Shown here piece after piece: positions 1 through 64,000 of a stretch of DNA of 64,000 nucleotides. Source of the DNA: Geomonas azotofigens (GTDB lineage Bacteria > Desulfobacterota > Desulfuromonadia > Geobacterales > Geobacteraceae); contig NZ_JAHLME010000003.1 of NCBI RefSeq assembly GCF_018919395.1, positions 744,001 to 808,000 on the forward strand. The letters run 5' to 3'. The translations under genes and the position numbers were made by a program. Every line of letters starts with the position of its first letter. The stretch's first letter is position 1. The notes below the pieces were generated by a model. The model ran no database searches and was not told where the DNA came from. It was given only the letters and a program-made list of their open reading frames with translations.

Positions 1-152
1 CCCCGTGGTCGGCCGGCTTCCTGTGCGTTCTTGTCGCTGCGGCCGCCTCGGCGGCGGGAGCGCTCTACTACATCTTCGTCGTCGCTCGCGACAACGAGAT
101 CGTCGCCTATAACCCGCAGACCTTCCTCGAGGAGAGGCGCAGAATCGGATGA
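1..152 (+). CDS. C-terminal end of a membrane protein (partial)
   Basis: Reading in the frame that ends at the TGA of 150-152 gives about 49 residues with no stop. They contain one hydrophobic segment (FLCVLVAAAASAAGALYYIF) followed by a short charged tail ending RRRIG. The stop overlaps the ATG of the next gene as ATGA, so the two are probably translationally coupled. The 5' end lies outside the window. The fragment is too short to assign a family; the tail after one helix would fit the last segment of a polytopic or single-span membrane protein encoded in the same operon as the radical SAM and Mo-enzyme genes. Confidence 0.6.
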   Translation, partial: PWSAGFLCVLVAAAASAAGALYYIFVVARDNEIVAYNPQTFLEERRRIG

Positions 153-1471
153 AGACACCTCCCGAACAGATAATCAGGGAAACGCAGAGCGTCTGCCCCG
201 TATGCCTGGCCCAATTGCCGGCGGTGATCTACGAGACCCGCGACGGCGAGGTGCACATGTCCAAGGAGTGCCCGGTCCACGGCCCCTGCGACGTCTACCT
301 CTGGCCGGACGCCGAGCGGTATCGCTGGCATGCCGGCATGGGGCTCCCCTCGTTCACCCGCGCCCCGCAGACCGACACCCGGAACGGCTGCCCGCTCGAC
401 TGCGGACTGTGCCCCGGGCACGAGCGCAGCATCACCCTCCCCGAGGTGGAGGTGACCTGGCGCTGCAACCTCTCCTGCCCCGTCTGCTTCATGTTCGACG
501 GCGAGGTCCCGGCGGATCCTTCCCTTGAGGAGTTGCAGTCGATGTTCGCGTCGATTGTTGCCATCGATGGGCAAAATCTGCCCATCCAGCTCACCGGGGG
601 AGAGCCGACGGTCCGCGACGACCTGGACGAAGTGATACGGCTCGCCCGCCGCTGCGGCCTGGTTGCCGTGGAGCTAAACACCAACGGCCTGGTGATCGGC
701 CGTGACCGTGACTACCTGCGACGGCTGAAGGATGCCGGCTTGACCGACGTCTATCTCCAGTTGGACGGGCTCGATCCGGAAACGACGGTGCAACTGCGCG
801 GCAGGGACGTCTTCGCCGGGAAGATGCAGGCCATCGAAAATTGCCGCGCCGAGGGGATCCCGGTGGTCCTCTCCGTCGCCGTCGTCAGCGGGGTGAATGA
901 CGGAGAACTGGGGGGACTGATCCGCTTCTGCATGGACAACCTAGACGTCGTCAAGGGGCTGGCCCTGCAGCCGGCCTTCCACTCCGGGAGATTCGAGGTG
1001 GGAGACGCCGTCAGGCGACTCTCCCTGGCGGACGTGGCGCAGCTCGTGTCCCGGCAGAGCCGCGGCAGGATCGAGCCGGGCGATTTCTGGCCGGTGGCGA
1101 GCAGCCACCCCTTGTGCTACGGCTCCACCTTCCTGGTCGGGAAGGGGGAGGACTACCACCCGTTCACCCGCGGCCTCGGGGAAGAGGAGTTCCGCAGCCT
1201 GCTGGACCGCAGGAGTCCGCAGGGAGCCGCCTACAGCGACGTCATCGCCGGTCTGACCGGCGAGACCGGCTCCGCCGTCGGGCTCCCCATCCTGATCATG
1301 GAATACATGGACGCCTGGACCATGGATCTGGAGCGGGCCCGGGGGTGCAACCTCGCGGTAACCGTGGCCGACGGCAGGGCGATCCCGTTTTGCGTGTACC
1401 ACCTGACCGACGCCGTCGGCAACAGGCTGCACCCGCACGGGGGAAGGGGGCGTCATGGCCGATGTGCGTAG
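149..1471 (+). CDS. Radical SAM protein, tetraether-lipid-synthase (Tes/MJ0619)-like
   Basis: 440 residues. The canonical radical SAM CX3CX2C motif is CNLSCPVC (C106, C110, C113), followed by an LTGGEPT motif for SAM binding. Before it lie a CPVC knuckle (C16, C19) with later cysteines (C41, C47), and a second cluster CPLDCGLCPGH (C81, C85, C88). This layout of an N-terminal metal knuckle, a CxxDCGxCxxH cluster and then the radical SAM motif is what I recall of the archaeal tetraether synthase family, which couples lipid chains by C-C bonds. The substrate here is unknown. The start overlaps the upstream stop (ATGA), and the 3' end overlaps the Mo-enzyme gene by 17 bases, implying joint expression. 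Family placement is by motif recall, so the function is tentative. Confidence 0.75.
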   Translation: MKTPPEQIIRETQSVCPVCLAQLPAVIYETRDGEVHMSKECPVHGPCDVYLWPDAERYRWHAGMGLPSFTRAPQTDTRNGCPLDCGLCPGHERSITLPEVEVTWRCNLSCPVCFMFDGEVPADPSLEELQSMFASIVAIDGQNLPIQLTGGEPTVRDDLDEVIRLARRCGLVAVELNTNGLVIGRDRDYLRRLKDAGLTDVYLQLDGLDPETTVQLRGRDVFAGKMQAIENCRAEGIPVVLSVAVVSGVNDGELGGLIRFCMDNLDVVKGLALQPAFHSGRFEVGDAVRRLSLADVAQLVSRQSRGRIEPGDFWPVASSHPLCYGSTFLVGKGEDYHPFTRGLGEEEFRSLLDRRSPQGAAYSDVIAGLTGETGSAVGLPILIMEYMDAWTMDLERARGCNLAVTVADGRAIPFCVYHLTDAVGNRLHPHGGRGRHGRCA

Positions 1472-4145
1472 GGCCAACTGCCAGTTGTGCGGCTATTTCT
1501 GCGGGGTGAAGGTCACCACCGACGGGGCCGGACGGATCACCGCGGTGCGCCCCGACCCCGAGCGCTACCCCTACGACCCCGCGGTGATGGCCGGCTGCCG
1601 GCGCTTCGCGGCGAACCTGGAGATCCTCAACCACCCGGCGCGCATCAACCATCCCCTGAAGCGCTCTGGCAAACGCGGCAGCGGAAAATGGGAGCGGGTC
1701 ACCTGGGAGCAGGCGCTGGCCGAAATCACGGGGAGGCTGCAGGAACTGAAAGGTGCCTACGGCGCCGAGACGCTCGCCACCTGCATCAGCGCCCCCCACA
1801 CCGTCTACTGGCCGATGCACCGCTTCCTGAACCTTTGGGGCTCCCCCAACAACATTGGCATGGGGATCGTCTGCTGGAACCCGAGGATCTGGGTCAACAC
1901 GCTGACGTGCGGCTGGCCCGTCGACGACGAGCTGCAGCCCGGACTGACCCGGTGCGCCATCATCTGGGGCGTCAACCCCGCCCAGTCGGACCGCTCCGTG
2001 TTCTGGAAGAACCTGCACGCCTTCGCCAAGGGGGGAGGCAAGCTGGTGGTCGTAGATCCGCGCCGCACCGAGACGGCGCGGCTGACCGACGACTGGGTGT
2101 CGGTCCGGCCGGGAACCGACGGCGCGCTGGCGCTGGCCATGCTGCACGTCATCCTGGCCGAGGGGCTTGAGGACCGCGACTTCGTACGCGACTGGTGCTC
2201 CGGCTTCGATGCCTTGGCGCAGCGGGTGCGGCAATACCCTCCCGAATGGGCCGCGTCGATATGCGGTGTACCGGCGGCCGAGATCCGGCGCATCGCGCGG
2301 CTTTACGCCGGGTCGAAACCCGCATCGATCTACACCGGGCTGGGCATCGACCAGAGCGGGCTGAACTGCACGCAAACCCTGAGGACCATCGCCATCCTGC
2401 GGGCCGTCACCGGCAACATCGATCTGCCCGGCGCCTCGCTTATGAACGACGGCTCCGACTTCGTTTCCGAAGTGGAGTTGGAGCTGAACCACCTGATGCC
2501 CGAGGAGCAAAAGCGCAAGAAACTGGGCGCCGGACTCTTTCCGCTGCAGCGGCACGAGGGGTACCGGAAGATGCTCGAATCGACCATGCGCCACGGCAAG
2601 CAGTTGCCGGCACGGTACATGACCTCGGCCCACCCCGGCCTCGCTTGGCAGGCGATGATCAGCGGCGATCCCTACCCGATCCGCGCGCTGATCTGCATGG
2701 CGAGCAACCCGATGCTGTGCCAGGCCGACACCAGGAAGGTGCATCGGGCGCTTTCCGGCCTCGACCTGCTGGTCACGCTGGAGAAGTTCCTGACTCCCAC
2801 GGCGATGCTGGCCGATTACGTCCTGCCGGTGACCGGCGGCTTCGAGCAGCCGGTGGTCCAGATGAACGGCGGGGTGGCCAACATCCTTTACGGCGGCGAA
2901 GCGGCGATCAGGCCGCTTTATGAGCGCCGCACCGACTTCGAATTCTGGATGGAGCTGGGCAAGCGCTTGGGACAACAGCGGTACTGGCCCTGGGAAACCC
3001 TGTCGCACGCCATGGACGATATCCTGTCTCCCACCGGGCTCACCTGGGGCGAGTTCTGCGAAACCGGCCTCTATGCACCGGAGCCGGCGTACCTGAAATA
3101 CCTGGAATCCGGTTTCGCGACTCCCAGCGGCAAGGTGGAGCTCTATTCCTCGCTGCTGGCCGAGGCGGGACACGATCCGCTCCCTTCTTTCCGGATCACC
3201 CCCGATCCCGGCGACGCGGGGGAATTGCAGTTGATCACCGGGGTGCGCAGGCAGCCTTATTACTCCTCCGAGTTTCGCCAGGTGGAGAGTCTGCGCCGGC
3301 GGCGCCCGGAGCCTCTCGCCGAGATGGCCGCCGAAACCGCCGCTTCGCTTGAGTTGAACGACGGCGATCTCGTCTGGATCCAGACCGCGAAGGGGCGCAT
3401 CCGTCACCGTCTGCGCATAAAGGAGATGTACCCCGGCACGGTAAGCGTCGAGCTGGGGTGGTGGTTCCCGGAACGGGCGGCAGCGGAACCGGAGCTGGGC
3501 GGGGTTTGGGAGGCCAACGCCAACGTGCTCACCTCCGCCGACGTCGACCACTGCGACCCTATTCTCGGCCAGTGGAGCTTCCGCGGCATCCCCTGCCGGG
3601 TCTACCGGGCCCTGGACCTGGAGAGAACCGAGGTGCGCCAGGCCGGAGCGCAGGATTGGGCGGGGGTAATGGAACTCCTTGCGGCCAGCGACATGGACTG
3701 CTCCGCGGTTCCAGTCGAGGAGTTTTTCGTTCTTGTGCAGGGGCTGGAAATCCTGGCGGCGGTGCGCCTGGAGGAAGGTAGCGACTCCGTCATGATACGC
3801 CCCATCGTCGTCGCCGACGGCTATCGCGGCCAGGGGGGCGGGCGGCATCTGCTGGAGCGGGTCCTCCCCCGGCACACGGCGACCCTTCTGGTGGCGCGGG
3901 GCGGGGCGGTGGATTTCTACACGAGGCTCGGCTTCACGAGAACTTCCTGGAACGGTATCCCCTCGCATCAGGTGGAGGAGTGCAAGGTTTGTCCGGACAG
4001 GCAGGCTTGCTCGCCGCTTCCGCTGGTGCGGTACCCGGTTGCGGCCCCCTCCGAGGGGCAATCCCCGGCCCCTTACCGTACCGGCCGCGATCCGGGAGCG
4101 TCGTCCGAAGAGCCCGGCGCCGCGCGGGGGGGCGCATGCGGTTGA
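1455..4145 (+). CDS. Acetylene-hydratase-like Mo/W-bisPGD oxidoreductase with C-terminal GNAT domain
   Basis: 896 residues. The N-terminus holds a [4Fe-4S] site, C9-x2-C12-x3-C16 with C48. The molybdopterin oxidoreductase body and dinucleotide-binding domain run to about residue 715. Several stretches match my memory of Pelobacter acetylene hydratase (RFLNLWGSPN, ATPSGKVELYSS, ILSPTGLTW), and C140 falls where that enzyme has its metal ligand C141. However, the catalytic Asp13 position is Gly here, so acetylene hydration is doubtful. There is no Tat signal, so the enzyme is probably cytoplasmic. Residues about 720-860 form a GNAT domain with the acetyl-CoA loop RGQGGG and a tail CKVCPDRQAC reminiscent of ArsN2-type acetyltransferases. 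The nearby MobA and MobB suit a bis-MGD cofactor. The substrate is unknown. Confidence 0.85.
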   Translation: MADVRRANCQLCGYFCGVKVTTDGAGRITAVRPDPERYPYDPAVMAGCRRFAANLEILNHPARINHPLKRSGKRGSGKWERVTWEQALAEITGRLQELKGAYGAETLATCISAPHTVYWPMHRFLNLWGSPNNIGMGIVCWNPRIWVNTLTCGWPVDDELQPGLTRCAIIWGVNPAQSDRSVFWKNLHAFAKGGGKLVVVDPRRTETARLTDDWVSVRPGTDGALALAMLHVILAEGLEDRDFVRDWCSGFDALAQRVRQYPPEWAASICGVPAAEIRRIARLYAGSKPASIYTGLGIDQSGLNCTQTLRTIAILRAVTGNIDLPGASLMNDGSDFVSEVELELNHLMPEEQKRKKLGAGLFPLQRHEGYRKMLESTMRHGKQLPARYMTSAHPGLAWQAMISGDPYPIRALICMASNPMLCQADTRKVHRALSGLDLLVTLEKFLTPTAMLADYVLPVTGGFEQPVVQMNGGVANILYGGEAAIRPLYERRTDFEFWMELGKRLGQQRYWPWETLSHAMDDILSPTGLTWGEFCETGLYAPEPAYLKYLESGFATPSGKVELYSSLLAEAGHDPLPSFRITPDPGDAGELQLITGVRRQPYYSSEFRQVESLRRRRPEPLAEMAAETAASLELNDGDLVWIQTAKGRIRHRLRIKEMYPGTVSVELGWWFPERAAAEPELGGVWEANANVLTSADVDHCDPILGQWSFRGIPCRVYRALDLERTEVRQAGAQDWAGVMELLAASDMDCSAVPVEEFFVLVQGLEILAAVRLEEGSDSVMIRPIVVADGYRGQGGGRHLLERVLPRHTATLLVARGGAVDFYTRLGFTRTSWNGIPSHQVEECKVCPDRQACSPLPLVRYPVAAPSEGQSPAPYRTGRDPGASSEEPGAARGGACG

Positions 4146-4552
4146 AAGAAGGAGATCGCCTGAGGATAAGCGACATGGGCCGGATACTCGGCATCAGCAC
4201 CAGAGCCATCAGGCTGTACGAGGAGCTGGGACTGGTGGCACCACCCAAGCGGACCGAGGGACGGATCAGGTACTACGAGAAGAGTGACGAAAGGCGCTTC
4301 AAGTTCGTGCTGAAGCTGAAGGCACTTGGACTTTCGTTGGAGGAGATGAAGGAACTGGCGGACCTCTGCAGACACGAACGGTTCCCGGCGCAGCCCGCAC
4401 CGCGTCTTTTGGAAGTGCTGGACGGCCACCTGGCCGGGATCCGGGACCGGGTAGAGAAGCTCAAGTCGCTGGAAACCGACATCTGCGATTTTCGCAAGCA
4501 GGTGGGGGGCGATCATGGGGAGTGCACGCTGGTACAAAGGAGAAAGTTATGA
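4136..4552 (+). CDS. MerR-family transcriptional regulator
   Basis: 138 residues from the ATG at 4136, which overlaps the end of the oxidoreductase gene. A longer in-frame extension exists but runs through that gene and is not needed. The N-terminal winged HTH is recognisable (RISDMGRILGISTRAIRLYEELGLV, about residues 9-33), followed by the RYYEKSDERRFKFVLKLKALG segment and a long dimerisation helix. Cysteines at the C-terminal side (LCRHERF, DICDF) could bind metal, but there is no classical MerR metal-site spacing. It is embedded between the Mo enzyme and a DUF2064 gene (ATGA overlap), so it probably regulates this operon; the effector is unknown. Confidence 0.85.
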   Translation: MRLKEGDRLRISDMGRILGISTRAIRLYEELGLVAPPKRTEGRIRYYEKSDERRFKFVLKLKALGLSLEEMKELADLCRHERFPAQPAPRLLEVLDGHLAGIRDRVEKLKSLETDICDFRKQVGGDHGECTLVQRRKL

Positions 4553-5373
4553 AGAAAAACGCCCTGCTGTTGTTCACCAAGTATCCCCAACCCGGGGTGA
4601 CCAAAACCCGGCTCATCGAGGAGAACGGCGGCGCCCTGACGCCGGAACAGGCCGCCGAACTTTACCGGGCGATGGTCCTGGACACCGCCGAAGTCGGACT
4701 GCATGCCCTGGAGCGGTGCCGCGGATCCCGTAACGCCGCCTACGACCTCTACGTGTCGTCTTCCCCCGAGGAGGATCTCCCCAAGGTCGAGGCCATGTTT
4801 CGCTCCGCCTTCCCCCGCGCCGAGATCGGCTGCATCTGCGACAGGGGGAGTAATTTCGACGAGCATTTCAACGACAGCTATCGGCAGCTGTTCGCCAAAG
4901 GGTACGACTCGGTGATCTGCATCGGCGGGGATCTCCCCTGCATAACGCCCGACCTGATCGTCCGCTCCTTCGACTGGCTCACGGCCAACGATGCCGCCTC
5001 TTCGACCGGGGCCATGGTGTTGGCGCCGTGTCAGGCCGCCGGCGTTTCCCTGGTCGGCGTCACCAGGAGCGCCGGAGTCGACTTCACCGGTGTCTTTTAC
5101 AATACCGCCGGTGTTTCCGCACTCGACGCCCTGATACAGATCGCGCAGGGGAGGGAAATCCCCACCGCGCTGTACGAGGCCCTGTTCGACGTCGACTACA
5201 TGGAGGATCTGGCCCACATCATGGCGGTGATCAACGCGACGGCCTACACGGCGCAGCACCAGCCGGAGATCAAGGTTCCCGAAAGGACCAGCACGCTGAT
5301 CGCGCAACTGGGATTGGTGACCAGCACCCCCCCCAACACCTCCCACGACCCAAGGAGCAGGATCGATGGTTGA
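4549..5373 (+). CDS. DUF2064 / TIGR04282-type GT-A nucleotidyl- or glycosyltransferase-like protein
   Basis: 274 residues. The start at 4549 overlaps the MerR stop as ATGA and has AAAGGAG just upstream. The N-terminus LLLFTKYPQPGVTKTRL is the hallmark of DUF2064 proteins, a GT-A fold family related to CofC-type nucleotidyltransferases. The segment ICIGGDLPCITPDLI supplies the usual metal/nucleotide-binding aspartate region. The C-terminal ~100 residues are less typical. The position inside a molybdopterin-enzyme operon suggests a role in modifying a cofactor or small molecule, but no substrate can be read from sequence. The end overlaps the following ferredoxin-DUF169 gene by 8 bases. Confidence 0.8.
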   Translation: MKKNALLLFTKYPQPGVTKTRLIEENGGALTPEQAAELYRAMVLDTAEVGLHALERCRGSRNAAYDLYVSSSPEEDLPKVEAMFRSAFPRAEIGCICDRGSNFDEHFNDSYRQLFAKGYDSVICIGGDLPCITPDLIVRSFDWLTANDAASSTGAMVLAPCQAAGVSLVGVTRSAGVDFTGVFYNTAGVSALDALIQIAQGREIPTALYEALFDVDYMEDLAHIMAVINATAYTAQHQPEIKVPERTSTLIAQLGLVTSTPPNTSHDPRSRIDG

Positions 5374-6337
5374 TATCGATTTCGACCTGGAAAGATGCAG
5401 TCGCTGCGGCCTTTGCGCCGAGCTCTGTCCCAAGGAGGTCTTCTCCTTCGAGGCCGGAGCGGTACCGGGCGTGGTCCGTGCCGAGGAGTGCTGCGCCTGC
5501 ATGACCTGCTCCGGTAAGTGCCCGAGCGGCGCCTTAACCGTCTCCGAGCGGGAGCCGGCGCACCGGTACCTCGACGGCGGTAACGAGAGCGCCTTCGTGC
5601 CGCTCTCCGAGGCAGAGGTGGCGCAGTACGTTTCCCTGTCGGAGACCCTCGAGGAAATCCTCATGCTGCGCTCGAAGCCGGTGGCCATCACCCTGATCCG
5701 CGCGGGGGAGCCGCTGCCGCATCTGCCCGTCCCCCGGCACAGCCTGCGCTACTGCCAGGCGCTCATAATGGCCAGGCGCGGCATCACGACGCTCATGCCG
5801 GCTGAGTCCCACTCCTGTCCGGACGGCGCGTCCATACTCGGCCTGGGCAAGGTGCCGCGCAAGCTGGCGACGGGGGAGATCTACGTGCAGTTGGGTAAGC
5901 TCGCCACGAAAGAGGTGGCGCGGCAGATGGTGGCAGAAAGACCCGCCCTGCCGGAGGGCTCCATGCGGGCCACTCTTTTGACCCCGCTGGCCAAACCGGT
6001 TATGACCCCCGACGTGGTGGCGGTGATTGCGCCTCCCGAGACCGTCATGTGGCTGTGCATGGCCTCGACCTACTTCACCGGGAAGAGGTCGAGCTTTCAG
6101 ATGAGCTCGTACAACGCCCAGTGCGTCGAGACCACCCTGTATCCGTACACCACGGGGGAGATGAACACCTCGCTCGGCTGTTACGGCTGCCGCGCCATCT
6201 CGGATCTGGGGGAGGAGATGATGTTCATCGGCATCCCCCTGAAAATGATGCCGACCTTGATCGAGGGGCTGCGCCATCTGGGCAAGAAGGCGATCAGGGA
6301 TTGCCGCGCCAAGGTCTACCTGCCGCCGCTTGTCTGA
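5366..6337 (+). CDS. Ferredoxin-DUF169 fusion protein
   Basis: 323 residues. Residues about 8-65 are a two-cluster ferredoxin: CSRCGLCAELCP and CCACMTCSGKCP each give CX2CX2CX3CP for a [4Fe-4S] cluster. The remainder matches the DUF169 family of anaerobes, with several conserved cysteines (SCPDGAS, CYGCRAISDLGEE). DUF169 has no settled function; the fused ferredoxin suggests electron transfer. Overlap with the upstream gene argues for co-translation. It could act as electron carrier for the Mo/W oxidoreductase or the radical SAM enzyme, which is inference from neighbourhood only. Confidence 0.85.
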   Translation: MVDIDFDLERCSRCGLCAELCPKEVFSFEAGAVPGVVRAEECCACMTCSGKCPSGALTVSEREPAHRYLDGGNESAFVPLSEAEVAQYVSLSETLEEILMLRSKPVAITLIRAGEPLPHLPVPRHSLRYCQALIMARRGITTLMPAESHSCPDGASILGLGKVPRKLATGEIYVQLGKLATKEVARQMVAERPALPEGSMRATLLTPLAKPVMTPDVVAVIAPPETVMWLCMASTYFTGKRSSFQMSSYNAQCVETTLYPYTTGEMNTSLGCYGCRAISDLGEEMMFIGIPLKMMPTLIEGLRHLGKKAIRDCRAKVYLPPLV

Positions 6338-6384
6338 CTCGACGGGGGCTCTGCTGCGAATCCCGGTGCAATGTGAGGTGACAC

Positions 6385-6756
6385 GTGAAACTCGCGGAGA
6401 TACTGGCAGGAAAAAAGTTGGCGGCACGCTCCAAGGTCTGGCTTGAGCTCGACGGCCACCCTTTCTTCGGCGAGGGGCGCTACATGGTGCTCAGAACCAT
6501 CGAGCGCCAAGGGTCGCTGGCCAGGGCTTCCGAGGAGACCGGCATCCCGTACCGCAGGATGAGGGGCGCGATCTATGCGATGGAGCGGGCCATCGGGGTT
6601 CCGCTGGTGGTGAGATCGCGCGGAGGGGCATCGGGAGGGGGCGCCGCGCTGAGCGAGGCGGCGCGCGAGCTGATGCGGCTGTTCGAAAAACAGGAAGAAG
6701 GGATCCGGGAGAGGGTGAACCAACTGCACCGCCTGGCTTTCGGAGAGCAGGGTTGA
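6385..6756 (+). CDS. ModE-like N-terminal HTH protein without molybdate-binding domain
   Basis: 123 residues from a GTG at 6385 preceded by GAGGTG. The sequence (WLELDGHPFFGEGRYMVLRTIERQGSLARASEETGIPYRRMRGAIYAMERAIGVPLVVRS, shown in part) is the LysR-like winged HTH of ModE, including the GGASGGGAALSEAARELM segment that ends that domain. Full ModE (about 260 residues) carries two C-terminal MOP/TOBE domains that bind molybdate; they are absent here. Such short ModE proteins are common and may sense metal through a partner or not at all. It sits immediately ahead of moeA, so regulation of the Moco genes is the obvious inference. Confidence 0.85.
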   Translation: MKLAEILAGKKLAARSKVWLELDGHPFFGEGRYMVLRTIERQGSLARASEETGIPYRRMRGAIYAMERAIGVPLVVRSRGGASGGGAALSEAARELMRLFEKQEEGIRERVNQLHRLAFGEQG

Positions 6757-6781
6757 CCACGGGTCGGCAAGGGAGTCTGTC

Positions 6782-7975
6782 ATGATCAGTATCTATGAAG
6801 CACAACAAGTCATCTTGCAACATGTGGCCCCGCTTCCCCGGGAGGAGATCGATCTGCTGCAGGGGCTGGGCAGGATCATCGCCGAGGACGTCGCGGCACC
6901 CTGGGACGTCCCCACCGCCGATAATTCCGCGATGGACGGCTACGCCTTTTCCCACGAGTCGCTCCAGAGCAACCGCCTGAAGGTGACCGGCTTTCTCCCG
7001 GCGGGGATGAAAAGAAGCACCCCGGTCCTGGCTGGAGAAGCCATTAAGATCATGACCGGCGCCCCCATCCCGTCCGGATGCGACACCGTCGTACCTATCG
7101 AGGAGGTCGTCGATTTGGGCGATGAGATCAGGCTGCAGGGGGACGTCAAGCCGGGCGCCCACGTCAGAAGGAGGGGAGACACCATCCGGGAGGGGGAAGT
7201 GGTGATCGCCGCCGGAACCACGCTGCACGCGTCGCAAAGCGGGCTGCTGGCCTCGCTGGGGCGCACCCGGGTCGCCACCTATGGCAGGCCCAGGGTCGCC
7301 GTCATCGCCACCGGCGACGAACTGGTCGAGGCCGGCTCCGTGCCGGAGGGGGCCGCGGTGGTCAACAGCAACAGCCACAGCATCGCCATGCAGATCCTGG
7401 AAGCCGGAGCCGAGCCGGTCGTCCTTGGCATCGCCAGGGACACCAGGGAGGCGACCCGCGAGATGCTGCTGCGCGGCCTCGAGGCCGACGTCGTCATCAC
7501 CAGCGGCGGTGTTTCGGTGGGCGATTGCGACTACGTCAAGGAGGTGGTCGAGGAACTGTCGGGAGAGCTCCTGTTCTGGAAGGTGAACATCAAGCCGGGC
7601 AAGCCGACCGCCTTCGGGATGTTGCGCGGCAAGCCGTTCTTCGGACTCCCCGGCAACCCGGTCGCCACTATGATCGCCTTCGAGCAGTTCGTCCGTCCCG
7701 CCCTGCTGAAAATGATGGGACATGTCTCCCTGTTCAGGCCTGTGGTCAGGGCCACCGTGACTGAAGGGTTTCGTAACGACGGCGAGCGCCCGCACCTGGT
7801 GCTTTGCCGGCTCGCCGCGCAGGAGGGGCGGCACGTCGCCTCGATCAGCAGGGCCCAGGGCTCGTCCAACCTCCTCACCATGGCGCGGGCCAACGGGGTG
7901 ATCGAGGTCGCCCCGGGTGGCTGCCTCGTGCCGGAGACGGAGATCGAGGTGACGCTGCTGACCGGCCGCGTCTAG
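6782..7975 (+). CDS. moeA: Molybdopterin molybdenumtransferase MoeA
   Basis: 397 residues, the normal length. MoeA inserts molybdate (or tungstate) into adenylylated molybdopterin in the cytoplasm. Recognisable motifs are DNSAMDGYAF near residue 47, VPIEEVV, the ATGDELVEAG segment, the MoCF-biosynthesis motif TSGGVSVGDCDYVKEV and GLPGNPVATM in the MoaB/Mog-like domain. A C-terminal domain IV follows. AGGGAG-like bases precede the ATG. It is followed 9 bases later by moaA. In a genome with both Mo and W enzymes this copy may be dedicated to the local oxidoreductase; that is inference. Confidence 0.95.
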   Translation: MISIYEAQQVILQHVAPLPREEIDLLQGLGRIIAEDVAAPWDVPTADNSAMDGYAFSHESLQSNRLKVTGFLPAGMKRSTPVLAGEAIKIMTGAPIPSGCDTVVPIEEVVDLGDEIRLQGDVKPGAHVRRRGDTIREGEVVIAAGTTLHASQSGLLASLGRTRVATYGRPRVAVIATGDELVEAGSVPEGAAVVNSNSHSIAMQILEAGAEPVVLGIARDTREATREMLLRGLEADVVITSGGVSVGDCDYVKEVVEELSGELLFWKVNIKPGKPTAFGMLRGKPFFGLPGNPVATMIAFEQFVRPALLKMMGHVSLFRPVVRATVTEGFRNDGERPHLVLCRLAAQEGRHVASISRAQGSSNLLTMARANGVIEVAPGGCLVPETEIEVTLLTGRV

Positions 7976-7984
7976 AGAGGTTTT

Positions 7985-8965
7985 ATGCTGATCGATACTT
8001 TTGGCAGGAGGATCAACTACCTGCGTCTCTCCATCACCGACCGCTGCAACCTGCGCTGCTCGTATTGCATGCCGGCGCATGGCATCGAGGGGAAGCGCCC
8101 GGCTCGCGACGTGCTGAGCTACGAGGAACTCCGGGAAATCACGCAGGCGGCGGTGGAAATCGGCGTCGAAAAGGTGCGCATCACCGGCGGAGAGCCCCTG
8201 GTCAGGAAAGGGGTGGTCCCTTTTCTCGCCGGGCTGAGCGCCATTGCCGGCCTCAAGAAGCTCGTCCTCACCACCAACGGCATGATGCTTGAGGAAATGG
8301 CCCGGGACCTGAAACTGGCGGGCGTGGAGAGCATCAACATCAGCCTGGACTCGATGCGGCCGGAGGTTTTCAGGAAGATCACCAGGGTCGGCGAGCTGAG
8401 CAGGGTGCTGGCGGGGGTCGAGGCGGCCGAGCGCGTCTTCCGCCACGTTAAGATCAACGTGGTGGTGATGAGAGGCGTCAATGACGAGGAGGTGCTGGAT
8501 TTCGCCGCCCTGACGCTGGATAAGCCGATCAACGTCAGGTTCATCGAGTACATGCCCACCACCAGGGAATCCGGCTGGCGCAGCCTGATGGTGAGCGGGG
8601 GCGAGATCCTGACCAGGCTCTCGCACCGCTTCCGGATCGAGAAAGAGGTCAGGGACTCCCTGGAGGGGCCGGCGGTCAACTACCGGATCAAGGGGGCTGC
8701 GGGCAAGGTGGGTTTCATCACCCCGATCTCCCAGCACTTCTGCCAGAGCTGCAACCGCCTGCGGGTCACGTCGTCCGGCATGGTCAAGAGCTGTCTGTTC
8801 GAAGAGCAAACCGTGAACCTGAAGCCGTACCTGGCGGCCGGGGACCAGGCCGGCCTCAGGGAAGCCCTGGCGGGAGTCGCGCGCAGCAAACCGTCACAGC
8901 ACGCCTTCCTGGTCCCGGGCAGCGCCGACAGCCAACGCTTCAGCATGTCGCAGATAGGCGGCTGA
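7985..8965 (+). CDS. moaA: GTP 3',8-cyclase MoaA
   Basis: 326 residues. MoaA converts GTP to 3',8-cyclo-GTP, the first step of molybdopterin synthesis. The radical SAM motif CNLRCSYC (C21, C25, C28) lies near the N-terminus, with TGGEPLVRK for SAM binding. The C-terminal substrate-cluster motif CQSCNRLRV...CLF is present, and the protein ends in the invariant GG needed for activity. AGAGGTTTT lies before the ATG. It follows moeA in the same direction and frame of expression. All catalytic elements appear intact. Confidence 0.96.
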   Translation: MLIDTFGRRINYLRLSITDRCNLRCSYCMPAHGIEGKRPARDVLSYEELREITQAAVEIGVEKVRITGGEPLVRKGVVPFLAGLSAIAGLKKLVLTTNGMMLEEMARDLKLAGVESINISLDSMRPEVFRKITRVGELSRVLAGVEAAERVFRHVKINVVVMRGVNDEEVLDFAALTLDKPINVRFIEYMPTTRESGWRSLMVSGGEILTRLSHRFRIEKEVRDSLEGPAVNYRIKGAAGKVGFITPISQHFCQSCNRLRVTSSGMVKSCLFEEQTVNLKPYLAAGDQAGLREALAGVARSKPSQHAFLVPGSADSQRFSMSQIGG

Positions 8966-9098
8966 GACGGTCATGGGGAAGGGGCCTGCAGGCGGGTAGC
9001 GGCGAGGTAGCGTGTATGGCGACGCAGCAGCGCGTCGGGGCGGATGCAGGTGGCAAGATTACCCGAGAGCAGGTTTCTGCCGGGAAAGGAGGCATCAG

Positions 9099-9542
9099 AT
9101 GACGGGACGAGTGAGAGCCGTCTGTACGAGCCGCAACAAGGGGGAGCGTAAGACGCCGGTTCCCTCCGTGGAGGTCGTCGAGGACCACGGGATCGAGGGG
9201 GATGCCCACGCCGGAGTATGGCATCGGCAGGTGAGCCTGCTGGCCATGGAAAGCATTGAGAAGATGCGGAAACTGGGGCTATCGGTCGACACCGGTGATT
9301 TCGCCGAAAACATCACGACCAGCGGCATCGAGTTGCCGACGCTGCCCATCGGAACCCGGCTGAAGGTCGGGGAAACGGTACTGGAAGTGACCCAGATCGG
9401 CAAGGAGTGCCACACCCGCTGCGCCATCTACCATCAGGCCGGCGACTGCGTCATGCCCAAGGAGGGGATCTTCGCCAGGGTCGTGTCGGGCGGGCGTATC
9501 AGCGCCGGTGATGTGGTGGAAATCATGGGAGGTGCGTTATGA
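9099..9542 (+). CDS. MOSC-domain protein
   Basis: 147 residues from the ATG at 9099, which has a strong AAAGGAGG at 9086-9093; a longer upstream extension lacks such a site. The protein is a single MOSC domain: GIEGDAHAGVWHRQVSLL near residue 28 and the conserved cysteine region IGKECHTRCAIY. MOSC domains bind Moco/sulfur and, in bacteria, small ones often accompany Moco genes; the precise reaction is unsettled. Its stop overlaps the transporter start (ATGA), linking it to metal uptake. The 133 bases between moaA and this gene show no recognisable riboswitch. Confidence 0.88.
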   Translation: MTGRVRAVCTSRNKGERKTPVPSVEVVEDHGIEGDAHAGVWHRQVSLLAMESIEKMRKLGLSVDTGDFAENITTSGIELPTLPIGTRLKVGETVLEVTQIGKECHTRCAIYHQAGDCVMPKEGIFARVVSGGRISAGDVVEIMGGAL

Positions 9543-10741
9543 GCCGATTTCATTTCACCCTGCAGGAGTTTTCCGGGGCTCTGGCGGACCTCGGGGTAAT
9601 GGTGCCGCTGGTCATTCTGCTGATCGTCAAGAACGGCATGAACCCGACCGCCATCCTGGTCGTGGCCGGTCTGCTCTACATCGTCAGTGGCGTCGTCTTC
9701 CGGGTTCCGGTTCCCGTTCAGCCTTTGAAGGCGGTCTCCATCATCGCCATCGCCTCCGGACTGGCGCCCAGCGTCATCGCGGCAGCCGGCATCATCATGG
9801 GAGGCATTTTGCTGCTCTTCTCGGTGACCGGCGTCTCGGCCATGCTGTCCAGGATTTTCTCCCGGGCCATCGTCCGGGGGATCCAACTGGGAGTCGGCGT
9901 GCTCCTGGTGGCCAACGGCGTCAAGATGATCGTCGACCCCAAGTTCCTGCGCGGAGGTGAGACCGCGGTTGTGCGCCTGGCCGGACTGGACGTGCCGATG
10001 GGGGTCCTCTTCGCCATAGCAGGCGCAGCCGTAGTGATCATTTTCTCCTCCAGTCGCCGGCTCCCGGCCGCCCTCGCGCTGATGTTATTCGGGATAGCAT
10101 CGGGTCTGTACTTCGGCTCCTACACGGCCTTGCACAAGGTAGTCCTGGCGCCCACGCCGATCACCCTGGCATTCCCGACCGCGGAGGATTTCACCAAGGC
10201 CTTCTTTCTCCTTGTGCTGCCGCAGCTTCCGCTCACCTTCGGCAACTCGATCGTCGCCACCGCCGACACCGCCAGGGCCTATTTCGGCGCCCGTGCCTGC
10301 GGGCTCACTCCGGGACGGCTTTCCTTGTCGCTCGGGGTTACCAACCTCATTGCCGGCGTGGTGGGAGCGGCTCCGCTTTGCCACGGGGCTGGAGGGATGT
10401 CCGCTCATTACCGGTTCGGAGCACGCAGCGGCGCCATGGGGGTGATGCTCGGCGGCTGTCTGGTGCTAATCGGCGCCCTGTTCGGCAGGTCTGCGCCCGA
10501 CCTGTTCGTGCTGCTCCCCCCCTCGATACTGGGCGTCATGCTGGTGTTCATCGGGGTGGAACACGCCATGCTCATGCAGGACGTCGTCGATTCGCGCAAG
10601 GATCTTTTTATCACCCTGGCCATCGGGACCATCGCGGGCACCACCGCCAACATCTTCGCGGCGACGGCGATCGGCTTCTTTCTCGTCATCCTGTTCAAGG
10701 CCGCCTCTGCCGGCGGAGCCTACACCGAATCGGCGACCTGA
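9539..10741 (+). CDS. MOT1-type molybdate/sulfate transporter
   Basis: 400 residues, about ten hydrophobic segments, inner membrane. The motifs LQEFSGALADLGVMVPLVIL near the N-terminus and PVPVQPLKAVSIIAI match the MOT1 family (PF16983) of molybdate transporters related to SulP but lacking the STAS domain. The second repeat contains TFGNSIVATADTARAYFG and LCHGAGGMSAHYRFGARSG, also typical. The ATGA overlap with the MOSC gene and placement among Moco genes support molybdate (or tungstate) uptake. No ABC-type modABC is present in the window, so this may be the local metal importer. Confidence 0.88.
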   Translation: MSRFHFTLQEFSGALADLGVMVPLVILLIVKNGMNPTAILVVAGLLYIVSGVVFRVPVPVQPLKAVSIIAIASGLAPSVIAAAGIIMGGILLLFSVTGVSAMLSRIFSRAIVRGIQLGVGVLLVANGVKMIVDPKFLRGGETAVVRLAGLDVPMGVLFAIAGAAVVIIFSSSRRLPAALALMLFGIASGLYFGSYTALHKVVLAPTPITLAFPTAEDFTKAFFLLVLPQLPLTFGNSIVATADTARAYFGARACGLTPGRLSLSLGVTNLIAGVVGAAPLCHGAGGMSAHYRFGARSGAMGVMLGGCLVLIGALFGRSAPDLFVLLPPSILGVMLVFIGVEHAMLMQDVVDSRKDLFITLAIGTIAGTTANIFAATAIGFFLVILFKAASAGGAYTESAT

Positions 10742-10783
10742 ACGCGCGCGCCGGCGTAATTTACGGCAATTCCGGGGGAGACC

Positions 10784-11266
10784 ATGCATCTGAACCATTT
10801 TGACGAAGCCGGCCGCGCGGTAATGGTCGACGTGACCGCGAAACAACCCTCGTTACGAACGGCTGTAGCCGCTGCGAAGGTCACCATGCGGCGCGACACC
10901 CTGGCGAAGATAATCGAAGGGGCGACCGCCAAGGGGGATGTCCTTGCGGTTGCCCGGCTGGCCGGGATTGCCGCCGCGAAGAAGACGCCCGAGCTCATTC
11001 CCTTGTCGCACCCGCTGGCGATTCATGCGGTGAGCGTGGACTTCACAACCGAGCTGGAGGCCGGCACGGTCCGGGTCGAAAGCACGGTGAAGGCCTTCGA
11101 ACGCACCGGGGTGGAAATGGAGGCGATGGTCTCGGCCTCAGTTGCCGCCCTGACCATCTATGACATGTGCAAGGGGATCGAAAAGGGAATCGAGATCACC
11201 GAGACCGTGCTTCTCTACAAAGAGGGCGGAAAAAGCGGCGTTTACCGCAGGGAAGGGGAGCGATGA
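10784..11266 (+). CDS. moaC: Cyclic pyranopterin monophosphate synthase MoaC
   Basis: 160 residues, normal length. MoaC rearranges 3',8-cyclo-GTP to cyclic pyranopterin monophosphate. The signature region GVEMEAMVSASVAALTIYDMCK is intact, as is the conserved lysine region KGDVLAVARLAGI. The usual LIPLCHPL motif reads LIPLSHPL here, a Cys-to-Ser change at a conserved but, as far as I know, non-catalytic position. GGGGGAG precedes the ATG. The stop overlaps the mobA start as ATGA. Confidence 0.95.
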   Translation: MHLNHFDEAGRAVMVDVTAKQPSLRTAVAAAKVTMRRDTLAKIIEGATAKGDVLAVARLAGIAAAKKTPELIPLSHPLAIHAVSVDFTTELEAGTVRVESTVKAFERTGVEMEAMVSASVAALTIYDMCKGIEKGIEITETVLLYKEGGKSGVYRREGER

Positions 11267-11856
11267 CGCTCTTCGATGACATCACCGGCGTCATCCTGGT
11301 CGGAGGGAAAAGCCGCCGCATGGGGAGGGACAAGGCCTTCCTGGAGCTTGGCGGCAGGACGCTCTTCGAAAGGATCCTGGATGCCTTCCGCGCCAACTTC
11401 AGCAGGATCATCCTGGCGGGAAACGAGGGAGAACGTTTCGCCCGCTACCGGTTGCCGTTCTACGACGACCTTTTCCCAGGCAGCGCCCTGGGCGGTCTCT
11501 ATACCGGATTGCATTATGCCGAGACCGATACGGTCTTCGTCTCGTCTTGCGATCTTCCCTTTCCCTGCAGCCGCGTTATCGGTCACCTCTGCTCCCTGAC
11601 CGGCAACAGCGACGCCGTGGTGCCGAGGCTCGCCCACGGATACGAACCGCTCCACGCGGCCTATTCGAGGAGTTGCCTGGCGCCGGTGCGAGAGATGCTC
11701 CAGGCGGGCGAGTACAGCGTCCTGGATCTCTACCCCCGCATCGGCGTGAGGGATGTCCCCGAAAGCGAACTGGAGGCGGCGGGAGCGGGGCTGGACGCTT
11801 TTCTGAACGTAAACACGCCGCAGGATTACGAGGCGGCGAAGAGGAGATGCCTATGA
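11263..11856 (+). CDS. mobA: Molybdenum cofactor guanylyltransferase MobA
   Basis: 197 residues from the ATG at 11263 that overlaps the moaC stop; the longer upstream frame is inside moaC. The nucleotide-binding loop LVGGKSRRMGRDKAFLELGG is diagnostic, followed by PGSALGGLYTGL and the metal-binding SSCDLPFP. MobA attaches GMP to Mo-molybdopterin to make the bis-MGD cofactor of the DMSO reductase superfamily, matching the oxidoreductase encoded at the start of this run. The RBS AAGGGGAG overlaps the end of moaC. Confidence 0.94.
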   Translation: MTLFDDITGVILVGGKSRRMGRDKAFLELGGRTLFERILDAFRANFSRIILAGNEGERFARYRLPFYDDLFPGSALGGLYTGLHYAETDTVFVSSCDLPFPCSRVIGHLCSLTGNSDAVVPRLAHGYEPLHAAYSRSCLAPVREMLQAGEYSVLDLYPRIGVRDVPESELEAAGAGLDAFLNVNTPQDYEAAKRRCL

Positions 11857-12407
11857 AAAAGCCTGTAGTGTCAATCGTGGCGAAGAGCGGGACAGGGAAA
11901 ACGACGCTTCTGGAAAAGCTGATCGCGGAGCTTAAGCGCCGCGGCTATCGGGTGGGGGCCGTCAAGCACGATGCGCATGAATTCGACATTGACCGTCCGG
12001 GCAAGGATTCCTGGAGACTGACCCAGGCCGGGGCCGACACCATGCTGGTGAGTTCTGCCGCCAAGGTGGCCATGGTCAGGCAGAACCCGGCCTGCCGTGA
12101 ACCCTCATTACAGGACCTGGTAGCTTCGTACTGCCACGACTTGGACATCGTGCTGACCGAAGGGTTCAAAAAGAGCGGCTTTCCCAAGATCGAGGTGCAC
12201 CGAAAGGAGCGTAGCGCAGCACTTTTGTGCCGTGGCGAAGAACATGATCCCACCCTGATCGCCGTTGCTTCGGATCAGCCTTGGGCACTGGACGTCCCGG
12301 TGTTCGATATCGACGACGCCGGCGGCATCTGTTCCTTTCTGGAGCGGGAATTCCTGCGCGGCGGACCGGAATGCTCAGCGGATGCGGGGGCGGCTGAGGT
12401 CGCATAG
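11853..12407 (+). CDS. mobB: Molybdopterin-guanine dinucleotide biosynthesis adaptor MobB
   Basis: 184 residues. Of two close ATGs (11847, 11853) I chose 11853, which forms an ATGA overlap with mobA and has GAGGAG seven bases upstream. The P-loop AKSGTGKTT near residue 9 and KHDAHEFDIDRPGKDSWRLTQAGAD are typical of MobB, a GTP-binding protein that assists MobA. The DIVLTEGFKKSGFPKIEVHR segment is also characteristic. It completes the bis-MGD part of the Moco set. The C-terminal ~15 residues (CSADAGAAEVA) look like a non-conserved tail. Confidence 0.93.
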   Translation: MKKPVVSIVAKSGTGKTTLLEKLIAELKRRGYRVGAVKHDAHEFDIDRPGKDSWRLTQAGADTMLVSSAAKVAMVRQNPACREPSLQDLVASYCHDLDIVLTEGFKKSGFPKIEVHRKERSAALLCRGEEHDPTLIAVASDQPWALDVPVFDIDDAGGICSFLEREFLRGGPECSADAGAAEVA

Positions 12408-12415
12408 GTGAAGGC

Positions 12416-13501
12416 ATGGGCCTTTTGTTCGAAAGGACGGAAATAAACGGCATGGAGCTGCGTAGCCGTATCGTCAGGTCGGCAACCTGGACCGGTCTGG
12501 CCGACGAGACGGGCGGATGTTCACAGCAACTGATTCGGTTCTACGAAACCCTTGCCAGGGGGGGAGCGGGTCTCCTGGTGACCGGGCATGCCTACGTAAG
12601 CAGGGAGGGGCAGGCGGGCCCCCGGCAACTCGGGGTCGACAGCGACGCGGCGGTACCGATGCTGGCGAGACTGACCCAAGCCGTGCACAGAAACGGCGGT
12701 CGGGTGGTTATGCAGCTCTCCCATGCCGGGCTCTACGCGGACACCGCTCTCACCGGCCTTCCCGCCAAGGCGGTCACCGCCGGGAAGCGATACTCGCGAC
12801 ATCAGGTGGAAGAGCTGACCTCGGAAGAGATCGAGGGGATCGTGCGGGCGTTCGCGGCGGGAGCACGGCGTGCCCGAAGAGCCGGCTTTGATGGCGTTCA
12901 GCTTCACGCCGCTCACGGATACCTGCTGAACCAATTCCTCTCCCCCGCCTACAACGTCAGGACCGACGGTTACGGAGGGGACTTGCACAACCGCGTGAAA
13001 CCACTTCTGGAGATCGTGCGGCGCATCAGAGGGGTGCTGGGGAAGGGCTTTCCCCTCCTGGTGAAACTCAATTGCCATGATTTCCTGGCGGATGGCCTGA
13101 CGGAGTCGGATGCGGTGCAAGTCGCCGCGATGCTCGAGAAGGAAGGCGTAGACGCTATCGAAGTGAGCGGCGGGACAAGGGAGTCGGGTGCTTTCAAGTC
13201 CGCCAGGGCGGGGATCGTTTCGGAGCAGGACGAAGCGTATTTCGAGCCTTTCGCCCGTTTGTTCAAGGAACGCCTGAACATTCCTGTCATCCTGGTTGGC
13301 GGGATTCGAAGGTATGCAACGGCGAAGCGATTGGTGGAGACCGGGGCGGCCGACTACGTCGCCATGTGCCGCCCCTTCATCAAGGAGCCAGGGTTTGTGT
13401 GCAGGTGGCGGTCCGGCGACACGGCGACGGTGCGGTGCGTGTCGGACAACGAGTGCCTCGGCGTCGGATTGACGGGCAGCGGCATCGGGTGCAGCCGGTA
13501 A
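12416..13501 (+). CDS. NADH:flavin oxidoreductase, Old Yellow Enzyme family
   Basis: 361 residues forming an FMN TIM barrel. Motifs include RIVRSATW at the FMN-binding N-terminus, QLSHAG, DGVQLHAAHGYLLNQFLSPAYNVRTDGYGG (seen in part) with the substrate-binding HAAH, NRVKPLLEIV, and the phosphate-binding VGGIRRYATAKRLVETGAADYVAMCRP. A C-terminal cysteine-containing stretch (CRWRSGDTATVRCVSDNECLG) resembles the cluster-type ending of single-domain enoate reductase relatives but lacks the full CX2CX3C arrangement. It begins 8 bases after mobB, so it is probably in the same operon; its electron donor and substrate are unknown. Confidence 0.88.
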   Translation: MGLLFERTEINGMELRSRIVRSATWTGLADETGGCSQQLIRFYETLARGGAGLLVTGHAYVSREGQAGPRQLGVDSDAAVPMLARLTQAVHRNGGRVVMQLSHAGLYADTALTGLPAKAVTAGKRYSRHQVEELTSEEIEGIVRAFAAGARRARRAGFDGVQLHAAHGYLLNQFLSPAYNVRTDGYGGDLHNRVKPLLEIVRRIRGVLGKGFPLLVKLNCHDFLADGLTESDAVQVAAMLEKEGVDAIEVSGGTRESGAFKSARAGIVSEQDEAYFEPFARLFKERLNIPVILVGGIRRYATAKRLVETGAADYVAMCRPFIKEPGFVCRWRSGDTATVRCVSDNECLGVGLTGSGIGCSR

Positions 13502-13510
13502 GGGGGCAAC

Positions 13511-14704
13511 ATGGAAAAGATATTTTTATGCACCGCTTTCAAGCTTTGCGACAACAACGGCTACCTCACCACTCAGCTCTCCAACTTCTTCAAGTCCAAC
13601 AGCGTCGAACTGGTGAGGGACCCGGAAGAGGCCGACACCATCGTGATCACCACCTGCGGCTTTGATCAGGAGCGGGAGAACGAGTCGACAGCGCTCGTCA
13701 ACCAGTATCTGCGGCAATACCGAGGCGAAAAGAAGGTCATAGTGTCCGGCTGCCTCACGAAGATCAATCCCGAAGCCTTCGACTCCGGCGTCAACCTGAT
13801 CGGAAACAAGGAACTGCACCTGTTCAACGAACGCTTCGGTGCGACCACAAGCATAGATGACGTTTCCGGCGGCGATCTCTCCGACGAGTTCATCAGCAGC
13901 GAGTACGGGTTCGTCGACGCCTACTACATCCAGATCTGCCAGGGGTGCGTCAACAACTGCAGCTACTGCGCGATCAAGAAGGCGAAAGGCCACGTGGCGA
14001 GCAAGCCGATCGAGGTGATCCTTCGCGAAGTGGAGCGGGGCATGAAGATGGGCTTCACCCGTTTCATGCTGCTCGGCGACGACTGCGGCAGCTACGGCGC
14101 TGACCTCGGGGTCAACCTGGCGCAACTGCTGAACAGGCTGATCCCCTACGACATCCGGGTCCTCATCAACTACCTGGAGCCGGGAAGGTTTCTCTCCCTC
14201 TACCCACGCATCGATGTCGCCGCCCTGGAGATGATCGATTTCATGAACGTTCCGGTCCAGGCGGTATCCAGGCGCATCATCAGGCTTATGAACCGCAACT
14301 ACGACGCGCACTGGGTGATGGAGACCGCCCGCCAGCTGAAGGAGAAATTCCCGGCTCTGTACCTGGAGACCCACGTCATCTTCGGCTTTCCAGGGGAGAC
14401 GAGGGAGGAGTTCCGGGAGACGCTGCGGCTGGCGGAGATCTTCGATGCCGTCATCTATTTCCGCTACACCGACAGAAAGGGGGTGAAGTCGGCCGAGCTC
14501 CCGGGCAAGGTTTCCGAGCAGGAGGTGGAGCTGAGGATCGAAGAGATCGTTCGGCACCCGAGATTCGCCTGGAAGCAGCAGGACGCCGCCCCTCCGCTGG
14601 TGCTGCTGGGATACGGGCCGGAAACCTCCGAACTGTTCCAAAGGCTCGGTCTGCAGGATGAGGGCAAGGCCGCTGTGGCGCGGGACGGGGCTCATGCATC
14701 CTGA
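13511..14704 (+). CDS. MiaB/RimO-like radical SAM protein lacking a TRAM domain
   Basis: 397 residues. The N-terminal ~110 residues are a UPF0004-type domain with cysteines at C7, C13, TTCGF and SGCLTK, which in methylthiotransferases hold the auxiliary [4Fe-4S] cluster. The radical SAM motif is CVNNCSYC (within QGCVNNCSYCAIKKAKG), followed by LLGDDCGSYG. The C-terminal TRAM domain of MiaB/RimO is replaced by a short unrelated tail. Compact homologues of this type are found in anaerobes and may modify other substrates. AGGGGGC precedes the ATG, and the gene follows the OYE gene by 9 bases. The substrate is unknown. Confidence 0.8.
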   Translation: MEKIFLCTAFKLCDNNGYLTTQLSNFFKSNSVELVRDPEEADTIVITTCGFDQERENESTALVNQYLRQYRGEKKVIVSGCLTKINPEAFDSGVNLIGNKELHLFNERFGATTSIDDVSGGDLSDEFISSEYGFVDAYYIQICQGCVNNCSYCAIKKAKGHVASKPIEVILREVERGMKMGFTRFMLLGDDCGSYGADLGVNLAQLLNRLIPYDIRVLINYLEPGRFLSLYPRIDVAALEMIDFMNVPVQAVSRRIIRLMNRNYDAHWVMETARQLKEKFPALYLETHVIFGFPGETREEFRETLRLAEIFDAVIYFRYTDRKGVKSAELPGKVSEQEVELRIEEIVRHPRFAWKQQDAAPPLVLLGYGPETSELFQRLGLQDEGKAAVARDGAHAS

Positions 14705-15134
14705 CCGGCGTCGCTGCATGAGGAACCAGGCCGCGGGTGGCCATCCGGGGCGCTGCGACAGGGAAGCCGAGCAAAGGATGATCGCGCAATTCCAAAGGAC
14801 CAGGAGCGTCCTTCTCGTGGCCCCGATCGTCAAGCAGAACCTGCCCATGGTGACCGACGTCGCGCGCCGGTATCTGAAGTTGGCCGGCAATGACGCAATC
14901 TATAAGGACCTGGTGGGAGTGGGTGTGCTGGAATTGATCCGGGCTCTGCACGGCTACCGCTCCGATGACGGCCTCGACTTCGGCGAGTTCGCGCAGCCGC
15001 AGGTGAGGCTGGCCGTCATAAGGGAGATTCACCGCTTCAACGGGACACGGGTGGTGCGCAACGTGTGGCGCAGGCTCGCCCACATCACCTTCCTCAACAC
15101 CTGCCGCAACTGCATCAGGCACTGCGTGTACTGA
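14694..15134 (+). CDS. Sigma-70-like protein with region 2 only
   Basis: 146 residues if translation starts at the ATG of 14694 (alternative ATG 14718). Residues about 50-125 resemble sigma regions 2.1-2.4: PIVKQNLPMVTDVARRYLKL, then KDLVGVGVLELIRALHGY and LDFGEFAQPQVRLAVIREIHRF, comparable to the core-binding and -10-recognition helices of FliA/SigB-type factors. Regions 3 and 4 are missing; the protein ends in a cysteine-rich CRNCIRHC tail. It could be a truncated relic, an anti-sigma competitor, or a minimal ECF-like factor. The zinc-finger peptide 26 bases downstream suggests a pair. Confidence 0.55.
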   Translation: MHPDRRRCMRNQAAGGHPGRCDREAEQRMIAQFQRTRSVLLVAPIVKQNLPMVTDVARRYLKLAGNDAIYKDLVGVGVLELIRALHGYRSDDGLDFGEFAQPQVRLAVIREIHRFNGTRVVRNVWRRLAHITFLNTCRNCIRHCVY

Positions 15135-15160
15135 AAATACCAACTGGAGGGGAGTGAACT

Positions 15161-15310
15161 ATGGAGTGTAAGGAATTCAGGGAACAGGTCGAGCGCTTCC
15201 TTCAAGGGAAGCTGGACATCCTGGAACTGGAGGACTTCGCTCACCACCTCATCCGATGCAACGGTTGCGAGACGTACCTTGCAACCGGTGACTTCGAGCT
15301 GAACAAGTGA
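15161..15310 (+). CDS. 49-residue anti-sigma-like zinc-finger peptide (zf-HC2 type)
   Basis: A short gene with an excellent ribosome binding site (GGAGGGGAG at 15147-15155) before the ATG at 15161. The product begins MECKEF and ends with HHLIRCNGC, giving the HX3CX2C zinc motif plus an N-terminal cysteine, as in ZAS/zf-HC2 anti-sigma factors. There is no membrane helix, and the protein is only the finger. It lies directly after the region-2-only sigma-like gene, the usual order for a sigma/anti-sigma pair. Function is inferred from motif and position. Confidence 0.7.
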   Translation: MECKEFREQVERFLQGKLDILELEDFAHHLIRCNGCETYLATGDFELNK

Positions 15311-15334
15311 CGCTGCAAACAGTAGGGGGACGCC

Positions 15335-15688
15335 ATGTCGATTAGTTGGACGCATTACAAAGAGAAAAAGATTCTCAGGCTGGATTACACCGGGATGGAC
15401 GAGGAAGCCATGCTGAAGCAGTTGCAAGGCTACCACCGGATCCTCCCGGCCGAGAGGGAGATCAGGCAGCTCAGCGATTTCGGCGAGACTATGATTTCCA
15501 AGACGTTCGTGGAAACGGCGAAAAGACTGGCCGCGGAGAATCCGGATGGCCAAGCTGCCAAGATGGCGCTGCTCGGCATACACAGGCACCAGAGGGCGCG
15601 GGTGTTCACCTTTAATTTTCAGGCCAAAGCCAACGCCCAGGTGTTCGAGTCGGAAGTGGAGGCTTTGGAGTGGCTGGCCAGCGACTGA
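15335..15688 (+). CDS. Hypothetical protein, possibly STAS/SpoIIAA-like
   Basis: 117 residues, preceded by GGGGGA. It has no membrane segment and an alternating strand/helix pattern: an N-terminal strand pair (ISWTHYKEKKILRLDY), a helix (EEAMLKQLQGYHRIL), then strand (IRQLSDFG), helix (FVETAKRLAAEN) and a C-terminal FESEVEALEWLASD. This ending is seen in SpoIIAA/STAS-like proteins, where a helix packs on a central sheet. No catalytic residues stand out. A link to the sigma/zinc-finger pair upstream would be attractive, since STAS proteins act in partner-switching, but similarity is by pattern only. Confidence 0.5.
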   Translation: MSISWTHYKEKKILRLDYTGMDEEAMLKQLQGYHRILPAEREIRQLSDFGETMISKTFVETAKRLAAENPDGQAAKMALLGIHRHQRARVFTFNFQAKANAQVFESEVEALEWLASD

Positions 15689-15726
15689 AGCAGCCGGCAC
15701 CATCTAAAAACCAAGGAGATAACGGA

Positions 15727-17121
15727 ATGAGTGAAAGATACGACTACGACCTCATCGTGCTCGGTGCAGGTCCGGGAGGTTACGTGGCCGCCATCAGGGG
15801 GGCGCAGCTCGGGCTGAAGACGGCCGTGGTGGAGCGCGACAAGCCCGGCGGCGTCTGCCTCAACGTCGGCTGCATCCCGTCCAAAGCCCTCATCGATCAG
15901 GCGCGCATTTTCGGCGAAAGTGCGGCGCTCGCCGAAATGGGAGTCGCCGTCGACAAGTCGCGTCTGGATTACCGGAAGGTATTCCGGAAATCACGCGCCG
16001 TCGCCGCACAGCTTTCCAAAGGGGTTAGCTTTCTGCTCAAGAAAAACAACGTCGACTACATGGCGGGGAGTGCCAGATTCGTCACAGCGCACACGGTTTC
16101 GGTGGACGGCCAGCGGACGATTTCCGCCCGCAACGTTCTCATCGCCACCGGTTCCCGCCCCACCCAGTTGAAGGGGTGGGAGTTCGACGAGGACCGGGTG
16201 ATCTCCTCGACGGGAGCGCTGATGATGGAAGAGCTCCCTAAGCGCATCGTGATCCTGGGCGCCGGTGCGATCGGGGTGGAGTTCTCCTACGTGTTCAGCT
16301 CCTTCGGCGTCGAGGTCACGCTGGTCGAGATGATGGACCGCATCCTGCCCCAGGAGGACCACGAGGCGTGCGCGCTGCTCACCAAGTCCTTCTCTCAGAA
16401 AGGGATAAAAGTGAAGACTTCCACGAAGGCGGTGGGCTGCGAAAAAGGCCCGGCTGGATTGAAGGTCACCCTGGAAGGGCAAGACGGAGCCCGGGAAACG
16501 GTGGAGGCCGACAAGGTCCTCGTCGCCGCCGGCAGGACACCCAACTCCGACGGCCTCGGCCTGGAAACGATCGGCGTCAGGACCGAAAACGGTTACGTGC
16601 AGGTCGGTGATCACTATCGGACCGACGTGCCCGGCGTGTACGCCATCGGCGACGTCATCAAGTCCCCGCTGCTCGCCCACGTCGCTTCCAAGGAGGGGGA
16701 AATCGCGGTGGAGCACATGGCCGGCCACCCCTGCGCCGCCCGGGTCGATGCCGAACTGGTTCCCTTCGCCACCTACTGCGAGCCCCAGGTAGCGAGTTTC
16801 GGCAGGACCGAGCCGATCCTGAGCCGAGCAGGGGCGTCCTTCGAAAAAGCCGTCTTTCCCTTCCGTGCCATCGGCAAGGCCGTGGCGGTGGAGAAGTCGG
16901 ACGGCTTCGTCAAGATCCTGTTCGATCGGGAAAGCAAAGAGATCCTCGGTTGCACCATAATCGGCTCCGAAGCCACCGAGCTGATCCACGAAGTGTTGCT
17001 TGCCAAACAGGCGGAACTGACGGCCGAGGAGCTTGCCGTCATGATCCACGCGCACCCGAGCCTCTCCGAAGGGGTCATGGAGGCAGCCCGCGCTGCCGCC
17101 GGGGCAGCGATCCATATCTGA
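15727..17121 (+). CDS. lpdA: Dihydrolipoamide dehydrogenase
   Basis: 464 residues from the ATG at 15727 (AAGGAG upstream). FAD-binding GAGPGGYVAAI, the redox-active disulfide CLNVGCIPSK (about C43/C48), NAD-binding GAGAIGVEF, the second FAD motif YAIGDV and the C-terminal active-site HAHPSLSE are all present. The enzyme reoxidises lipoyl groups of 2-oxoacid dehydrogenase or glycine cleavage complexes, none of which are encoded nearby. In this context it may instead supply reduced lipoyl or thiol groups for the arsenic methyltransferases that follow; that is inference from neighbourhood. A hairpin follows the stop. Confidence 0.93.
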   Translation: MSERYDYDLIVLGAGPGGYVAAIRGAQLGLKTAVVERDKPGGVCLNVGCIPSKALIDQARIFGESAALAEMGVAVDKSRLDYRKVFRKSRAVAAQLSKGVSFLLKKNNVDYMAGSARFVTAHTVSVDGQRTISARNVLIATGSRPTQLKGWEFDEDRVISSTGALMMEELPKRIVILGAGAIGVEFSYVFSSFGVEVTLVEMMDRILPQEDHEACALLTKSFSQKGIKVKTSTKAVGCEKGPAGLKVTLEGQDGARETVEADKVLVAAGRTPNSDGLGLETIGVRTENGYVQVGDHYRTDVPGVYAIGDVIKSPLLAHVASKEGEIAVEHMAGHPCAARVDAELVPFATYCEPQVASFGRTEPILSRAGASFEKAVFPFRAIGKAVAVEKSDGFVKILFDRESKEILGCTIIGSEATELIHEVLLAKQAELTAEELAVMIHAHPSLSEGVMEAARAAAGAAIHI

Positions 17122-17133
17122 GGGGTAAGCCCA

Positions 17134-17163
17134 GGGGACTGGCTCCGCAGGTGCCAGTTCCCC
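17134..17163 (+). terminator. Hairpin after lpdA, possible weak terminator
   Basis: GGGGACTGGC at 17134-17143 pairs with GCCAGTTCCCC at 17153-17163 (one bulged T) around a 9-base loop. It lies 13 bases after the lpdA stop. The following bases (TTCAAG) are not a proper U-run, so termination is uncertain; it may separate lpdA from the arsM genes or stabilise mRNA ends. Confidence 0.4.
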
Positions 17164-17195
17164 TTCAAGCCCCATGAAGCGAAGGACGACGAACG

Positions 17196-18248
17196 ATGTC
17201 AGAGCAGGTATTTGAAAACGCAGCCGCGGCCCGTTGCGCGGCGGCCGACCGGGAACCTTCCCCCAAGGCGGGTGGCAGCTGCAGTATCGAGATGTTTCCG
17301 CTCCACCAGCGGCGGGCGCTCGCCCGGATCCACGGCGAGATCCTCGACAAGTTCTTCGGCTGCGGCTCGCCCATCCCTGCGGCCATAGAAGGGTGCACGG
17401 TACTCAACCTAGGCTGTGGCACCGGCCGTGACGTCTACCTCGCCTCCCAGTTGGTGGGGGCGGAGGGACTGGTGATCGGGATCGACATGCGCAACGACGA
17501 GTTCGAGCGCTACGTCGCGACGCAGCTGCCCGGCCTGGACGGCACCCTGTTCGGCTGCGAGGGCGACGAGGAGCAGCTTGACGTAGCGCGCAGGCATGTC
17601 GGTTTTCACATGGACTGCTTCGGCTTTGGCAGGCCGAACGTCGAGTTCCGGTACGGAGCTCCGGAGGATCTGGCCCGCTGCGGCATCGCCGCCGAAAGCC
17701 TCGACCTTGTCGTTTCCAACTGCGGGGTCAACCTCTCGCCCGACAAGGAGCGCCTGTTGAACGAGGTGTACCGTGCTCTCAAGCCGGGCGGGGAGTTTTA
17801 CTTCGCCAACATCTTCAGCTCACGGCCGATCCCAAGCGGACTGCGGATGGATCACGAGTTTTATGCCGAATGCTACGGAGGAGCCCAGACGCTGGAGGAT
17901 TTCTCGACCCTGCTGAGGCGGGTCGGGTTCAGGGACTATCTGGTGGTATCCAAGGAGCGTCTTGAGCCGTCCAACCCTCGCACCGCTGCAAAAGCTCGGG
18001 GGATCGATTTCTATTCCATGAAAGTGCGGCTGTTCAAGGTTGGGGATGACGCGGAGGAGTGCGGGGAGTCAGGCTGCCTCGCGGAGTACCTCGGAACAAT
18101 CCCGGAACTGCCGGATGAGATTGCCCTGGACCAGGACCACCTTTTCATCACCGGGAGACCGGTCAGCATCAGCGGCCGCGTTGCCGCCATACTTCGCGGA
18201 ACCCGGTACGCCAGACACTTTCGGGTGAACGGCAATGACACCCGGTGA
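17196..18248 (+). CDS. Divergent ArsM-like SAM methyltransferase (paralogue 1)
   Basis: 350 residues, clearly homologous to the next gene. The SAM-binding motif is LNLGCGTGRDVYLAS, and the conserved ArsM cysteines occur in VSNCGVNLS and AECYGGA. Differences are notable. The N-terminal NACC pair is reduced to GGSCS, the VKEYYG helix is missing, and about 26 residues (around RNDEFERYVATQLPG to LFGCEGDE) are inserted between the strand-2 acidic motif (GIDM) and the following helix (EQLDVARRHV). As(III) methylation needs several thiols, so activity may be altered. It may be a specialised arsenical methyltransferase or partner of ArsM; GAAGGA precedes the start. Confidence 0.8.
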   Translation: MSEQVFENAAAARCAAADREPSPKAGGSCSIEMFPLHQRRALARIHGEILDKFFGCGSPIPAAIEGCTVLNLGCGTGRDVYLASQLVGAEGLVIGIDMRNDEFERYVATQLPGLDGTLFGCEGDEEQLDVARRHVGFHMDCFGFGRPNVEFRYGAPEDLARCGIAAESLDLVVSNCGVNLSPDKERLLNEVYRALKPGGEFYFANIFSSRPIPSGLRMDHEFYAECYGGAQTLEDFSTLLRRVGFRDYLVVSKERLEPSNPRTAAKARGIDFYSMKVRLFKVGDDAEECGESGCLAEYLGTIPELPDEIALDQDHLFITGRPVSISGRVAAILRGTRYARHFRVNGNDTR

Positions 18249-18287
18249 TCCGATCCAGGAAAAAAGATACTTGAAGGAGAAAGAGTG

Positions 18288-19346
18288 ATGACCGGCAGCA
18301 CAGACGTCAAGGAGAAGGTCAAGGAATACTACGGCAAGATACTTTCCACCAAGAGAGATCTCAAAACCAACGCCTGCTGCAGTGCGGAGTCCTTGCCAAT
18401 CCACCAGCGCGAGGCCCTTTCCCTTATCGACGACGAGATAATGGAAAAGTTCTACGGCTGCGGCGCCCCGATACCGCCGGCCCTCGCAGGATGCACCGTC
18501 CTCGACCTCGGGTGCGGAAGCGGGCGCGACGTTTACCTAGCCTCCAAACTGGTCGGCCCGGACGGTTTCGTCATCGGCGTCGACATGACCGACGAGCAGC
18601 TCTCGGTGGCGCGCAAGCACATCGCCCCCCAGATGAGCCGCTTCGGATACCCAAGGGCCAACGTCGATTTTCGAAAGGGGTACATCGAGGACCTCGCTGC
18701 CTGCGGCATCGCGGACAATTCCGTCGACGTTGTCATATCCAACTGCGTCATCAACCTCTCCCCCGCCAAGGAGCGGGTCTTCGCGGAGATCTTCCGGGTG
18801 TTGAAGCCGGGAGGAGAGTTGTACTTCTCGGATGTTTTTGCCGATCGCCGCTTGCCCGAGGCACTGAAGAACGATCCCGTCTTGTACGGGGAATGCCTGG
18901 GGGGCGCTCTGTACATCGAGGATTTCCGCCGCCTGCTCCGCTCGCTCGGCTGCATGGATTACCGCACCGTCTCCAAACGTGCCATATCGATCGACAACCC
19001 TGAAGTCGCGGCAAAGGCCGGACAGGTCAAATTCCACTCGTGCACGATCCGCGCGTTCAAGCTGGACTGCCTGGAAGATCTCTGCGAAGACTTCGGCCAG
19101 GTGGCCATCTACCGAGGGACCATTCCGGAACTCCCTCAGGCCTTCCCCCTGGACGATCACCACACCTTCTACGTCGGCAAGCCGATGCTGGTCTGCGGAA
19201 ACAGCGCTGCCATGGTCGCGCAAACCCGTTTCGGCGACCATTTCACGCTGTGGGGAGACCGTTCCGTCCACTTCGGGGCCTTCCCGTGCGGACCGTCGCA
19301 TTCCGGCTCGCCCGATGATCCCTGTGCCGGCGGTTCCTGCTGCTGA
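18288..19346 (+). CDS. arsM: Arsenite S-adenosylmethionine methyltransferase ArsM
   Basis: 352 residues from the ATG at 18288 (AAGGAGA seven bases upstream; an adjacent GTG is less well placed). ArsM methylates As(III) using SAM and thiols. The opening VKEYYGKILSTKRDLKTNACC, FYGCGAPIPP, SAM motif LDLGCGSGRDVYL, SNCVINLSP and GECLGGA are all typical. Cysteines at about 30, 31, 58, 153 and 203 correspond to the conserved set, including the two As-binding residues in SNC and GEC. A Cys-rich C-terminus ends SCC, as in many bacterial ArsM proteins. It is followed 37 bases later by an aquaglyceroporin gene and further on by arsS. Confidence 0.93.
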   Translation: MTGSTDVKEKVKEYYGKILSTKRDLKTNACCSAESLPIHQREALSLIDDEIMEKFYGCGAPIPPALAGCTVLDLGCGSGRDVYLASKLVGPDGFVIGVDMTDEQLSVARKHIAPQMSRFGYPRANVDFRKGYIEDLAACGIADNSVDVVISNCVINLSPAKERVFAEIFRVLKPGGELYFSDVFADRRLPEALKNDPVLYGECLGGALYIEDFRRLLRSLGCMDYRTVSKRAISIDNPEVAAKAGQVKFHSCTIRAFKLDCLEDLCEDFGQVAIYRGTIPELPQAFPLDDHHTFYVGKPMLVCGNSAAMVAQTRFGDHFTLWGDRSVHFGAFPCGPSHSGSPDDPCAGGSCC

Positions 19347-19383
19347 TGGGTACCTTGCGTTTCGCACTGGAAAGGAGACTGGT

Positions 19384-20211
19384 ATGAAAAGTTGTCATGA
19401 CTTCATGGGAGAGCTCATCGGGACTTTCCTCCTGGTATTTTTCGGCTGCAGCTCGGTTGCGGTGGCGGTTTTGTTTTCCGCACATGCGGGTCTTTTCCAG
19501 ATCGCCATGATCTGGGGCATCGCCGTGATGATCGCAATCTATGCCACGAGACATCTTTCCTGTGCCCATTTGAATCCGGCGATCAGCATCGCTATGGTGT
19601 TGGGTAGGAGGATGGCTTTACGGAAGTTGCCGGAATACCTGGCAGGGCAGTTCATTGGCGCCTTCGTTGCGGCCGGCGTGCTCTACCTTTTGTTTTCCAA
19701 TTCCATCGCTCACTTCGAAGTCGTCAACCACATCCTCCGCGGTTCTCCGGAGTCGGTCAGGACCGCCCAGATCTTCGGAGAGTTCTACCCGAATCCAGGA
19801 GCCGGTGTGGCTGCTGCGGTAAGTCCGCTAACGGCGTTCCTGGCCGAAGCCATCGGGACCTCCGTGCTGGCGTTTCTGATTTTATCCCTCACCGAAGGGT
19901 GCAACCTCGGCAGGCCCGACGATGCCCTTGCGCCCGTATTCATCGGCCTTACCGTCACCATTCTCATCTCCATCATGGCGCCTCTGACCCAAGCGGGCTT
20001 CAACCCCGCGCGTGACCTTGCACCGCGGTTGTTCTCCATGCTGGCGGGATGGAAGAGCGCCGCTTTGCCGGATAAATCTTTCGGGTTCCTGACCATCTAC
20101 GTCCTTGGTCCGATCATCGGTGCATCTTCTGCCGCAGGCGTTTTTGCCTTTGTGGTCGAACCGTTGATGAAGGGAAAAGGTAAAGCCAAAAGCGTCTGCG
20201 AATGTGCATGA
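19384..20211 (+). CDS. Aquaglyceroporin (MIP family), likely arsenical channel
   Basis: 275 residues from the ATG at 19384 preceded by AAAGGAG. Six membrane segments and the two NPA half-helices are visible: HLNPAIS and GFNPARD; the Asp after the second NPA is the glycerol-facilitator type. The opening MGELIGTFLLVFFG is typical. MIP channels conduct uncharged As(OH)3 and methylated arsenicals, and those next to arsM genes (AqpS-like) are thought to move arsenicals across the inner membrane. The role here is inferred from the flanking arsM and arsS genes. Confidence 0.9.
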   Translation: MKSCHDFMGELIGTFLLVFFGCSSVAVAVLFSAHAGLFQIAMIWGIAVMIAIYATRHLSCAHLNPAISIAMVLGRRMALRKLPEYLAGQFIGAFVAAGVLYLLFSNSIAHFEVVNHILRGSPESVRTAQIFGEFYPNPGAGVAAAVSPLTAFLAEAIGTSVLAFLILSLTEGCNLGRPDDALAPVFIGLTVTILISIMAPLTQAGFNPARDLAPRLFSMLAGWKSAALPDKSFGFLTIYVLGPIIGASSAAGVFAFVVEPLMKGKGKAKSVCECA

Positions 20212-20307
20212 CCAACGGCCGTTCACGGAACTGAAGAAGAAAAAGATGGCAGATACCCTGAATCCAGCCGCTGGTTCGGATATCGCCGGAAATGACGGGT
20301 TGAAAAC

Positions 20308-21732
20308 ATGAAAGTCCTGCTGGTGCGTGTACCCATACAACCGTGCGAGGTGATGAAGCAGGTGACCTTCTCCTACTTCGCCGAACCGGTCGGGCTCCAT
20401 TACCTCGCCGAGGCGCTCGACGCGGTGGGGATGGAGTCGCGCATCCACGACATGTTCCTGGATGCGGACCCGGATTCCTTCATGGCGGTCGTCTCCGGGG
20501 ACCGCCCAGATGTCGTCGGGTTCAGCAGTCTGATCCTGGGCTACGACAACGTGAGGCTGCTGGCGGGTCTGGTCAAAGCCCGCTTCCCCGAGGCGGTCGT
20601 CGTCGTGGGCGGTCCCTGCACCTTCATGCCTCCACGCGTGCTGATGGAGCGAGGCAGTGCCATCGACTACCTCATCAAGGGGGAGGGGGAGGAGTCGTTT
20701 CCGCGGCTGTGCAGGGTCATAGCGGGCTCCAAGCAGGAGGGGCTTGCCGACATCGACGCCCTGACCTGGCGGGACGGCCGGAGGATTGTCGAGAACCCAC
20801 GTAGGCGGTTCGTTGATCCCGGCGCCATCAGCTACCCCCTTGACCGCTACCGGGACTACAACGATGCCATGGCGGGATCGATCATGACGGTGATGATGGG
20901 AGAGCCGCCCATCGCCTTCATCGAGGCCTCCCGCGGCTGCCCGTTCAGTTGCAGTTTCTGCGGCGTGCACGAGCCCTACCGCACCCGCCCGCCGGAAAAG
21001 GTGGTCGAGGAAATGGGAGAGTTGTACCGCCGGCACGGTGTCCGCAAGTTCGTCTTCGGCGACTACACCCTGACCGCTGACCAAGGACACGCCGAACTCC
21101 TCTGCCGGTTGATCATCCAAAGCGGTCTCCCCGTCGAGTGGGGGTGCGACACCAGGGTGGACTGCGTCACGCCGCAGCTGCTCAAGCTCATGAAACGCGC
21201 GGGATGCCGGGTGATCTTCTACGGCGTGGAGTCGTTCCACGACCAGACCCTCACCCTCTACAACAAGGGAACCGATGCCGCGACCATAAAGAAGGCGCTG
21301 CGCGACACGCGCCGCGCCGGAATCCGGACACTTGCCTACATGATGCTCGGCGGCCCCGGGGAAAGCAGGGAGATGATACGGGACAATTCCGCCACTCTGA
21401 ACAGCCTGGGCGTCGACTACGCCTTGGCGGGTATCACCCGTCTCTTCTGCGGAACCGCGCTGTTCGAGCAGGCGGTGGAGCGGGGGGTGATCGACCGTCG
21501 CCAGGGGGAGGATTGCTGCCTGAGTGGGCTGATCGATTGGATCCCTGTTTGGGAAGAGAGGCTGGGCTACGCCGAGTTGAAGGAACTGGAAGCCGAGGTG
21601 GTGAAGAGCTTTTATTACCGCCCCGGGTATGTCTGGCAGAGGCTGCGGGGGGTACGGGATGGTGCCGAGTTGTGGCGGATGACGAGGGTTCTCGCCCGGT
21701 TCACCGCCGGTCGATTTTCCCGGACCTGCTGA
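20308..21732 (+). CDS. B12-binding radical SAM protein of an arsenic gene cluster
   Basis: 474 residues. Residues 1-150 form a cobalamin-binding Rossmann-like domain (DVVGFSSLI, VVVVGGPCTF, IDYLIKGEGEESF), lacking the DxHxxG histidine, as is normal for this class. The radical SAM motif CPFSCSFCG starts near residue 211, and the rest is an Elp3-type barrel (VFGDYTLTADQG, MLGGPGES). The class includes methylases of unactivated carbon, phosphorus and ring-forming enzymes. It sits between an aquaglyceroporin and arsS, so an organoarsenical or arsenolipid step is plausible, but no substrate can be named from sequence. Confidence 0.85.
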   Translation: MKVLLVRVPIQPCEVMKQVTFSYFAEPVGLHYLAEALDAVGMESRIHDMFLDADPDSFMAVVSGDRPDVVGFSSLILGYDNVRLLAGLVKARFPEAVVVVGGPCTFMPPRVLMERGSAIDYLIKGEGEESFPRLCRVIAGSKQEGLADIDALTWRDGRRIVENPRRRFVDPGAISYPLDRYRDYNDAMAGSIMTVMMGEPPIAFIEASRGCPFSCSFCGVHEPYRTRPPEKVVEEMGELYRRHGVRKFVFGDYTLTADQGHAELLCRLIIQSGLPVEWGCDTRVDCVTPQLLKLMKRAGCRVIFYGVESFHDQTLTLYNKGTDAATIKKALRDTRRAGIRTLAYMMLGGPGESREMIRDNSATLNSLGVDYALAGITRLFCGTALFEQAVERGVIDRRQGEDCCLSGLIDWIPVWEERLGYAELKELEAEVVKSFYYRPGYVWQRLRGVRDGAELWRMTRVLARFTAGRFSRTC

Positions 21733-21827
21733 GGAGGAATCATGTGCTGGTCGACCATATCATTTCCCGGGTGCGGGGGCGCCCGCCCACCCAGGGGCCG
21801 CAGCATACGCATAAAGGAGCCTGAATC

Positions 21828-21920
21828 ATGGAAGGTTATTACGCTCCGGCGGACCTGGCGAAATTGGGCGGGATCGGCATGGGTGCACACGAACTGGTGG
21901 CTGAGAAGCTTTCGTTGTGA
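21828..21920 (+). pseudogene. Truncated remnant of an ArsS-associated peroxidase-like (AhpD family) gene
   Basis: A 30-codon frame with a good RBS (AAAGGAG at 21813-21819). The first residues, MEGYYAPADLAKLGGIG, closely match my memory of the start of the arsenosugar-biosynthesis-associated peroxidase-like proteins (METYY-PADL-KFG-IG-EAPEL-KF). That family is normally about 100 residues with a CxxC active site; here a TGA ends it at residue 30 and the catalytic part is gone. In many genomes that gene directly precedes arsS, as this remnant does. It could still serve as a leader for arsS translation. Confidence 0.6.
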
Positions 21921-21946
21921 CGGCAGGTGACCGGACTGGGGGATCT

Positions 21947-22927
21947 ATGGAAAATGCACATACTGACTCAAGCGCGCCAAGCTTTGCGAACATCCTGCTA
22001 ACGCACGGTTTGTCCCTGCGACGCGACAAAACGGAAACGCTCCAGGTGAACGTCGGCAAACTGTGCAATATGGCTTGTCGTCACTGCCACCTGGAAGCCG
22101 GTCCGGACTGCTCCGAAGTCATGAGCCGGGACACCATGGACGAGGTGATTTCCTATGCGCGCCGCACCGGCTTTAATGCCATCGACATTACCGGAGGGGC
22201 GCCCGAGATGGTGCCGGGTATCGACTACCTCGTCGACAATCTCGCACCCCTGGCGTCAAGGGTGCTCTTTCGCACCAACCTGACCGCGCTGTGGGACATC
22301 CGTCTGGACGGGCTGTCGCAGCTTCTAAAGAAGCATCGCGTCGTGCTGGTCGCCTCGCTTCCCTCTCTGCATGCGGGGCAGGCGGCCGCGCAACGAGGAA
22401 CGGGGAGCCTGGAGAAGAGTCTTGAGATGCTTAAGGTTCTGAACGCTCTCGGCTACGGCCGGGAGGGGGGCGATCTTCTGCTCCACCTGGTCGCCAACCC
22501 CGCAGGCGCCTTCATGCCCCCGGCGCAACGCCAGCAGGAAATGAAGTTCCGTCACGATCTCTCACGCAGGGAGGGGATCGTCTTCAACGATCTCCTGACC
22601 CTCGCCAACGTTCCGGTGGGGCGCTTCCGCAGATGGCTGGAAAGCTCCGGCAACCTCGACGGCTACATGGATAAGCTGGTCTCGGCCTTCAACCCTGCCA
22701 CCGTGCCGAACCTGATGTGCCGGTCGCAGGTATCCGTCAACTGGGACGGCTATCTGTACGATTGCGACTTCAACCTCGCCCTCGGTCTTGGTCACGGTGG
22801 CGAGAATGTCCATGTATCGTCGATGCCGGCGGCTCCGCCGGCCGGTGCCGCCGTCGCCAACGGAGAGCACTGTTTCGCCTGCACTGCGGGTGGCGGGTCA
22901 TCGTGTGGCGGCGCACTGGCTGCTTGA
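21947..22927 (+). CDS. arsS: Arsenosugar biosynthesis radical SAM protein ArsS
   Basis: 326 residues from the ATG at 21947 (GGGGGA upstream). A GTG at 21917 overlapping the remnant's stop would add ten residues. The motifs LQVNVGKLCNMACRHCHLEAGP (radical SAM CX3CX2C), DITGGAPEM, CRSQVSVNWDGYLYDCDFN and the C-terminal HCFACTAGGGSSCGGAL are all diagnostic of ArsS. The enzyme is proposed to attach a 5'-deoxyadenosyl group from SAM to dimethylarsenite on the way to arsenosugars, downstream of ArsM. Cofactor and cluster-binding cysteines appear complete. Confidence 0.93.
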   Translation: MENAHTDSSAPSFANILLTHGLSLRRDKTETLQVNVGKLCNMACRHCHLEAGPDCSEVMSRDTMDEVISYARRTGFNAIDITGGAPEMVPGIDYLVDNLAPLASRVLFRTNLTALWDIRLDGLSQLLKKHRVVLVASLPSLHAGQAAAQRGTGSLEKSLEMLKVLNALGYGREGGDLLLHLVANPAGAFMPPAQRQQEMKFRHDLSRREGIVFNDLLTLANVPVGRFRRWLESSGNLDGYMDKLVSAFNPATVPNLMCRSQVSVNWDGYLYDCDFNLALGLGHGGENVHVSSMPAAPPAGAAVANGEHCFACTAGGGSSCGGALAA

Positions 22928-22982
22928 TTCCCCTGCCGGCCGCCGCGTGCGGCACATCTTCGCACGACAGGAGCAGAAAACC

Positions 22983-23207
22983 ATGCAAGTGACCGTAAAG
23001 CTCTTCGCGTCTCTTCGTTACCGGTGGTTCGAAGAAGAAACGCGGCAATTCCCCGATGGCTCGACGCTTCTTGAGGTGGTCGACCGGATCGGCATCCCCA
23101 AGAAGGAACTGGGAATAACCTTGATCAACGGAAGCCATGCTTCCTTGCAGGACGTCGTCCTTGACGGTGACGTCGTTGCGCTGATGCCGCACATAGGCGG
23201 CGGGTAA
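22983..23207 (+). CDS. MoaD/ThiS-family sulfur carrier
   Basis: 74 residues from the ATG at 22983. It has a beta-grasp fold pattern (VTVKLFASLRYRW, FPDGSTLLEVVDRIGIP, VLDGDVVALMPHIGGG) and the C-terminal glycines needed for thiocarboxylation; the end is GGG rather than the usual GG. In bacteria with AOR enzymes, such a MoaD-like gene next to aor is proposed to supply sulfur for tungstopterin. It ends 31 bases before the AOR start. No moaE is in the window, so its partner must be elsewhere. Confidence 0.88.
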   Translation: MQVTVKLFASLRYRWFEEETRQFPDGSTLLEVVDRIGIPKKELGITLINGSHASLQDVVLDGDVVALMPHIGGG

Positions 23208-23238
23208 CGGAAAACAACTTCGCATTGAGGAGAATGCC

Positions 23239-25092
23239 ATGTCTGAGGAGAGTTCCACCTTTGCACCATCCACTGTCAGCTATCGCAGATGCACCGTCAA
23301 CCTGGAGCAGGGCACCGTCTCCTTCCAGAGCTTGCCGTGCGCAAACCTGGAAGATGTGCTAGGGGGATTCGGACGATCGTTCCAAGTCCTGGAACAGCGA
23401 ACGGTGAAAAACGCCTACTCGCCGGAGAATCCCCTGATCGTCAATACCGGGCTTCTCACCGGCACTGCGGTGATGACCGGGCTTCGTACCTACTTTTCCG
23501 CCTACAGCCCGCTCAAGCGCTCCGATGCCGGCATGCCTGGCGCCATGTGGGCGGCAGGAAGCGGGAACTTCGGCAACAAGCTGAAATGGGCCGGATTGGA
23601 CGAACTGATCTTCGAAGACCGGTCGTCGACTCCGGTACTGGCGGTGATACGCGAAGGAGCGTCGGGACCGGTGGTCGAACTGGAACCGGCCGACCATCTC
23701 CTAGGGCTCACCGGGCATGAAAAAATCATGGCGCTGCACCGGCAGTATCCCGATGCGCATTTCGCCGTGATAGGTCCGGCCGGTGAGAACTACCAGAACG
23801 TTTACATGGGCGCAGTCGTCATGAGCACCGACAACGAGCTGAAGTCGGGAGAGCCGAAGAGCCGTTTCGCCGGTCGCGGCGGCATGGGCAGCGTCATGGG
23901 GTACAAGAACCTGATCGCCATAGTCGCGCAGTCGCGGGACAAGATGCCGCCGGTGACCTCGGCGATGCGCGACGTCAACCGGGGCGTGATAACCAACGGG
24001 GGCTCCGCGCGTTTTCAGCCCGTCAGCCAGGGGGGCGGCGGGGGGACCTGGGCGAACATCGAGGTGTTGCAGGCCTTTCATGCCGTGCCGGTCAACAACT
24101 TCCGACCCAAAGGCAACGACGACGTCGAGCGGCTCTTTCGCGACAAGGTGGAGATGGAGTTTGACGTCTTCGCCGAGGCCTGCTTCCGTTGCGGCATCCG
24201 CTGTCACAATAACGTTTTCAACCGGACCGCATGGGGAGGGCGTGGACGCCTGCAGGCAAAGTACGACTTCGAGCCGCTCATCCTTTTCGGCTCCAACCTC
24301 GGCGTCCACCAACCGGCTCAGGTCTCCGAACTGATCCATCTGTGTGACCTGCTCGGGATGGATGCCATCTCCCTGGGCACCACGCTGGCGTACGTACTGG
24401 ATTACAACGAGCGGCATCCCGAGGCGCCCCTGTTCAACGGCGCCACTTTCGGCGCATTCGAGGCCATCAAGGCGCTGATCCAGGAAACTGGGCGCGGAGG
24501 GAATGAAGGGATCGGCAGGGGCGTCAAGCGGCTGTCGCAGCAGCTCGGGGAAACCTCGTACGCCATGCACGTAAAAGGCCTGGAGCTGCCGGCCTACCTC
24601 CCGGACACCAATCCCGGCTACATCTTTGCCATTGCGGGCGGCCACATGTCCATGGGGACTCACATGCTGTTGGCGAAAGAAGGGGTCACCACCGTCGAAG
24701 GCTGGGCGAAAGCGATCACCACCACCGGACTGCTGCAGGTCGGCTATGACATGATCGGGCTTTGCAAGTTCGTGGGCGCCGGAATGGGGCATGAACTGGT
24801 GTCGCAGGCGATAGCGGAGGCCACGGGGCTCAAAGTGCCGCCCGAGGACATCGTCGCGGCGGTGCGCCGTGCATACCTCAGGGGACTGGCGCTGGAGCTG
24901 CGGCAAGGTTTTGGAGAGGATGAATACACCCTCCCGTCCCAGGTGATGAACGATCCGAACCCGAACATGACGCTGCCGGCTTTTATCACGCGCGCATTCA
25001 TTGAGGAACTGAAGGAGAGGGTCTGGTCGGTGTTCAAACCGGAGATCGATGAACTGAGGGGAGCATGGCGCGATGAATCATCGGAAGCGTGA
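23239..25092 (+). CDS. Tungsten-type aldehyde:ferredoxin oxidoreductase
   Basis: 617 residues, normal AOR length. The N-terminal AFOR domain (to about 210) includes AGRGGMGSVMGYKNL, which contacts the pterin. The [4Fe-4S] ligands are CX2CX3C at C315, C318 and C322 (CFRCGIRC), with C509 in MIGLCKF as the fourth. Second pterin motif is CDLLGMDAISLG. The reaction is reversible oxidation of an aldehyde to acid with ferredoxin, W-bis-pyranopterin dependent, in the cytoplasm. The adjacent MoaD gene and the TetR gene overlapping its 3' end suggest a controlled unit. The class could instead be related to benzoyl-CoA reductase BamB, but bam partners are absent. Confidence 0.9.
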   Translation: MSEESSTFAPSTVSYRRCTVNLEQGTVSFQSLPCANLEDVLGGFGRSFQVLEQRTVKNAYSPENPLIVNTGLLTGTAVMTGLRTYFSAYSPLKRSDAGMPGAMWAAGSGNFGNKLKWAGLDELIFEDRSSTPVLAVIREGASGPVVELEPADHLLGLTGHEKIMALHRQYPDAHFAVIGPAGENYQNVYMGAVVMSTDNELKSGEPKSRFAGRGGMGSVMGYKNLIAIVAQSRDKMPPVTSAMRDVNRGVITNGGSARFQPVSQGGGGGTWANIEVLQAFHAVPVNNFRPKGNDDVERLFRDKVEMEFDVFAEACFRCGIRCHNNVFNRTAWGGRGRLQAKYDFEPLILFGSNLGVHQPAQVSELIHLCDLLGMDAISLGTTLAYVLDYNERHPEAPLFNGATFGAFEAIKALIQETGRGGNEGIGRGVKRLSQQLGETSYAMHVKGLELPAYLPDTNPGYIFAIAGGHMSMGTHMLLAKEGVTTVEGWAKAITTTGLLQVGYDMIGLCKFVGAGMGHELVSQAIAEATGLKVPPEDIVAAVRRAYLRGLALELRQGFGEDEYTLPSQVMNDPNPNMTLPAFITRAFIEELKERVWSVFKPEIDELRGAWRDESSEA

Positions 25093-25639
25093 AGACATCA
25101 TCAAGGCGGCGATAGAGCTGATATCCGCGCGAGGCTTTCACGATGCCCCCATGGCGATGATCGCTGAGCGCGCAAACGTCGCAGCGGGAACCATTTATCG
25201 GTCCTTTGAAAGCAAGGATGATCTCATCGTTAAGACGTATGCGACTGTGGAACAAAGGATGATTGCCTCGATCACCGAGGATTATCCGGAAAGGGAATCG
25301 CTCCATGAGCGGTTCCGGCATCTGTGCGTAAAAGTCGTTCGGTATTTCCTTGCCTCGCCGATGGAATTTCGCTTCATAGAGCAATTTCTCAATTCCCCGT
25401 ACGGCGTATCGACCCGTAACCAGCGGCTGAACGACGATACCCGCATCCTGACGACCCTTTTCCGAGAGGGGCAGCGGCAGCAAGTGATCAAGAGCCTTCC
25501 TTTGCCGGTCCTTACTGCGCTGGTGTTCGGCCCGCTGATACAGATGTGCCGTGATCATATCCTTGGATTTTTCGCGTTGGATGAGGAGGCCGTCAATACC
25601 ACCGTGGAGGCGTGCTGGGATGCGATCCGACAGCGATGA
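25073..25639 (+). CDS. TetR-family regulator
   Basis: 188 residues, starting inside the end of the AOR gene (GAGGGGAG upstream). The HTH is AMIAERANVAAGTIYRSFESKDDLI, about residues 24-48. The ligand domain is similar in layout to a second TetR protein at 33919-34554 (both carry a VRYF-xx-P-EF-F-xQFL-SPY block), so they are paralogues. The overlap with aor suggests auto-regulation of that operon. A divergent option is control of the efflux genes beyond 27456. No operator was identified. Confidence 0.88.
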   Translation: MNHRKREDIIKAAIELISARGFHDAPMAMIAERANVAAGTIYRSFESKDDLIVKTYATVEQRMIASITEDYPERESLHERFRHLCVKVVRYFLASPMEFRFIEQFLNSPYGVSTRNQRLNDDTRILTTLFREGQRQQVIKSLPLPVLTALVFGPLIQMCRDHILGFFALDEEAVNTTVEACWDAIRQR

Positions 25640-25684
25640 CGCAGTGATCACCTGACGGCGCATTGAACATCGGCCGGCTGCGCT

Positions 25685-27247
25685 TTATTTACCGGCATTG
25701 CTCCTTTCCCGCTCCCTGCGACGGTAGCTGATGCCGAGTTTGTCCAGGCGCCACCGGAGCGTGTTGGGATTCATCCCGAGGAGTTCCGCCGCCCCGCCGG
25801 GTCCGTGGATCTTCCCGTTGGTGAGCTTCATGACCTCGATGATGTGAGCCGATATCGCCTGGTCTAATTTCGAAGGGCATTGAGGCGCTGTATCGCCTGC
25901 GGCAACTGCTTTTACCTCTCCGTTTGTGTTGAGAATAATAGAGTCAAAATCCAGCGGACCCGCGCTATGCCGGATCAACTCACGTTCGACCAGGTTTTCC
26001 AATTCGCGGACGTTGCCAGGCCAGTCGTATTCCATAAGCCGCGATAGCGCCCCTGGTGCCACCGAGGGGGGGAGGGGCATCCCGAACTCCCTGCTTTTCA
26101 CCGCCAGGAAATGGCGTACTAGAGCCGGAATGTCCTCCTTGCGCTGCCGCACCGGCGGGACCATGATCGGGAAACCGCTCAGCCGGTACCACAGGTCCTC
26201 GCGGAAGGTGCCCTCCGTCATCATGCTCTGGAGATTGCGATGGGTCGCGGAAATGACCCTGATGTTCACCGGTATGGCGCGCTTGCCTCCTATCCTCTCG
26301 ACTTCGTGATTTTGCAGTACCCGCAGCAAGCGCACCTGCGCCGAAGGCGGAAGTTCCCCGATTTCGTCCAGGAAAATGGTCCCTCCATCGGCACGTTCGA
26401 ACCGTCCCCTGCTCTCCGCAACCGCCCCGGTGAAGGCGCCCCTCTCGTGGCCGAACAGCTCGCTGTCGATCAGGCTCTCCGGGAGTGCCCCGCAATTGAC
26501 CTTTATGAACGGCCCGTCCTTGCGGGGTGAAGAGAAATGTATGGCATTGGCTATCAGCTCTTTGCCTGTTCCGGTTTCGCCAAGGAGCAGTACCGTGTTG
26601 TTGAGCGGCGCCACCTGGCGCACCATTTCCATCACGTGACGCAGGCCGGTGTTCGCCCCGATGATGTCTTCCGCCGCACCTCCGTATAACTCCCGGCTCA
26701 GGAAACGCTTGTCATCGAGCAGGATCGCCTGGTAGCGGAGCACATCCTCATGGGCCATGGCGTTGGCAAGTGCGATCGCAAAGGGCTTTGCGATCCCTCC
26801 TAAAAGCTCTACCTGCTCTGCGCTATACCTGTCTTTTCCCCCCGCTCGCAAAACCAGCCCGCCAAGCAATTCGCCTTTCAATCTCAAAGGAACTATCAGT
26901 TCGGTCACAGCCTCGTACTTCACCATCGGTGCGAGGGCACCGAAAATCTCGTCGTGTTCGGGGTCCACGATGAACGGCGAGGAAAAATTTCGCGCAGCGA
27001 TTTTTTCGGCCAGCCCTTGCGACAGCGGAATGATCTCATCCGGCACGGTCACCTGGCAACTGCTCTCCAAAGCGTTGGCGACTCGCCGCACCGCTCCCAG
27101 CCGTGTGTCCAGGATGAAAAGGGTCAGCAGGTCTACCGGGACATGAACCTTCAGGTACTCGAAGGCGTTTTGCAACGACTCCTTGATTTCCAGACTGCTG
27201 CAGATTTTTAGCGTTATCTCCCTGATGAACTCATCGTGGCTTATCAT
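25685..27247 (-). CDS. Sigma-54-dependent activator with GAF sensor (paralogue 1)
   Basis: 520 residues. An N-terminal GAF-like sensor (about 15-175) is followed by an AAA+ domain with Walker A GETGTGKE, the sigma-54-contacting GAFTGA loop and Walker [13 protein letters not shown]. The C-terminal Fis-type HTH lies in [23 protein letters not shown]. There is no receiver domain, so activity is set by a small ligand or redox state at the GAF domain, as in FhlA/NorR-type activators. It is divergent from the reductase/RND operon, with a dyad and a -24/-12 promoter between. It is about as long as, and very similar to, the activator at 52169-53713. Confidence 0.95.
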
Positions 27248-27312
27248 CGCTTCCCCTTCCGTCTGCTGGCTACATCCAGGACTACAAGATACTGTAGATT
27301 TTGCCCAGTTTC

Positions 27313-27346
27313 ACAACATATCGCAATAGTTATTGCGGCATGTTGT
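27313..27346. promoter_or_regulatory. Palindromic upstream activator site, 34-bp dyad
   Basis: ACAACAT and ATGTTGT flank a second arm pair CGCAATA-GT-TATTGCG; the arms are exactly complementary, with 2-base spacers. The centre is about 72 bases upstream of the -24/-12 promoter at 27401, a normal distance for a sigma-54 activator binding as dimers. The most likely ligand is the adjacent divergent activator. A smaller CTACA...TGTAG repeat sits at 27282-27297. Confidence 0.7.
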
Positions 27347-27400
27347 AGTGCTGGTTTGTGCTCTGATTCCTAACTGCCTGAAATGTCTATATTTTATGAG

Positions 27401-27417
27401 TTGGCACATTCGTCGCT
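27401..27417 (+). promoter_or_regulatory. Sigma-54 (-24/-12) promoter of the reductase-RND operon
   Basis: TTGGCACATTCGTCGCT matches the consensus TTGGCACG-N4-TTGCW with the invariant GG and GC at the correct 10-base spacing; one T of the -12 element is C. It lies 39 bases before the first gene of the operon and downstream of the dyad. Confidence 0.75.
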
Positions 27418-27455
27418 AAAGAGATGACAATAAATCCAACTGGAAGGACAACCCC

Positions 27456-28085
27456 ATGGCCAACATCCTTTATGTCACCTGTAACGTTAAATCCCAGGCG
27501 AGGGCTCGCACCCTTTTGCTGGGGGACGAGTTCATGGATGAATACCTCCGCAAAAATCCGCAGGACGAGGTTCAGGTTCTCGACTTGTACCGCGACAGCA
27601 TTCAGCGGGTCGATCAGGACGTTTTAAGTGCCTGGGGGCGGATCGAGCGTGGCGAGGAATACGGTTTCTTATCGGACGAAGAACGCCGGAAGATTAACAA
27701 AATCTGGCGCATCGCGGACCAGTTTCGCAGGTGCGACAAGTATGTCTTCGTCACCCACAGCCTTAACCTGTGGTTCCCAGCGGAGTTCAAGATGTACATC
27801 GATGCGATCTGCGTACTGGATCGTACCTACCGTCTTACGCCGGAAGGAACTGAAGGGATGCTCCACGGCCTCTCCAGGAAATCGCTGCATCTTCATGCAA
27901 ATCAGCCTTACAAGTTCGGTGGAGAGGGCGACCAGAGTGTTGCTTATCTCCGATCGGTGCTCTGTTTCCTCGGTGTGGCAGATCAGGAAACTGTCCTGCT
28001 TCAAGGTGATGATCCCGAACGAGGGCGATGGGACGAGTATGAGGCAGTTCGCGGCAAGCTTTTGGAACTGGCCCGCCGTTTCTAA
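27456..28085 (+). CDS. Flavodoxin-fold NAD(P)H dehydrogenase (AzoR/quinone reductase type)
   Basis: 209 residues. The N-terminus MANILYVTCNVKSQARARTLLLGDEFMDEY and EVQVLDLYRD are typical of the FMN-dependent AzoR/NQO-like family, which transfers electrons from NAD(P)H to quinones or azo compounds. KYVFVTHSLNLWFPAEFKMYIDAICVLDRTY (in part) is the FMN-contacting and dimer region. GGAAGGA precedes the ATG. It is the first gene after the -24/-12 promoter and lies ahead of the efflux genes. A role in detoxifying a quinone-like or redox-active compound that the pump also exports is a reasonable inference. Confidence 0.82.
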   Translation: MANILYVTCNVKSQARARTLLLGDEFMDEYLRKNPQDEVQVLDLYRDSIQRVDQDVLSAWGRIERGEEYGFLSDEERRKINKIWRIADQFRRCDKYVFVTHSLNLWFPAEFKMYIDAICVLDRTYRLTPEGTEGMLHGLSRKSLHLHANQPYKFGGEGDQSVAYLRSVLCFLGVADQETVLLQGDDPERGRWDEYEAVRGKLLELARRF

Positions 28086-28200
28086 AGACGGCACACAGTC
28101 AGTGCCAGTCACTCATCAGGATTCTGGCATCTTGGCTCCTCTGAGCCGACCGGCCGAACCGTCGACCATTAACTAAATGAAAACGAAAGGAGCAATATCA

Positions 28201-29424
28201 ATGAGAGGTACTTGGGAGTCCATTGTAAAGGCGGCATGTCTGGCGACAGTCGGATTTTCACTGGCAGGTTGCGCAGGTGAGCAGCAAAAGGAAGCCAAAG
28301 GAGATGCCGTGCCGGTGGTGGTGGGGCGGGTCCAGAAGGTCCAGGAGCGCGAGACCATCTCGGTGAGCGGGACGGTCGCAACCCCCAATGCACCGGCGAC
28401 CCTTTCCTTCCTGGTTTCCGGGAAGGTGGTGTTCGTGGGGCCGCGGGAGGGTGAGTTCGTGAAGAAGGGGCAGGTTCTGGCCAGGATCGATCCCACCGAT
28501 TTCAACCTTTCCGTCAAAGGTGCCGCCGCTCAGCTGGCAAGCACCGAGGCCGCACTGGAAAAGGCGATGAACTCGGCGCGGCCGGAGCATCTGGAGCAGG
28601 CGCGCATCGCGTATGAGCGGGCCGAGGACGAGTACCGGCGTATGAAGATGCTCTACGACTCCAAGAGCCTGGCGCCCAACGATTTCCAGAAGTACAAGGC
28701 GGCCTACGAGCACGCCAGACAGGAGTACGACCAGGCCAAGGCCGGCGGCCAGAAAGAGGACAAGGCCCTGGCGAAAGCGGGGTACAACCAGGCAGCGGCC
28801 CACCTCGACGTCGCGAAAAAGGCGCTCGGCGATGCGACGCTGTACGCGCCGATGGACGGGTACATCGCGAAACGTGCCGTGGAGCCGGGCGACACCGCCG
28901 CGGCCGGGCGTCCCGTCTTCGAGATGGTCCGCATGGACCCGGTCGAGGTGAGCGTGGGCGTGCCGGAGACCGACGTGCACCTGGTCAGCATCGGCCAGAA
29001 GGCCGACATCACGGTGCCGGCCCTCCCCGGTAAATCCTTCCAGGGGACGGTGCGCGTCATCAACGTTTCCGCTGACTCCAATACCCGCACCTACATGACC
29101 AGGATCAGCGTCCCCAACCCGGAGCATGCCCTCAGGGTGGGGATGGTGTCGGAGGCGACCATCCGTGGCAACCGCACCGTGTCCATGGTGACGCTCCCCG
29201 GCGACGCGGTGGTGCGCGATCCGCAGGGGGCGACGCAGGTGTACGTCTACTATCCGGACCAGAAGCGCGTGTACACCAAGCGTGTGGAAATCGGCGCGGC
29301 GGTCAACAAGGACATCGAGATCAAGAGCGGTCTTGACGGCAACGAACTGATCGTCCTCGCCGGGCAGGCAAAGCTCAGAAACGGCGCGGTGGTGTCGGCA
29401 ACGGAACAGACGGCTCGGAAATAG
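28201..29424 (+). CDS. RND efflux periplasmic adaptor lipoprotein
   Basis: 407 residues from the ATG at 28201 (AGGAG upstream; an in-frame ATG at 28177 is less well placed). The N-terminus has a hydrophobic signal ending in a lipobox FSLAGC, so it is a lipoprotein anchored in a membrane. The membrane-fusion domains follow: a barrel-sandwich half (LSFLVSGKVVFVGPREGEFVKKGQVLARID), a long helical hairpin (about 100-200), the second half (DATLYAPMDGYIAKR) and a beta-barrel (PVEVSVGVPE). It precedes the permease by 24 bases. It joins the inner-membrane pump to the outer-membrane channel. Confidence 0.92.
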   Translation: MRGTWESIVKAACLATVGFSLAGCAGEQQKEAKGDAVPVVVGRVQKVQERETISVSGTVATPNAPATLSFLVSGKVVFVGPREGEFVKKGQVLARIDPTDFNLSVKGAAAQLASTEAALEKAMNSARPEHLEQARIAYERAEDEYRRMKMLYDSKSLAPNDFQKYKAAYEHARQEYDQAKAGGQKEDKALAKAGYNQAAAHLDVAKKALGDATLYAPMDGYIAKRAVEPGDTAAAGRPVFEMVRMDPVEVSVGVPETDVHLVSIGQKADITVPALPGKSFQGTVRVINVSADSNTRTYMTRISVPNPEHALRVGMVSEATIRGNRTVSMVTLPGDAVVRDPQGATQVYVYYPDQKRVYTKRVEIGAAVNKDIEIKSGLDGNELIVLAGQAKLRNGAVVSATEQTARK

Positions 29425-29448
29425 ACCGGCAAACGAGAGGAATAGAGT

Positions 29449-32400
29449 ATGACACCGATAAAGTTTTCCCTTCGCTATCCCCCCGTCACCCTCATACTGA
29501 CGGCGATGGTCGTGTTCATAGGCATCCACGCCTTTCTGAAAATGCAGCGCACCGAGGATCCTACCATCACCATCAGGACCGGGCTCGTGGCCGCCATGTA
29601 TCCGGGGGCCACCTCCGAGCAGGTGGAAAAGCAGGTAACCAAGACCCTTGAAAAGCACATCTTCAAGTTCCCCGAGGTCCGCAAGGAGAAGACCTATTCC
29701 ACGAGCCGTCCCGGCATGGTCATCATCAACGTGGAACTCGAGGACAGCGTGAAGAACTCGGACCAGTTCTGGGCCAAGCTGCGCCACGAGATGAACCTGG
29801 TGCGCACTACCGAGCTTCCCTCCGGGGTGATGGGGCCGGTGGTCGACTCGGACTTCGGCGATACCGTGGCCATGCTGGTGGCGGTCCACGGCAAGAGGTA
29901 CGGTTACCGCGAGCTCAGGGACTATGCCGACAAGATCCACGACGAGATGCGCACGGTCCGGGAAGTGGGCAAGCTGGTCACCTACGGCAACCAGTCCGAA
30001 GAGATCCGCATCACCGGGAGCCTCGAGAGGATCGCGCAGTACTTCACCGATACCCGCCAGATCGTGAACGCGCTCAGGGAGCGAAACGCCATCCAAAGCG
30101 CCGGGCATTTCGAGGCCGAGCGCTCGAAGGCGCCGGTGAGAACCACCGGTATCTTCAATACCGAGGACGAGATCCGCAACGTCCTGGTCGACGTCTCCAA
30201 GGACGGCCATCCCCTCTACATCAAGGACTTCGCCAAGGTGGAGCGTCGCTACCAGGACCCGACCTTCATGGTGCGTTACGACGGCGACCCCTGCCTGCTG
30301 CTCTCCGTGGAGATGCAAAAGGGTAAGAACATAGTGGAACTGGGGGAGCAGCTCGAGACCGTTTTCAAGCGCCTGAAGGTGCTCCTCCCTCCCGACGTCA
30401 AGCTGGACCTGGTCGCCAACCAGCCCGAGGTGGTGAAGGAGCGGACCGAGTCGCTGAGCCACGAATTCCTGCTGGCGATCATCTCGGTGGTCCTGGTCAC
30501 CATTGTGCTGCTCCCCTTGAGGGTCGCCGTGATCGCCGCTTTGGCCATACCGGTGACCTTGTGCGGCACGCTCGGTGTCATGAACGCCTTCGGCATAGCC
30601 CTGCACCAGGTTTCCATCGCCGGCCTCATCATGGTGCTCGGCATCGTGGTGGACGACGCCATCGTGATCGCGGACAACTACGTCGAGCTTTTGGACCACA
30701 AGGTGCCCAAGGCGGAGGCGGCCTGGCGCTGCGCCAGCGACGTGCTGGTGCCGGTACTCACCGCGACCATCACCATCATCGCCTCATTCCTGCCGCTATT
30801 GATCATCACCGGTTCGGTCGGGGAGTTCATCATGGCGCTCCCGCTCACCGTGGCGATCGCCCTCGCGGTCTCCTTCGTCGTGGCGGTCTTCCTGACCCCG
30901 CTTCTGTGCCGGTTCTTCATCCAGAAGGGGCTGCACGACCACGACGCCTCACCGGAGCACGGCAAGCAGAAGAAGAGCCTGCTCGACCGGCTCCAGGACA
31001 ACTACGGCGTGTGGATCGGCATCTTCATCAAGCGCAAGTGGCTCGGCTTCACTCTTGGGGGATGCGCCTTCGTCTTCGGGGTGATGCTGTTTGCCGCGGT
31101 GCCGCAGCAGTTCTTCCCTTCGGCGGAGCGCAACCAGTTCGGGATCGACGTCTGGATGCCGCAGGGTACCAGGATCGAGGCGACGGACGAGGTCCTTAGA
31201 AAGATCGAGAAAAGCCTAGGAGCCCACAAGGGCGTCACCCACTACGCCACCTTCGTCGGCCAGAGCGCCCCGAGGTTCTACTACAACGTAAACCCGCAGC
31301 AGCCCGACGCCGCCTACGGCCAGTTCATCGTCAACACCGCCTCGGTGAAGGACACCACGCGTCTTGTGCAGGAACTGCGTGACGATTTGGCCAAGGTCGC
31401 TCCCGAGGCGATGGTGATCGTGAAGGAGTTGCAGCAGGGCGCCCAGATGGAGGCCCCCATCGAGGTGCGCATAGCCGGAGACGACATCGCCGAGTTAAAG
31501 CGGCTGGGGGAGAAGGTGCAGGGGATCCTGGAGAGCATACCCAACACCCAGTACGTGTTCAGGGACTACCTCAACGACTCCTACATGGTGGACGTCAAGG
31601 TTAACGACGAACTGGCCAACCGTCTGGGGCTCACCGACGCATCAGTGTCCCAGACTCTCGCGGGCGCCTTCGACGGCTCCGCGGTCAGCACCTTCTGGGA
31701 AGGGGACCGGGCTATCGACATTAAGCTGAGGCTCGACGCCGCGTCGCGTTCATCCTTCGGCGACATCGAGAACACCTATCTCAATTCCGACCTTACCCGC
31801 GCCAGAGTGCCGCTGCGGGCCGTCGCCACGCTGGCGCCTGAATGGCAGACCAGCAGGATCGTGCGTAGAAACGGCGTGCACACCATGACCATCCGGGCCT
31901 TCCAGAAGCCGGGGGTCTATGCTTCCAAAATCCTGGAGCAGGCGATGCCGCGCATCAAGGCCTTGGAGCTCCCCACCGGGTACCGGATCTACTACGGCGG
32001 CGAAAAGGACAACCAGGAAGAGACCTTCCCGCAGATGGTGTCCGCTCTCGCCATCAGCCTGGTGGCCATCTTCCTGGTCCTCTTGGTTCAGTTCAGGACC
32101 ATTTCCGACCCGCTGGTGGTGATGGCCTCGATCCCGCTGACCCTGTTCGGGGCGATTTTGGGGCTCGTGATCACCCACAACCCCTTCGGCTTCACCGCGT
32201 TCATGGGGCTCATCAGTCTGTGCGGGATCGTGGTCAGAAACGGGATTATCCTGGTCGACTACTGCAACGAGAGGGTGGCCGAGGGGGAAACCCTGGAGCA
32301 GGCCGCGCGGGAGGCGGGTGCCAGGCGGCTGCGCCCCATCTTCCTTACCACGATGGCAGCGGCCGTGGGGGTTACGCCAATGATCCTGTCCAGGTCGAGT

Positions 32401-33873
32401 CTGTGGAGCCCGCTGGCAAGCGTCATCGCCTTCGGTCTCATCTTCTCCATGTTCTTCACGCTATTGGTGGTACCGGTGATCTACGTGGCGGTAAAGTCGC
32501 TGGTCGCCCGTCGCGCCGCCGGCAAACAGGCCGCGGTCGCAGCCGCGCTCGTGTGCATGGTGCTGCTCGTGGGGGGGAGGGAAGCAAGCGCCGAGCCGGT
32601 GCGGCAGTCCCTTACGCTGTCCCAGGCAGTCGAGCTTGCCCTGAAGCAGAACTCGGTGCTCAAGATCGGCCGGGACAAGATCGTGGAAAGCGACCACAAG
32701 ATCGCGTCGGTACGGTCGCAGTACTTCCCGCAGCTCACCAACAACACGAAGTACATGGCCGTGTCCGACAAGCAACAGATCTCCATACCGGCGGGGAGCC
32801 TCGGCAACGCGGGCGGGGAGCAGTTCCCCAACAAGGAGGTGAAGCTCAGCCAGAGCAAGTCCACCATGCTGTACAGCGAGACCATGCTGGCGCAGCCCAC
32901 CACGCAGCTGTTCAAGATTGGGGCAGCCAACGACATCGCCAAGGCGGAGCGCGGTATCGCCAAGGCGGAACTCTCCAGGTCCGAGAACGAAACGGTCCTT
33001 GCCGTGCACGAGCTGTACTACGCGCTGCTCGTGGCCGACAAGGAGCGCGCCGCCGCCCGCGCCTCGCTCGACGCGGCGCAGGAAAACCTGCGCGAGGCCG
33101 AGGACGGGGTGAAGGCGGGCAACGTGCTCGAGGTGGCCCTGACCGGGGCGAGGGCGGATCTGCTGCAGAACCGGCAGGCGCTCCTGGTTGCCGAGAACCG
33201 CGCCTCCGACGTGACCTCGGAGCTGTGCGACCTCCTGGGGCTGCCGAGCGACACCGCGCTGGAGGTAACCGAGGCGGGGCTTCCCGAACTGGCCAAACCG
33301 GTGAAGGAACAGGCCTATGACGAGGCCCGCTCAGGCAACGGCGAACTGCTCGCCGCACGCGGCACCCTGGAAAAATCGCGCCACGCGGTACGCGCCGCCC
33401 GCTACGAATACATCCCCGACCTGACCATCTACGCCAAGCACGGTTACCAGGACGGGGCCCCGTTCCTGGAAAAGAACATAGGGATCGTGGGCGCGGAGCT
33501 CACCTGGAACATTTTCGACTGGGGCAAACGCAAGGCGGACCTCGGGCAGCGTCTGGCCCAGCAGTCCCAGGCCGAGGAGAACCTGGCGCGGATCGACAAA
33601 CGGATCGGCATCGACATCGACAAGGCGCTGCGCAAACTGGAGCGTGCGCAACAGATGGTGGAGGTGGCCCGCGAGGCGCTCTCCCTGCGTCGGGAAAACG
33701 CGCGCCTGAGCGACAACCGCTTAAAGGCCGGCACCGTGACCGCGGCAAAACATGCCGAAGCCGTCGCCGCGCTGAAACGGGCGGAGATGGACGAACTGCA
33801 GGCTACGCTGGCCTACCGCTTGGCGCAGGCCGAGTTGGACCGGATCAGAGGCGTGCTCGCCTCCAGCCGGTAG
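29449..33873 (+). CDS. RND permease fused to a TolC-like outer-membrane channel protein
   Basis: 1474 residues. Residues 1-1018 are a full AcrB/CusA-type RND permease: twelve membrane helices, two periplasmic pore domains and the proton-relay DD of GIVVDDAIVIADN. Following the last helix is RRAAGKQ, a hydrophobic stretch (about 1026-1042) and ASAEP, together resembling a Sec signal peptide with a cleavage site near residue 1048. Residues 1049-1474 form a complete outer-membrane efflux protein: QSLTLSQAVELALKQNSVL, helical repeats and KADLGQRLAQQSQAEENL. There is no stop or frameshift between them. The RND C-terminus is cytoplasmic, so the internal signal could re-insert and free the channel domain. 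A lost stop codon is the alternative. Confidence 0.9.
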   Translation: MTPIKFSLRYPPVTLILTAMVVFIGIHAFLKMQRTEDPTITIRTGLVAAMYPGATSEQVEKQVTKTLEKHIFKFPEVRKEKTYSTSRPGMVIINVELEDSVKNSDQFWAKLRHEMNLVRTTELPSGVMGPVVDSDFGDTVAMLVAVHGKRYGYRELRDYADKIHDEMRTVREVGKLVTYGNQSEEIRITGSLERIAQYFTDTRQIVNALRERNAIQSAGHFEAERSKAPVRTTGIFNTEDEIRNVLVDVSKDGHPLYIKDFAKVERRYQDPTFMVRYDGDPCLLLSVEMQKGKNIVELGEQLETVFKRLKVLLPPDVKLDLVANQPEVVKERTESLSHEFLLAIISVVLVTIVLLPLRVAVIAALAIPVTLCGTLGVMNAFGIALHQVSIAGLIMVLGIVVDDAIVIADNYVELLDHKVPKAEAAWRCASDVLVPVLTATITIIASFLPLLIITGSVGEFIMALPLTVAIALAVSFVVAVFLTPLLCRFFIQKGLHDHDASPEHGKQKKSLLDRLQDNYGVWIGIFIKRKWLGFTLGGCAFVFGVMLFAAVPQQFFPSAERNQFGIDVWMPQGTRIEATDEVLRKIEKSLGAHKGVTHYATFVGQSAPRFYYNVNPQQPDAAYGQFIVNTASVKDTTRLVQELRDDLAKVAPEAMVIVKELQQGAQMEAPIEVRIAGDDIAELKRLGEKVQGILESIPNTQYVFRDYLNDSYMVDVKVNDELANRLGLTDASVSQTLAGAFDGSAVSTFWEGDRAIDIKLRLDAASRSSFGDIENTYLNSDLTRARVPLRAVATLAPEWQTSRIVRRNGVHTMTIRAFQKPGVYASKILEQAMPRIKALELPTGYRIYYGGEKDNQEETFPQMVSALAISLVAIFLVLLVQFRTISDPLVVMASIPLTLFGAILGLVITHNPFGFTAFMGLISLCGIVVRNGIILVDYCNERVAEGETLEQAAREAGARRLRPIFLTTMAAAVGVTPMILSRSSLWSPLASVIAFGLIFSMFFTLLVVPVIYVAVKSLVARRAAGKQAAVAAALVCMVLLVGGREASAEPVRQSLTLSQAVELALKQNSVLKIGRDKIVESDHKIASVRSQYFPQLTNNTKYMAVSDKQQISIPAGSLGNAGGEQFPNKEVKLSQSKSTMLYSETMLAQPTTQLFKIGAANDIAKAERGIAKAELSRSENETVLAVHELYYALLVADKERAAARASLDAAQENLREAEDGVKAGNVLEVALTGARADLLQNRQALLVAENRASDVTSELCDLLGLPSDTALEVTEAGLPELAKPVKEQAYDEARSGNGELLAARGTLEKSRHAVRAARYEYIPDLTIYAKHGYQDGAPFLEKNIGIVGAELTWNIFDWGKRKADLGQRLAQQSQAEENLARIDKRIGIDIDKALRKLERAQQMVEVAREALSLRRENARLSDNRLKAGTVTAAKHAEAVAALKRAEMDELQATLAYRLAQAELDRIRGVLASSR

Positions 33874-33918
33874 CAGCGGCGGATTGCCATCATGAAAATC
33901 ATCGAGGAGAAACAAAAC

Positions 33919-34554
33919 ATGGACAATGCCAAGCGCCGCGCGCTCATCGAGGCCGCGATCCAGGTGGTGGCACACCACGGCTTTCACGGCGCTCCCATCG
34001 GGTTCATCGCCGGGGTTGCCAAGGTAGCAGTAGGGACGGTCTACCTGCACTTTGAGGACAAGGACCATCTCATGCTAGACGCCTACCGGGCACTGGAACA
34101 GCGCTGCCTGACGGCGGTGATGAAGAACTATCCCCCCCGGGGTGACATCCGGCAGCGCTTTTCGTCCCTGGCGCTGGGGGTGATCCGCTATTTCAAGCTC
34201 TTTCCGGAGGAGTTTCTGTTCGCGGATCAGTTCCTGAGCTCGCCCTACCGCAAAAGGGTGTCGCCGCACTTCCTGCCGGACGGCGAGGTCGGACGGATAC
34301 TGCAGTTTTTCAGCCAGGGGGCTGAAGAGGGGATCTTCAAGGCGATGCCGCCGACGATGCTGCTGGCGCTCGCCTGCGGCCCCCTGATTCAGGTAGTGCG
34401 TGCCCATGCGGTCGGGTACCTGTACTTGGACGAGGAGCGCATCGCGCGCACGGTCGACTCCTGCTGGGAGGCGATCGCACGAGAGAGGGGGCCGGCGTGT
34501 GAAGGCATCGTGACGGCGGAAGGGGATGTGGCTCAGCCACCGGCGTTCGCGTGA
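33919..34554 (+). CDS. TetR-family regulator
   Basis: 211 residues from the ATG at 33919 (GAGGAG ten bases upstream); an in-frame ATG at 33892 would add nine residues. The HTH is FIAGVAKVAVGTVYLHFEDKDHLM. It resembles the TetR protein at 25073-25639 over its whole length, including the block VIRYFKLFPEEFLFADQFLSSPY (in part). It follows the RND-channel fusion by 45 bases and is likely to repress this efflux operon in response to an exported compound. No operator was identified. Confidence 0.85.
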   Translation: MDNAKRRALIEAAIQVVAHHGFHGAPIGFIAGVAKVAVGTVYLHFEDKDHLMLDAYRALEQRCLTAVMKNYPPRGDIRQRFSSLALGVIRYFKLFPEEFLFADQFLSSPYRKRVSPHFLPDGEVGRILQFFSQGAEEGIFKAMPPTMLLALACGPLIQVVRAHAVGYLYLDEERIARTVDSCWEAIARERGPACEGIVTAEGDVAQPPAFA

Positions 34555-34597
34555 TAACGGTGACGGCTCAAGAGCGGTTGTGAAATAGGTGGACGAA

Positions 34598-35878
34598 ATG
34601 GAAAGGATACGGAAGTACATCATGGTCGGGTTGCTCCTGTTGCTCCCGACCGGCGCCTTGGCGGAAGAAGCACGTTACGCCTATCCGCTTGAAGACTCGT
34701 ACGCGGCTACCATCCTGGGGGCCCCGAAGAACCTGAGATCGGAGTCCCCGGGCAAGGTCCCCATCAAGACCCTGACCCTGGAGACGGACCGGGACAAGCC
34801 GGAGGCCTTCTTCTACGACCGGGGACTGCGCTACACGGTGGCGTTCCAGGACCACAAGGCACCCCTGGTCTTCCTCATCGCTGGGACCGGGGGCGGCAGC
34901 AAAACCGGTAAGATGCTCGCTCTGACCGGGAGCCTGTACCGCGCCGGGTACCACGTGGTCGGACTTCCGTCCCCGACCTTTCCGAACTTCATCATCGACG
35001 CCTCGACTACCCACGTCCCCGGGAACCTCCCCGACGACGCCGCCGACCTCTACCGCGTCATGGAGCAGATCTGGGCCCGGACCAGGGGGCAGATCGAGGT
35101 TTCCGACTTCCTCCTGGCCGGCTACAGCCTGGGGGGGACCGAGGCCGCCTTCGTCATGAAGCTGGACGAAGAAAAAAAGGCGTTCGGCTTCCGCAGGGCT
35201 ATGATGATCAACCCGGCAATCAGTCTCTACAACTCGGTGGCGAGGATAGAGGGGCTCCTGGACCGGATCCCTGGAGGTCCGAGGAGGATCGGAGCGTTCT
35301 ACAACCGGGTCATGGAGAAGGTGACCGATTTCTACCGCAAGGGGGACTTCGTCGCCGTCGATGACGACTTCCTCTTTGCCGGGTACAACGCCCACCTCCT
35401 CAGTCCCGACGAGGGTGGAGGGATCATCGGCGTCTCGTTCCGGATCAGTTCCGCGGGGATGATCTTCACCTCGGACGTCATGACCCACGGCGGCTACATC
35501 GTCCCGAGGAACCGCGAGCTCAAAAACGGCGATTCCCTGCAGGACTACTTCTGGACCTCGCTGCATATCTCGTTTCTGGACTACTTCGACGAGTACTTCT
35601 TCCCCTACTTCCGCAACAAGCGCCCGGGGCTGACCAGGGACGCGCTCATCGAAGAGCTGAGCCTCAGGAGCATCGAGAGCTACCTCGCCTCCACCGACAA
35701 GGTCGGGGTGGTTACCAACGAGGACGACTTCATCCTCGCCCCCGGCGATCTCGACTACCTACGTCGGATCTTCGGCACCCGCCTCAAGGTCTATCCCCGC
35801 GGCGGGCATCTGGGAAATCTCGAGTACCGCGACAACATGGCCTTTCTCATCGACAGGCTCGGCTCGTCGGCCTGGTAG
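34598..35878 (+). CDS. Secreted alpha/beta-hydrolase-fold protein
   Basis: 426 residues from the ATG at 34598 (AGGTGG upstream; a GTG nine bases earlier is possible). A signal peptide ends near GALAEEA, so the protein is periplasmic. The oxyanion region FLIAGTGGGS, nucleophile elbow GYSLGG (Ser about 175), a late NEDDF acid and the GGHLGNL histidine make a catalytic triad. There is no lid motif for lipase assignment. It is immediately followed by mlaA, and homologues near mlaA suggest a lipid-related role in the cell envelope; the substrate is unknown. Confidence 0.8.
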   Translation: MERIRKYIMVGLLLLLPTGALAEEARYAYPLEDSYAATILGAPKNLRSESPGKVPIKTLTLETDRDKPEAFFYDRGLRYTVAFQDHKAPLVFLIAGTGGGSKTGKMLALTGSLYRAGYHVVGLPSPTFPNFIIDASTTHVPGNLPDDAADLYRVMEQIWARTRGQIEVSDFLLAGYSLGGTEAAFVMKLDEEKKAFGFRRAMMINPAISLYNSVARIEGLLDRIPGGPRRIGAFYNRVMEKVTDFYRKGDFVAVDDDFLFAGYNAHLLSPDEGGGIIGVSFRISSAGMIFTSDVMTHGGYIVPRNRELKNGDSLQDYFWTSLHISFLDYFDEYFFPYFRNKRPGLTRDALIEELSLRSIESYLASTDKVGVVTNEDDFILAPGDLDYLRRIFGTRLKVYPRGGHLGNLEYRDNMAFLIDRLGSSAW

Positions 35879-35892
35879 GGGGGAGGTACGCC

Positions 35893-36657
35893 ATGAAAAG
35901 CAATGCCATGAAGTTCATCGCAGCAACCGCTTTCCTTATCGCCCTATCCGGCTGCGCCGCGAGAAGCGCAATCCTTCCGGGAGAGGAGCCGCCCATGCAC
36001 ACGGTAAGCGAGTTCCGCGACGACGAGAACGTCTCGCGGACCAGCGACCCCTGGGAAGGCCTCAACAAAGGCATCTATAAGTTCAACTACGAGGCCGACC
36101 GGTTCGTGCTGCTTCCGCTCGTTGCCGGCTACGAAACCGTCGTCCCGGGTTTTGCCCGGACCGGCGTCAGCAACTTTTTCAGCAATCTGCGTGAGATCCG
36201 GACCTTCTACAACTGCGTCTTCCAGGCCAAGGGGAAGAAGTCCATGGTGACGCTCGGGCGCTTCCTGACCAACTCGACCATCGGGATCGGGGGGCTCTTC
36301 GACCCGGCCACCGCTTTAGGCATGAGGCGGGAGGTCGAGGACTTCGATCGTACCCTGGAGACCTGGGGGGTGGGCAACGGCCCGTACTTGGTGCTCCCCA
36401 TCCTCGGTCCGAACACGGCACGCAGCGCGGGCGGCTTCGCCGTCGACGCCGGGGTGCGCTGGGCGACCATGAGTGCGGTGGACCCGTTCGGCGGGACCGG
36501 GGCCCGCACCGCGATAGAGGAGGGGGTGACGGGTCTGGAGACGGTGGACCTGCGCCACCGGGAGACGTTTCGCTATTACGACAGCGATTACCCGTTCGAA
36601 TACTACATGGTGCGCTACCTGTTCACCCAGGAGCGCGAGTTGAAGATCCTCAGGTGA
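35893..36657 (+). CDS. mlaA: MlaA (VacJ) family lipoprotein
   Basis: 254 residues. The signal ends in the lipobox LSGCAARS, followed by the family signature DPWEGLNKGIYKFNYEAD and the helical region VSNFFSNLREIRTFYNCVFQ (ring-shaped MlaA fold). GTFGVGLFD-type motifs are represented by IGIGGLFDPATALGM, and GPYLVLPILGPNTAR is characteristic. MlaA removes phospholipids from the outer leaflet of the outer membrane and passes them to MlaC. No mlaBCDEF genes occur here; PqiABC, another MCE system, is encoded near the other end of the window. It follows the hydrolase by 14 bases. Confidence 0.93.
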   Translation: MKSNAMKFIAATAFLIALSGCAARSAILPGEEPPMHTVSEFRDDENVSRTSDPWEGLNKGIYKFNYEADRFVLLPLVAGYETVVPGFARTGVSNFFSNLREIRTFYNCVFQAKGKKSMVTLGRFLTNSTIGIGGLFDPATALGMRREVEDFDRTLETWGVGNGPYLVLPILGPNTARSAGGFAVDAGVRWATMSAVDPFGGTGARTAIEEGVTGLETVDLRHRETFRYYDSDYPFEYYMVRYLFTQERELKILR

Positions 36658-36719
36658 TGCCGGTTATGGAGTACCCGGGTTGAAGCGCGTCATGAAAATA
36701 TGAAATGCAGGAGGAGTGG

Positions 36720-37580
36720 ATGAGGGCTATGAAGTTTGGAGCCGACCCGATATACCGCATCAGCAAGTTGCCCGCCTCGGGCCGGAAGCCGCTTTTCGTG
36801 GCGCCGGACGCCAAGCTGCAAGAGGTCGTCACCCATATGCTCAGCAACGATCTGTCGCAGTTGCCGGTGATGACCAATGAAAGAGACGTCAAAGGCATCA
36901 TAACCTGGACCTCGATCGGCAGCCGCCTAGCGGTAGGCAAGAAGTGCTCGGTGGCACGCGAGTTTATGGAACAACACCAAGAAATCCGCTGGGACGCTTC
37001 GCTCATTTCCGCAATCGGCATCATCGCCGAACATCAGTACGTCCTGGTTCGCGGGTGCGATCAGAAAATTTCAGGCATAGTGACGGCAGCCGACCTGAGC
37101 CTGCAGTTCCAGCAACTGGCCGAGCCCTTTCTGCTGCTGGGGGAAATAGAAAACCACGTGCGTCGTGTCATCAGTCACCGGTTTTCGCTGTGCGAACTCG
37201 AAGCTGCCAAGGACCCGGCGGATCATGGCCGGACCGTCACCTCTGCCGCGGACCTCAGCTATGGGGAATACATCAGGCTGTTGGCCAATCCGGAGCGTTG
37301 GGACAAGTTGAACATCGCCATCGACCGGATCACGTGTATCGACAAGTTCGAGAACGTGAGAAGGATCAGGAACGAAGTCATGCATTTCGACCCGGAGGGT
37401 TTGCCCGAAAAGGACTTGCTGACGTTGCGCGAGTTTGCCCGCTTTCTTCAGAAACTGCAGATGATAGATATCATCGATGCCAGGCCGGGTATCGACGGTC
37501 ATTCACAAGGCGCTCTTCAGCCGTGCCGGCAAGGGCGGGCGACGGCCATGGATGCTGCTCTGTCGCCAGCTTCCGAATGA
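36720..37580 (+). CDS. CBS-pair protein with C-terminal HEPN-like domain
   Basis: 286 residues from the ATG at 36720 (AGGAGGAG just upstream). Residues 1-130 are two CBS repeats (PLFVAPDAKLQEVVTHMLSNDLSQLPVM, then VLVRGCDQKISGIVTAADLS; seen in part), a nucleotide-sensing module. The C-terminal part is helical and contains RNEVMH, the R-x4-H motif of HEPN domains, in the form seen in Swt1-like HEPN proteins, which act as RNases or RNA-binding modules. CBS plus HEPN is unusual. A ligand-controlled RNase is a reasonable hypothesis. It stands alone between mlaA and a chagasin-like gene, with no antitoxin-like partner. Confidence 0.78.
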   Translation: MRAMKFGADPIYRISKLPASGRKPLFVAPDAKLQEVVTHMLSNDLSQLPVMTNERDVKGIITWTSIGSRLAVGKKCSVAREFMEQHQEIRWDASLISAIGIIAEHQYVLVRGCDQKISGIVTAADLSLQFQQLAEPFLLLGEIENHVRRVISHRFSLCELEAAKDPADHGRTVTSAADLSYGEYIRLLANPERWDKLNIAIDRITCIDKFENVRRIRNEVMHFDPEGLPEKDLLTLREFARFLQKLQMIDIIDARPGIDGHSQGALQPCRQGRATAMDAALSPASE

Positions 37581-37611
37581 TCGCAAGTACATGCCTCCGG
37601 AAAGGAACCAT

Positions 37612-38028
37612 ATGAAGAACATCGTCCTCCCCGTTATTGCCACCGTCATCACCATGTCGGCGTGCGGATGCACGTCCCGTAGGACGTACCTGAAGGAATC
37701 GGAGGTGCAAACCGTCACGCTGACCGAGGTCGACTCCGGCAAAACCATACGTATCGGACAAGATGCGATGCTTAGAGTGTGTCTCCCTGGGAACGGGTCC
37801 ACCGGGTTCGCTTGGGAAGTGGTGAGTTCATCAATACTCAGCCAGCAGGGCGAACCCGAAGTCGATCCCAACAGTAGCGCCATTGGAGCCGGCGCGACAT
37901 ATAGCTACTTCTTTAAGGCCGCTATGCCGGGTACCGGCAGCCTGAAGATGGTGTATCGGCGCCCATGGGAAACCCGTGCGGCTCCGCTGAGATCGTTCGA
38001 AATCGTCGTCGTTGTAGTGGGAGGTTGA
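37612..38028 (+). CDS. Chagasin-like protease inhibitor (I42) lipoprotein
   Basis: 138 residues from the ATG at 37612 with AAAGGA upstream. An N-terminal signal ends in MSACGC, giving a lipobox-like cysteine. The three inhibitory loops of chagasin family (PF09394) are visible: NGSTGFAW for NPSTGY-W, GAGATYSYFF, and RRPWE. Chagasins inhibit papain-like cysteine proteases; bacterial copies are often lipoproteins with unknown targets. No cysteine protease lies nearby. A 160-base gap to the next gene shows no clear element. Confidence 0.85.
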   Translation: MKNIVLPVIATVITMSACGCTSRRTYLKESEVQTVTLTEVDSGKTIRIGQDAMLRVCLPGNGSTGFAWEVVSSSILSQQGEPEVDPNSSAIGAGATYSYFFKAAMPGTGSLKMVYRRPWETRAAPLRSFEIVVVVVGG

Positions 38029-38189
38029 TGAGGTACAGATAATGATATTGATGCGCCGTACCGTCAAAGGATGAACGAAAGGATGTAAGCCGGCAAACAG
38101 ACGGGGATGGCAGGAAATGGCGGACGCCCACAAGCCCCCGCGTTCGGCGGCTGTGACAGGGAACATGCAAAAACCGAGGAGGATGTGCG

Positions 38190-38834
38190 ATGAAATCAAA
38201 AACTGTGGGGGTGACAGCTCTTTCGCTCTGGCTGTCTTTAGGGGCCGCGTTCAGGTGCGTGCCGAATGCCCATGCGAATGCGGCCCAACCTGCGGAAACC
38301 GGGCTTGCGGCGGCAAAGGCCACCACGAATAAAGACTTGAACCAGTACCAAAAGGTGATGCTGCTGCCAGCCGAGTTTGAGTCGGGGAATGATGCCGGGT
38401 TCAAGGGGGTTCCTGTCCTGGGACAGCATGCGATGGCCGCTTACCTCACGGGGCGCATGGCTGCCGACCTGAAGGGAAAAGGGGTGCTGACCGAGACGTC
38501 GGGTCCCGGTGTCGCACGGTTGAAGCTCGTCGTGAACCACTTGGAGGTGAAGCCCAAGCGCCGTTCCGCCGGGCCGCCTCCTCCTCCTTTCCCGTTACCG
38601 GAAATGCCGCCGGGACCTGATGACGACGTCTTCACGGCTATGGCGACAGTCACCGCCAGTTTCATTGATTCGCAGACAGGGGAAACCGTGACGTCGTTCG
38701 CAACCAAGGAAAAGGCCAAGGGCGGCCCGGTAGAGGCTTTGCCTAAGGCCCTCGACAAGGTCGTCCTGGCCATCGGGAAGCGAATGGAACGGAGCGCCGG
38801 CTCCGCACCCGGCAAGGAAGATCCCGACGACTAA
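38190..38834 (+). CDS. Secreted hypothetical protein, DUF3313-like
   Basis: 214 residues. An N-terminal signal (VTALSLWLSLGAAF, then ANA) indicates export, with no lipobox cysteine clearly placed. The conserved-looking part DLNQYQKVMLLPAEF, then RMAADLKGKGVLTE and VARLKLVVNHLEV resembles DUF3313/LpoB-like periplasmic proteins, followed by a Pro-rich linker (PPPPPFPLPEMPP) and ATVTASFIDSQTGETV. The function is unknown. It ends 31 bases before the convergent kinase gene. The start at 38190 follows GAGGAGGATGTGCG. Confidence 0.6.
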   Translation: MKSKTVGVTALSLWLSLGAAFRCVPNAHANAAQPAETGLAAAKATTNKDLNQYQKVMLLPAEFESGNDAGFKGVPVLGQHAMAAYLTGRMAADLKGKGVLTETSGPGVARLKLVVNHLEVKPKRRSAGPPPPPFPLPEMPPGPDDDVFTAMATVTASFIDSQTGETVTSFATKEKAKGGPVEALPKALDKVVLAIGKRMERSAGSAPGKEDPDD

Positions 38835-38865
38835 GGGCGGGTCGCGTAACCTCTCATACCGGACC

Positions 38866-41769
38866 TCAGCCGTTCAGCACGGCCTTTATCTTTAGGGCGA
38901 GTCCAGTCATCGTGAATGGTTTCTGAATGAACGCAACCCCCTCCTCCAGTACTCCGTGATGGACGATGACGTTGGACGTATAGCCGGACATGAAGAGGGT
39001 TTTTATGGCCGGTCTCTTCTCCTGGAGTCTGCGCGCCAGATCGTGCCCGTTCATCCCCGGCATTACTACGTCGGTCAGCAGCAGCTCGATCTTACCGGGG
39101 TGCATCCCGGCGAGATCAAGCGCCTGCTCCGGAGTGGACGCCGCCAGCGGGGTGTACCCCTGCAACTCCAGCATGGACTTGATCATCTCCAGGATTCTCG
39201 GTTCATCCTCCACCACCAGTACAGTTTCCCCGTTGCCCATCGAGACACTCGGGGGGGCTTCGGCTACCGCATCCCCGCTCTCCCAATGGCGGGGGAGGTA
39301 GATCCTAAAGGTGGTGCCTTTGCCAGGCTCACTGTAGACGGAGATGTGCCCTGAGTTTTGCTTCACGATGCCGTACACCGTGGAAAGGCCCAGTCCGGTT
39401 CCCTCACCGACCCCCTTGGTGGTGAAGAAGGGCTCGAAGATTTTGGCAACGGTTTCCCGGTCCATGCCGCAGCCGTCGTCGCTCACGGCGAGGATAACGT
39501 AGTCGCCGGGGGTGACGTCGGGGCGACCGGAGCAATAAGCTTCATCGAGGGTGATTTCGTCCGTTTCGATGGTGATCTTGCCGATGCCCGAGATGGCGTC
39601 CCGGGCATTCACGCACAGGTTCGCCAGGATCTGGTCGAGTTGAGGCGGATCTATCATGACCCGCCGCCCGCCGGCCTTGGGGAGCCAGGCGAGGGTTACC
39701 TCCTCCCCTATTAGGCGTTGCAGCATCGTGAGTGTCCGTGCAACCGCCTCGTTCAGGTCGAGGAGCTGCGGCGAAACCGTCTGCTTGCGGGCGAAGGCGA
39801 GCAACTGCTGCGTTAAATCGGCGGACCGCTCCCCCGCCTTGCGCATCTCCCAAAGCATCCGGTACAGGGGGTGGGTGTCGTCGATCTGGGATAGGGCGAT
39901 GTCCGCGTACCCGAGGATGACCAGGAGCATGTTGTTGAAGTCGTGAGCGATGCCGCCGGCCAGTCTTCCCACCGCCTCCATCTTCTGCGCCTGCAAAAAC
40001 TGGGCTTCGAGTCTTTTTTGCTCGGTGAGGTCGGTGTGGGTGCCGGTCATGCGCAGCGGAGCTCCCTCCGCGTCGCGTGAGACCAACTTTCCTCGGGCAA
40101 GTACCCACTTCCAACTCCCGCTTTTGGTGCGCAATCTCTGTTCTGTCTCGAAGAGGGGGGTGCGGCCGTCGAGGTGAGCTTGAAGCCTTTCTCGCGTGTG
40201 TGCCAGGTCGTCCGGGTGCACGAGTTGGGACCAATCCGGCAGCTCGGTGAGCTCGCCCGGGGGATACCCGAGGATTTCGCAACTGCGTGGGCTCAGGTAG
40301 GTCGACCCCGTAGACATGTTCACGTCCCATATCCCATCGTTGGCTCCCTCAAGGGCGAAACGGAGCTGGTTCTCGCTCTCGAGTAGCGCCTCCTCCGCTT
40401 TTTTCCGCTCGGTGATTTCTGTGGACATCCCGCAGACGCCGGTGACCTCCCCCTGGTCATTGCGGATGGGAAACTTGATCGAGATGAAGTAGCGCTTCCC
40501 TCCTTCCGTCTCGAGCATCTCCTCCAACTCAGTCACGTCATTGGCGGACATCGTCCAGCGGTCGTTGTCGAAGAACTCTTCGCCTGTCGCTCCAGGGAAC
40601 AGCTCCTTGTCAGTCTTTCCGAGGGCTTCATGCCGTTTGAGACCAGTCACCTCCTCCCACTCCGCGTTCACCAGCAGGTAGCGACCATCCCGGTCCTTGG
40701 AATAGATCACCGCTCCGCTGTGCTCGATGAGGTCGGAGAGAAAAGATCGATTTTCCGCCAACTCTTTCTCTGCCTTCTTCCGCTCGGTCAAGTCCTGCAT
40801 GTTGTTGATGAAATACAGAGGCTGCCCCTGCTCATCCCGCAAAAGTGCCGAGGTCCCCACCGCCCAGATGTAGTATCCCTCCTTGTGCAGAAGACGGATC
40901 TCGAACTGGAAGGAATCCATCTCTCCGGCGATCACCCTGCGCCTGAGCTCGTCGCCTGCCTTGAAGTCAGCGGGGTGGATTACGGAGCTGATGTGACTAT
41001 CGGTCAGCTCCTCCTCGCGGTAGCCGAGCATCTGGGCGAGCGCGGGGTTCAAGATGACGATATTCCCTTCGATCGTGGTGATCGAGAAGCCGGCCGAGGT
41101 CTTTTCGAAGATGGTGCGGAAACGTTCCTCGCTCTCGCGTGACTCAAGGGCCAGCTTGTTGGTAACGCGCCCGGCCCTGAAGACGACCCCACAGATCAAA
41201 GCCAGCAGCAGCGCGGCGGCCGCAAGAGCGATCGCGAATTGCCGGTTGAGCTGGTTCAGGAGCTGCCGCAGATTCAACTGGGTCAGGGTGTCGAGCTGGT
41301 CGGCCTGGGCCTCCAACTGGTAGAAGGCAACCCGCAGTGCGACTTCCCTGCGACTTTTGTCCCCCGTCTCCTGCTTCCAACGGGAGAGGCTATCCTTGAA
41401 TGCTGCGACCCGCTGCCTAAACGTGTCGACTGTCGGCCTGTTCTCACTCTGAAGATGGGCTTGGGATCTTTCAAAGGATTGTATTGCCTGGTTCAGCAAT
41501 GCGAGTCCTTCTGCCTGCCCGAAGGGTGCACCAGGCTGACCGGAAAGGGTGAGATGCGAAAAGCCACGGTTCAGGTCGATGCGTGCCTGGCGCAACCCTT
41601 CCAGTTCCCGCAGGGCCAGTTGCAGGGTTTGCCGCTGCTGCACCTGGAGTCCATACAGGGTCATGCAGATCAACAAGGATGAAAGGACGGATATCCAGAT
41701 CCAGAACAGGCTAGATGTGAGCGCGCCCCGCCTGGGGCTGTAGGCGTTGCTTAGCGGTGAACGGGTCAC
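38866..41769 (-). CDS. Membrane hybrid histidine kinase with three PAS domains and receiver
   Basis: 967 residues. TM1 is about 19-40, a helical periplasmic region follows, and TM2 is about 178-198. Three PAS/PAC units occupy about 210-595 (each with a TERKKAE- or TEQKRLE-type junction). The phosphoacceptor is in LAGGIAHDFNNMLLVILGY, then the ATPase motifs NARDAI, DDGCGM and TGLGLSTVYGIV. The receiver VLVVEDEPRIL...LLTDVVMPGMNG closes it. The start overlaps the stop of the solute-binding protein gene (ATGA), so the two form a ligand-sensing unit. Targets are unknown; the receiver has no output domain. Confidence 0.95.
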   Translation of the reverse strand: MTRSPLSNAYSPRRGALTSSLFWIWISVLSSLLICMTLYGLQVQQRQTLQLALRELEGLRQARIDLNRGFSHLTLSGQPGAPFGQAEGLALLNQAIQSFERSQAHLQSENRPTVDTFRQRVAAFKDSLSRWKQETGDKSRREVALRVAFYQLEAQADQLDTLTQLNLRQLLNQLNRQFAIALAAAALLLALICGVVFRAGRVTNKLALESRESEERFRTIFEKTSAGFSITTIEGNIVILNPALAQMLGYREEELTDSHISSVIHPADFKAGDELRRRVIAGEMDSFQFEIRLLHKEGYYIWAVGTSALLRDEQGQPLYFINNMQDLTERKKAEKELAENRSFLSDLIEHSGAVIYSKDRDGRYLLVNAEWEEVTGLKRHEALGKTDKELFPGATGEEFFDNDRWTMSANDVTELEEMLETEGGKRYFISIKFPIRNDQGEVTGVCGMSTEITERKKAEEALLESENQLRFALEGANDGIWDVNMSTGSTYLSPRSCEILGYPPGELTELPDWSQLVHPDDLAHTRERLQAHLDGRTPLFETEQRLRTKSGSWKWVLARGKLVSRDAEGAPLRMTGTHTDLTEQKRLEAQFLQAQKMEAVGRLAGGIAHDFNNMLLVILGYADIALSQIDDTHPLYRMLWEMRKAGERSADLTQQLLAFARKQTVSPQLLDLNEAVARTLTMLQRLIGEEVTLAWLPKAGGRRVMIDPPQLDQILANLCVNARDAISGIGKITIETDEITLDEAYCSGRPDVTPGDYVILAVSDDGCGMDRETVAKIFEPFFTTKGVGEGTGLGLSTVYGIVKQNSGHISVYSEPGKGTTFRIYLPRHWESGDAVAEAPPSVSMGNGETVLVVEDEPRILEMIKSMLELQGYTPLAASTPEQALDLAGMHPGKIELLLTDVVMPGMNGHDLARRLQEKRPAIKTLFMSGYTSNVIVHHGVLEEGVAFIQKPFTMTGLALKIKAVLNG

Positions 41770-42635
41770 GGAACGACCTCCTTCCCGTTGCCGGCCGGAA
41801 GAGGGATGTCGGCCTTGGTGAGGCCGAACCTGCCGACAAGCACCAGATGTTCAGGTGAGCCCACGAAGGTTGCGAGGGCTTCGTTCCAAGCCGCCAGGAG
41901 CCGGTGGTCCTCCTTCCTGAAAGCGAATGCCCCCAGACCGCCGCCGTCCTTGCCCGTTTCGAAAGGCTCTGCAGCCTCCGTCCCGCCATTCTTTTGCTGC
42001 AGCGCCATCCAGTGAACGGTCGGAGAGGACAGGGCCAAGCCGTCAACTCCCCCCGTTTCGACGGCGATTCTACCGGTCAGCGCATCCGGAACTGTTAACA
42101 GTCGGGGTTCCCGCAATCCCAGACGGTGCAGTTGATCCTGCTCGACCGAGCCGTCAAGGACCGCGATCTTGACGGCGTGAAGGCCGGCGGCCTGGCTGTA
42201 GGAGTGCAAGCCTCGCGGGTTCCCCTTCGCGACGAGCAGCCCGGACCTGGCGCGGTAAGTTGGCAGGGAAAAGGAGACGCGGCGAGCGCGTTGAGGGGTG
42301 ATGAACATGCCTGCGGCGATGGCGTCGATGCGTCCGGCCTGAAGCTCTCCGATCAACGAGCCGAATTCGAGTTGCCGCCAGTAGATGTGCGGTATATCGA
42401 GGCGCGCGGCGACCACTTTGGCTATCTCAGGGGCCTCTCCGGTGACTTCCCCCTCCGGAGTAAGGAACGCGTAGGGGGCCTCGATAGCGTAGCCGATGAT
42501 GATGGTGCCGTCCTTTCGAACTCTCTGCAGGGAGTCGTCCCCATCGCAAAGGGTCGCTATGCCGGCGGCTATGATGCCGACGAGTAAAAGAGAAAAAAAC
42601 AACCAGAATCGAAAGCCAAACGATGGTCTCCGCAA
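41766..42635 (-). CDS. Solute-binding protein (family 3) paired with hybrid kinase
   Basis: 289 residues. The only in-frame start is a TTG at 42635, with GAGGTG upstream. A hydrophobic N-terminal anchor (FWLFFSLLLVGIIAAGIATL) precedes the periplasmic SBP_bac_3 domain (TIIIGYAIEAPYAFLTPEGEVTGEAPEIAKV, seen in part; GRIDAIAAGMFITPQRA; VAKGNPRGLHS). Such proteins bind amino acids or compatible solutes (ectoine/EhuB-like). No ABC permease or ATPase is near; instead the gene is coupled to the kinase at 38866-41769, so it is probably its sensory subunit. Confidence 0.85.
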   Translation of the reverse strand: MRRPSFGFRFWLFFSLLLVGIIAAGIATLCDGDDSLQRVRKDGTIIIGYAIEAPYAFLTPEGEVTGEAPEIAKVVAARLDIPHIYWRQLEFGSLIGELQAGRIDAIAAGMFITPQRARRVSFSLPTYRARSGLLVAKGNPRGLHSYSQAAGLHAVKIAVLDGSVEQDQLHRLGLREPRLLTVPDALTGRIAVETGGVDGLALSSPTVHWMALQQKNGGTEAAEPFETGKDGGGLGAFAFRKEDHRLLAAWNEALATFVGSPEHLVLVGRFGLTKADIPLPAGNGKEVVP

Positions 42636-43023
42636 TCGTACACCTCGTGCCCGATACCCTTGTTAAGCCGCCTTAGCAAGGACAGTTTGCCAGGCTGTCG
42701 TATCTTGTCGAAGCCAATACACAGTCAGCCACTTCAGTCAGTATCAAAGACTATGAATACTACCGTATGAGTCAGTAAGTGTAAAGCGGGGGCGCTCAAG
42801 GCGTGATTGGAGTAGTGGACGTAAGATCCAAAGTGACTGCTAACTCTAAAGCAGGGAGTGCTAAAGGAGGGCCTATTCACCTGTCAACCGTCTTTGTCGG
42901 TAGCTTTTTCAGCTCAGGAAAAGTGATATAGTCTCCACGGGGCTTTTGCTGCCATCAGACGCAGAGGACAGAGAAGCCACCAAAGAGGTCATATACCAGT
43001 TATTGTATGGGAGACCAATAGCC
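42636..43023. other. 388-base intergenic region between divergent sensory genes
   Basis: It contains a 10-bp inverted repeat (CCTTGTTAAG / CTTAGCAAGG, loop CCGC) at 42658-42681, just upstream of the solute-binding protein gene, and three AGTCAG direct repeats at 42723, 42736 and 42770. These may be operators for one or both divergent genes. No ORF, clear riboswitch or terminator was found; an AAAGGAGG at 42863-42870 is not followed by a start codon. Confidence 0.5.
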
Positions 43024-44061
43024 ATGAAGGTTGCCAGGGACGCGGAGAAGAAAAGGGCACTGTTTGGCGCGAACACTCAAAATCTTGTGGCGCTGGTCAG
43101 GGCATCGCCACACGGAATTATAGCCATCGACCTTGACGGTACCATCCTCCTGTGGAACCACGCCGCTGAGGAGATTACGGGCTGGCGCGAAGAGGAGGTG
43201 CTCGGGCTTCCCATCAGGCTTTTTGAACAGGAAAATTGGGAGAGCTATGAAGTCTTGCGCAGGCGCACCATGACGCGCGAGGTCTTCCACTCCTTGCCCA
43301 TGGACGTTACGAGAAAAGATGGCCGGCGAATCGTTATCAGCTACTCCTCCGCTCCCGTCTGTGACAGCAAAAAACGCGTTGTGGCCACAATGGCCGTCAT
43401 CTATGACATTTCTGAAAAATTGAAGATGGAAACGGATCTCAAAGAAAGCCTGGAGAAGACGAACCGGCTTTTGGACGAGACAGTTGACGCTTTGAGTTCT
43501 GCCGTGGAAAAGCGGGACCCATACACTGCGGGACACCAGCAGCGGGTGGCACAACTTGCCTGCGCCATTGCAGGGGAACTTGGAGGGATTGCTGCGGAGC
43601 ACCTGAAAGGGATCTGGACTGGAGGGATCCTCCATGACATCGGAAAGATATACGTTCCGGCGGAAATCCTGACCAGGCCGGGCAAGCTGAGCGAGATCGA
43701 ATTGCAACTGGTGAAGAGTCATGCCGAAGTAGGCTTTGACATCCTGAAGGATATCGAGTTTCAGTGCTCGGTCCCTCTCATCGTGCGTCAGCACCATGAA
43801 CGTCTGGACGGCAGCGGTTATCCTGACGGGCTGAAAGGGGATGGTATTCTTTTCGAGGCGCGCGTCTTGGGAGTAGCCGATGTGGTCGAGGCGATGTCGT
43901 CGCACCGACCTTATCGCCCCAGTATAGGGGTTGCATCCGCTCTCGAAGAGATAAAGCGTGCCCGCGGGACCGCCTATGACCCATCCGTTGTTGATGGGTG
44001 TCTTAAGCTGTTCCGGAACGGCTTTAGCTTTTCTGAAACGCCCAAATCCCCGTTTGGGTAG
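43024..44061 (+). CDS. PAS / HD-GYP cyclic-di-GMP phosphodiesterase
   Basis: 345 residues from the ATG at 43024; a TTG extension to 42946 is weaker. The PAS domain spans about 15-135 (ALVRASPHGIIAIDLDGTILLWNHAAEEITG, in part). A short coiled coil leads to the HD-GYP domain (about 160-330), with HDIGKIYVP, HHERLDGSGYP and the metal-binding histidines all intact, so it should degrade c-di-GMP. There is no membrane segment, so it is cytoplasmic. It is divergent from the solute-binding protein gene and convergent with the four-kinase cluster. Confidence 0.92.
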   Translation: MKVARDAEKKRALFGANTQNLVALVRASPHGIIAIDLDGTILLWNHAAEEITGWREEEVLGLPIRLFEQENWESYEVLRRRTMTREVFHSLPMDVTRKDGRRIVISYSSAPVCDSKKRVVATMAVIYDISEKLKMETDLKESLEKTNRLLDETVDALSSAVEKRDPYTAGHQQRVAQLACAIAGELGGIAAEHLKGIWTGGILHDIGKIYVPAEILTRPGKLSEIELQLVKSHAEVGFDILKDIEFQCSVPLIVRQHHERLDGSGYPDGLKGDGILFEARVLGVADVVEAMSSHRPYRPSIGVASALEEIKRARGTAYDPSVVDGCLKLFRNGFSFSETPKSPFG

Positions 44062-44123
44062 CGCTCACCGGCATGTGGCAGTTGAGAGGGGGGTAGCAGC
44101 ATTCAGGAACTCAGGGTGGTTTT

Positions 44124-45470
44124 TCATGGCGAAACGTCTTCGGGAGCGACCGGGAGTTCGATGCGGAACTCCGCGCCGTTCAGCTTGTTGCTGACGGACA
44201 GGGTCCCTCCCATTCCTTGCTCAATCGTCATCTTACACAGGTATAAAGCGATGCCGGTCCCGGGCGACTGGAACTTGGTCGTGAAGTACGGATCGAAGAT
44301 CTTGTCGATGATCTCCTCCGGAACGCCTCCCGCGTTGTCCTGGATGGTGATGACGTCTCTCCCCCCCTCGCAGCGGCAGCGGACCTCGACCGCGGGCTCG
44401 GGCGTCCCCCATTTCAGCAGAGCGTCCTTCGCGTTGTTGAGGATGTGCAGGATCACCTGAGAGAATTCCGTATCCACGCCGGCCACGGGTTGCATCCCAC
44501 CGTTCACCACATTGATGACGATGCCCATCTGTTCGTAGGTCGTCTGGACCAGGGCGTGTGCTTTCCGCACCATCTCGAACGGATCGAAGACCTTCCGCGG
44601 GCTGCCGGTCATGAAGACGCTCTGGAACACGTTTATGGTCTTTGAGAGGTACCCGATCATATCCATGCACCTGTTCACATAGTCGGCGAAAGTGTTAACT
44701 TCGAGGACCCCGCCCCGATAACTGACGTCGGCCTCCTGGATCAACAGGGCGATGTTGTTGAGCGGCTGCCGCCACTGATGGGCGATGTTGTTCAAAAGTT
44801 CGGTCATCGCCGCCAGCCGCGCGCTCTGGAAGAGCATGCGGTCCTTCTCCTGGTTTTTCGCCACCTCCTCCAGTACCCGTTCTTCCAGGTGCGCGTTCAG
44901 GGCCTCCAAATCGCGCTGGTTAGCCGCCAGTGCCTCCTGGGTGGTCTTCCTCTCCTCGATCTCTCTTTGCAACTCGTCGTTGGTCCTCGCCAGTTCCGCA
45001 GTGCGCTCCTCAACCCTTCTTTCAAGGGAGTCGTTCGCCTGCTGCAGGCTCTTGGCCAGCGCGCGCAGCCCCAGGTGCACCCCCACTCGCGCCAGCAGTT
45101 CTTCCCGCTGCAGCGGTTTGGTGACGTAGTCTACTGCACCGCATCGGAACCCGGTTATCTTTTGATCCGGCTGCGACAACGCCGTCATGAAGATGACCGG
45201 AATGTCCCGGGTGGCCTCGCTCCCTTTGAGGCGGCGGCACGTCTCGAACCCGTCCAGCCCCGGCATCATCACGTCGAGCAGTATCAGGTCCGGCTTGGCC
45301 AGCACCGCTCTGCTGATGCCGCTTTCGCCATCCTCAGCGACGAAGATGGTATAGCGGCACTCCTCCAGCAGGGAAGAGACGATAGCGAGGTTGTTGGCGT
45401 CGTCGTCGATTATGAGGACGGCGGGGGGGGGCTGTTCTGCGTCTGCTAAGACGGGATCGCGCGGTTCCAT
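44124..45470 (-). CDS. Receiver-histidine kinase (soluble)
   Basis: 448 residues from the ATG at 45470 (AAAGGA upstream); a longer frame runs into the next gene. An N-terminal receiver (about 18-140; LIIDDDANNLAIV, LLDVMMPGLDG) precedes a coiled coil and a kinase core with NIAHQWRQPLNNIALL, typical of the HWE/HisKA-like group that uses HQWRQPLN. ATPase motifs include NNAKDALL, DNAGGVPEE and GTGIALYLCKM. It lies four bases after the stop of the upstream kinase, so they are co-transcribed. It may be a phosphorelay end point. Confidence 0.93.
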   Translation of the reverse strand: MEPRDPVLADAEQPPPAVLIIDDDANNLAIVSSLLEECRYTIFVAEDGESGISRAVLAKPDLILLDVMMPGLDGFETCRRLKGSEATRDIPVIFMTALSQPDQKITGFRCGAVDYVTKPLQREELLARVGVHLGLRALAKSLQQANDSLERRVEERTAELARTNDELQREIEERKTTQEALAANQRDLEALNAHLEERVLEEVAKNQEKDRMLFQSARLAAMTELLNNIAHQWRQPLNNIALLIQEADVSYRGGVLEVNTFADYVNRCMDMIGYLSKTINVFQSVFMTGSPRKVFDPFEMVRKAHALVQTTYEQMGIVINVVNGGMQPVAGVDTEFSQVILHILNNAKDALLKWGTPEPAVEVRCRCEGGRDVITIQDNAGGVPEEIIDKIFDPYFTTKFQSPGTGIALYLCKMTIEQGMGGTLSVSNKLNGAEFRIELPVAPEDVSP

Positions 45471-45474
45471 GTTT

Positions 45475-47715
45475 TTATCCTTTCTCGTTGCGGCTTTCCG
45501 CCGGCAGATAGCGAGCCACCAGGGCTGTGATTGCCTTGGCCTTGAAGCCACCGGCCAGCTCGCGCACCTCTTCGGCAAACCGGTGGCATGCGGAGGTTTC
45601 CATCATCTTCTCCGCCCAGAGACGGATCCTGCGTATGTCGCCCAGCTTTGCCAGTTCGTAGAGCTCGTGCAGCATTTCCGGCGGCGGCACCTCACTGGCC
45701 CGGTACTGGTAACCGTGGGTCGGGCCTTCCGCCGCCTCGACAACAACGCTAGCCGCCACGGGAACACCACCCTCGGCGACCGCTGAAAGGGGTATCTCCA
45801 GTCGAAAGCTGCTCCCGCGCCCCGGCTCGCTCTTCACATCCAGTTTCCCGCTCATCGAGCTTACCAGATGGTGGGCGACGGTCAGCCCCAGTCCCGCTCC
45901 TTCACGCGCGCCCCCCTTTCGCCCCAGCTGGGTGAAAGGCTCGAATATTTCTTCCAGGTTGTCGGTCTCGATCCCTATCCCCGTATCGATAACCTCGCAT
46001 ACCAGGAGGCCGGGACGCTCTCCGTGATAGGTTACCCGCAGCGTTACCCCCCCATCCCCGGTGTACCTCACGGCATTGTCCAAAAGGTTGAGCAGAACCT
46101 GCCGGAGTTTGCGCTCATCCCCATGGACCCTGCCAGGGAGCCGGGTCGCGGCCAAGTATCTGAAGGCCAGCCCCTTCTCCTCGGCCGCTCCCCGCGAGAT
46201 GTCTAGGACCTGGCCGATAAGGGCCGGGAGGTCGAAGTCGATCTGTTCCAGCGCGCTCTCTTCCTGTTCCTTGCCGATCTCGAGGATGTCGTTGATCAGC
46301 GAGAGGAGGTACTGACCGTTATCGGCTATCACCTTCAGCTGGGTGTGTTGCGTAGCATCGAGGCTCGAGTCCCGCATCAGGATCTGGGAGTAACCCATGA
46401 TGGCGTTGAGCGGGGTGCGCAGCTCGTGGCTCATCGCCGAGATGAAGGCGCTTTTGGTCTTGTTGGCCTCCTCCGCCTGCTCCTTGGCCTTGACCAGTTG
46501 CTCCTCCGCTTTCTTCTGCTCCGTAACGTCGCGGTTGGTCCCGCGTTTGCCTAGGAAGCGGCCGCTTTCGTCGAAGACCGGGCAGCAGACGTGGTCGATC
46601 CAGCGCTCGCTCCCGTCGGCGGCGACCAAACGGTACCCGAAGCGGGAGACGGGCGGGCTGTCCGGGCGCAGGGCAAGGCGATGGTGCTCGTCGAAGGCGG
46701 AACGGTCGTCGGGGTGTGTGATGCTGATGATGAAATTCTGGTCCCTGGCGAACTCCTCGGGGGGGTATCCGGTGATCCTTTGGCAGGAAGGCGAGGAGTA
46801 GATGTAGTTCCCTTGCGGGTCTCTCCAGAACTCCCAGTCGAAGGTGTTGTCGGCGACGATCCGGTACTTCGTTTCCGACGCGCGCAACTGGGTGATCACG
46901 GCCGTGAGTTGGGTTGCCATCTTGTTGAAGGCCTGAAAGAGGGTGCCCATTTCGGTGCGCGCGCCTGCCCGGGAGGTGAGCATCGTGTCCAGCCTCCCTT
47001 CGGACAAGGCGATGGCTGCTCGTGAAAGCTCGGCCAAGGGGAGCGAGATGCTGCGGCTGATCGAGAGGGAGACCAGCAGGATGATGACGCCGGCGACCGC
47101 CCCGATGACAAAGAGCCAGATTATGCTGCGGGAGATCGTCTTCGCGGCCGTGTTCTCATCACGCTGGGCATACCCGGTTGCCACGGTGACCGCCTTTTCA
47201 ATCAAGGCCCTGTGTGCCTGGAACTCTGGCTCCAGGACCGCTGCATCCACCTTTTCCGCCTCTTTCAAAGAGCCTGCCAGCAGCGCGGGGAGGAAGTGCT
47301 CGTCCTGGGCTCTATAGTACCTGAGGGCTGTGTCGTGGGAGCTGGAGAGGATCTGCGTCAAAGGGTCTCCCGCCGGCAGGTTGGACATCCAGTAGCGGTA
47401 ACGTTGCTCGTACTTGTTGCGGAGCTGCGCCGCCTGTGCGGCCATCCCGGCCAGCGTCTTCCGGTCGACCCCATCCTCCGCAGCTTTCAGCATCTGCAGC
47501 GCATTGAGACGGGACTCCACCATGTACAGGGGGGGCGGAAGGATGTCCTGGATCACGAGGTGGTTCTGAATGATGTGGGCGTAGAGCGGTCCGTTGATCT
47601 TGACCCGGTCCAAGGTGTGGAAGGAGAAGAGGCACAACAGGGCGAAACCGAGCAGGAAGATTCCCACCAGCAGCATGAGCCTTGAGCCGATACTCGAATC
47701 GTTGAACTTGGTCAT
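45475..47715 (-). CDS. Membrane sensor histidine kinase with HAMP and PAS
   Basis: 746 residues from the ATG at 47715 (GGGAGG nine bases upstream). TM1 is about 10-32; a periplasmic helical sensor (33-200) and TM2 (about 205-228) lead to HAMP and a PAS domain (about 290-410). The HisKA motif FISAMSHELRTPLNAIMGYSQILM (in part) and ATPase motifs LLNLLDNAVRY and GAGLGLTVAHHLV are intact. A C-terminal ~65-residue helical tail after the ATPase (LHELYELAKLGDIRRIRLWAEKM) is shared with the kinase at 49798-51915. Confidence 0.93.
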   Translation of the reverse strand: MTKFNDSSIGSRLMLLVGIFLLGFALLCLFSFHTLDRVKINGPLYAHIIQNHLVIQDILPPPLYMVESRLNALQMLKAAEDGVDRKTLAGMAAQAAQLRNKYEQRYRYWMSNLPAGDPLTQILSSSHDTALRYYRAQDEHFLPALLAGSLKEAEKVDAAVLEPEFQAHRALIEKAVTVATGYAQRDENTAAKTISRSIIWLFVIGAVAGVIILLVSLSISRSISLPLAELSRAAIALSEGRLDTMLTSRAGARTEMGTLFQAFNKMATQLTAVITQLRASETKYRIVADNTFDWEFWRDPQGNYIYSSPSCQRITGYPPEEFARDQNFIISITHPDDRSAFDEHHRLALRPDSPPVSRFGYRLVAADGSERWIDHVCCPVFDESGRFLGKRGTNRDVTEQKKAEEQLVKAKEQAEEANKTKSAFISAMSHELRTPLNAIMGYSQILMRDSSLDATQHTQLKVIADNGQYLLSLINDILEIGKEQEESALEQIDFDLPALIGQVLDISRGAAEEKGLAFRYLAATRLPGRVHGDERKLRQVLLNLLDNAVRYTGDGGVTLRVTYHGERPGLLVCEVIDTGIGIETDNLEEIFEPFTQLGRKGGAREGAGLGLTVAHHLVSSMSGKLDVKSEPGRGSSFRLEIPLSAVAEGGVPVAASVVVEAAEGPTHGYQYRASEVPPPEMLHELYELAKLGDIRRIRLWAEKMMETSACHRFAEEVRELAGGFKAKAITALVARYLPAESRNEKG

Positions 47716-47782
47716 GCTCGGCGCCTCCCTTATCACCACATCCCCGACTTCGGGTCGGCGACCGGAGCCGGGAAGAGCGATT

Positions 47783-49801
47783 CTACCGTGAAAGGAGTTC
47801 CCGCACTCGGGTGAGCAGGATGCGTGGGGGGATCGGCTTGAAGATGAACGGGTCGGTCCCTATCACGACCCCCTTTTTGGCAATGACATCCTCGGTATAA
47901 CCGCTCACGAACAACACCGGCAGGCTCGGCCGCACTGCCTTGATTTCCCGGTACACCGCCATGCCGTCTTTCTTGGGCATCACCACGTCCAGGAGGAGGA
48001 AGGCGACCCTGTCCCTGTTTGCCTGAAACTTCTCCAGGGCGTCCTCGCCGTCCACGGTCTGGATGACGCTGTAGCCGTACTCAGAGAGGACCCTGGTCAT
48101 GGAGTCGCGGGCATCGGCGTTGTCTTCGGCAAGGAGGATGGTTTCGCTCCCGCCTGGCACGGGAGCCTCCTCGTTTTCCGGCGCGCTCTCCGATTCGGTC
48201 GGGAGCAGCCTAAGGTAAATACTGAAGGTGGTCCCTTTCCCCGGGTCGCTTTGCACCGTAATGGCACCGCTATGCTGCTGGATGATCCCGTACACAATCG
48301 ATAACCCCAGCCCGGTCCCCTTGCCGATCTCCTTGGTGGTGAAGAAAGGGTCGAAGATCCTCGCTTTGGTGGCGGCATCCATCCCTTCACCGGTATCGGA
48401 GACGGCGATCACAGCATAGGGACCGGAGGGGAGCTGTGGCGGGTCGCCGTCCGCTGCGAGGTCGATACGGCCGGTGGCTATGGTGAGCACCCCGCCGTGC
48501 GGCATTGCGTCCCTGGCGTTCGCCGCGAGGTTCATGAGGACCTGCTCGATCTGCCCGCAGTCGGCCAGAGCGTAGAGCGGGGTCTCGGCCAGTTTGGCCC
48601 GAAACTCCAGGTCTTCGCCGATGATGCGCAGCAAAAGCTTGTCGATCCGCTTCACGATCTCGTTCAGGTTCTCGGGCTTCAGGCTTATGGTCTGCTTCCT
48701 GCTGAAGGTCAGCAGGCTTTTGGTGAGGTTCGCCGCCCTCTCTGCGGCGGCCAGGATGTCCAGGGGGAAACTCAGCAACGGGTTTCCCTCCCCCATGCGC
48801 AGTTTGAGCAGGGTGGCGTACCCCATGATGCCGGTAAGGATGTTGTTGAAGTCATGGGCAACGCCGCCGGCGAGAGCGCCCAACGCCTCCATCTTCTGTG
48901 TCTGCCGCAACTGCTCTTCTAGCTTTTTGCTCTCGGTGACGTCCCTTACCGACTCGATGGCCCCGGCCAGTTTCCCGTTTGAGTCCCAAAGGGGGGCCGC
49001 CTTCCCCATGAAGTACACCTCGCCGTGCGGCAGACCGCGCACCAGGCACTCTCCCGTGATCACCCCGCCCTCGATCGACACGTAGTCGTAAAGCCGGTCT
49101 ATCTCGCAGCTTGGATTCAGGATCAGGTCGACGAGGGTGGCACGCCGCTCCCCGTAGAAAGGGATCGCGTACTGATGGTCTCCCTTCCCCAGCATGTCGG
49201 ACGCTTTGGCGCCGGTGAGGCACTCGGCGGTCAGGTTCCAGATGACGATCTCCCCCTTTAGATTGATGGCGAAGGTGGCGTCGGGGAGGAAGTTGATGAT
49301 CTCCATGAGGCGCAGCTCCGAGTTCCTGAGTTCAGCCGTCCGTTGCTCCACCCGTTTTTCCAAAAGCTCGTTGGCCTCGGTAAGTTTGCGGGTGAGTTCC
49401 CGGATTTGCAGGTGGACCGAGACCCGGGCCAGGACCTCTTCGCGCTGGAAGGGCTTCGTGACGTAGTCCACCGCCCCAGCCTGGAATCCCCGCACCTTGT
49501 GCTCGGTTTCCGCCAGTGCCGTCATGAAGATGACCGGAATGTCCCTGGTCTTGTCGTCGGCCTTGAGCCTGCGGCAGGTTTCGTAGCCGTCTATCCCCGG
49601 CATCAAGACGTCGAGCAGGATCAGGTCGGGTTTCGCGTACGCCGCCCGCTCCAATCCGCTCGCCCCGTCTTCGGCGACCAGGATGGTGAAGTCGAATCCC
49701 TTGAGGTATTCCGAGACGATAGCGAGGTTGTCGGCATCATCGTCGATGACCAGTATGATCGGGCTCTGGCCGGCGCGGCCATACTGAATGTAGTCGTTCA
49801 T
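47783..49801 (-). CDS. Receiver-PAS-histidine kinase-receiver hybrid protein
   Basis: 672 residues. An N-terminal receiver (VIDDDADNLAIV, LLDVLMPGIDG) is followed by a coiled coil, PAS (about 165-290), HisKA (LGALAGGVAHDFNNILTGIMGY, in part), ATPase (NARDAMPHGG, TGLGLSIVYGI) and a C-terminal receiver (about 545-665, LLLDVVMPKKDG). It has no membrane segment. The start overlaps the stop of the upstream kinase by ATGA. Two receivers flanking a kinase suggest a relay between neighbouring proteins. Confidence 0.94.
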   Translation of the reverse strand: MNDYIQYGRAGQSPIILVIDDDADNLAIVSEYLKGFDFTILVAEDGASGLERAAYAKPDLILLDVLMPGIDGYETCRRLKADDKTRDIPVIFMTALAETEHKVRGFQAGAVDYVTKPFQREEVLARVSVHLQIRELTRKLTEANELLEKRVEQRTAELRNSELRLMEIINFLPDATFAINLKGEIVIWNLTAECLTGAKASDMLGKGDHQYAIPFYGERRATLVDLILNPSCEIDRLYDYVSIEGGVITGECLVRGLPHGEVYFMGKAAPLWDSNGKLAGAIESVRDVTESKKLEEQLRQTQKMEALGALAGGVAHDFNNILTGIMGYATLLKLRMGEGNPLLSFPLDILAAAERAANLTKSLLTFSRKQTISLKPENLNEIVKRIDKLLLRIIGEDLEFRAKLAETPLYALADCGQIEQVLMNLAANARDAMPHGGVLTIATGRIDLAADGDPPQLPSGPYAVIAVSDTGEGMDAATKARIFDPFFTTKEIGKGTGLGLSIVYGIIQQHSGAITVQSDPGKGTTFSIYLRLLPTESESAPENEEAPVPGGSETILLAEDNADARDSMTRVLSEYGYSVIQTVDGEDALEKFQANRDRVAFLLLDVVMPKKDGMAVYREIKAVRPSLPVLFVSGYTEDVIAKKGVVIGTDPFIFKPIPPRILLTRVRELLSR

Positions 49802-51915
49802 TGCGGTCCCCCCATATGCCGTTCCACCAGCTCAACGAGCGCGCTAACCCGGAACCTCTTTGCCAGCTCCTTAACCTTTGCGACGAAAGGGGCATACCTG
49901 GAGTCTGCTTGCTGCATCTTTTCCGCCCAGGTCTGTATCTTTTGCATATTCCCCAGCAACGCCAGTTCGTGCAGTTCAGCCAGTTCTTCAGGAGCAGGCG
50001 CCTCGAAAAACTCGGCTCTCTCGCCGCCGGAATTGGAAGAGCGGGGCTCGGTCGATCTCTGCCACACCACGCCGAGCCGCTCCCGTATTTTATCCAACAG
50101 CTTTTCCAGGTCGATCGGCTTGAGAAGGAAATCCTCGCATGCCGAAACGAAGCAGTCCTTCCGGCCGCTCCCGGAGGCCATGGCGGAAGTCCCGATGATA
50201 CAGCTTTGCGCCAGTTCAGGGTGCCGCCGCATCTCCTGCACCGCTGCCAGCCCATCCATGTCCGGCATCACCAAGTCCATCAATACCAGGTCGGGGGGAC
50301 AGCGCAGCGACTGTTCCACCGCCTGGCGCCCGTTAGCTGCGGTGGTCACTTCGAATCCGAGCGGCTCCAAAAACGAGACGAGCATCGAGACGTTGGCGAC
50401 GTTGTCGTCCACCACCAGGATCCGCTTCCGTGGCCCGTCGTAGCCGGTAACGACCTCCAGTTCCGGCTCGTTGAGACGGTCGCGGCGGGAGACCACTTTC
50501 AGCGGAAGCCGCACCCGGAACAAGCTTCCCTTTCCCGGTTCGCTTTCCACACTGATCTCTCCCTGCATCAGCCCCACCAGTTTATTGCTGATGCTGAGTC
50601 CCAGCCCGGTCCCTTCACGCACCAGGCCGTCACCGGTCAGCTGGGTGAAGGGGTCGAAGATGCTCTCCAGTTTGTCGTTCGGGATGCCGATTCCGGTGTC
50701 CTCCACCTCGCAACTGAACAGGCCGCTCCCGGTGTCATGCCCGACCCGCATCACTACCTGTCCGTGCCTTGTGTATTTCACCGCGTTGGAAAGGAGGTTC
50801 AGCAGGACCTGTTTGAGCTTGCGCTCGTCGCCCTGGACATACTTGGGAACAGGGGGGGACTCCTCGTAGAGGAACCCCAGGCTCTTCTCCTCTGCCTTGA
50901 TCTTGGCGATCTCGAAAACCTGCTTGAGCAGGGCGCCAAGATGAAAGGGACTCTCTTCCAGCTCCATCTTTTCCGCTTCTATCTTGCTCATGTCGAGGAT
51001 GTCGTTGATGAGGAGGAGGAGATGCTGCCCGCTGGCGCGGACCACTTCCAACTGCTGGCGCTGCGTCTCGGTCAGGTTCTCCTGCCGCTTGATGATCTGG
51101 GCGTACCCCAGGATGGCGTTCAGTGGTGTGCGCAGTTCGTGGCTCATGCTGGAGAGGAAGGTGCTCTTGGCCCTGCTTGCGACTTCCGCTTTCTCTTTGG
51201 CCACTACCAGTTCGGCGGTCCGCTCCCGGATCTTCTCCTCCAGTTCCGCAGCGTGATTGGTGAGGAACCTTTCCCGTTCTTCGTTGAGCTTTTTCAGCTC
51301 CTGCTCCGCCAGCTTCCGCTGTGTGACGTCGCGTGCGATGAGCTGGATGGCAGGCCTGCCATGACTCGTCACCGGAGCGCCGACGAGTTCCACGTCGATA
51401 GCTGTTCCATCGAGGCGCACGACACACAAGTCGCTGAGCGGGACGACCATCCTTTCTTCCAACAGCAGCCGGGTATTTTCCCTCGCCATCTCCCGCCAAT
51501 CGGGGCAGACGAAATCCAAAATCGGTTTCCCGATCACCTGATCGGGCTCGGTGGCGCCGAGAAGACGGAGAGCGGCGTCGTTGACGAAGGTGCAGGTCTC
51601 CCCGTCTGCGACAAGAATCGCATCCGGAGCGTTTTGCACCAGTTGGCGATATCGTTCCTCGCTTTCCCTCAGATCCCGCTCGCTGTTGCGGTAGGCACGA
51701 ATGTCACGGGCTATGAGACCGGTAAGGAGATACGACGTCAGGGCGATGAAGGCGAACCCTTTGAACATCCCGATCCGGACGGTGGTTGCGGCGTCGTGAA
51801 CCAGAAGAGCCAGGGCCTCGTCGGAGAGGTAGATCCATGCCGCGCTGAAAAAAGCGTAGATGACGACGATTCGAAGGATGGCGAGGCGGTCGGCTTTGTG
51901 GAGAGACTCTTTCAT
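49798..51915 (-). CDS. Membrane hybrid histidine kinase with helical tail domain
   Basis: 705 residues from the ATG at 51915; a TTG at 51945 is the only longer start. Two membrane helices (about 14-36 and 50-70) precede PAS (about 85-205), a coiled coil, HisKA (FLSSMSHELRTPLNAILGYA), ATPase (LLNLLSNAVKY, GTGLGLSISNKLVGLM), and a receiver (VVDDNVANVSMLVSF, LVLMDLVMPDMDG). After the receiver comes a helical tail (LAELHELALLGNMQKIQTWAEKM) also seen in the kinase at 45475. It is the first gene of a run of four kinases. Confidence 0.94.
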   Translation of the reverse strand: MKESLHKADRLAILRIVVIYAFFSAAWIYLSDEALALLVHDAATTVRIGMFKGFAFIALTSYLLTGLIARDIRAYRNSERDLRESEERYRQLVQNAPDAILVADGETCTFVNDAALRLLGATEPDQVIGKPILDFVCPDWREMARENTRLLLEERMVVPLSDLCVVRLDGTAIDVELVGAPVTSHGRPAIQLIARDVTQRKLAEQELKKLNEERERFLTNHAAELEEKIRERTAELVVAKEKAEVASRAKSTFLSSMSHELRTPLNAILGYAQIIKRQENLTETQRQQLEVVRASGQHLLLLINDILDMSKIEAEKMELEESPFHLGALLKQVFEIAKIKAEEKSLGFLYEESPPVPKYVQGDERKLKQVLLNLLSNAVKYTRHGQVVMRVGHDTGSGLFSCEVEDTGIGIPNDKLESIFDPFTQLTGDGLVREGTGLGLSISNKLVGLMQGEISVESEPGKGSLFRVRLPLKVVSRRDRLNEPELEVVTGYDGPRKRILVVDDNVANVSMLVSFLEPLGFEVTTAANGRQAVEQSLRCPPDLVLMDLVMPDMDGLAAVQEMRRHPELAQSCIIGTSAMASGSGRKDCFVSACEDFLLKPIDLEKLLDKIRERLGVVWQRSTEPRSSNSGGERAEFFEAPAPEELAELHELALLGNMQKIQTWAEKMQQADSRYAPFVAKVKELAKRFRVSALVELVERHMGGPQ

Positions 51916-52023
51916 AAACACCCCGATGCTGTCAGGGAGCTGCAAGGTTCTCTTAGGGGGGCTATAGATCTTTCAGTGACCGATCAATGCGATACAGTCC
52001 TTTTTAGCGGGAACCAGTATAAC

Positions 52024-52034
52024 ACACGTCGTGT
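52024..52034. repeat. Short palindrome upstream of the kinase run
   Basis: ACACG-T-CGTGT is a perfect 5+5 dyad about 110 bases upstream of the first kinase start, in the 253-base gap between the kinase run and the second sigma-54 activator. It could be an operator, but is short enough to occur by chance. Confidence 0.25.
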
Positions 52035-52168
52035 CGGTAGCGGCATCAAGAAAAAGGTAAATGAAGAGGAAGGAGATGCGTAAAAAACTCAACCGGTGGC
52101 AGTCATTGAGAGGGGCGGTGCCGTGTCGGCTGATCCAGCAGAAGGTTACGAGCCCTCAGCTAGGCTAG

Positions 52169-53713
52169 TCAGGCAGCGTCCCGCTCCCGGCGGCGATAGC
52201 TGATGCCCAGTTTATCCAGGCGCCAGCGCAGCGTCGTTGCCTTGAGGCCCAACAGTTCCGCCGCGCCCCCCGGACCGTGGATCTTGCCGTTGGTAACCTT
52301 CAACACCTCCCTCAGGTGCACGGTCATCGCCTCGTCGAGGTTGAATGGATAGCCTGTTCGTTGGATGTCGGTGGGGGAGGCGGCTTCCTGTGCTTGCTGG
52401 CTTGAGAATAGGAAATCGAATGTGAGCGGGCCGCCCGGACGAAGGATCAGTTCGCGCTCAACCAGATTCTCCAACTCCCGGACGTTGCCCGGCCATCCAT
52501 ACTCCATAAGACGCATCAATACACCGGGCGCGAACGATGGGGGGGACGGAATGCCGAGTTCCCTGCTCTTCGCCGCCAGGAAATGGCGTGCCAGCGCGGG
52601 GACATCTTCCTTACGCTGTCTGACCGGCGGCACCATTATGGGGAAGCCGCTCAGCCGGTACCAGAGGTCCTCGCGGAAAGAGCCGTCCGCTACCATGTTC
52701 AACAGATTGCGGTGGGTGGCCGCAATGACGCGGATGTCGACCGGTATCAGGCGTTTCCCTCCAACCCTCTCCACCTCGTGGTTTTGCAGCACTCGCAGCA
52801 GGCGGACCTGCGCCGACGGTGGCAGTTCTCCCACCTCGTCGAGGAAGATGGTTCCTCCGTCGGCACGCTCGAAACGTCCCCTGCTCTCGGCGACCGCTCC
52901 GGTAAAGGCCCCCCTGTCGTGCCCGAATAGTTCACTGTCGATCAGATTTTCAGGGAGAGCGCCACAGTTGACCTTGATGAACGGGCCATTGTTGCGAGGG
53001 GAGTAGAAGTGGATCGCGTTGGCGATCATCTCCTTGCCGGTTCCCGTCTCCCCTAGAAGCAGCACGGTATTGTTGAGAGGCGCCACCTGCCGCACCATTT
53101 CCATCACGTTTCGCAATCCCGTGTTGGCGCCGATTATCTCGTCGGCACCGTCTCGGTGCAATTCGCGGTTCAAGAACCGCTTGTCGTCCAAAAGGATTGC
53201 CTGATAGTGAAGCACCTCAGCGTGGGCGAGAGCATTGGCAAGCGCTATGGCGAAGGGCTTGGCGATGAAGCCTAACAGTTCAGCCTGCAGATCGCTGTAT
53301 CTTCCTTCCCCTCCTGCCCGAAACGCCAGCACGCCGAAAAACTCGCCATTGAGGCGCAAGGGGACTATAAGATCGGTGTTCCCTTCGAACCTCATTACCG
53401 GCGTCAAAGCTTGAAAAATCTCGTCCTCTTCGGCGTCGACGATGAGCGGAGCGGAGAAGTTACGGGCCGCAATCTTCTCCAGCAGTCCTTCCGGCAGCGG
53501 GATGATCTCACTGGGAGGAACGATGCCGTCTTCGACCGCGAGCCCCACGCGTCGAATGGCGCCCAACCGCGCGTCTACTATGAGTAACGACAGCACGTCG
53601 AGAGGAACGTGTTGCCTCATGTATTCGAAGGTGCTGCGCAAGGAGTCGTTGATATCCAGACTGCTGCAGATCCTGAAAGTTATCTCTTTGATGAATTCGT
53701 CCGTTGCCACCAT
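52169..53713 (-). CDS. Sigma-54-dependent activator with GAF sensor (paralogue 2)
   Basis: 514 residues from the ATG at 53713 (GGAGAGG upstream); an upstream extension to 53770 is less likely because the paralogue at 25685-27247 starts at the matching residue (DEFIREIT / DEFIKEIT). It has a GAF sensor, AAA+ with [14 protein letters not shown] and [12 protein letters not shown], and a Fis-type HTH ([23 protein letters not shown]). It is near-identical to paralogue 1 in the AAA+ and HTH parts and diverged in the sensor and linker. It sits by a second -24/-12 promoter at 54062. Confidence 0.95.
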   Translation of the reverse strand: MVATDEFIKEITFRICSSLDINDSLRSTFEYMRQHVPLDVLSLLIVDARLGAIRRVGLAVEDGIVPPSEIIPLPEGLLEKIAARNFSAPLIVDAEEDEIFQALTPVMRFEGNTDLIVPLRLNGEFFGVLAFRAGGEGRYSDLQAELLGFIAKPFAIALANALAHAEVLHYQAILLDDKRFLNRELHRDGADEIIGANTGLRNVMEMVRQVAPLNNTVLLLGETGTGKEMIANAIHFYSPRNNGPFIKVNCGALPENLIDSELFGHDRGAFTGAVAESRGRFERADGGTIFLDEVGELPPSAQVRLLRVLQNHEVERVGGKRLIPVDIRVIAATHRNLLNMVADGSFREDLWYRLSGFPIMVPPVRQRKEDVPALARHFLAAKSRELGIPSPPSFAPGVLMRLMEYGWPGNVRELENLVERELILRPGGPLTFDFLFSSQQAQEAASPTDIQRTGYPFNLDEAMTVHLREVLKVTNGKIHGPGGAAELLGLKATTLRWRLDKLGISYRRRERDAA

Positions 53714-53807
53714 CGCCTCTCCTTCGCCGTCTCGGTTCCTGCACGTTTCTCTCTTATCGACTCCCCTCATTGGAGCCTAAAAGAGCTTGTCATGATGCGC
53801 TTTTTTG

Positions 53808-53840
53808 CAACACTCTGCAATTACAAATTGCGGTATTCGG
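53808..53840. promoter_or_regulatory. Dyad near the second sigma-54 activator, resembling the 27313 site
   Basis: GCAATT-ACA-AATTGC (53817-53831) is a perfect inner dyad flanked by CAACAC and ATTCGG. The layout (CAACA, a 2-base spacer, GCAAT arms) resembles the 27313-27346 site but with a 3-base centre and a poor right outer arm. It lies about 100 bases upstream of the activator start, so autoregulation is possible. Confidence 0.45.
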
Positions 53841-53946
53841 TAGTTTTATTGTCTGGCTGACTTGTAAGTATCTGTAACTGTGTACTCGCTTCCGCAGCGC
53901 GCCCCCACTTTAATGTCGTCTTCCGCTTCTCCGCCCTCTCTGACTC

Positions 53947-53958
53947 CGGCATGTTGTA
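53947..53958 (+). promoter_or_regulatory. Half-site CGGCATGTTGTA, first copy near the second activator
   Basis: Identical to the right arm of the 27313-27346 dyad (27336-27347). A second copy follows 51 bases downstream. It lies upstream of the -24/-12 promoter at 54062 in the expected activator-binding zone. Confidence 0.5.
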
Positions 53959-53997
53959 ATTATTGTACTCGTTTACGATATCTTGTAACCAGAAATA

Positions 53998-54009
53998 CGG
54001 CATGCTGTA
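53998..54009 (+). promoter_or_regulatory. Half-site CGGCATGCTGTA, second copy
   Basis: One base different from the copy at 53947 and from the arm at 27336. It ends 52 bases before the -24/-12 promoter. Confidence 0.5.
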
Positions 54010-54061
54010 GGTTTCACCCATGCTCAATTCGCAAGTTGCTGAAATTGCGTCACTCGTAAGT

Positions 54062-54078
54062 TTGGCACGATGATCGCT
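54062..54078 (+). promoter_or_regulatory. Sigma-54 (-24/-12) promoter upstream of a short transcript
   Basis: TTGGCACGATGATCGCT matches the consensus including GG/GC spacing and the G after TTGGCAC. The -12 side overlaps a small dyad CGCTA-ATCAG-TAGCG (54075-54089). The next annotated gene starts 423 bases downstream, beyond a terminator. Confidence 0.72.
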
Positions 54079-54401
54079 AATCAGTAGCGAGTGAGAGGGA
54101 GCGACATGTTCCCGTTGCTCTGCATCCCTGCAGCGTTGCTGCTGACCGGGGAGGCCCGCTAATCAGGAGGCAGGCTTGGAGCACATACCTTCTACTGGCG
54201 CTTCATATTTCTGAGGATAGCGGCACATGGGGCTGGTAGTCTCAATCACCTTTGCAGTCTGGGTTATGGTAGTCGTGGTCGCATTTCGTTCCGGGAGGAA
54301 ATGACCGTTGGGTGGCAAGATTTGCAATCAGCACTGCTATACAGCCGTCGCCTTTCAAAGTAACTTCACTGAAGCACGGGAGGCAAAGAGATGCACGAAT
54401 G
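54079..54401 (+). other. Predicted short sigma-54 transcript with two tiny ORFs
   Basis: Between the promoter and the terminator there is no normal gene. Two small frames have plausible ribosome binding sites. The first is 54106-54162 (18 residues, MFPLLCIPAALLLTGEAR) after GAGAGGGAG. The second is 54227-54304 (25 residues, one hydrophobic span around VVSITFAVWVMVVVVAF) after GAGGA. The second would be a single-pass membrane microprotein. The segment could instead be an sRNA or a leader for the NmrA-like gene if the terminator is read through. Confidence 0.4.
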
Positions 54402-54450
54402 CCCCCGCCCCGGTTTTTTTGAGACCTCCTCGTGGGGCGGGGGATTTTTT
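54402..54450 (+). terminator. Rho-independent terminator or attenuator
   Basis: CCCCCGCCCC (54402-54411) pairs perfectly with GGGGCGGGGG (54434-54443) around a 22-base loop, followed by A and six Ts at 54445-54450. It lies 51 bases before the NmrA-like gene and about 320 bases after the -24/-12 promoter, so it either ends a short RNA or attenuates the downstream operon. Confidence 0.75.
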
Positions 54451-54500
54451 GGCCGGCGGGCACCGCAACGGATAACAAAGAACCAAGGTAGGAGGAAAAG

Positions 54501-55364
54501 ATGAAAACGAAGGAACGGATACTGGTGACCGGCGCGTCCGGCAGCCTCGGCAATCTAATCCTGGAGGAGCTCTTGAGAGCCGGTCAGGCAGATCTGATGG
54601 CGACGCCGAGGACGTGGAAAACCGCCGCGCTCTTTTCACTACGCGGCGTCGACATCAGATCGTTGGACTTTTACGATCCCATTGACCTGCTGGAGGCGTT
54701 TCGCGGTGTGACGAAGCTGCTGCTTATCGGCACGCTCGATTTGGGCCGGACACTCGCTCAAAACCGCAACGCCATCGAAGCTGCCAGGAAAGCCGGCGTG
54801 AGGCATATCGTCTACTTGTCATGTGCCAATCCCAAAACTGCCGCAGCCTCGACGATGACCGAACATCGCCAGACCGAGGAGCTCATCAAGGCCAGCGGCC
54901 TCAAATACACGTTCCTGCGCAACTATCTCTTCGCGGAGAACCTGCAGTTCGTCTTGCCACGTGCTGTTGAAACGGGGACGCTCTACGGCTGCGCTGGGAA
55001 TGGGCGCATCGCCTATGTGACGCGGCGCAACTGTGCCGCTGCCGCGGCGGGAGCCTTGTTAAAAGCCGAGAGGTTTGAAGACGCCGTCCTCGAAATTACG
55101 GGGCCTGAGGCCTTTTCGCATTCGGAGCTGGCAGACCTGGTGAGCGAGATAACTGGGAAGAGCCTTTGCTATGTTGACCTTCCTTCGGAGGAGTATAAGG
55201 CCGAGTTGGTGGCGTCTGGCTTGCCGGAACTGTTCGCGCCTATATTTGTGGGAGTCGATCGGGCCGCTAAGCACGGCGAGCTCGGCGCGGTAACCGATGC
55301 CGTCTTGCAACTGACTGGGGAGCACGCTGAGGACATCCGAGAGGCCTTGAAACTATGCCTGTAA
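54501..55364 (+). CDS. NmrA-like NAD(P)-binding protein
   Basis: 287 residues with GGAGGAAAAG upstream. The Rossmann glycine motif GASGSLG is near residue 11; GVRHIVYLSCANP and TFLRNYLFAENLQF are typical of the NmrA/QorB (quinone oxidoreductase 2) group of atypical short-chain dehydrogenases. ITGPEAFSHSELADLVSEITGK is also characteristic. Members either reduce quinones or sense NAD(P). It may begin an operon with the small protein and receiver downstream. Transcription could come from the sigma-54 promoter by read-through of the terminator. Confidence 0.85.
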   Translation: MKTKERILVTGASGSLGNLILEELLRAGQADLMATPRTWKTAALFSLRGVDIRSLDFYDPIDLLEAFRGVTKLLLIGTLDLGRTLAQNRNAIEAARKAGVRHIVYLSCANPKTAAASTMTEHRQTEELIKASGLKYTFLRNYLFAENLQFVLPRAVETGTLYGCAGNGRIAYVTRRNCAAAAAGALLKAERFEDAVLEITGPEAFSHSELADLVSEITGKSLCYVDLPSEEYKAELVASGLPELFAPIFVGVDRAAKHGELGAVTDAVLQLTGEHAEDIREALKLCL

Positions 55365-55391
55365 TTGTCATCGCGACCAAGGAGTAAGCCA

Positions 55392-55700
55392 ATGGTTACC
55401 CGTGACCGCATCAATAGCTTCTTCTGTGAAATAACCGCGCTTGGCGACGGCAACGTTTTCTCCGAACGTGGATTCAAGGCATTGGCCGACTGGAGTGAGC
55501 GGCAGCCGTGGTGGTGTCTCTTTGTCCTGGAGTACTCCCTTCGCGCCGACTGGCGCTCTGCCGGGACGGCTGAGAGCTACCTGTTCACGGTCAATCTCTT
55601 CAAGTTTCTCAACGGGCCGTCCCGATCTTTAGTCGTGCTTGGAGGGGCGGGCGGTACGGTTTCAAATGAAATTCGGGCTGGTCTTAGGAGCTCACCATGA
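55392..55700 (+). CDS. Hypothetical protein, 102 residues
   Basis: The ATG at 55392 has AAGGAG nine bases upstream; a TTG directly after the NmrA stop is less likely. No family recognised. It is tryptophan-rich in one part (WSERQPWWCLFVLEYSLRADW) with the rest alternating helix and strand, and no clear membrane segment. Its stop overlaps the start of the receiver gene (ATGA), so the two are co-translated. Confidence 0.6.
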   Translation: MVTRDRINSFFCEITALGDGNVFSERGFKALADWSERQPWWCLFVLEYSLRADWRSAGTAESYLFTVNLFKFLNGPSRSLVVLGGAGGTVSNEIRAGLRSSP

Positions 55701-56077
55701 ACACAAGGGACATCCTTCTGGTCGATGACGACATTCACTCCCTCCATATCCTCAGTTCGATCCTGCACTACCGCGGATTTGATGTCAGAGCAACTTCGGA
55801 CGGTATAGAGGCGCTGGAAATCATGGAGTGCGAGAGATTCAGAATGCTGATTATCGACCTCGAGATGCCGAAAATGAGCGGTCTGGAATTGGCGATGAAG
55901 GTGAGAGAGCGACACCCGGACATGCATATCGTCATGGTAACGGGAAGTTATCTTCCTGAGATTGTTGAGCCGGCGGCAGATGCAGGCATTTCTCTGGTAA
56001 TGGCGAAGCCCGTGGATTGCGCGAAACTCGTGTCAGCGATCAGGTCGTCCTTACCGAAACACACAGCCTCTGATTAA
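55697..56077 (+). CDS. Single-domain response regulator
   Basis: 126 residues, only a receiver: acidic pair VDDDI near residue 9, phosphoacceptor in IIDLEMPKMSG (about D55), T/S at MVTGSY and Lys in MAKPVDC. There is no output domain, so it probably works by protein-protein contact or in a phosphorelay with one of the hybrid kinases in the window. It overlaps the upstream hypothetical gene. Confidence 0.93.
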   Translation: MNTRDILLVDDDIHSLHILSSILHYRGFDVRATSDGIEALEIMECERFRMLIIDLEMPKMSGLELAMKVRERHPDMHIVMVTGSYLPEIVEPAADAGISLVMAKPVDCAKLVSAIRSSLPKHTASD

Positions 56078-56119
56078 TGCCCTCCAGCGAGGTGGGGCGG
56101 CCGGTGTTACCAGCACCAG

Positions 56120-57895
56120 ATGGCATTCCGTAGCAAAGAGGACCGTGTCGTGAGTTGGCTCGAAAAGTTTATCCCGATAATGGAGTGGCTCCCTTCCTAT
56201 CGTAAGGAATGGCTTCGCTGCGACGTCGTTGCAGGACTAACCACGGCGGCGGTGATCATCCCGCAAACCATGGCGTATGCGGCCATAGCGGGACTGCCGC
56301 TGGTGGTGGGGCTTTACACGTCTCTGGTCATGCTGGTGGTATATGCCGCACTGGGAACTTCCCGTCTTCTAAGCGTATCGACCAGTTCCACCATTGCCAT
56401 CCTGGCCTCCGGCGCGCTCCCACTGGTTGCCCCCGTCGGCGATGCCGCGAGGCTATTGTCCGCGTCCTCCACCCTGTCGCTCCTGGTTGGGGCTTTCCTG
56501 CTGCTGGGGGGAGTGCTTCGCCTGGGCGCAGCGGCGAACCTCATTTCCGATCCGGTGCGCATAGGCTTCAAGGCGGGCATCGGTCTGTCCATCCTGCTGA
56601 ACCAGGTCCCAAAGCTCCTAGGCGTGCATATCACCCACGCCGGCTTCTTCCAGGATCTGGTCGCCATTGTCAGGTACCTGCCGGAAACTTCCCTTCCCAC
56701 ACTCACGCTCGCTCTGGGGATGCTGGGACTCATGCTCGGCCTCAAACGGGTCACGCCGCGACTGCCGGCCCCGTTGATAACCGTGACGGTCGGCATCGCG
56801 CTTTCCTGCATGATCGGCCTCGATAGACTCGGTATCTCCTTGGTCGGGAGGGTCGACTCTGGATTGCCGAGCTTCGTCCTGCCCGATTTCTTCCTGGTGA
56901 AGCAGCTCTGGCCTGCCGCGCTCGGCATCGCCCTGATGAGTTTCGTCGAGACGGCCGCCGCGGGGCGCGCGTTCCTGCCCAGCGGCGATCTTCCCCCGCA
57001 GGCGAATCGCGAACTGGTGGCAACCGGCCTGGCAACCCTCATCGCCAGCTTCTTCCAAAGCATGCCCGGCGGAGGTGGAAGTTCGCAGACGGCGATCAAT
57101 CAGCAAGCGGGCGCCCGCAGCCAGTTGTCCGGAGTGGTCAGCGCCGCGGTCGTCGTGGCAGCCCTTTTGTTTCTGGCGCCCCTCTTCGGGATGTTGCCCA
57201 ACGCCACCCTGGCCGTCGTCGTCATCGTCGCCGGTATCGGGCTGATAAGCCCCACCGAATTTCGCGCAGTTCACAGCATCAGGACCATGGAATTTCACTG
57301 GGCGCTGGTCGCGGCGTCAGCAGTCATGGTGCTGGGTACCCTGAAGGGGCTGCTGGTTGCGGTGCTCGTGTCCATATTGTCCCTGGTCATTCGCGCCAAT
57401 AACCATCCCATCCACGTGCTGGGGCGCAAACCGGGCACGAACATCTTCCGTCCCCTGTCTCCGGAGCATCTCGAGGACGAAACCTATCCGGGACTTTTGC
57501 TGCTCCGGCCGGAGGGTGCCATTTTCTTCGCCAACGCCCCACGGTTGGGGCAGAAGATCAGGGAGCTTGTGGCACAGTTCAAGCCGCAGGCACTAGTCCT
57601 CGACCTGAGCGCCGTGCCCGATATGGAATATACGGCGGTCATGATGCTTGTCGACGGGGAAGAGAAAGCGCGCGGGGATGGGACCGTGATGTCGCTCGTG
57701 GCTTTGAGTCCCAACGTCAAGGAGATCATCCGCCGATCGTCCCTTTGGGAGCGGATGGAGGGCGAACGGATATTCCTTACCCTCGATCAGGCGGTGGAAT
57801 GGTTTGAGCGGCAACTGCCGGAAGATGCGGAGCCGGATGCAGCCCGCGAGGAAATGCTACACGCTGGATCTTATCAACGCGCATTAACACTGTAA
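56120..57895 (+). CDS. SulP-family anion transporter with STAS domain
   Basis: 591 residues. About ten to twelve membrane segments span 1-420, with AGLTTAAVIIPQTMAYAAIAGLPLVVGLYTS (in part), the SulP signature, and ATGLATLIASFFQSMPGGGGSSQTAINQQAGAR (in part). A C-terminal STAS domain (about 440-570) includes LVLDLSAVPDMEYTAVMML. SulP proteins carry sulfate, bicarbonate or dicarboxylates; the substrate cannot be set here. It is separated from the receiver gene by 42 bases. Confidence 0.9.
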   Translation: MAFRSKEDRVVSWLEKFIPIMEWLPSYRKEWLRCDVVAGLTTAAVIIPQTMAYAAIAGLPLVVGLYTSLVMLVVYAALGTSRLLSVSTSSTIAILASGALPLVAPVGDAARLLSASSTLSLLVGAFLLLGGVLRLGAAANLISDPVRIGFKAGIGLSILLNQVPKLLGVHITHAGFFQDLVAIVRYLPETSLPTLTLALGMLGLMLGLKRVTPRLPAPLITVTVGIALSCMIGLDRLGISLVGRVDSGLPSFVLPDFFLVKQLWPAALGIALMSFVETAAAGRAFLPSGDLPPQANRELVATGLATLIASFFQSMPGGGGSSQTAINQQAGARSQLSGVVSAAVVVAALLFLAPLFGMLPNATLAVVVIVAGIGLISPTEFRAVHSIRTMEFHWALVAASAVMVLGTLKGLLVAVLVSILSLVIRANNHPIHVLGRKPGTNIFRPLSPEHLEDETYPGLLLLRPEGAIFFANAPRLGQKIRELVAQFKPQALVLDLSAVPDMEYTAVMMLVDGEEKARGDGTVMSLVALSPNVKEIIRRSSLWERMEGERIFLTLDQAVEWFERQLPEDAEPDAAREEMLHAGSYQRALTL

Positions 57896-57928
57896 GAGTG
57901 GATCATCTATGAGGAAGGAGTGCCAGCC

Positions 57929-58756
57929 ATGAAAGGTGGAAAAACAGAGAAAAAAGAACTTCAAGGCCGCGTGAAAGCCGGCGCAAGGCTGAAGGATAAA
58001 GAGTATGAGAAGGAACTGGCCAAACTGCACGTGGAACTCGTCAAGCTCCAGGAGTGGGTGAAGTTCAAGGGGCTGAAGGTATGCATCGTCTTCGAGGGGC
58101 GCGACGGAGCGGGGAAGGGGGGGACCATCAAGGCCATTACGGAACGGGTCAGCCCCCGCGTGTTTCGTGTGGTGGCCCTTCCGGCTCCAACAGAGAGGGA
58201 GAAGACGCAGATGTACCCCCAGCGCTACATCCCCCATCTGCCGGCAGCCGGTGAGGTGGTGATCTTCGACCGCAGCTGGTACAACCGGGCGGGAGTCGAA
58301 CGTGTAATGGGCTTTTGCAGCAAGGATGAGTGCCAAACGTTTCTGGAGGTGGTGCCGCATTTCGAGAAGCTTGCCTGTGAGTCGGGAATCATTCTGCTCA
58401 AGTATTGGCTGGAGGTCAGCCCGGAGGAGCAGACGCGTCGCCTGGAGGGACGAATCGAAGACAGGCGCAAGATCTGGAAACTGTCGCCCATGGATCTCAA
58501 GTCGTACAGCCGCTGGGATGACTACACAAGAGCGCGCGACGAGATGATCGCGGCGTCCGACACGCCGTGGGCGCCGTGGCGCGTGGCGCGATCGGACGAC
58601 AAGAAGCGGGCGCGGCTAAATATCATCGCCCACATCCTGAACATGGTCCCCTACGAGGAGGTACCGCGCGAAAAGGTGAAGCTACCCAGCCGGCAGGGCA
58701 TGGGCAAGTACAAATCGCCGGCGTATCCCTTCAAGTACATCCCCGAGGTGTTCTGA
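57929..58756 (+). CDS. ppk2: Polyphosphate kinase 2
   Basis: 275 residues from the ATG at 57929 (AAGGAG upstream; a GTG at 57920 would abut that site). Walker A is GRDGAGKGG (about residues 57-65), Walker B is VVIFDRSWYNR, and the lid-like arginines lie in RRLEGRIEDRRKIWKLSPMD. This is a one-domain (class I-like) PPK2, which makes GTP or ATP from polyphosphate. Key catalytic residues are all present. It follows the SulP gene by 33 bases. Confidence 0.93.
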   Translation: MKGGKTEKKELQGRVKAGARLKDKEYEKELAKLHVELVKLQEWVKFKGLKVCIVFEGRDGAGKGGTIKAITERVSPRVFRVVALPAPTEREKTQMYPQRYIPHLPAAGEVVIFDRSWYNRAGVERVMGFCSKDECQTFLEVVPHFEKLACESGIILLKYWLEVSPEEQTRRLEGRIEDRRKIWKLSPMDLKSYSRWDDYTRARDEMIAASDTPWAPWRVARSDDKKRARLNIIAHILNMVPYEEVPREKVKLPSRQGMGKYKSPAYPFKYIPEVF

Positions 58757-58877
58757 GTTTGAATAGACGCGATGAGTCATATCGGCCGTCGTATAACAAT
58801 ATGTCGGGAAACATCAATCGCTCTTCGGCAAATCTGCTTGCTGCCAGCTTTGCCGTCCTTGATCCAAAGGGGACTGT

Positions 58878-59441
58878 ATGAAAAATAGCACTTCAATCTA
58901 CCTGCTTGCACTAATACTCTCACTCGCCTCTCCGGCGCACGCCACCTCCGGTGGGAAATATGCTGCTCTGGATGCTCGTAATGAGCTGATGGTCACCGAG
59001 GAGGCAAAGTATGGTTTTGTCGATGTTCAAAAAATCCTGACACTGTCCTATGCCGGCAAGGAGGCCAAGGCGAAATTCGATAGCGATGTGCTGAAGGCTG
59101 AGATGGAGAAGAACTCCAGGGGGCAGGAGTTGACCAAGCTGAATGCGCAACTGGAGAAGCATAGCATTCATCTGTCTGAGACGGAGAGATTTGCCAAGCG
59201 GAAAATATACGAACAAAGGCTCCAGGAATATCAGCAGTTCATGGCGAAAACCGCCGAAGACCTCCGTTCAGAGGACACCGAGCTGACCCGGGGCATCGTC
59301 GAAAAAATCGGCAAAACGGCACGGGAATATGGGCGTATGAACGGGTTTGTCGGAATTTTTTTCAAAAACGACAGCATGTTGTACCTGAGCGACAAGGTCG
59401 ATATAACCGATGAAATTTTGAAAGCCTTAAACGAGATGTAA
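58878..59441 (+). CDS. OmpH/Skp-like periplasmic protein
   Basis: 187 residues. A signal peptide (LLALILSLASPAHA) directs export. The region YGFVDVQKILTLSYAGKEAKAKFD is the start of an OmpH/Skp fold; it continues as a long coiled-coil hairpin and ends with a strand (LYLSDKVDITDEILKALNEM). Skp chaperones outer-membrane proteins. It sits 7 bases before pqiA, suggesting it works with the lipid-transport operon in the periplasm. Confidence 0.85.
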   Translation: MKNSTSIYLLALILSLASPAHATSGGKYAALDARNELMVTEEAKYGFVDVQKILTLSYAGKEAKAKFDSDVLKAEMEKNSRGQELTKLNAQLEKHSIHLSETERFAKRKIYEQRLQEYQQFMAKTAEDLRSEDTELTRGIVEKIGKTAREYGRMNGFVGIFFKNDSMLYLSDKVDITDEILKALNEM

Positions 59442-59448
59442 GGCGGAC

Positions 59449-60807
59449 ATGGTAAATCACCAACCCACAATCGGTCAGGAATCGGGGACACAACTCACCC
59501 ATGCCGGGGCGAGTGGGCGGTCCAGCATGGGTGAGCTCACGGGCACTACGATGACCGTCATAGCCTGCCACGAGTGCGACCTGCTGCAGCGCAAGATCAC
59601 GCTTCCGCCCGGCAGGGTGGCTCGCTGTGTCCGGTGCGGCGCGAAACTGTACCGCGTGGAATACAGGAGCCTCGACCATACGCTGGCCCTGACAGTGGCA
59701 GCCGCGATCGTATTCATCCTTGCCAATATCTTCCCCATCGTCAGCCTCCAGATTCAGACGACGCGCAACGACACCTCGCTCATCAATGCCGTTCATATCT
59801 TGTTGGATCATGGTATGTGGCCGGTAGCCGGACTGGTGTTTTTCACCACCTTTCTTGCTCCTTTTGCAGTGCTCGCCATCATGATCCACATTCTTTTGTC
59901 GCTCAAGCGCGGTTACATTCCCGCCGGGATCGCCCCCGTCATGCGCGTGCTGCAGATCGTCAACCCTTGGGGGATGGTGGAGGTGTTCATCATAGGGGTG
60001 ATGGTGGCGCTTGTGAAGCTCACCCACTACGGGACCCTGATCCCCGGCATGGCCCTCTGGTCACTGGGCGTTCTCACCTTGCTGATGACGTTAACAGCGT
60101 CATCTTTCGATGCCCATGACATATGGAACCGGGTGCGCTTTGCGACCCCGACAAAGAGGCAGCCGGTGCGGGCCGCGACCTTGACGGCCGCAGGGCGCGG
60201 CCTGCTCTCCTGCCATGTCTGCGGCCTTCTCTCCAGTGGAGGTCATGGCGGCCGGACGGTCCACTGCCCACGCTGCTCCGCGCCGCTTCATTTTCGCAAA
60301 CCCGACAGCGTGGCCCGTTCCTGGGCATTCCTGGTCGCCGCCTACATCCTGTATATCCCCGCCAATGTCCTGCCCATCATGGAAACCAGTTCCCTCTTCG
60401 GCGCCCAGGCGGACACCATCCTCAGCGGAATCATCTACCTGTGGCACTCGGGATCGTGGGATCTGGCGCTGGTGGTGTTCATCGCCAGCATCATGGTGCC
60501 GCTGCTCAAGCTGATCGCCTTGACCCTGCTGTTGATCTCGGTGCAGCGGCGTTCCACCTGGCAGCCGATGCAGAGGGCCAAGCTCTACCGGGTCGTCGAA
60601 CTGGTCGGCCGCTGGTCGATGCTGGATATCTACGTGGTTGCCATCCTGGCTGCACTGGTGCAGATCGGGCCACTGGCGACCATCAATGCCGGACCCGGGG
60701 CGCTGGCCTTCGGCGCGGTGGTGGTGCTGACCATGTTATCCGCAAGCGAGTTCGATCCGCGCCTGATTTGGGCGCCCATACAGAAAGAGGAAATCGATCA
60801 TGAGTGA
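59449..60807 (+). CDS. pqiA: PqiA-like paraquat-inducible membrane protein
   Basis: 452 residues, two repeats of a PqiA module. Each begins with a zinc ribbon: CHEC...CVRCG near residues 40-60, and CHVCG...CPRC near 254-275, followed by four membrane helices. The first 35 residues may be a spurious N-terminal extension; ATG 59527 or 59551 would be alternatives. It works with PqiB and PqiC in lipid transport between membranes. The 3' end overlaps pqiB. Confidence 0.9.
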   Translation: MVNHQPTIGQESGTQLTHAGASGRSSMGELTGTTMTVIACHECDLLQRKITLPPGRVARCVRCGAKLYRVEYRSLDHTLALTVAAAIVFILANIFPIVSLQIQTTRNDTSLINAVHILLDHGMWPVAGLVFFTTFLAPFAVLAIMIHILLSLKRGYIPAGIAPVMRVLQIVNPWGMVEVFIIGVMVALVKLTHYGTLIPGMALWSLGVLTLLMTLTASSFDAHDIWNRVRFATPTKRQPVRAATLTAAGRGLLSCHVCGLLSSGGHGGRTVHCPRCSAPLHFRKPDSVARSWAFLVAAYILYIPANVLPIMETSSLFGAQADTILSGIIYLWHSGSWDLALVVFIASIMVPLLKLIALTLLLISVQRRSTWQPMQRAKLYRVVELVGRWSMLDIYVVAILAALVQIGPLATINAGPGALAFGAVVVLTMLSASEFDPRLIWAPIQKEEIDHE

Positions 60808-62431
60808 AATGCGGCAAGAACCCGAACTGTTCGACATCCCAGAGGCAGCGCCCGAGCGCAGGAAGCGACTCTCCCTGCAGTTGGTCTGGCTGATACCCAT
60901 TGTGGCCGCCGTCATTGGCGGCACCCTGGTGGTCAAGACCTACCTGCGGAAGGGGCCGACCATCACCATCTCCTTCAAGACCGGCGAAGGGCTGGAGGCT
61001 GGAAAGACCAAGGTGAAGTACAAGGATGTTGAGGTCGGCTTGGTCAAGGATGTCGCCATCGCCAAGGACATCACGCACGTGGTTGCGACCATCGAACTGA
61101 AGAAGGAGGTTACGCCCTACCTGGTCGAGGACACCAAGTTCTGGGTGGTGCGGCCACGGGTATCCGGAGGTGGCGTCAGCGGCCTTGGGACGCTCATGGG
61201 CGGTTCCTACATCGGAGTCGACGTCGGCAGATCCAAAAAGCCGCAACGGGGCTTCGTCGGTCTGGAAGTAGCGCCTGCCGTCGCCATGGATGTGCCGGGA
61301 AGCCGCTTCCAACTCCACAGCGCGGATTTAGGCTCCCTCGATATCGGTTCGCCGGTCTACTTTCGTCGCATCCAGGTGGGACAGGTGGTTTCCTATCAAC
61401 TCGACAACGACGGCTCGGGGGTGAGCTTCAACGTCTTCGTCGCCGCACCTTACGACAAGTATGTCAGGGCGAACACGCGCTTTTGGAATGCCAGCGGGGT
61501 AGACGTTACCATGGATGCCGGCGGGGTGAAGGTCGAGACCCAGTCGCTGGCGTCGATCCTCATCGGCGGGATCGCTTTCCAGACCTTTGACGAAAGCGGA
61601 GCGGCGCCGCCGACCGGCGCCAACACGGCTTTTACCCTGTTCGCCACCCGGGATGAGGCGATGAAAAACCGAGACACGATCAGCCAGAATTTCGTCATGA
61701 CCTTCAAGGAGACGGTGCGCGGGTTATCGCTGGGCGCTCCGGTCGACTTCCGGGGGCTGACCGTCGGTGAAGTCTCCGGTATCCATGTGGCACACGACGC
61801 CCGCACCAAAAACGTCGACATGCTGGTGGAGATGCGCATCTACCCGGAACGCCTCCGTTCGCGAGTAGTTGGAGCGGCGCCGGATCCCAAGCAATATCGC
61901 GCCATCCTCGACGAGATGGTCGGGCACGGCCTGAGAGCTCAGCTTAATAGCAGCAACCTTCTGACCGGGCAGCTTGTCGTGACCCTCGACTTCTTTCCTG
62001 ATGCTCCGAATGCCAAGGTGAACTGGGCCGCCAATCCGCCCCTGTTCCCCACCACACCTGGCAGTTTGGTGCAATTGCAGGCAACGCTTATGCAGATCGC
62101 CAAAAAACTGGAGAAACTGCCGCTGAACGAGGTCGTCGATGACGTGCGTCACACGGTGCAGACCCTGGATATTACCCTTAAAGATGCTGGCGCAATGATC
62201 CGGAAGGTGGACAAGGATCTCATGCCCGAGATGCAAACGACACTGGAGGAGGCGCGCAAGACCCTCGGCGCTGCGAAGCAGACCCTGTCGGCCGATGCGC
62301 CGCTTCAACAGGACCTGCGGGTGACACTGAGGGAACTGGGCCGTACCGCCCAGTCGTTGCGGGTCCTGACCGATTATCTTGAGCGTCACCCCGAATCGCT
62401 GATCCGCGGCAAACAGGAGGACAAACCATGA
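60800..62431 (+). CDS. pqiB: PqiB-like MCE-domain protein
   Basis: 543 residues. One membrane helix at about 29-48 (LVWLIPIVAAVIGGTLVV) anchors a periplasmic part with three MCE domains (about 55-150, 165-280, 290-400; motif VKYKDVEVGLVKDV, then FRRIQVGQVVSYQL and FRGLTVGEVSGI). A C-terminal coiled coil follows (about 430-520). PqiB multimers form a tube across the periplasm for lipids. It overlaps pqiA and pqiC. Confidence 0.92.
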   Translation: MSEMRQEPELFDIPEAAPERRKRLSLQLVWLIPIVAAVIGGTLVVKTYLRKGPTITISFKTGEGLEAGKTKVKYKDVEVGLVKDVAIAKDITHVVATIELKKEVTPYLVEDTKFWVVRPRVSGGGVSGLGTLMGGSYIGVDVGRSKKPQRGFVGLEVAPAVAMDVPGSRFQLHSADLGSLDIGSPVYFRRIQVGQVVSYQLDNDGSGVSFNVFVAAPYDKYVRANTRFWNASGVDVTMDAGGVKVETQSLASILIGGIAFQTFDESGAAPPTGANTAFTLFATRDEAMKNRDTISQNFVMTFKETVRGLSLGAPVDFRGLTVGEVSGIHVAHDARTKNVDMLVEMRIYPERLRSRVVGAAPDPKQYRAILDEMVGHGLRAQLNSSNLLTGQLVVTLDFFPDAPNAKVNWAANPPLFPTTPGSLVQLQATLMQIAKKLEKLPLNEVVDDVRHTVQTLDITLKDAGAMIRKVDKDLMPEMQTTLEEARKTLGAAKQTLSADAPLQQDLRVTLRELGRTAQSLRVLTDYLERHPESLIRGKQEDKP

Positions 62432-63036
62432 CCCTGCAGTGCTCCATAACCGGCTTTACAACTCTGTGCCTCGCAGTTGCCCTCCTGGCCGGCTGCAGCA
62501 GTTCGCCGAGGGTGTCATTTTATACCCTGAACGTCGCCGCGACGGACGTGACAGCGGCCCCGCCCTTTAACTCGGTGGACATCGGTCCCATCACCCTTCC
62601 GGATCTGCTGGATCGGCCCCAGCTCGTCGTGCGTACCTCTGCCACCAGGGTGGAGATCCTGGAGACCCACCGCTGGGCCGAGTCTCCTAAGAGTGAGATC
62701 CCGCGCATCATAGCGGCGGACCTGGGCGTTTTGCTCAAGCCGGTACGTGTGTCGTTCTACCCGCAGAACGCGGGCCTGGAGGCTGACTATCGGGTTCTGC
62801 TCGACATCCAGCGCTTCGAGATGGCCAATGGGGAAGGGGTCGGCCTGGAGGTCCTCTGGTCCGTCCGCAGAAGCGACGGCGGAGTTGCGAAGACGGGCCG
62901 CACGGTGGTCGACGAGCGGGTCAGCGCTGCCGGTTATGACGCACTGGTGGCTGCGCAGAGTCGGGCGCTGGCTGCCGTCAGCCGCGATCTGGCCCAGGCG
63001 TTATGCGAAGCGGCGCGGACCGCGCGGTCGCGATGA
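62428..63036 (+). CDS. pqiC: PqiC-like lipoprotein
   Basis: 202 residues starting in an ATGA overlap with pqiB. A signal sequence ends in the lipobox LLAGCSSS. The ABC-transport auxiliary (PF03886) domain follows, with VSFYTLNVAATD, IGPITLPDLLDRPQLVVRTSATRVEI (in part) and HRWAESPKSEIPRIIAADLG. PqiC is an outer-membrane lipoprotein that meets the PqiB tube. It ends 11 bases before the convergent adaptor gene. Confidence 0.92.
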   Translation: MTLQCSITGFTTLCLAVALLAGCSSSPRVSFYTLNVAATDVTAAPPFNSVDIGPITLPDLLDRPQLVVRTSATRVEILETHRWAESPKSEIPRIIAADLGVLLKPVRVSFYPQNAGLEADYRVLLDIQRFEMANGEGVGLEVLWSVRRSDGGVAKTGRTVVDERVSAAGYDALVAAQSRALAAVSRDLAQALCEAARTARSR

Positions 63037-63047
63037 GCCGGACCTGG

Positions 63048-63941
63048 TCACATCGTTGCTTGCCGGTAAGGAGGGGAGGGCCGAGGTTTGGCGATGACCG
63101 TGCAGGTCGTCCCTGCCACCAGTTGGACGCTCTTCGGCACATTGTCTATCGCGATCCGCACCGGAACCCTTTGCGCGAGCCGTACCCAGTTGAATATCGG
63201 GTTGACGTCGGAGAGGAGCTCCCGCCCGACCGGGTTGTCGTGGTCGGAAATCCCTCTGGCAAGGCTCTCGACGTGCCCCTTCAGAGGCCGATCGCTCGCG
63301 AGAAGCCTGATTTCGACAGGGGCGCCGACGTGGAGCAATCGGATTTTCGTCTCCTCGAAATAGCCGTAGACCCAGAACGAATTCTTGTCGACTATCGCCA
63401 GTTTCGCCGCTCCCGCAGATGCGAAATCCCCCCTGTGCACGTTCAGGTTGGCAATGTACCCGTCCACGGGTGACCGCACCTCGGTGCGCTTGAGGTTGAG
63501 CTCGGCGGTTTCTACCGCAACCGCGGCTTCCTGGCAGGCCGCCTCCGCGGCATCGGCCTGGGATCTGGCGTTCTCGCGATTTTCCACGGATACGACGGCC
63601 ACGTCCACCCGGGCGCGGCGCTCCGCCTCTTGCTGCTTCATTCCCATCTGGGCCCTGCTGGCCGACAGCCGCGCTTTCGCCTGGGACAGGGCCAGGGCGT
63701 AGCGCTCTCGGTCGATCACGAACAGCAGGTCGCCCTTGTGCACCAACTGGTTGTCCTTCACCGCCACCCGGTCGACAAGACCGGATACATCGGCGGCCAC
63801 GTTGACGACGTCGGCGCGGACCTTGGCGTCACGGGTCCAGGGCGAATCCATGTATCGATCCCAAAGTTTCTTGCCGGTAAAGATCGCGGTAGCGAAAATG
63901 GCTATCGTGAAAACGAATCTGACAACGACCTGGAGTTTCAT
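63048..63941 (-). CDS. HlyD/EmrA-type membrane fusion protein (AaeA-like)
   Basis: 297 residues. One N-terminal membrane helix (about 6-24), then WTRDAKVRADVVNVAADVSGLVDRVAVKDNQLVHKGDLLFVID (in part) marks the barrel-sandwich domain, followed by a coiled coil and the other half (LNLKRTEVRSPVDGYIANLNVHRGDF, in part). This layout is typical of AaeA/YibH-type adaptors, partners of a FUSC-type (AaeB) exporter and a DUF1656 small protein. The bases before its ATG (AGAAGGAAGG) are a good RBS. The partners would lie beyond the window edge. Confidence 0.88.
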   Translation of the reverse strand: MKLQVVVRFVFTIAIFATAIFTGKKLWDRYMDSPWTRDAKVRADVVNVAADVSGLVDRVAVKDNQLVHKGDLLFVIDRERYALALSQAKARLSASRAQMGMKQQEAERRARVDVAVVSVENRENARSQADAAEAACQEAAVAVETAELNLKRTEVRSPVDGYIANLNVHRGDFASAGAAKLAIVDKNSFWVYGYFEETKIRLLHVGAPVEIRLLASDRPLKGHVESLARGISDHDNPVGRELLSDVNPIFNWVRLAQRVPVRIAIDNVPKSVQLVAGTTCTVIAKPRPSPPYRQATM

Positions 63942-64000
63942 GCAAAGCCTTCCTTCTGGATAAGGTGTTGTATCGATGCGGCGCTTAGCGGAGCACCAGC

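Follow-up and report, generated by a model that had tools for sequence, protein, structure and literature searches.

Gene content of the locus

The window, the whole 64,000-nucleotide stretch of Geomonas azotofigens DNA that was analysed (contig NZ_JAHLME010000003.1, positions 744,001 to 808,000), carries near its start a gene that joins an acetylene hydratase (AH)-like Mo/W enzyme body to a GNAT domain. Both parts belong to a newly recognised five-gene set, the cassette, which comprises radical SAM, AH-like, GNAT, DUF2064 transferase-like and DUF169 proteins. Coordinates come from a home-made gene caller, whose calls were plainly poor in two other loci (L207 and L208). The features are as follows:

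149..1471, + strand: radical SAM protein, HMPTM-type zinc ribbon at its N-terminus (Pfam Radical_SAM and Zn_ribbon_HMPTM, PF23545); 17-base overlap with the fusion gene
1455..4145, + strand: fusion gene for an 896-aa protein that combines an AH-branch bis-MGD body with a GNAT domain (open reading frame with ATG start)
1473..3605, + strand: AH-like body, residues 7-717, with C9, C12, C16 and C48 as cluster ligands, C140 as metal ligand and Gly at position 13
3636..4025, + strand: GNAT domain, residues about 728-857 (PF13508, AlphaFold model, PDB fold matches)
3981..4010, + strand: conserved Cys tail, C843-x2-C846-P-x4-C852, three Cys invariant
4175..4552, + strand: MerR-family regulator (Pfam MerR_1; longer frame 3980-4552 scanned; start from the gene caller)
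4549..5373, + strand: DUF2064 (TIGR04282-like) nucleotide-diphospho-sugar-transferase-like protein, GT2064 (PF09837, 43.6 bits; frame 4522-5373 scanned)
5366..6337, + strand: two-cluster ferredoxin domain plus DUF169 protein (PF02596, 183.3 bits; Fer4)
6385..6756, + strand: ModE-type molybdate-responsive regulator domain (TIGR00637, 66.1 bits, below the cut-off of 98.5)
6782..12407, + strand: molybdenum cofactor genes MoeA, MoaA, MOSC, molybdate transporter (MFS_MOT1), MoaC (Pfam, MoeA to MoaC), MobA-like and MobB-like (the last two named from sequence resemblance only)

The AH-like body and the GNAT domain are genuinely fused

An earlier note had read the 896-aa protein as an AH-like Mo/W body with a C-terminal GNAT domain and had considered the fusion uncommon, and both points were borne out. 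The frame contains no internal stop. Pfam detected Molybdopterin at residues 63-504 (118.1 bits, cut-off 24), Molydop_binding at 591-699 (58.3 bits, cut-off 26.8) and Acetyltransf_7 (PF13508) at 755-828 (31.1 bits, cut-off 27). The first two domains and the N-terminal Cys cluster motif place the protein in the DMSO reductase (MopB) superfamily. Its C-terminal part has the PF13508 match, an RGQGGG acetyl-CoA loop at residues 791-796 (the GNAT loop motif is R/Q-x-x-G-x-G/A) and the fold of a GNAT. When this part was predicted alone with AlphaFold from a 7-row alignment, as the note had proposed, the model was GNAT-like with a mean pLDDT of 86.6, and NAGS topped its PDB fold matches.

Among the matches listed, the same fusion is present in L055 (the same genome as G068; 71% identity) and G171 (61%), so it is not due to chance or assembly error; with three assemblies carrying it, a frame or assembly artefact was ruled out. 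The G171 protein has a third domain, DUF2064, in the same polypeptide. G171 is an 8.9 Mb assembly with a listed contamination of 8%, and L054 and L055 are MAGs. A suggestion that homologues might end at about residue 715 holds for nearly all listed homologues, yet 14 of the 15 unfused genomes (of 16) have a separate cassette-type GNAT, five around the AH-like gene and nine elsewhere in the assembly. Near the AH-like gene of L084, the cassette-type GNAT is joined to another domain. The GNAT was found in all 13 Coriobacteriia genomes with the body, and five further genomes of this class have a related GNAT without it. Scoring depth varied by survey: two candidates per genome at E ≤ 1e-120, four per genome at E ≤ 1e-150 (Coriobacteriia) and ten per genome in another; the contig homologue scan used 80 of 561 confirmed matches.

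Could the fusion be passive, a stop codon lost between overlapping operon genes with neither channelling nor joint catalysis? We regard this as possible but on balance doubtful. The body and GNAT genes of L054 and G459 are separate and overlap by 14 and 17 bases; L054 was initially a fusion candidate, tblastn reaching query residue 858, yet its AH frame ends there and a second, overlapping gene encodes the GNAT. The two trees group the members differently, which is compatible with the fusion having arisen once, having arisen several times or having later been split: the AH tree grouped unfused L054/G459 with window/L055 (support 0.365), and the GNAT tree grouped the three fused domains (support 0.634). 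Against passive fusion, the GNAT core is under purifying selection between the window and L055 (pN 0.296 vs pS 0.826, the latter saturated) with the fusion retained, and in G171 a third member of the set was added to it.

Two other searches gave no further fusions. A single-sequence pattern scan of genome contigs yielded eight pattern matches, none of them confirmed. The plasmid search matched 1,210 records, 19 with at least 80% query coverage and all with identity below 60%; a Sphingobium plasmid match extending to residue 789 was discarded, its C-terminus consisting of FAD-binding, NAD-binding and 2Fe-2S domains.

The body is AH-like with a changed active site

AH is the closest solved relative of the body both by sequence (2E7Z; residues 7-717, E 1.7e-113, 383.7 bits; the runner-up reaches 186) and by fold. 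In AH, Cys 9, 12, 16 and 46 bind the 4Fe-4S cluster and Cys141 the metal, Trp179 and Trp472 belong to the pocket, and Asp13 is described as an essential residue specific for AH-subfamily enzymes, its Ala variant being inactive (positions 9, 12, 13, 16, 46, 141, 179 and 472 as named in PMC12096430). The landmarks that had been claimed for the AH branch, C9/C12/C16/C48 and the putative metal ligand C140, all align with these AH cysteines, C9/C12/C16/C46 and C141. The window protein has Gly for Asp13, as do 14 of 15 clade members checked (Ser in the other), and Arg and Gly for the two Trp. Given the loss of Asp13 and the changed pocket residues, the body is, by that test, probably not an acetylene hydratase, and we rejected that function. 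AH positions 14, 48, 113, 140, 142, 293 and 606 were compared as well. In AH numbering, the subfamily signature would be Gly13-Tyr14 and Cys141-Trp142. Gly13 was read directly in the sequences of the residue alignment and in G073, G077 and G084, leaving aside a partial gene in L067; other genomes were counted by score. Among the "acetylene hydratase-like" proteins of anaerobes that lack an assignment, some now form one defined subfamily with an active-site signature and named partners, whose function could be approached by knocking out a small set of genes. AH similarity by itself should not be read as acetylene hydration.

In a degradative or respiratory reading, the body might reduce, for example dehydroxylate, an aromatic or other small substrate, with the GNAT acylating an amine on either the substrate or its product. 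Catechol dehydroxylases are reported to have AH as their closest relative (PMC7028382). In many loci a second AH-like gene lies close by, accompanied by a ferredoxin and by a membrane protein that Pfam identifies in L060 as NrfD; some of the 13 Coriobacteriia-class genomes gave around 100 first-look Mo-enzyme candidates, and three other genomes have related GNATs among apparent CoA-dependent degradation genes. The G073 region encodes a sigma-54 regulator with XylR_N/V4R, but no XylR_N domain was seen in those sigma-54 regulators of L059 and L060 that were tested. Tes-type radical SAM enzymes and DUF2064 transferases are also atypical of degradation gene sets, and we consider a degradative or respiratory role rather unlikely.

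The GNAT domain is not ArsN2

The earlier note had likened the cysteine tail to ArsN2 proteins and had pointed to arsenic genes 13 kb downstream. The tail itself is real: its three Cys are invariant in 7/7 rows of one GNAT alignment and 26/26 of another. The C-x2-CP-x4-C pattern also occurs in short GNATs elsewhere (L158-L164 and L183), which we labelled NAGS-like (ArgA-like) by eye, and the ArsN2 likeness proved weak. Profile searches against GNAT and ArsN2 families passed Acetyltransf_7 and missed ArsN2: NF040501 was the best NCBIfam match of the window domain (residues 22-135 of the scanned domain, E 1.8e-8) but scored 34.1 bits where the cut-off is 125, and membership was rejected. The same profile gave 28.2 bits for the G068 domain and 12.4 for the G073 protein. 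Both of these cassette GNATs scored higher with PRK07757 (NF005840; 40.3 and 31.7 bits), whereas the window domain scored lower with it (28.4); the cut-off of 154 was reached by none.

ArsM-like genes do lie 13-16 kb downstream of the fusion gene, with a MIP channel, and in G073 a 1039-aa protein with an ArsM-like domain (NF008823, 203 bits, cut-off 263) is encoded between the GNAT and AH-like genes. An arsenic-resistance reading would pair a detoxifying, ArsN2-like GNAT with a body acting on an arsenic compound. However, both ArsM-like genes of the window score below the ArsM cut-off, and the stretches searched around 16 cassette loci yielded no ArsM-like gene. We rejected the reading of an arsenic operon; an arsenic role of the fusion is not supported and strikes us as very improbable.

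A five-gene set conserved in anaerobes

Across 97 relatives surveyed, each of the five proteins has its closest copies in the same five genomes, even where the genes are scattered; the DUF169 protein, for instance, was found in the same 5/97 relatives as the AH-like subfamily. The set was co-found in several kinds of anaerobic bacteria, and the radical SAM gene adjoins the AH-like gene or is one gene off in 15 of 16 cassette loci. The five genes seem to form an undescribed pathway, which gives DUF169 and a group of DUF2064 proteins a firm functional context. In the literature searched we recognised no paper describing the fusion or the set; Haft and Tolstoy (2025), cited for TrsS by PMC13188914, may cover part of it.

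The set might serve to make a modified Mo/W cofactor or to mature the AH-like enzyme, with the GNAT acylating a cofactor intermediate or protein. Molybdenum cofactor genes adjoin it in the window, G068 (where their order is conserved), L057-L059 and others, although such genes neighbour many Mo enzymes. The radical SAM protein bears the HMPTM zinc ribbon (PF23545), which we take to mark a pterin-modifying family, and DUF2064 proteins resemble nucleotidyltransferases (GT2064: TIGR04282, 84.7 bits, cut-off 134; PDB 3CGX, E 3.3e-8). We know of no Mo/W cofactor variant of this kind, and think this explanation improbable.

The reading that we tentatively prefer, at somewhat less than even probability, is that a cytosolic AH-branch bis-MGD Mo/W oxidoreductase is joined to a GNAT acyltransferase and that both catalyse steps of one undescribed anaerobic five-protein pathway. 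Its core would consist of a Tes/TrsS-type radical SAM enzyme, the AH-like enzyme, the GNAT, the DUF2064 nucleotidyl-/glycosyl-transferase-like protein and the DUF169-ferredoxin protein. In a putative order of steps, the radical SAM and Mo/W enzymes would act on a small substrate, altering its redox state or carbon skeleton with electrons that the DUF169 protein's ferredoxin would supply, the GNAT would acylate an amino group, and the DUF2064 protein would attach an activated group. The body would be a redox enzyme rather than a hydratase, and the product may be a biosynthetic one. That the five genes form a biosynthetic line to an N-acylated small molecule or cofactor, with Mo/W chemistry and acylation on one polypeptide in the window and three steps on one in G171, is a more doubtful proposition. 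The fusion would join two pathway steps in one protein, and the two-step enzyme proposed earlier, which reduces or hydrates a substrate and then acylates it, is possible. Most of the related genomes that were examined encode the body and the GNAT as two proteins, so the chemistry need not depend on one two-step enzyme.

Comparison with known systems

The upstream radical SAM protein finds its best NCBIfam and PDB matches in TrsS and the tetraether lipid synthase Tes (NF045646, 363.8 bits; NF045702, 302.8 bits; 7TOL tetraether synthase, E 1.8e-79) and misses both cut-offs (490 and 450). To the arsenic-resistance N-acetyltransferase ArsN2 the GNAT domain shows a weak profile match far below the curated score, and, G073 aside, the search around the 16 cassette loci found no arsenic neighbours. 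Cassette GNATs likewise reach 28-40 bits against 154 for short N-acetylglutamate-synthase-like GNATs of the PRK07757/ArgA type, and in the GNAT tree they separate from five NAGS-like rows on a long branch. The catechol dehydroxylases of Eggerthella and Gordonibacter, likened here by their description, are also AH-branch bis-MGD enzymes and reductive; the part of PMC7028382 that we consulted does not mention a GNAT fusion, which the window protein has. Compared with acetylene hydratase of Pelobacter acetylenicus (2E7Z), the window protein has Gly for Asp13, Tyr for Ile14, Val for Met140, Trp for Ile142, Arg for Trp179, Thr for Trp293 and Gly for Trp472, and carries the GNAT domain as an addition.

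Active site of the acetylene hydratase-like body

We aligned the body of the 896-residue fusion protein (1455-4145, + strand) with acetylene hydratase (AH) from Pelobacter acetylenicus (PDB 2E7Z, whose numbering is used here). The cluster cysteines align with those of AH and the metal ligand Cys141 is retained, which bears out the AH-branch landmarks reported in the earlier note. The window protein has Gly at Asp13, Tyr at Ile14, Val at Met140, Trp at Ile142, Arg at Trp179, Thr at Trp293 and Gly at Trp472. A 2025 review describes Asp13 as a residue found specifically in the AH subfamily and states that its Ala variant is inactive (PMC12096430). Among the scan matches listed, the 15 closest homologues carry Gly (14) or Ser (1) at position 13, and all have Cys141 and Trp142. 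When the Asp13 column was read in 100 related proteins aligned with AH and the window protein, several of them gapped there, Asp was found in two: L106 and the protein at 9137 of locus L120, the latter at 24% identity and with its cluster cysteines unaligned. Because Asp13 is replaced in both the window protein and its closest homologues, the body is, judged by sequence, a distinct subfamily of the AH branch, and by the Asp13 test we reject its identification as an acetylene hydratase.

Affinities of the GNAT domain

The GNAT domains of the window, of G068 and of G073 (two relatives) scored 34.1, 28.2 and 12.4 bits against ArsN2 and 28.4, 40.3 and 31.7 bits against PRK07757, all far below the respective cut-offs of 125 and 154 bits. 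The cysteine tail, C-x2-CP-x4-C, which the earlier note compared with ArsN2 proteins, also occurs in short GNATs of other genomes that by eye are ArgA-like. The proposed resemblance to ArsN2 was not upheld. We take the domain to be a group of its own, nearer to NAGS-like proteins than to ArsN2 once its relatives are counted.

An uncommon fusion

As had been suspected, the fusion is uncommon; the same joining was found in G068 and G171 among the genomes surveyed. Query coverage extended past residue 800 only in the window genome and G068 among the matches listed for 97 relatives, and only in the window genome and G171 among 395 genomes of its phylum (E ≤ 1e-120). No match did so in 197 genomes of Coriobacteriia, the class of genome G494 (E ≤ 1e-150). 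In a contig scan of 80 of 561 confirmed loci, the G068 locus (L055) was fused and L054 had the two parts as overlapping genes. G171 encodes a triple fusion of AH-like, GNAT and DUF2064 domains in one protein of 1173 residues (L153:6602-10123). A protein of 409 residues at L084:16201-17430 combines the GNAT with a metallo-beta-lactamase domain, which by eye is PhnP-like; the adjoining gene resembles a flavin reductase.

A separate type of fusion was seen in 14 relatives among the matches listed (loci L020-L033, e.g. L020:1477-4884). These proteins of 1066-1143 residues contain an AH-like body (33-35% identity), and the C-termini that were inspected resemble cysteine desulfurase; L020, the one scanned, has Pfam Aminotran_5 at 751-1114.

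A conserved five-gene set

The radical SAM gene overlaps the window fusion gene by 17 bases on one side; on the other lie genes for MerR, DUF2064, DUF169-ferredoxin and ModE-like proteins and for molybdenum cofactor. That the set serves cofactor maturation appears improbable. Gene order in G068 is the same except for a different 191-residue gene at the MerR position. Across 16 loci, the radical SAM gene adjoins the AH-like gene or is one gene off in all but L063. The GNAT gene, recognized by its cysteine tail, BLAST match and, for most, tree position, shares the locus stretch in six (L054, L055, L064, L065, L084 and L088) and occurs somewhere in 15 of the 16 genomes by whole-genome search; the L062 genome has a single GNAT match, NAGS-like by eye, at a contig end. 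Where it lies outside the stretch (nine genomes), DUF2064, DUF169 or both adjoin it in eight.

Five of the 97 relatives carry the AH-like subfamily (at least 787 bits; the next genome's best is 383 among the matches listed), and exactly these five carry the GNAT (E ≤ 1e-12) and DUF169 (E ≤ 1e-25). The five top radical SAM matches (at least 388 bits, next 260) and the eight top DUF2064 matches (at least 104 bits, next 56) also fall within them; at the thresholds applied, some match to these wider families occurs in 28 and 27 of the 97, respectively. In the phylum sample, the window genome, G171 and G459 head both the AH and GNAT lists; weaker GNAT matches (at most 66 bits) in 66 other genomes were NAGS-like by eye in all seven loci examined. 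The link from AH to GNAT is firm and that from GNAT to AH looser, because each of the 13 Coriobacteriia genomes that carry the AH-like gene also has the GNAT, yet a related GNAT (94-126 bits) occurs in five others that lack an AH-like gene at E ≤ 1e-150. In three of these five, the loci that were readable, the GNAT lies among CoA-dependent degradation-like genes (by eye). A degradative role for the set itself is possible but rather unlikely.

Several neighbors were also observed. A MiaB/RimO-like methylthiotransferase (13511-14704; 213.5 bits, cut-off 251) may belong to a wider set, since relatives of it adjoin DUF169 in G171, are separated from DUF169 by 3.4 kb in G459 and occur downstream in G068. 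Upstream of the window (L051, G000:C12:724201-744100), molybdenum hydroxylase-like and accessory genes are followed, by eye, by a second AH-like molybdenum subunit and a 4Fe-4S ferredoxin, then by a nitrate-reductase-gamma-like membrane protein; the set comes next. Near the G073 set is a sigma-54 activator (L047:1431-3137) that contains both XylR_N and V4R, and is thereby of a type linked to aromatic sensing.

Arsenic genes

The earlier note put arsenic genes 13 kb downstream, where the following lie:

17196-18248, ArsM-like gene, the first and more divergent (146.7 bits; ArsM cut-off 263)
18288-19346, second ArsM-like gene (209.5 bits; same cut-off)
19384-20211, MIP channel

Both ArsM-like genes thus score below the cut-off, and none was found in the stretches around the 16 loci. 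G073, however, counts toward the link: between its GNAT and AH-like genes lies a 1039-residue protein with radical SAM, ArsM-like methyltransferase (203 bits) and DUF5714 domains (L047:7179-10298), and an ArsM-like and MIP pair lies about 30 kb away. G073 has an ArsM-MIP pair 68% and 67% identical to the window's. On balance, the evidence does not support assigning the fusion itself a role involving arsenic.

A tentative pathway

With the fusion, the gene set, the fold and the loss of Asp13 established, we tentatively prefer a biosynthetic line, taken as a whole, over the degradative and cofactor-maturation readings. The AH-like body would perform a redox step and the GNAT, going by its fold, would acylate an amino group. 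The radical SAM enzyme, whose best PDB match is tetraether synthase (7TOL), would form or cleave a C-C or C-H bond. An activated group would be attached by the DUF2064 protein, whose sole PDB match, 3CGX, is a putative nucleotide-diphospho-sugar transferase.

Comparison with known enzymes

The AH-like, GNAT and radical SAM kinds of enzyme are each already known. We found no recognizable description of the fusion or the five-gene set in the literature searched, outside which lies one likely relevant study of TrsS neighborhoods; in the literature covered, the subfamily, its fusion and its gene set appear undescribed. The body shares the cluster cysteines and Cys141 with AH but lacks Asp13, Trp179, Trp293 and Trp472. 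The catechol dehydroxylase relatives of AH are reported to be reductive (PMC7028382). Because the residue essential for hydration is absent, these relatives are reductive and a ferredoxin-DUF169 protein is the partner, the window body is more likely a redox enzyme, as the catechol dehydroxylases are, than a hydration enzyme like AH.
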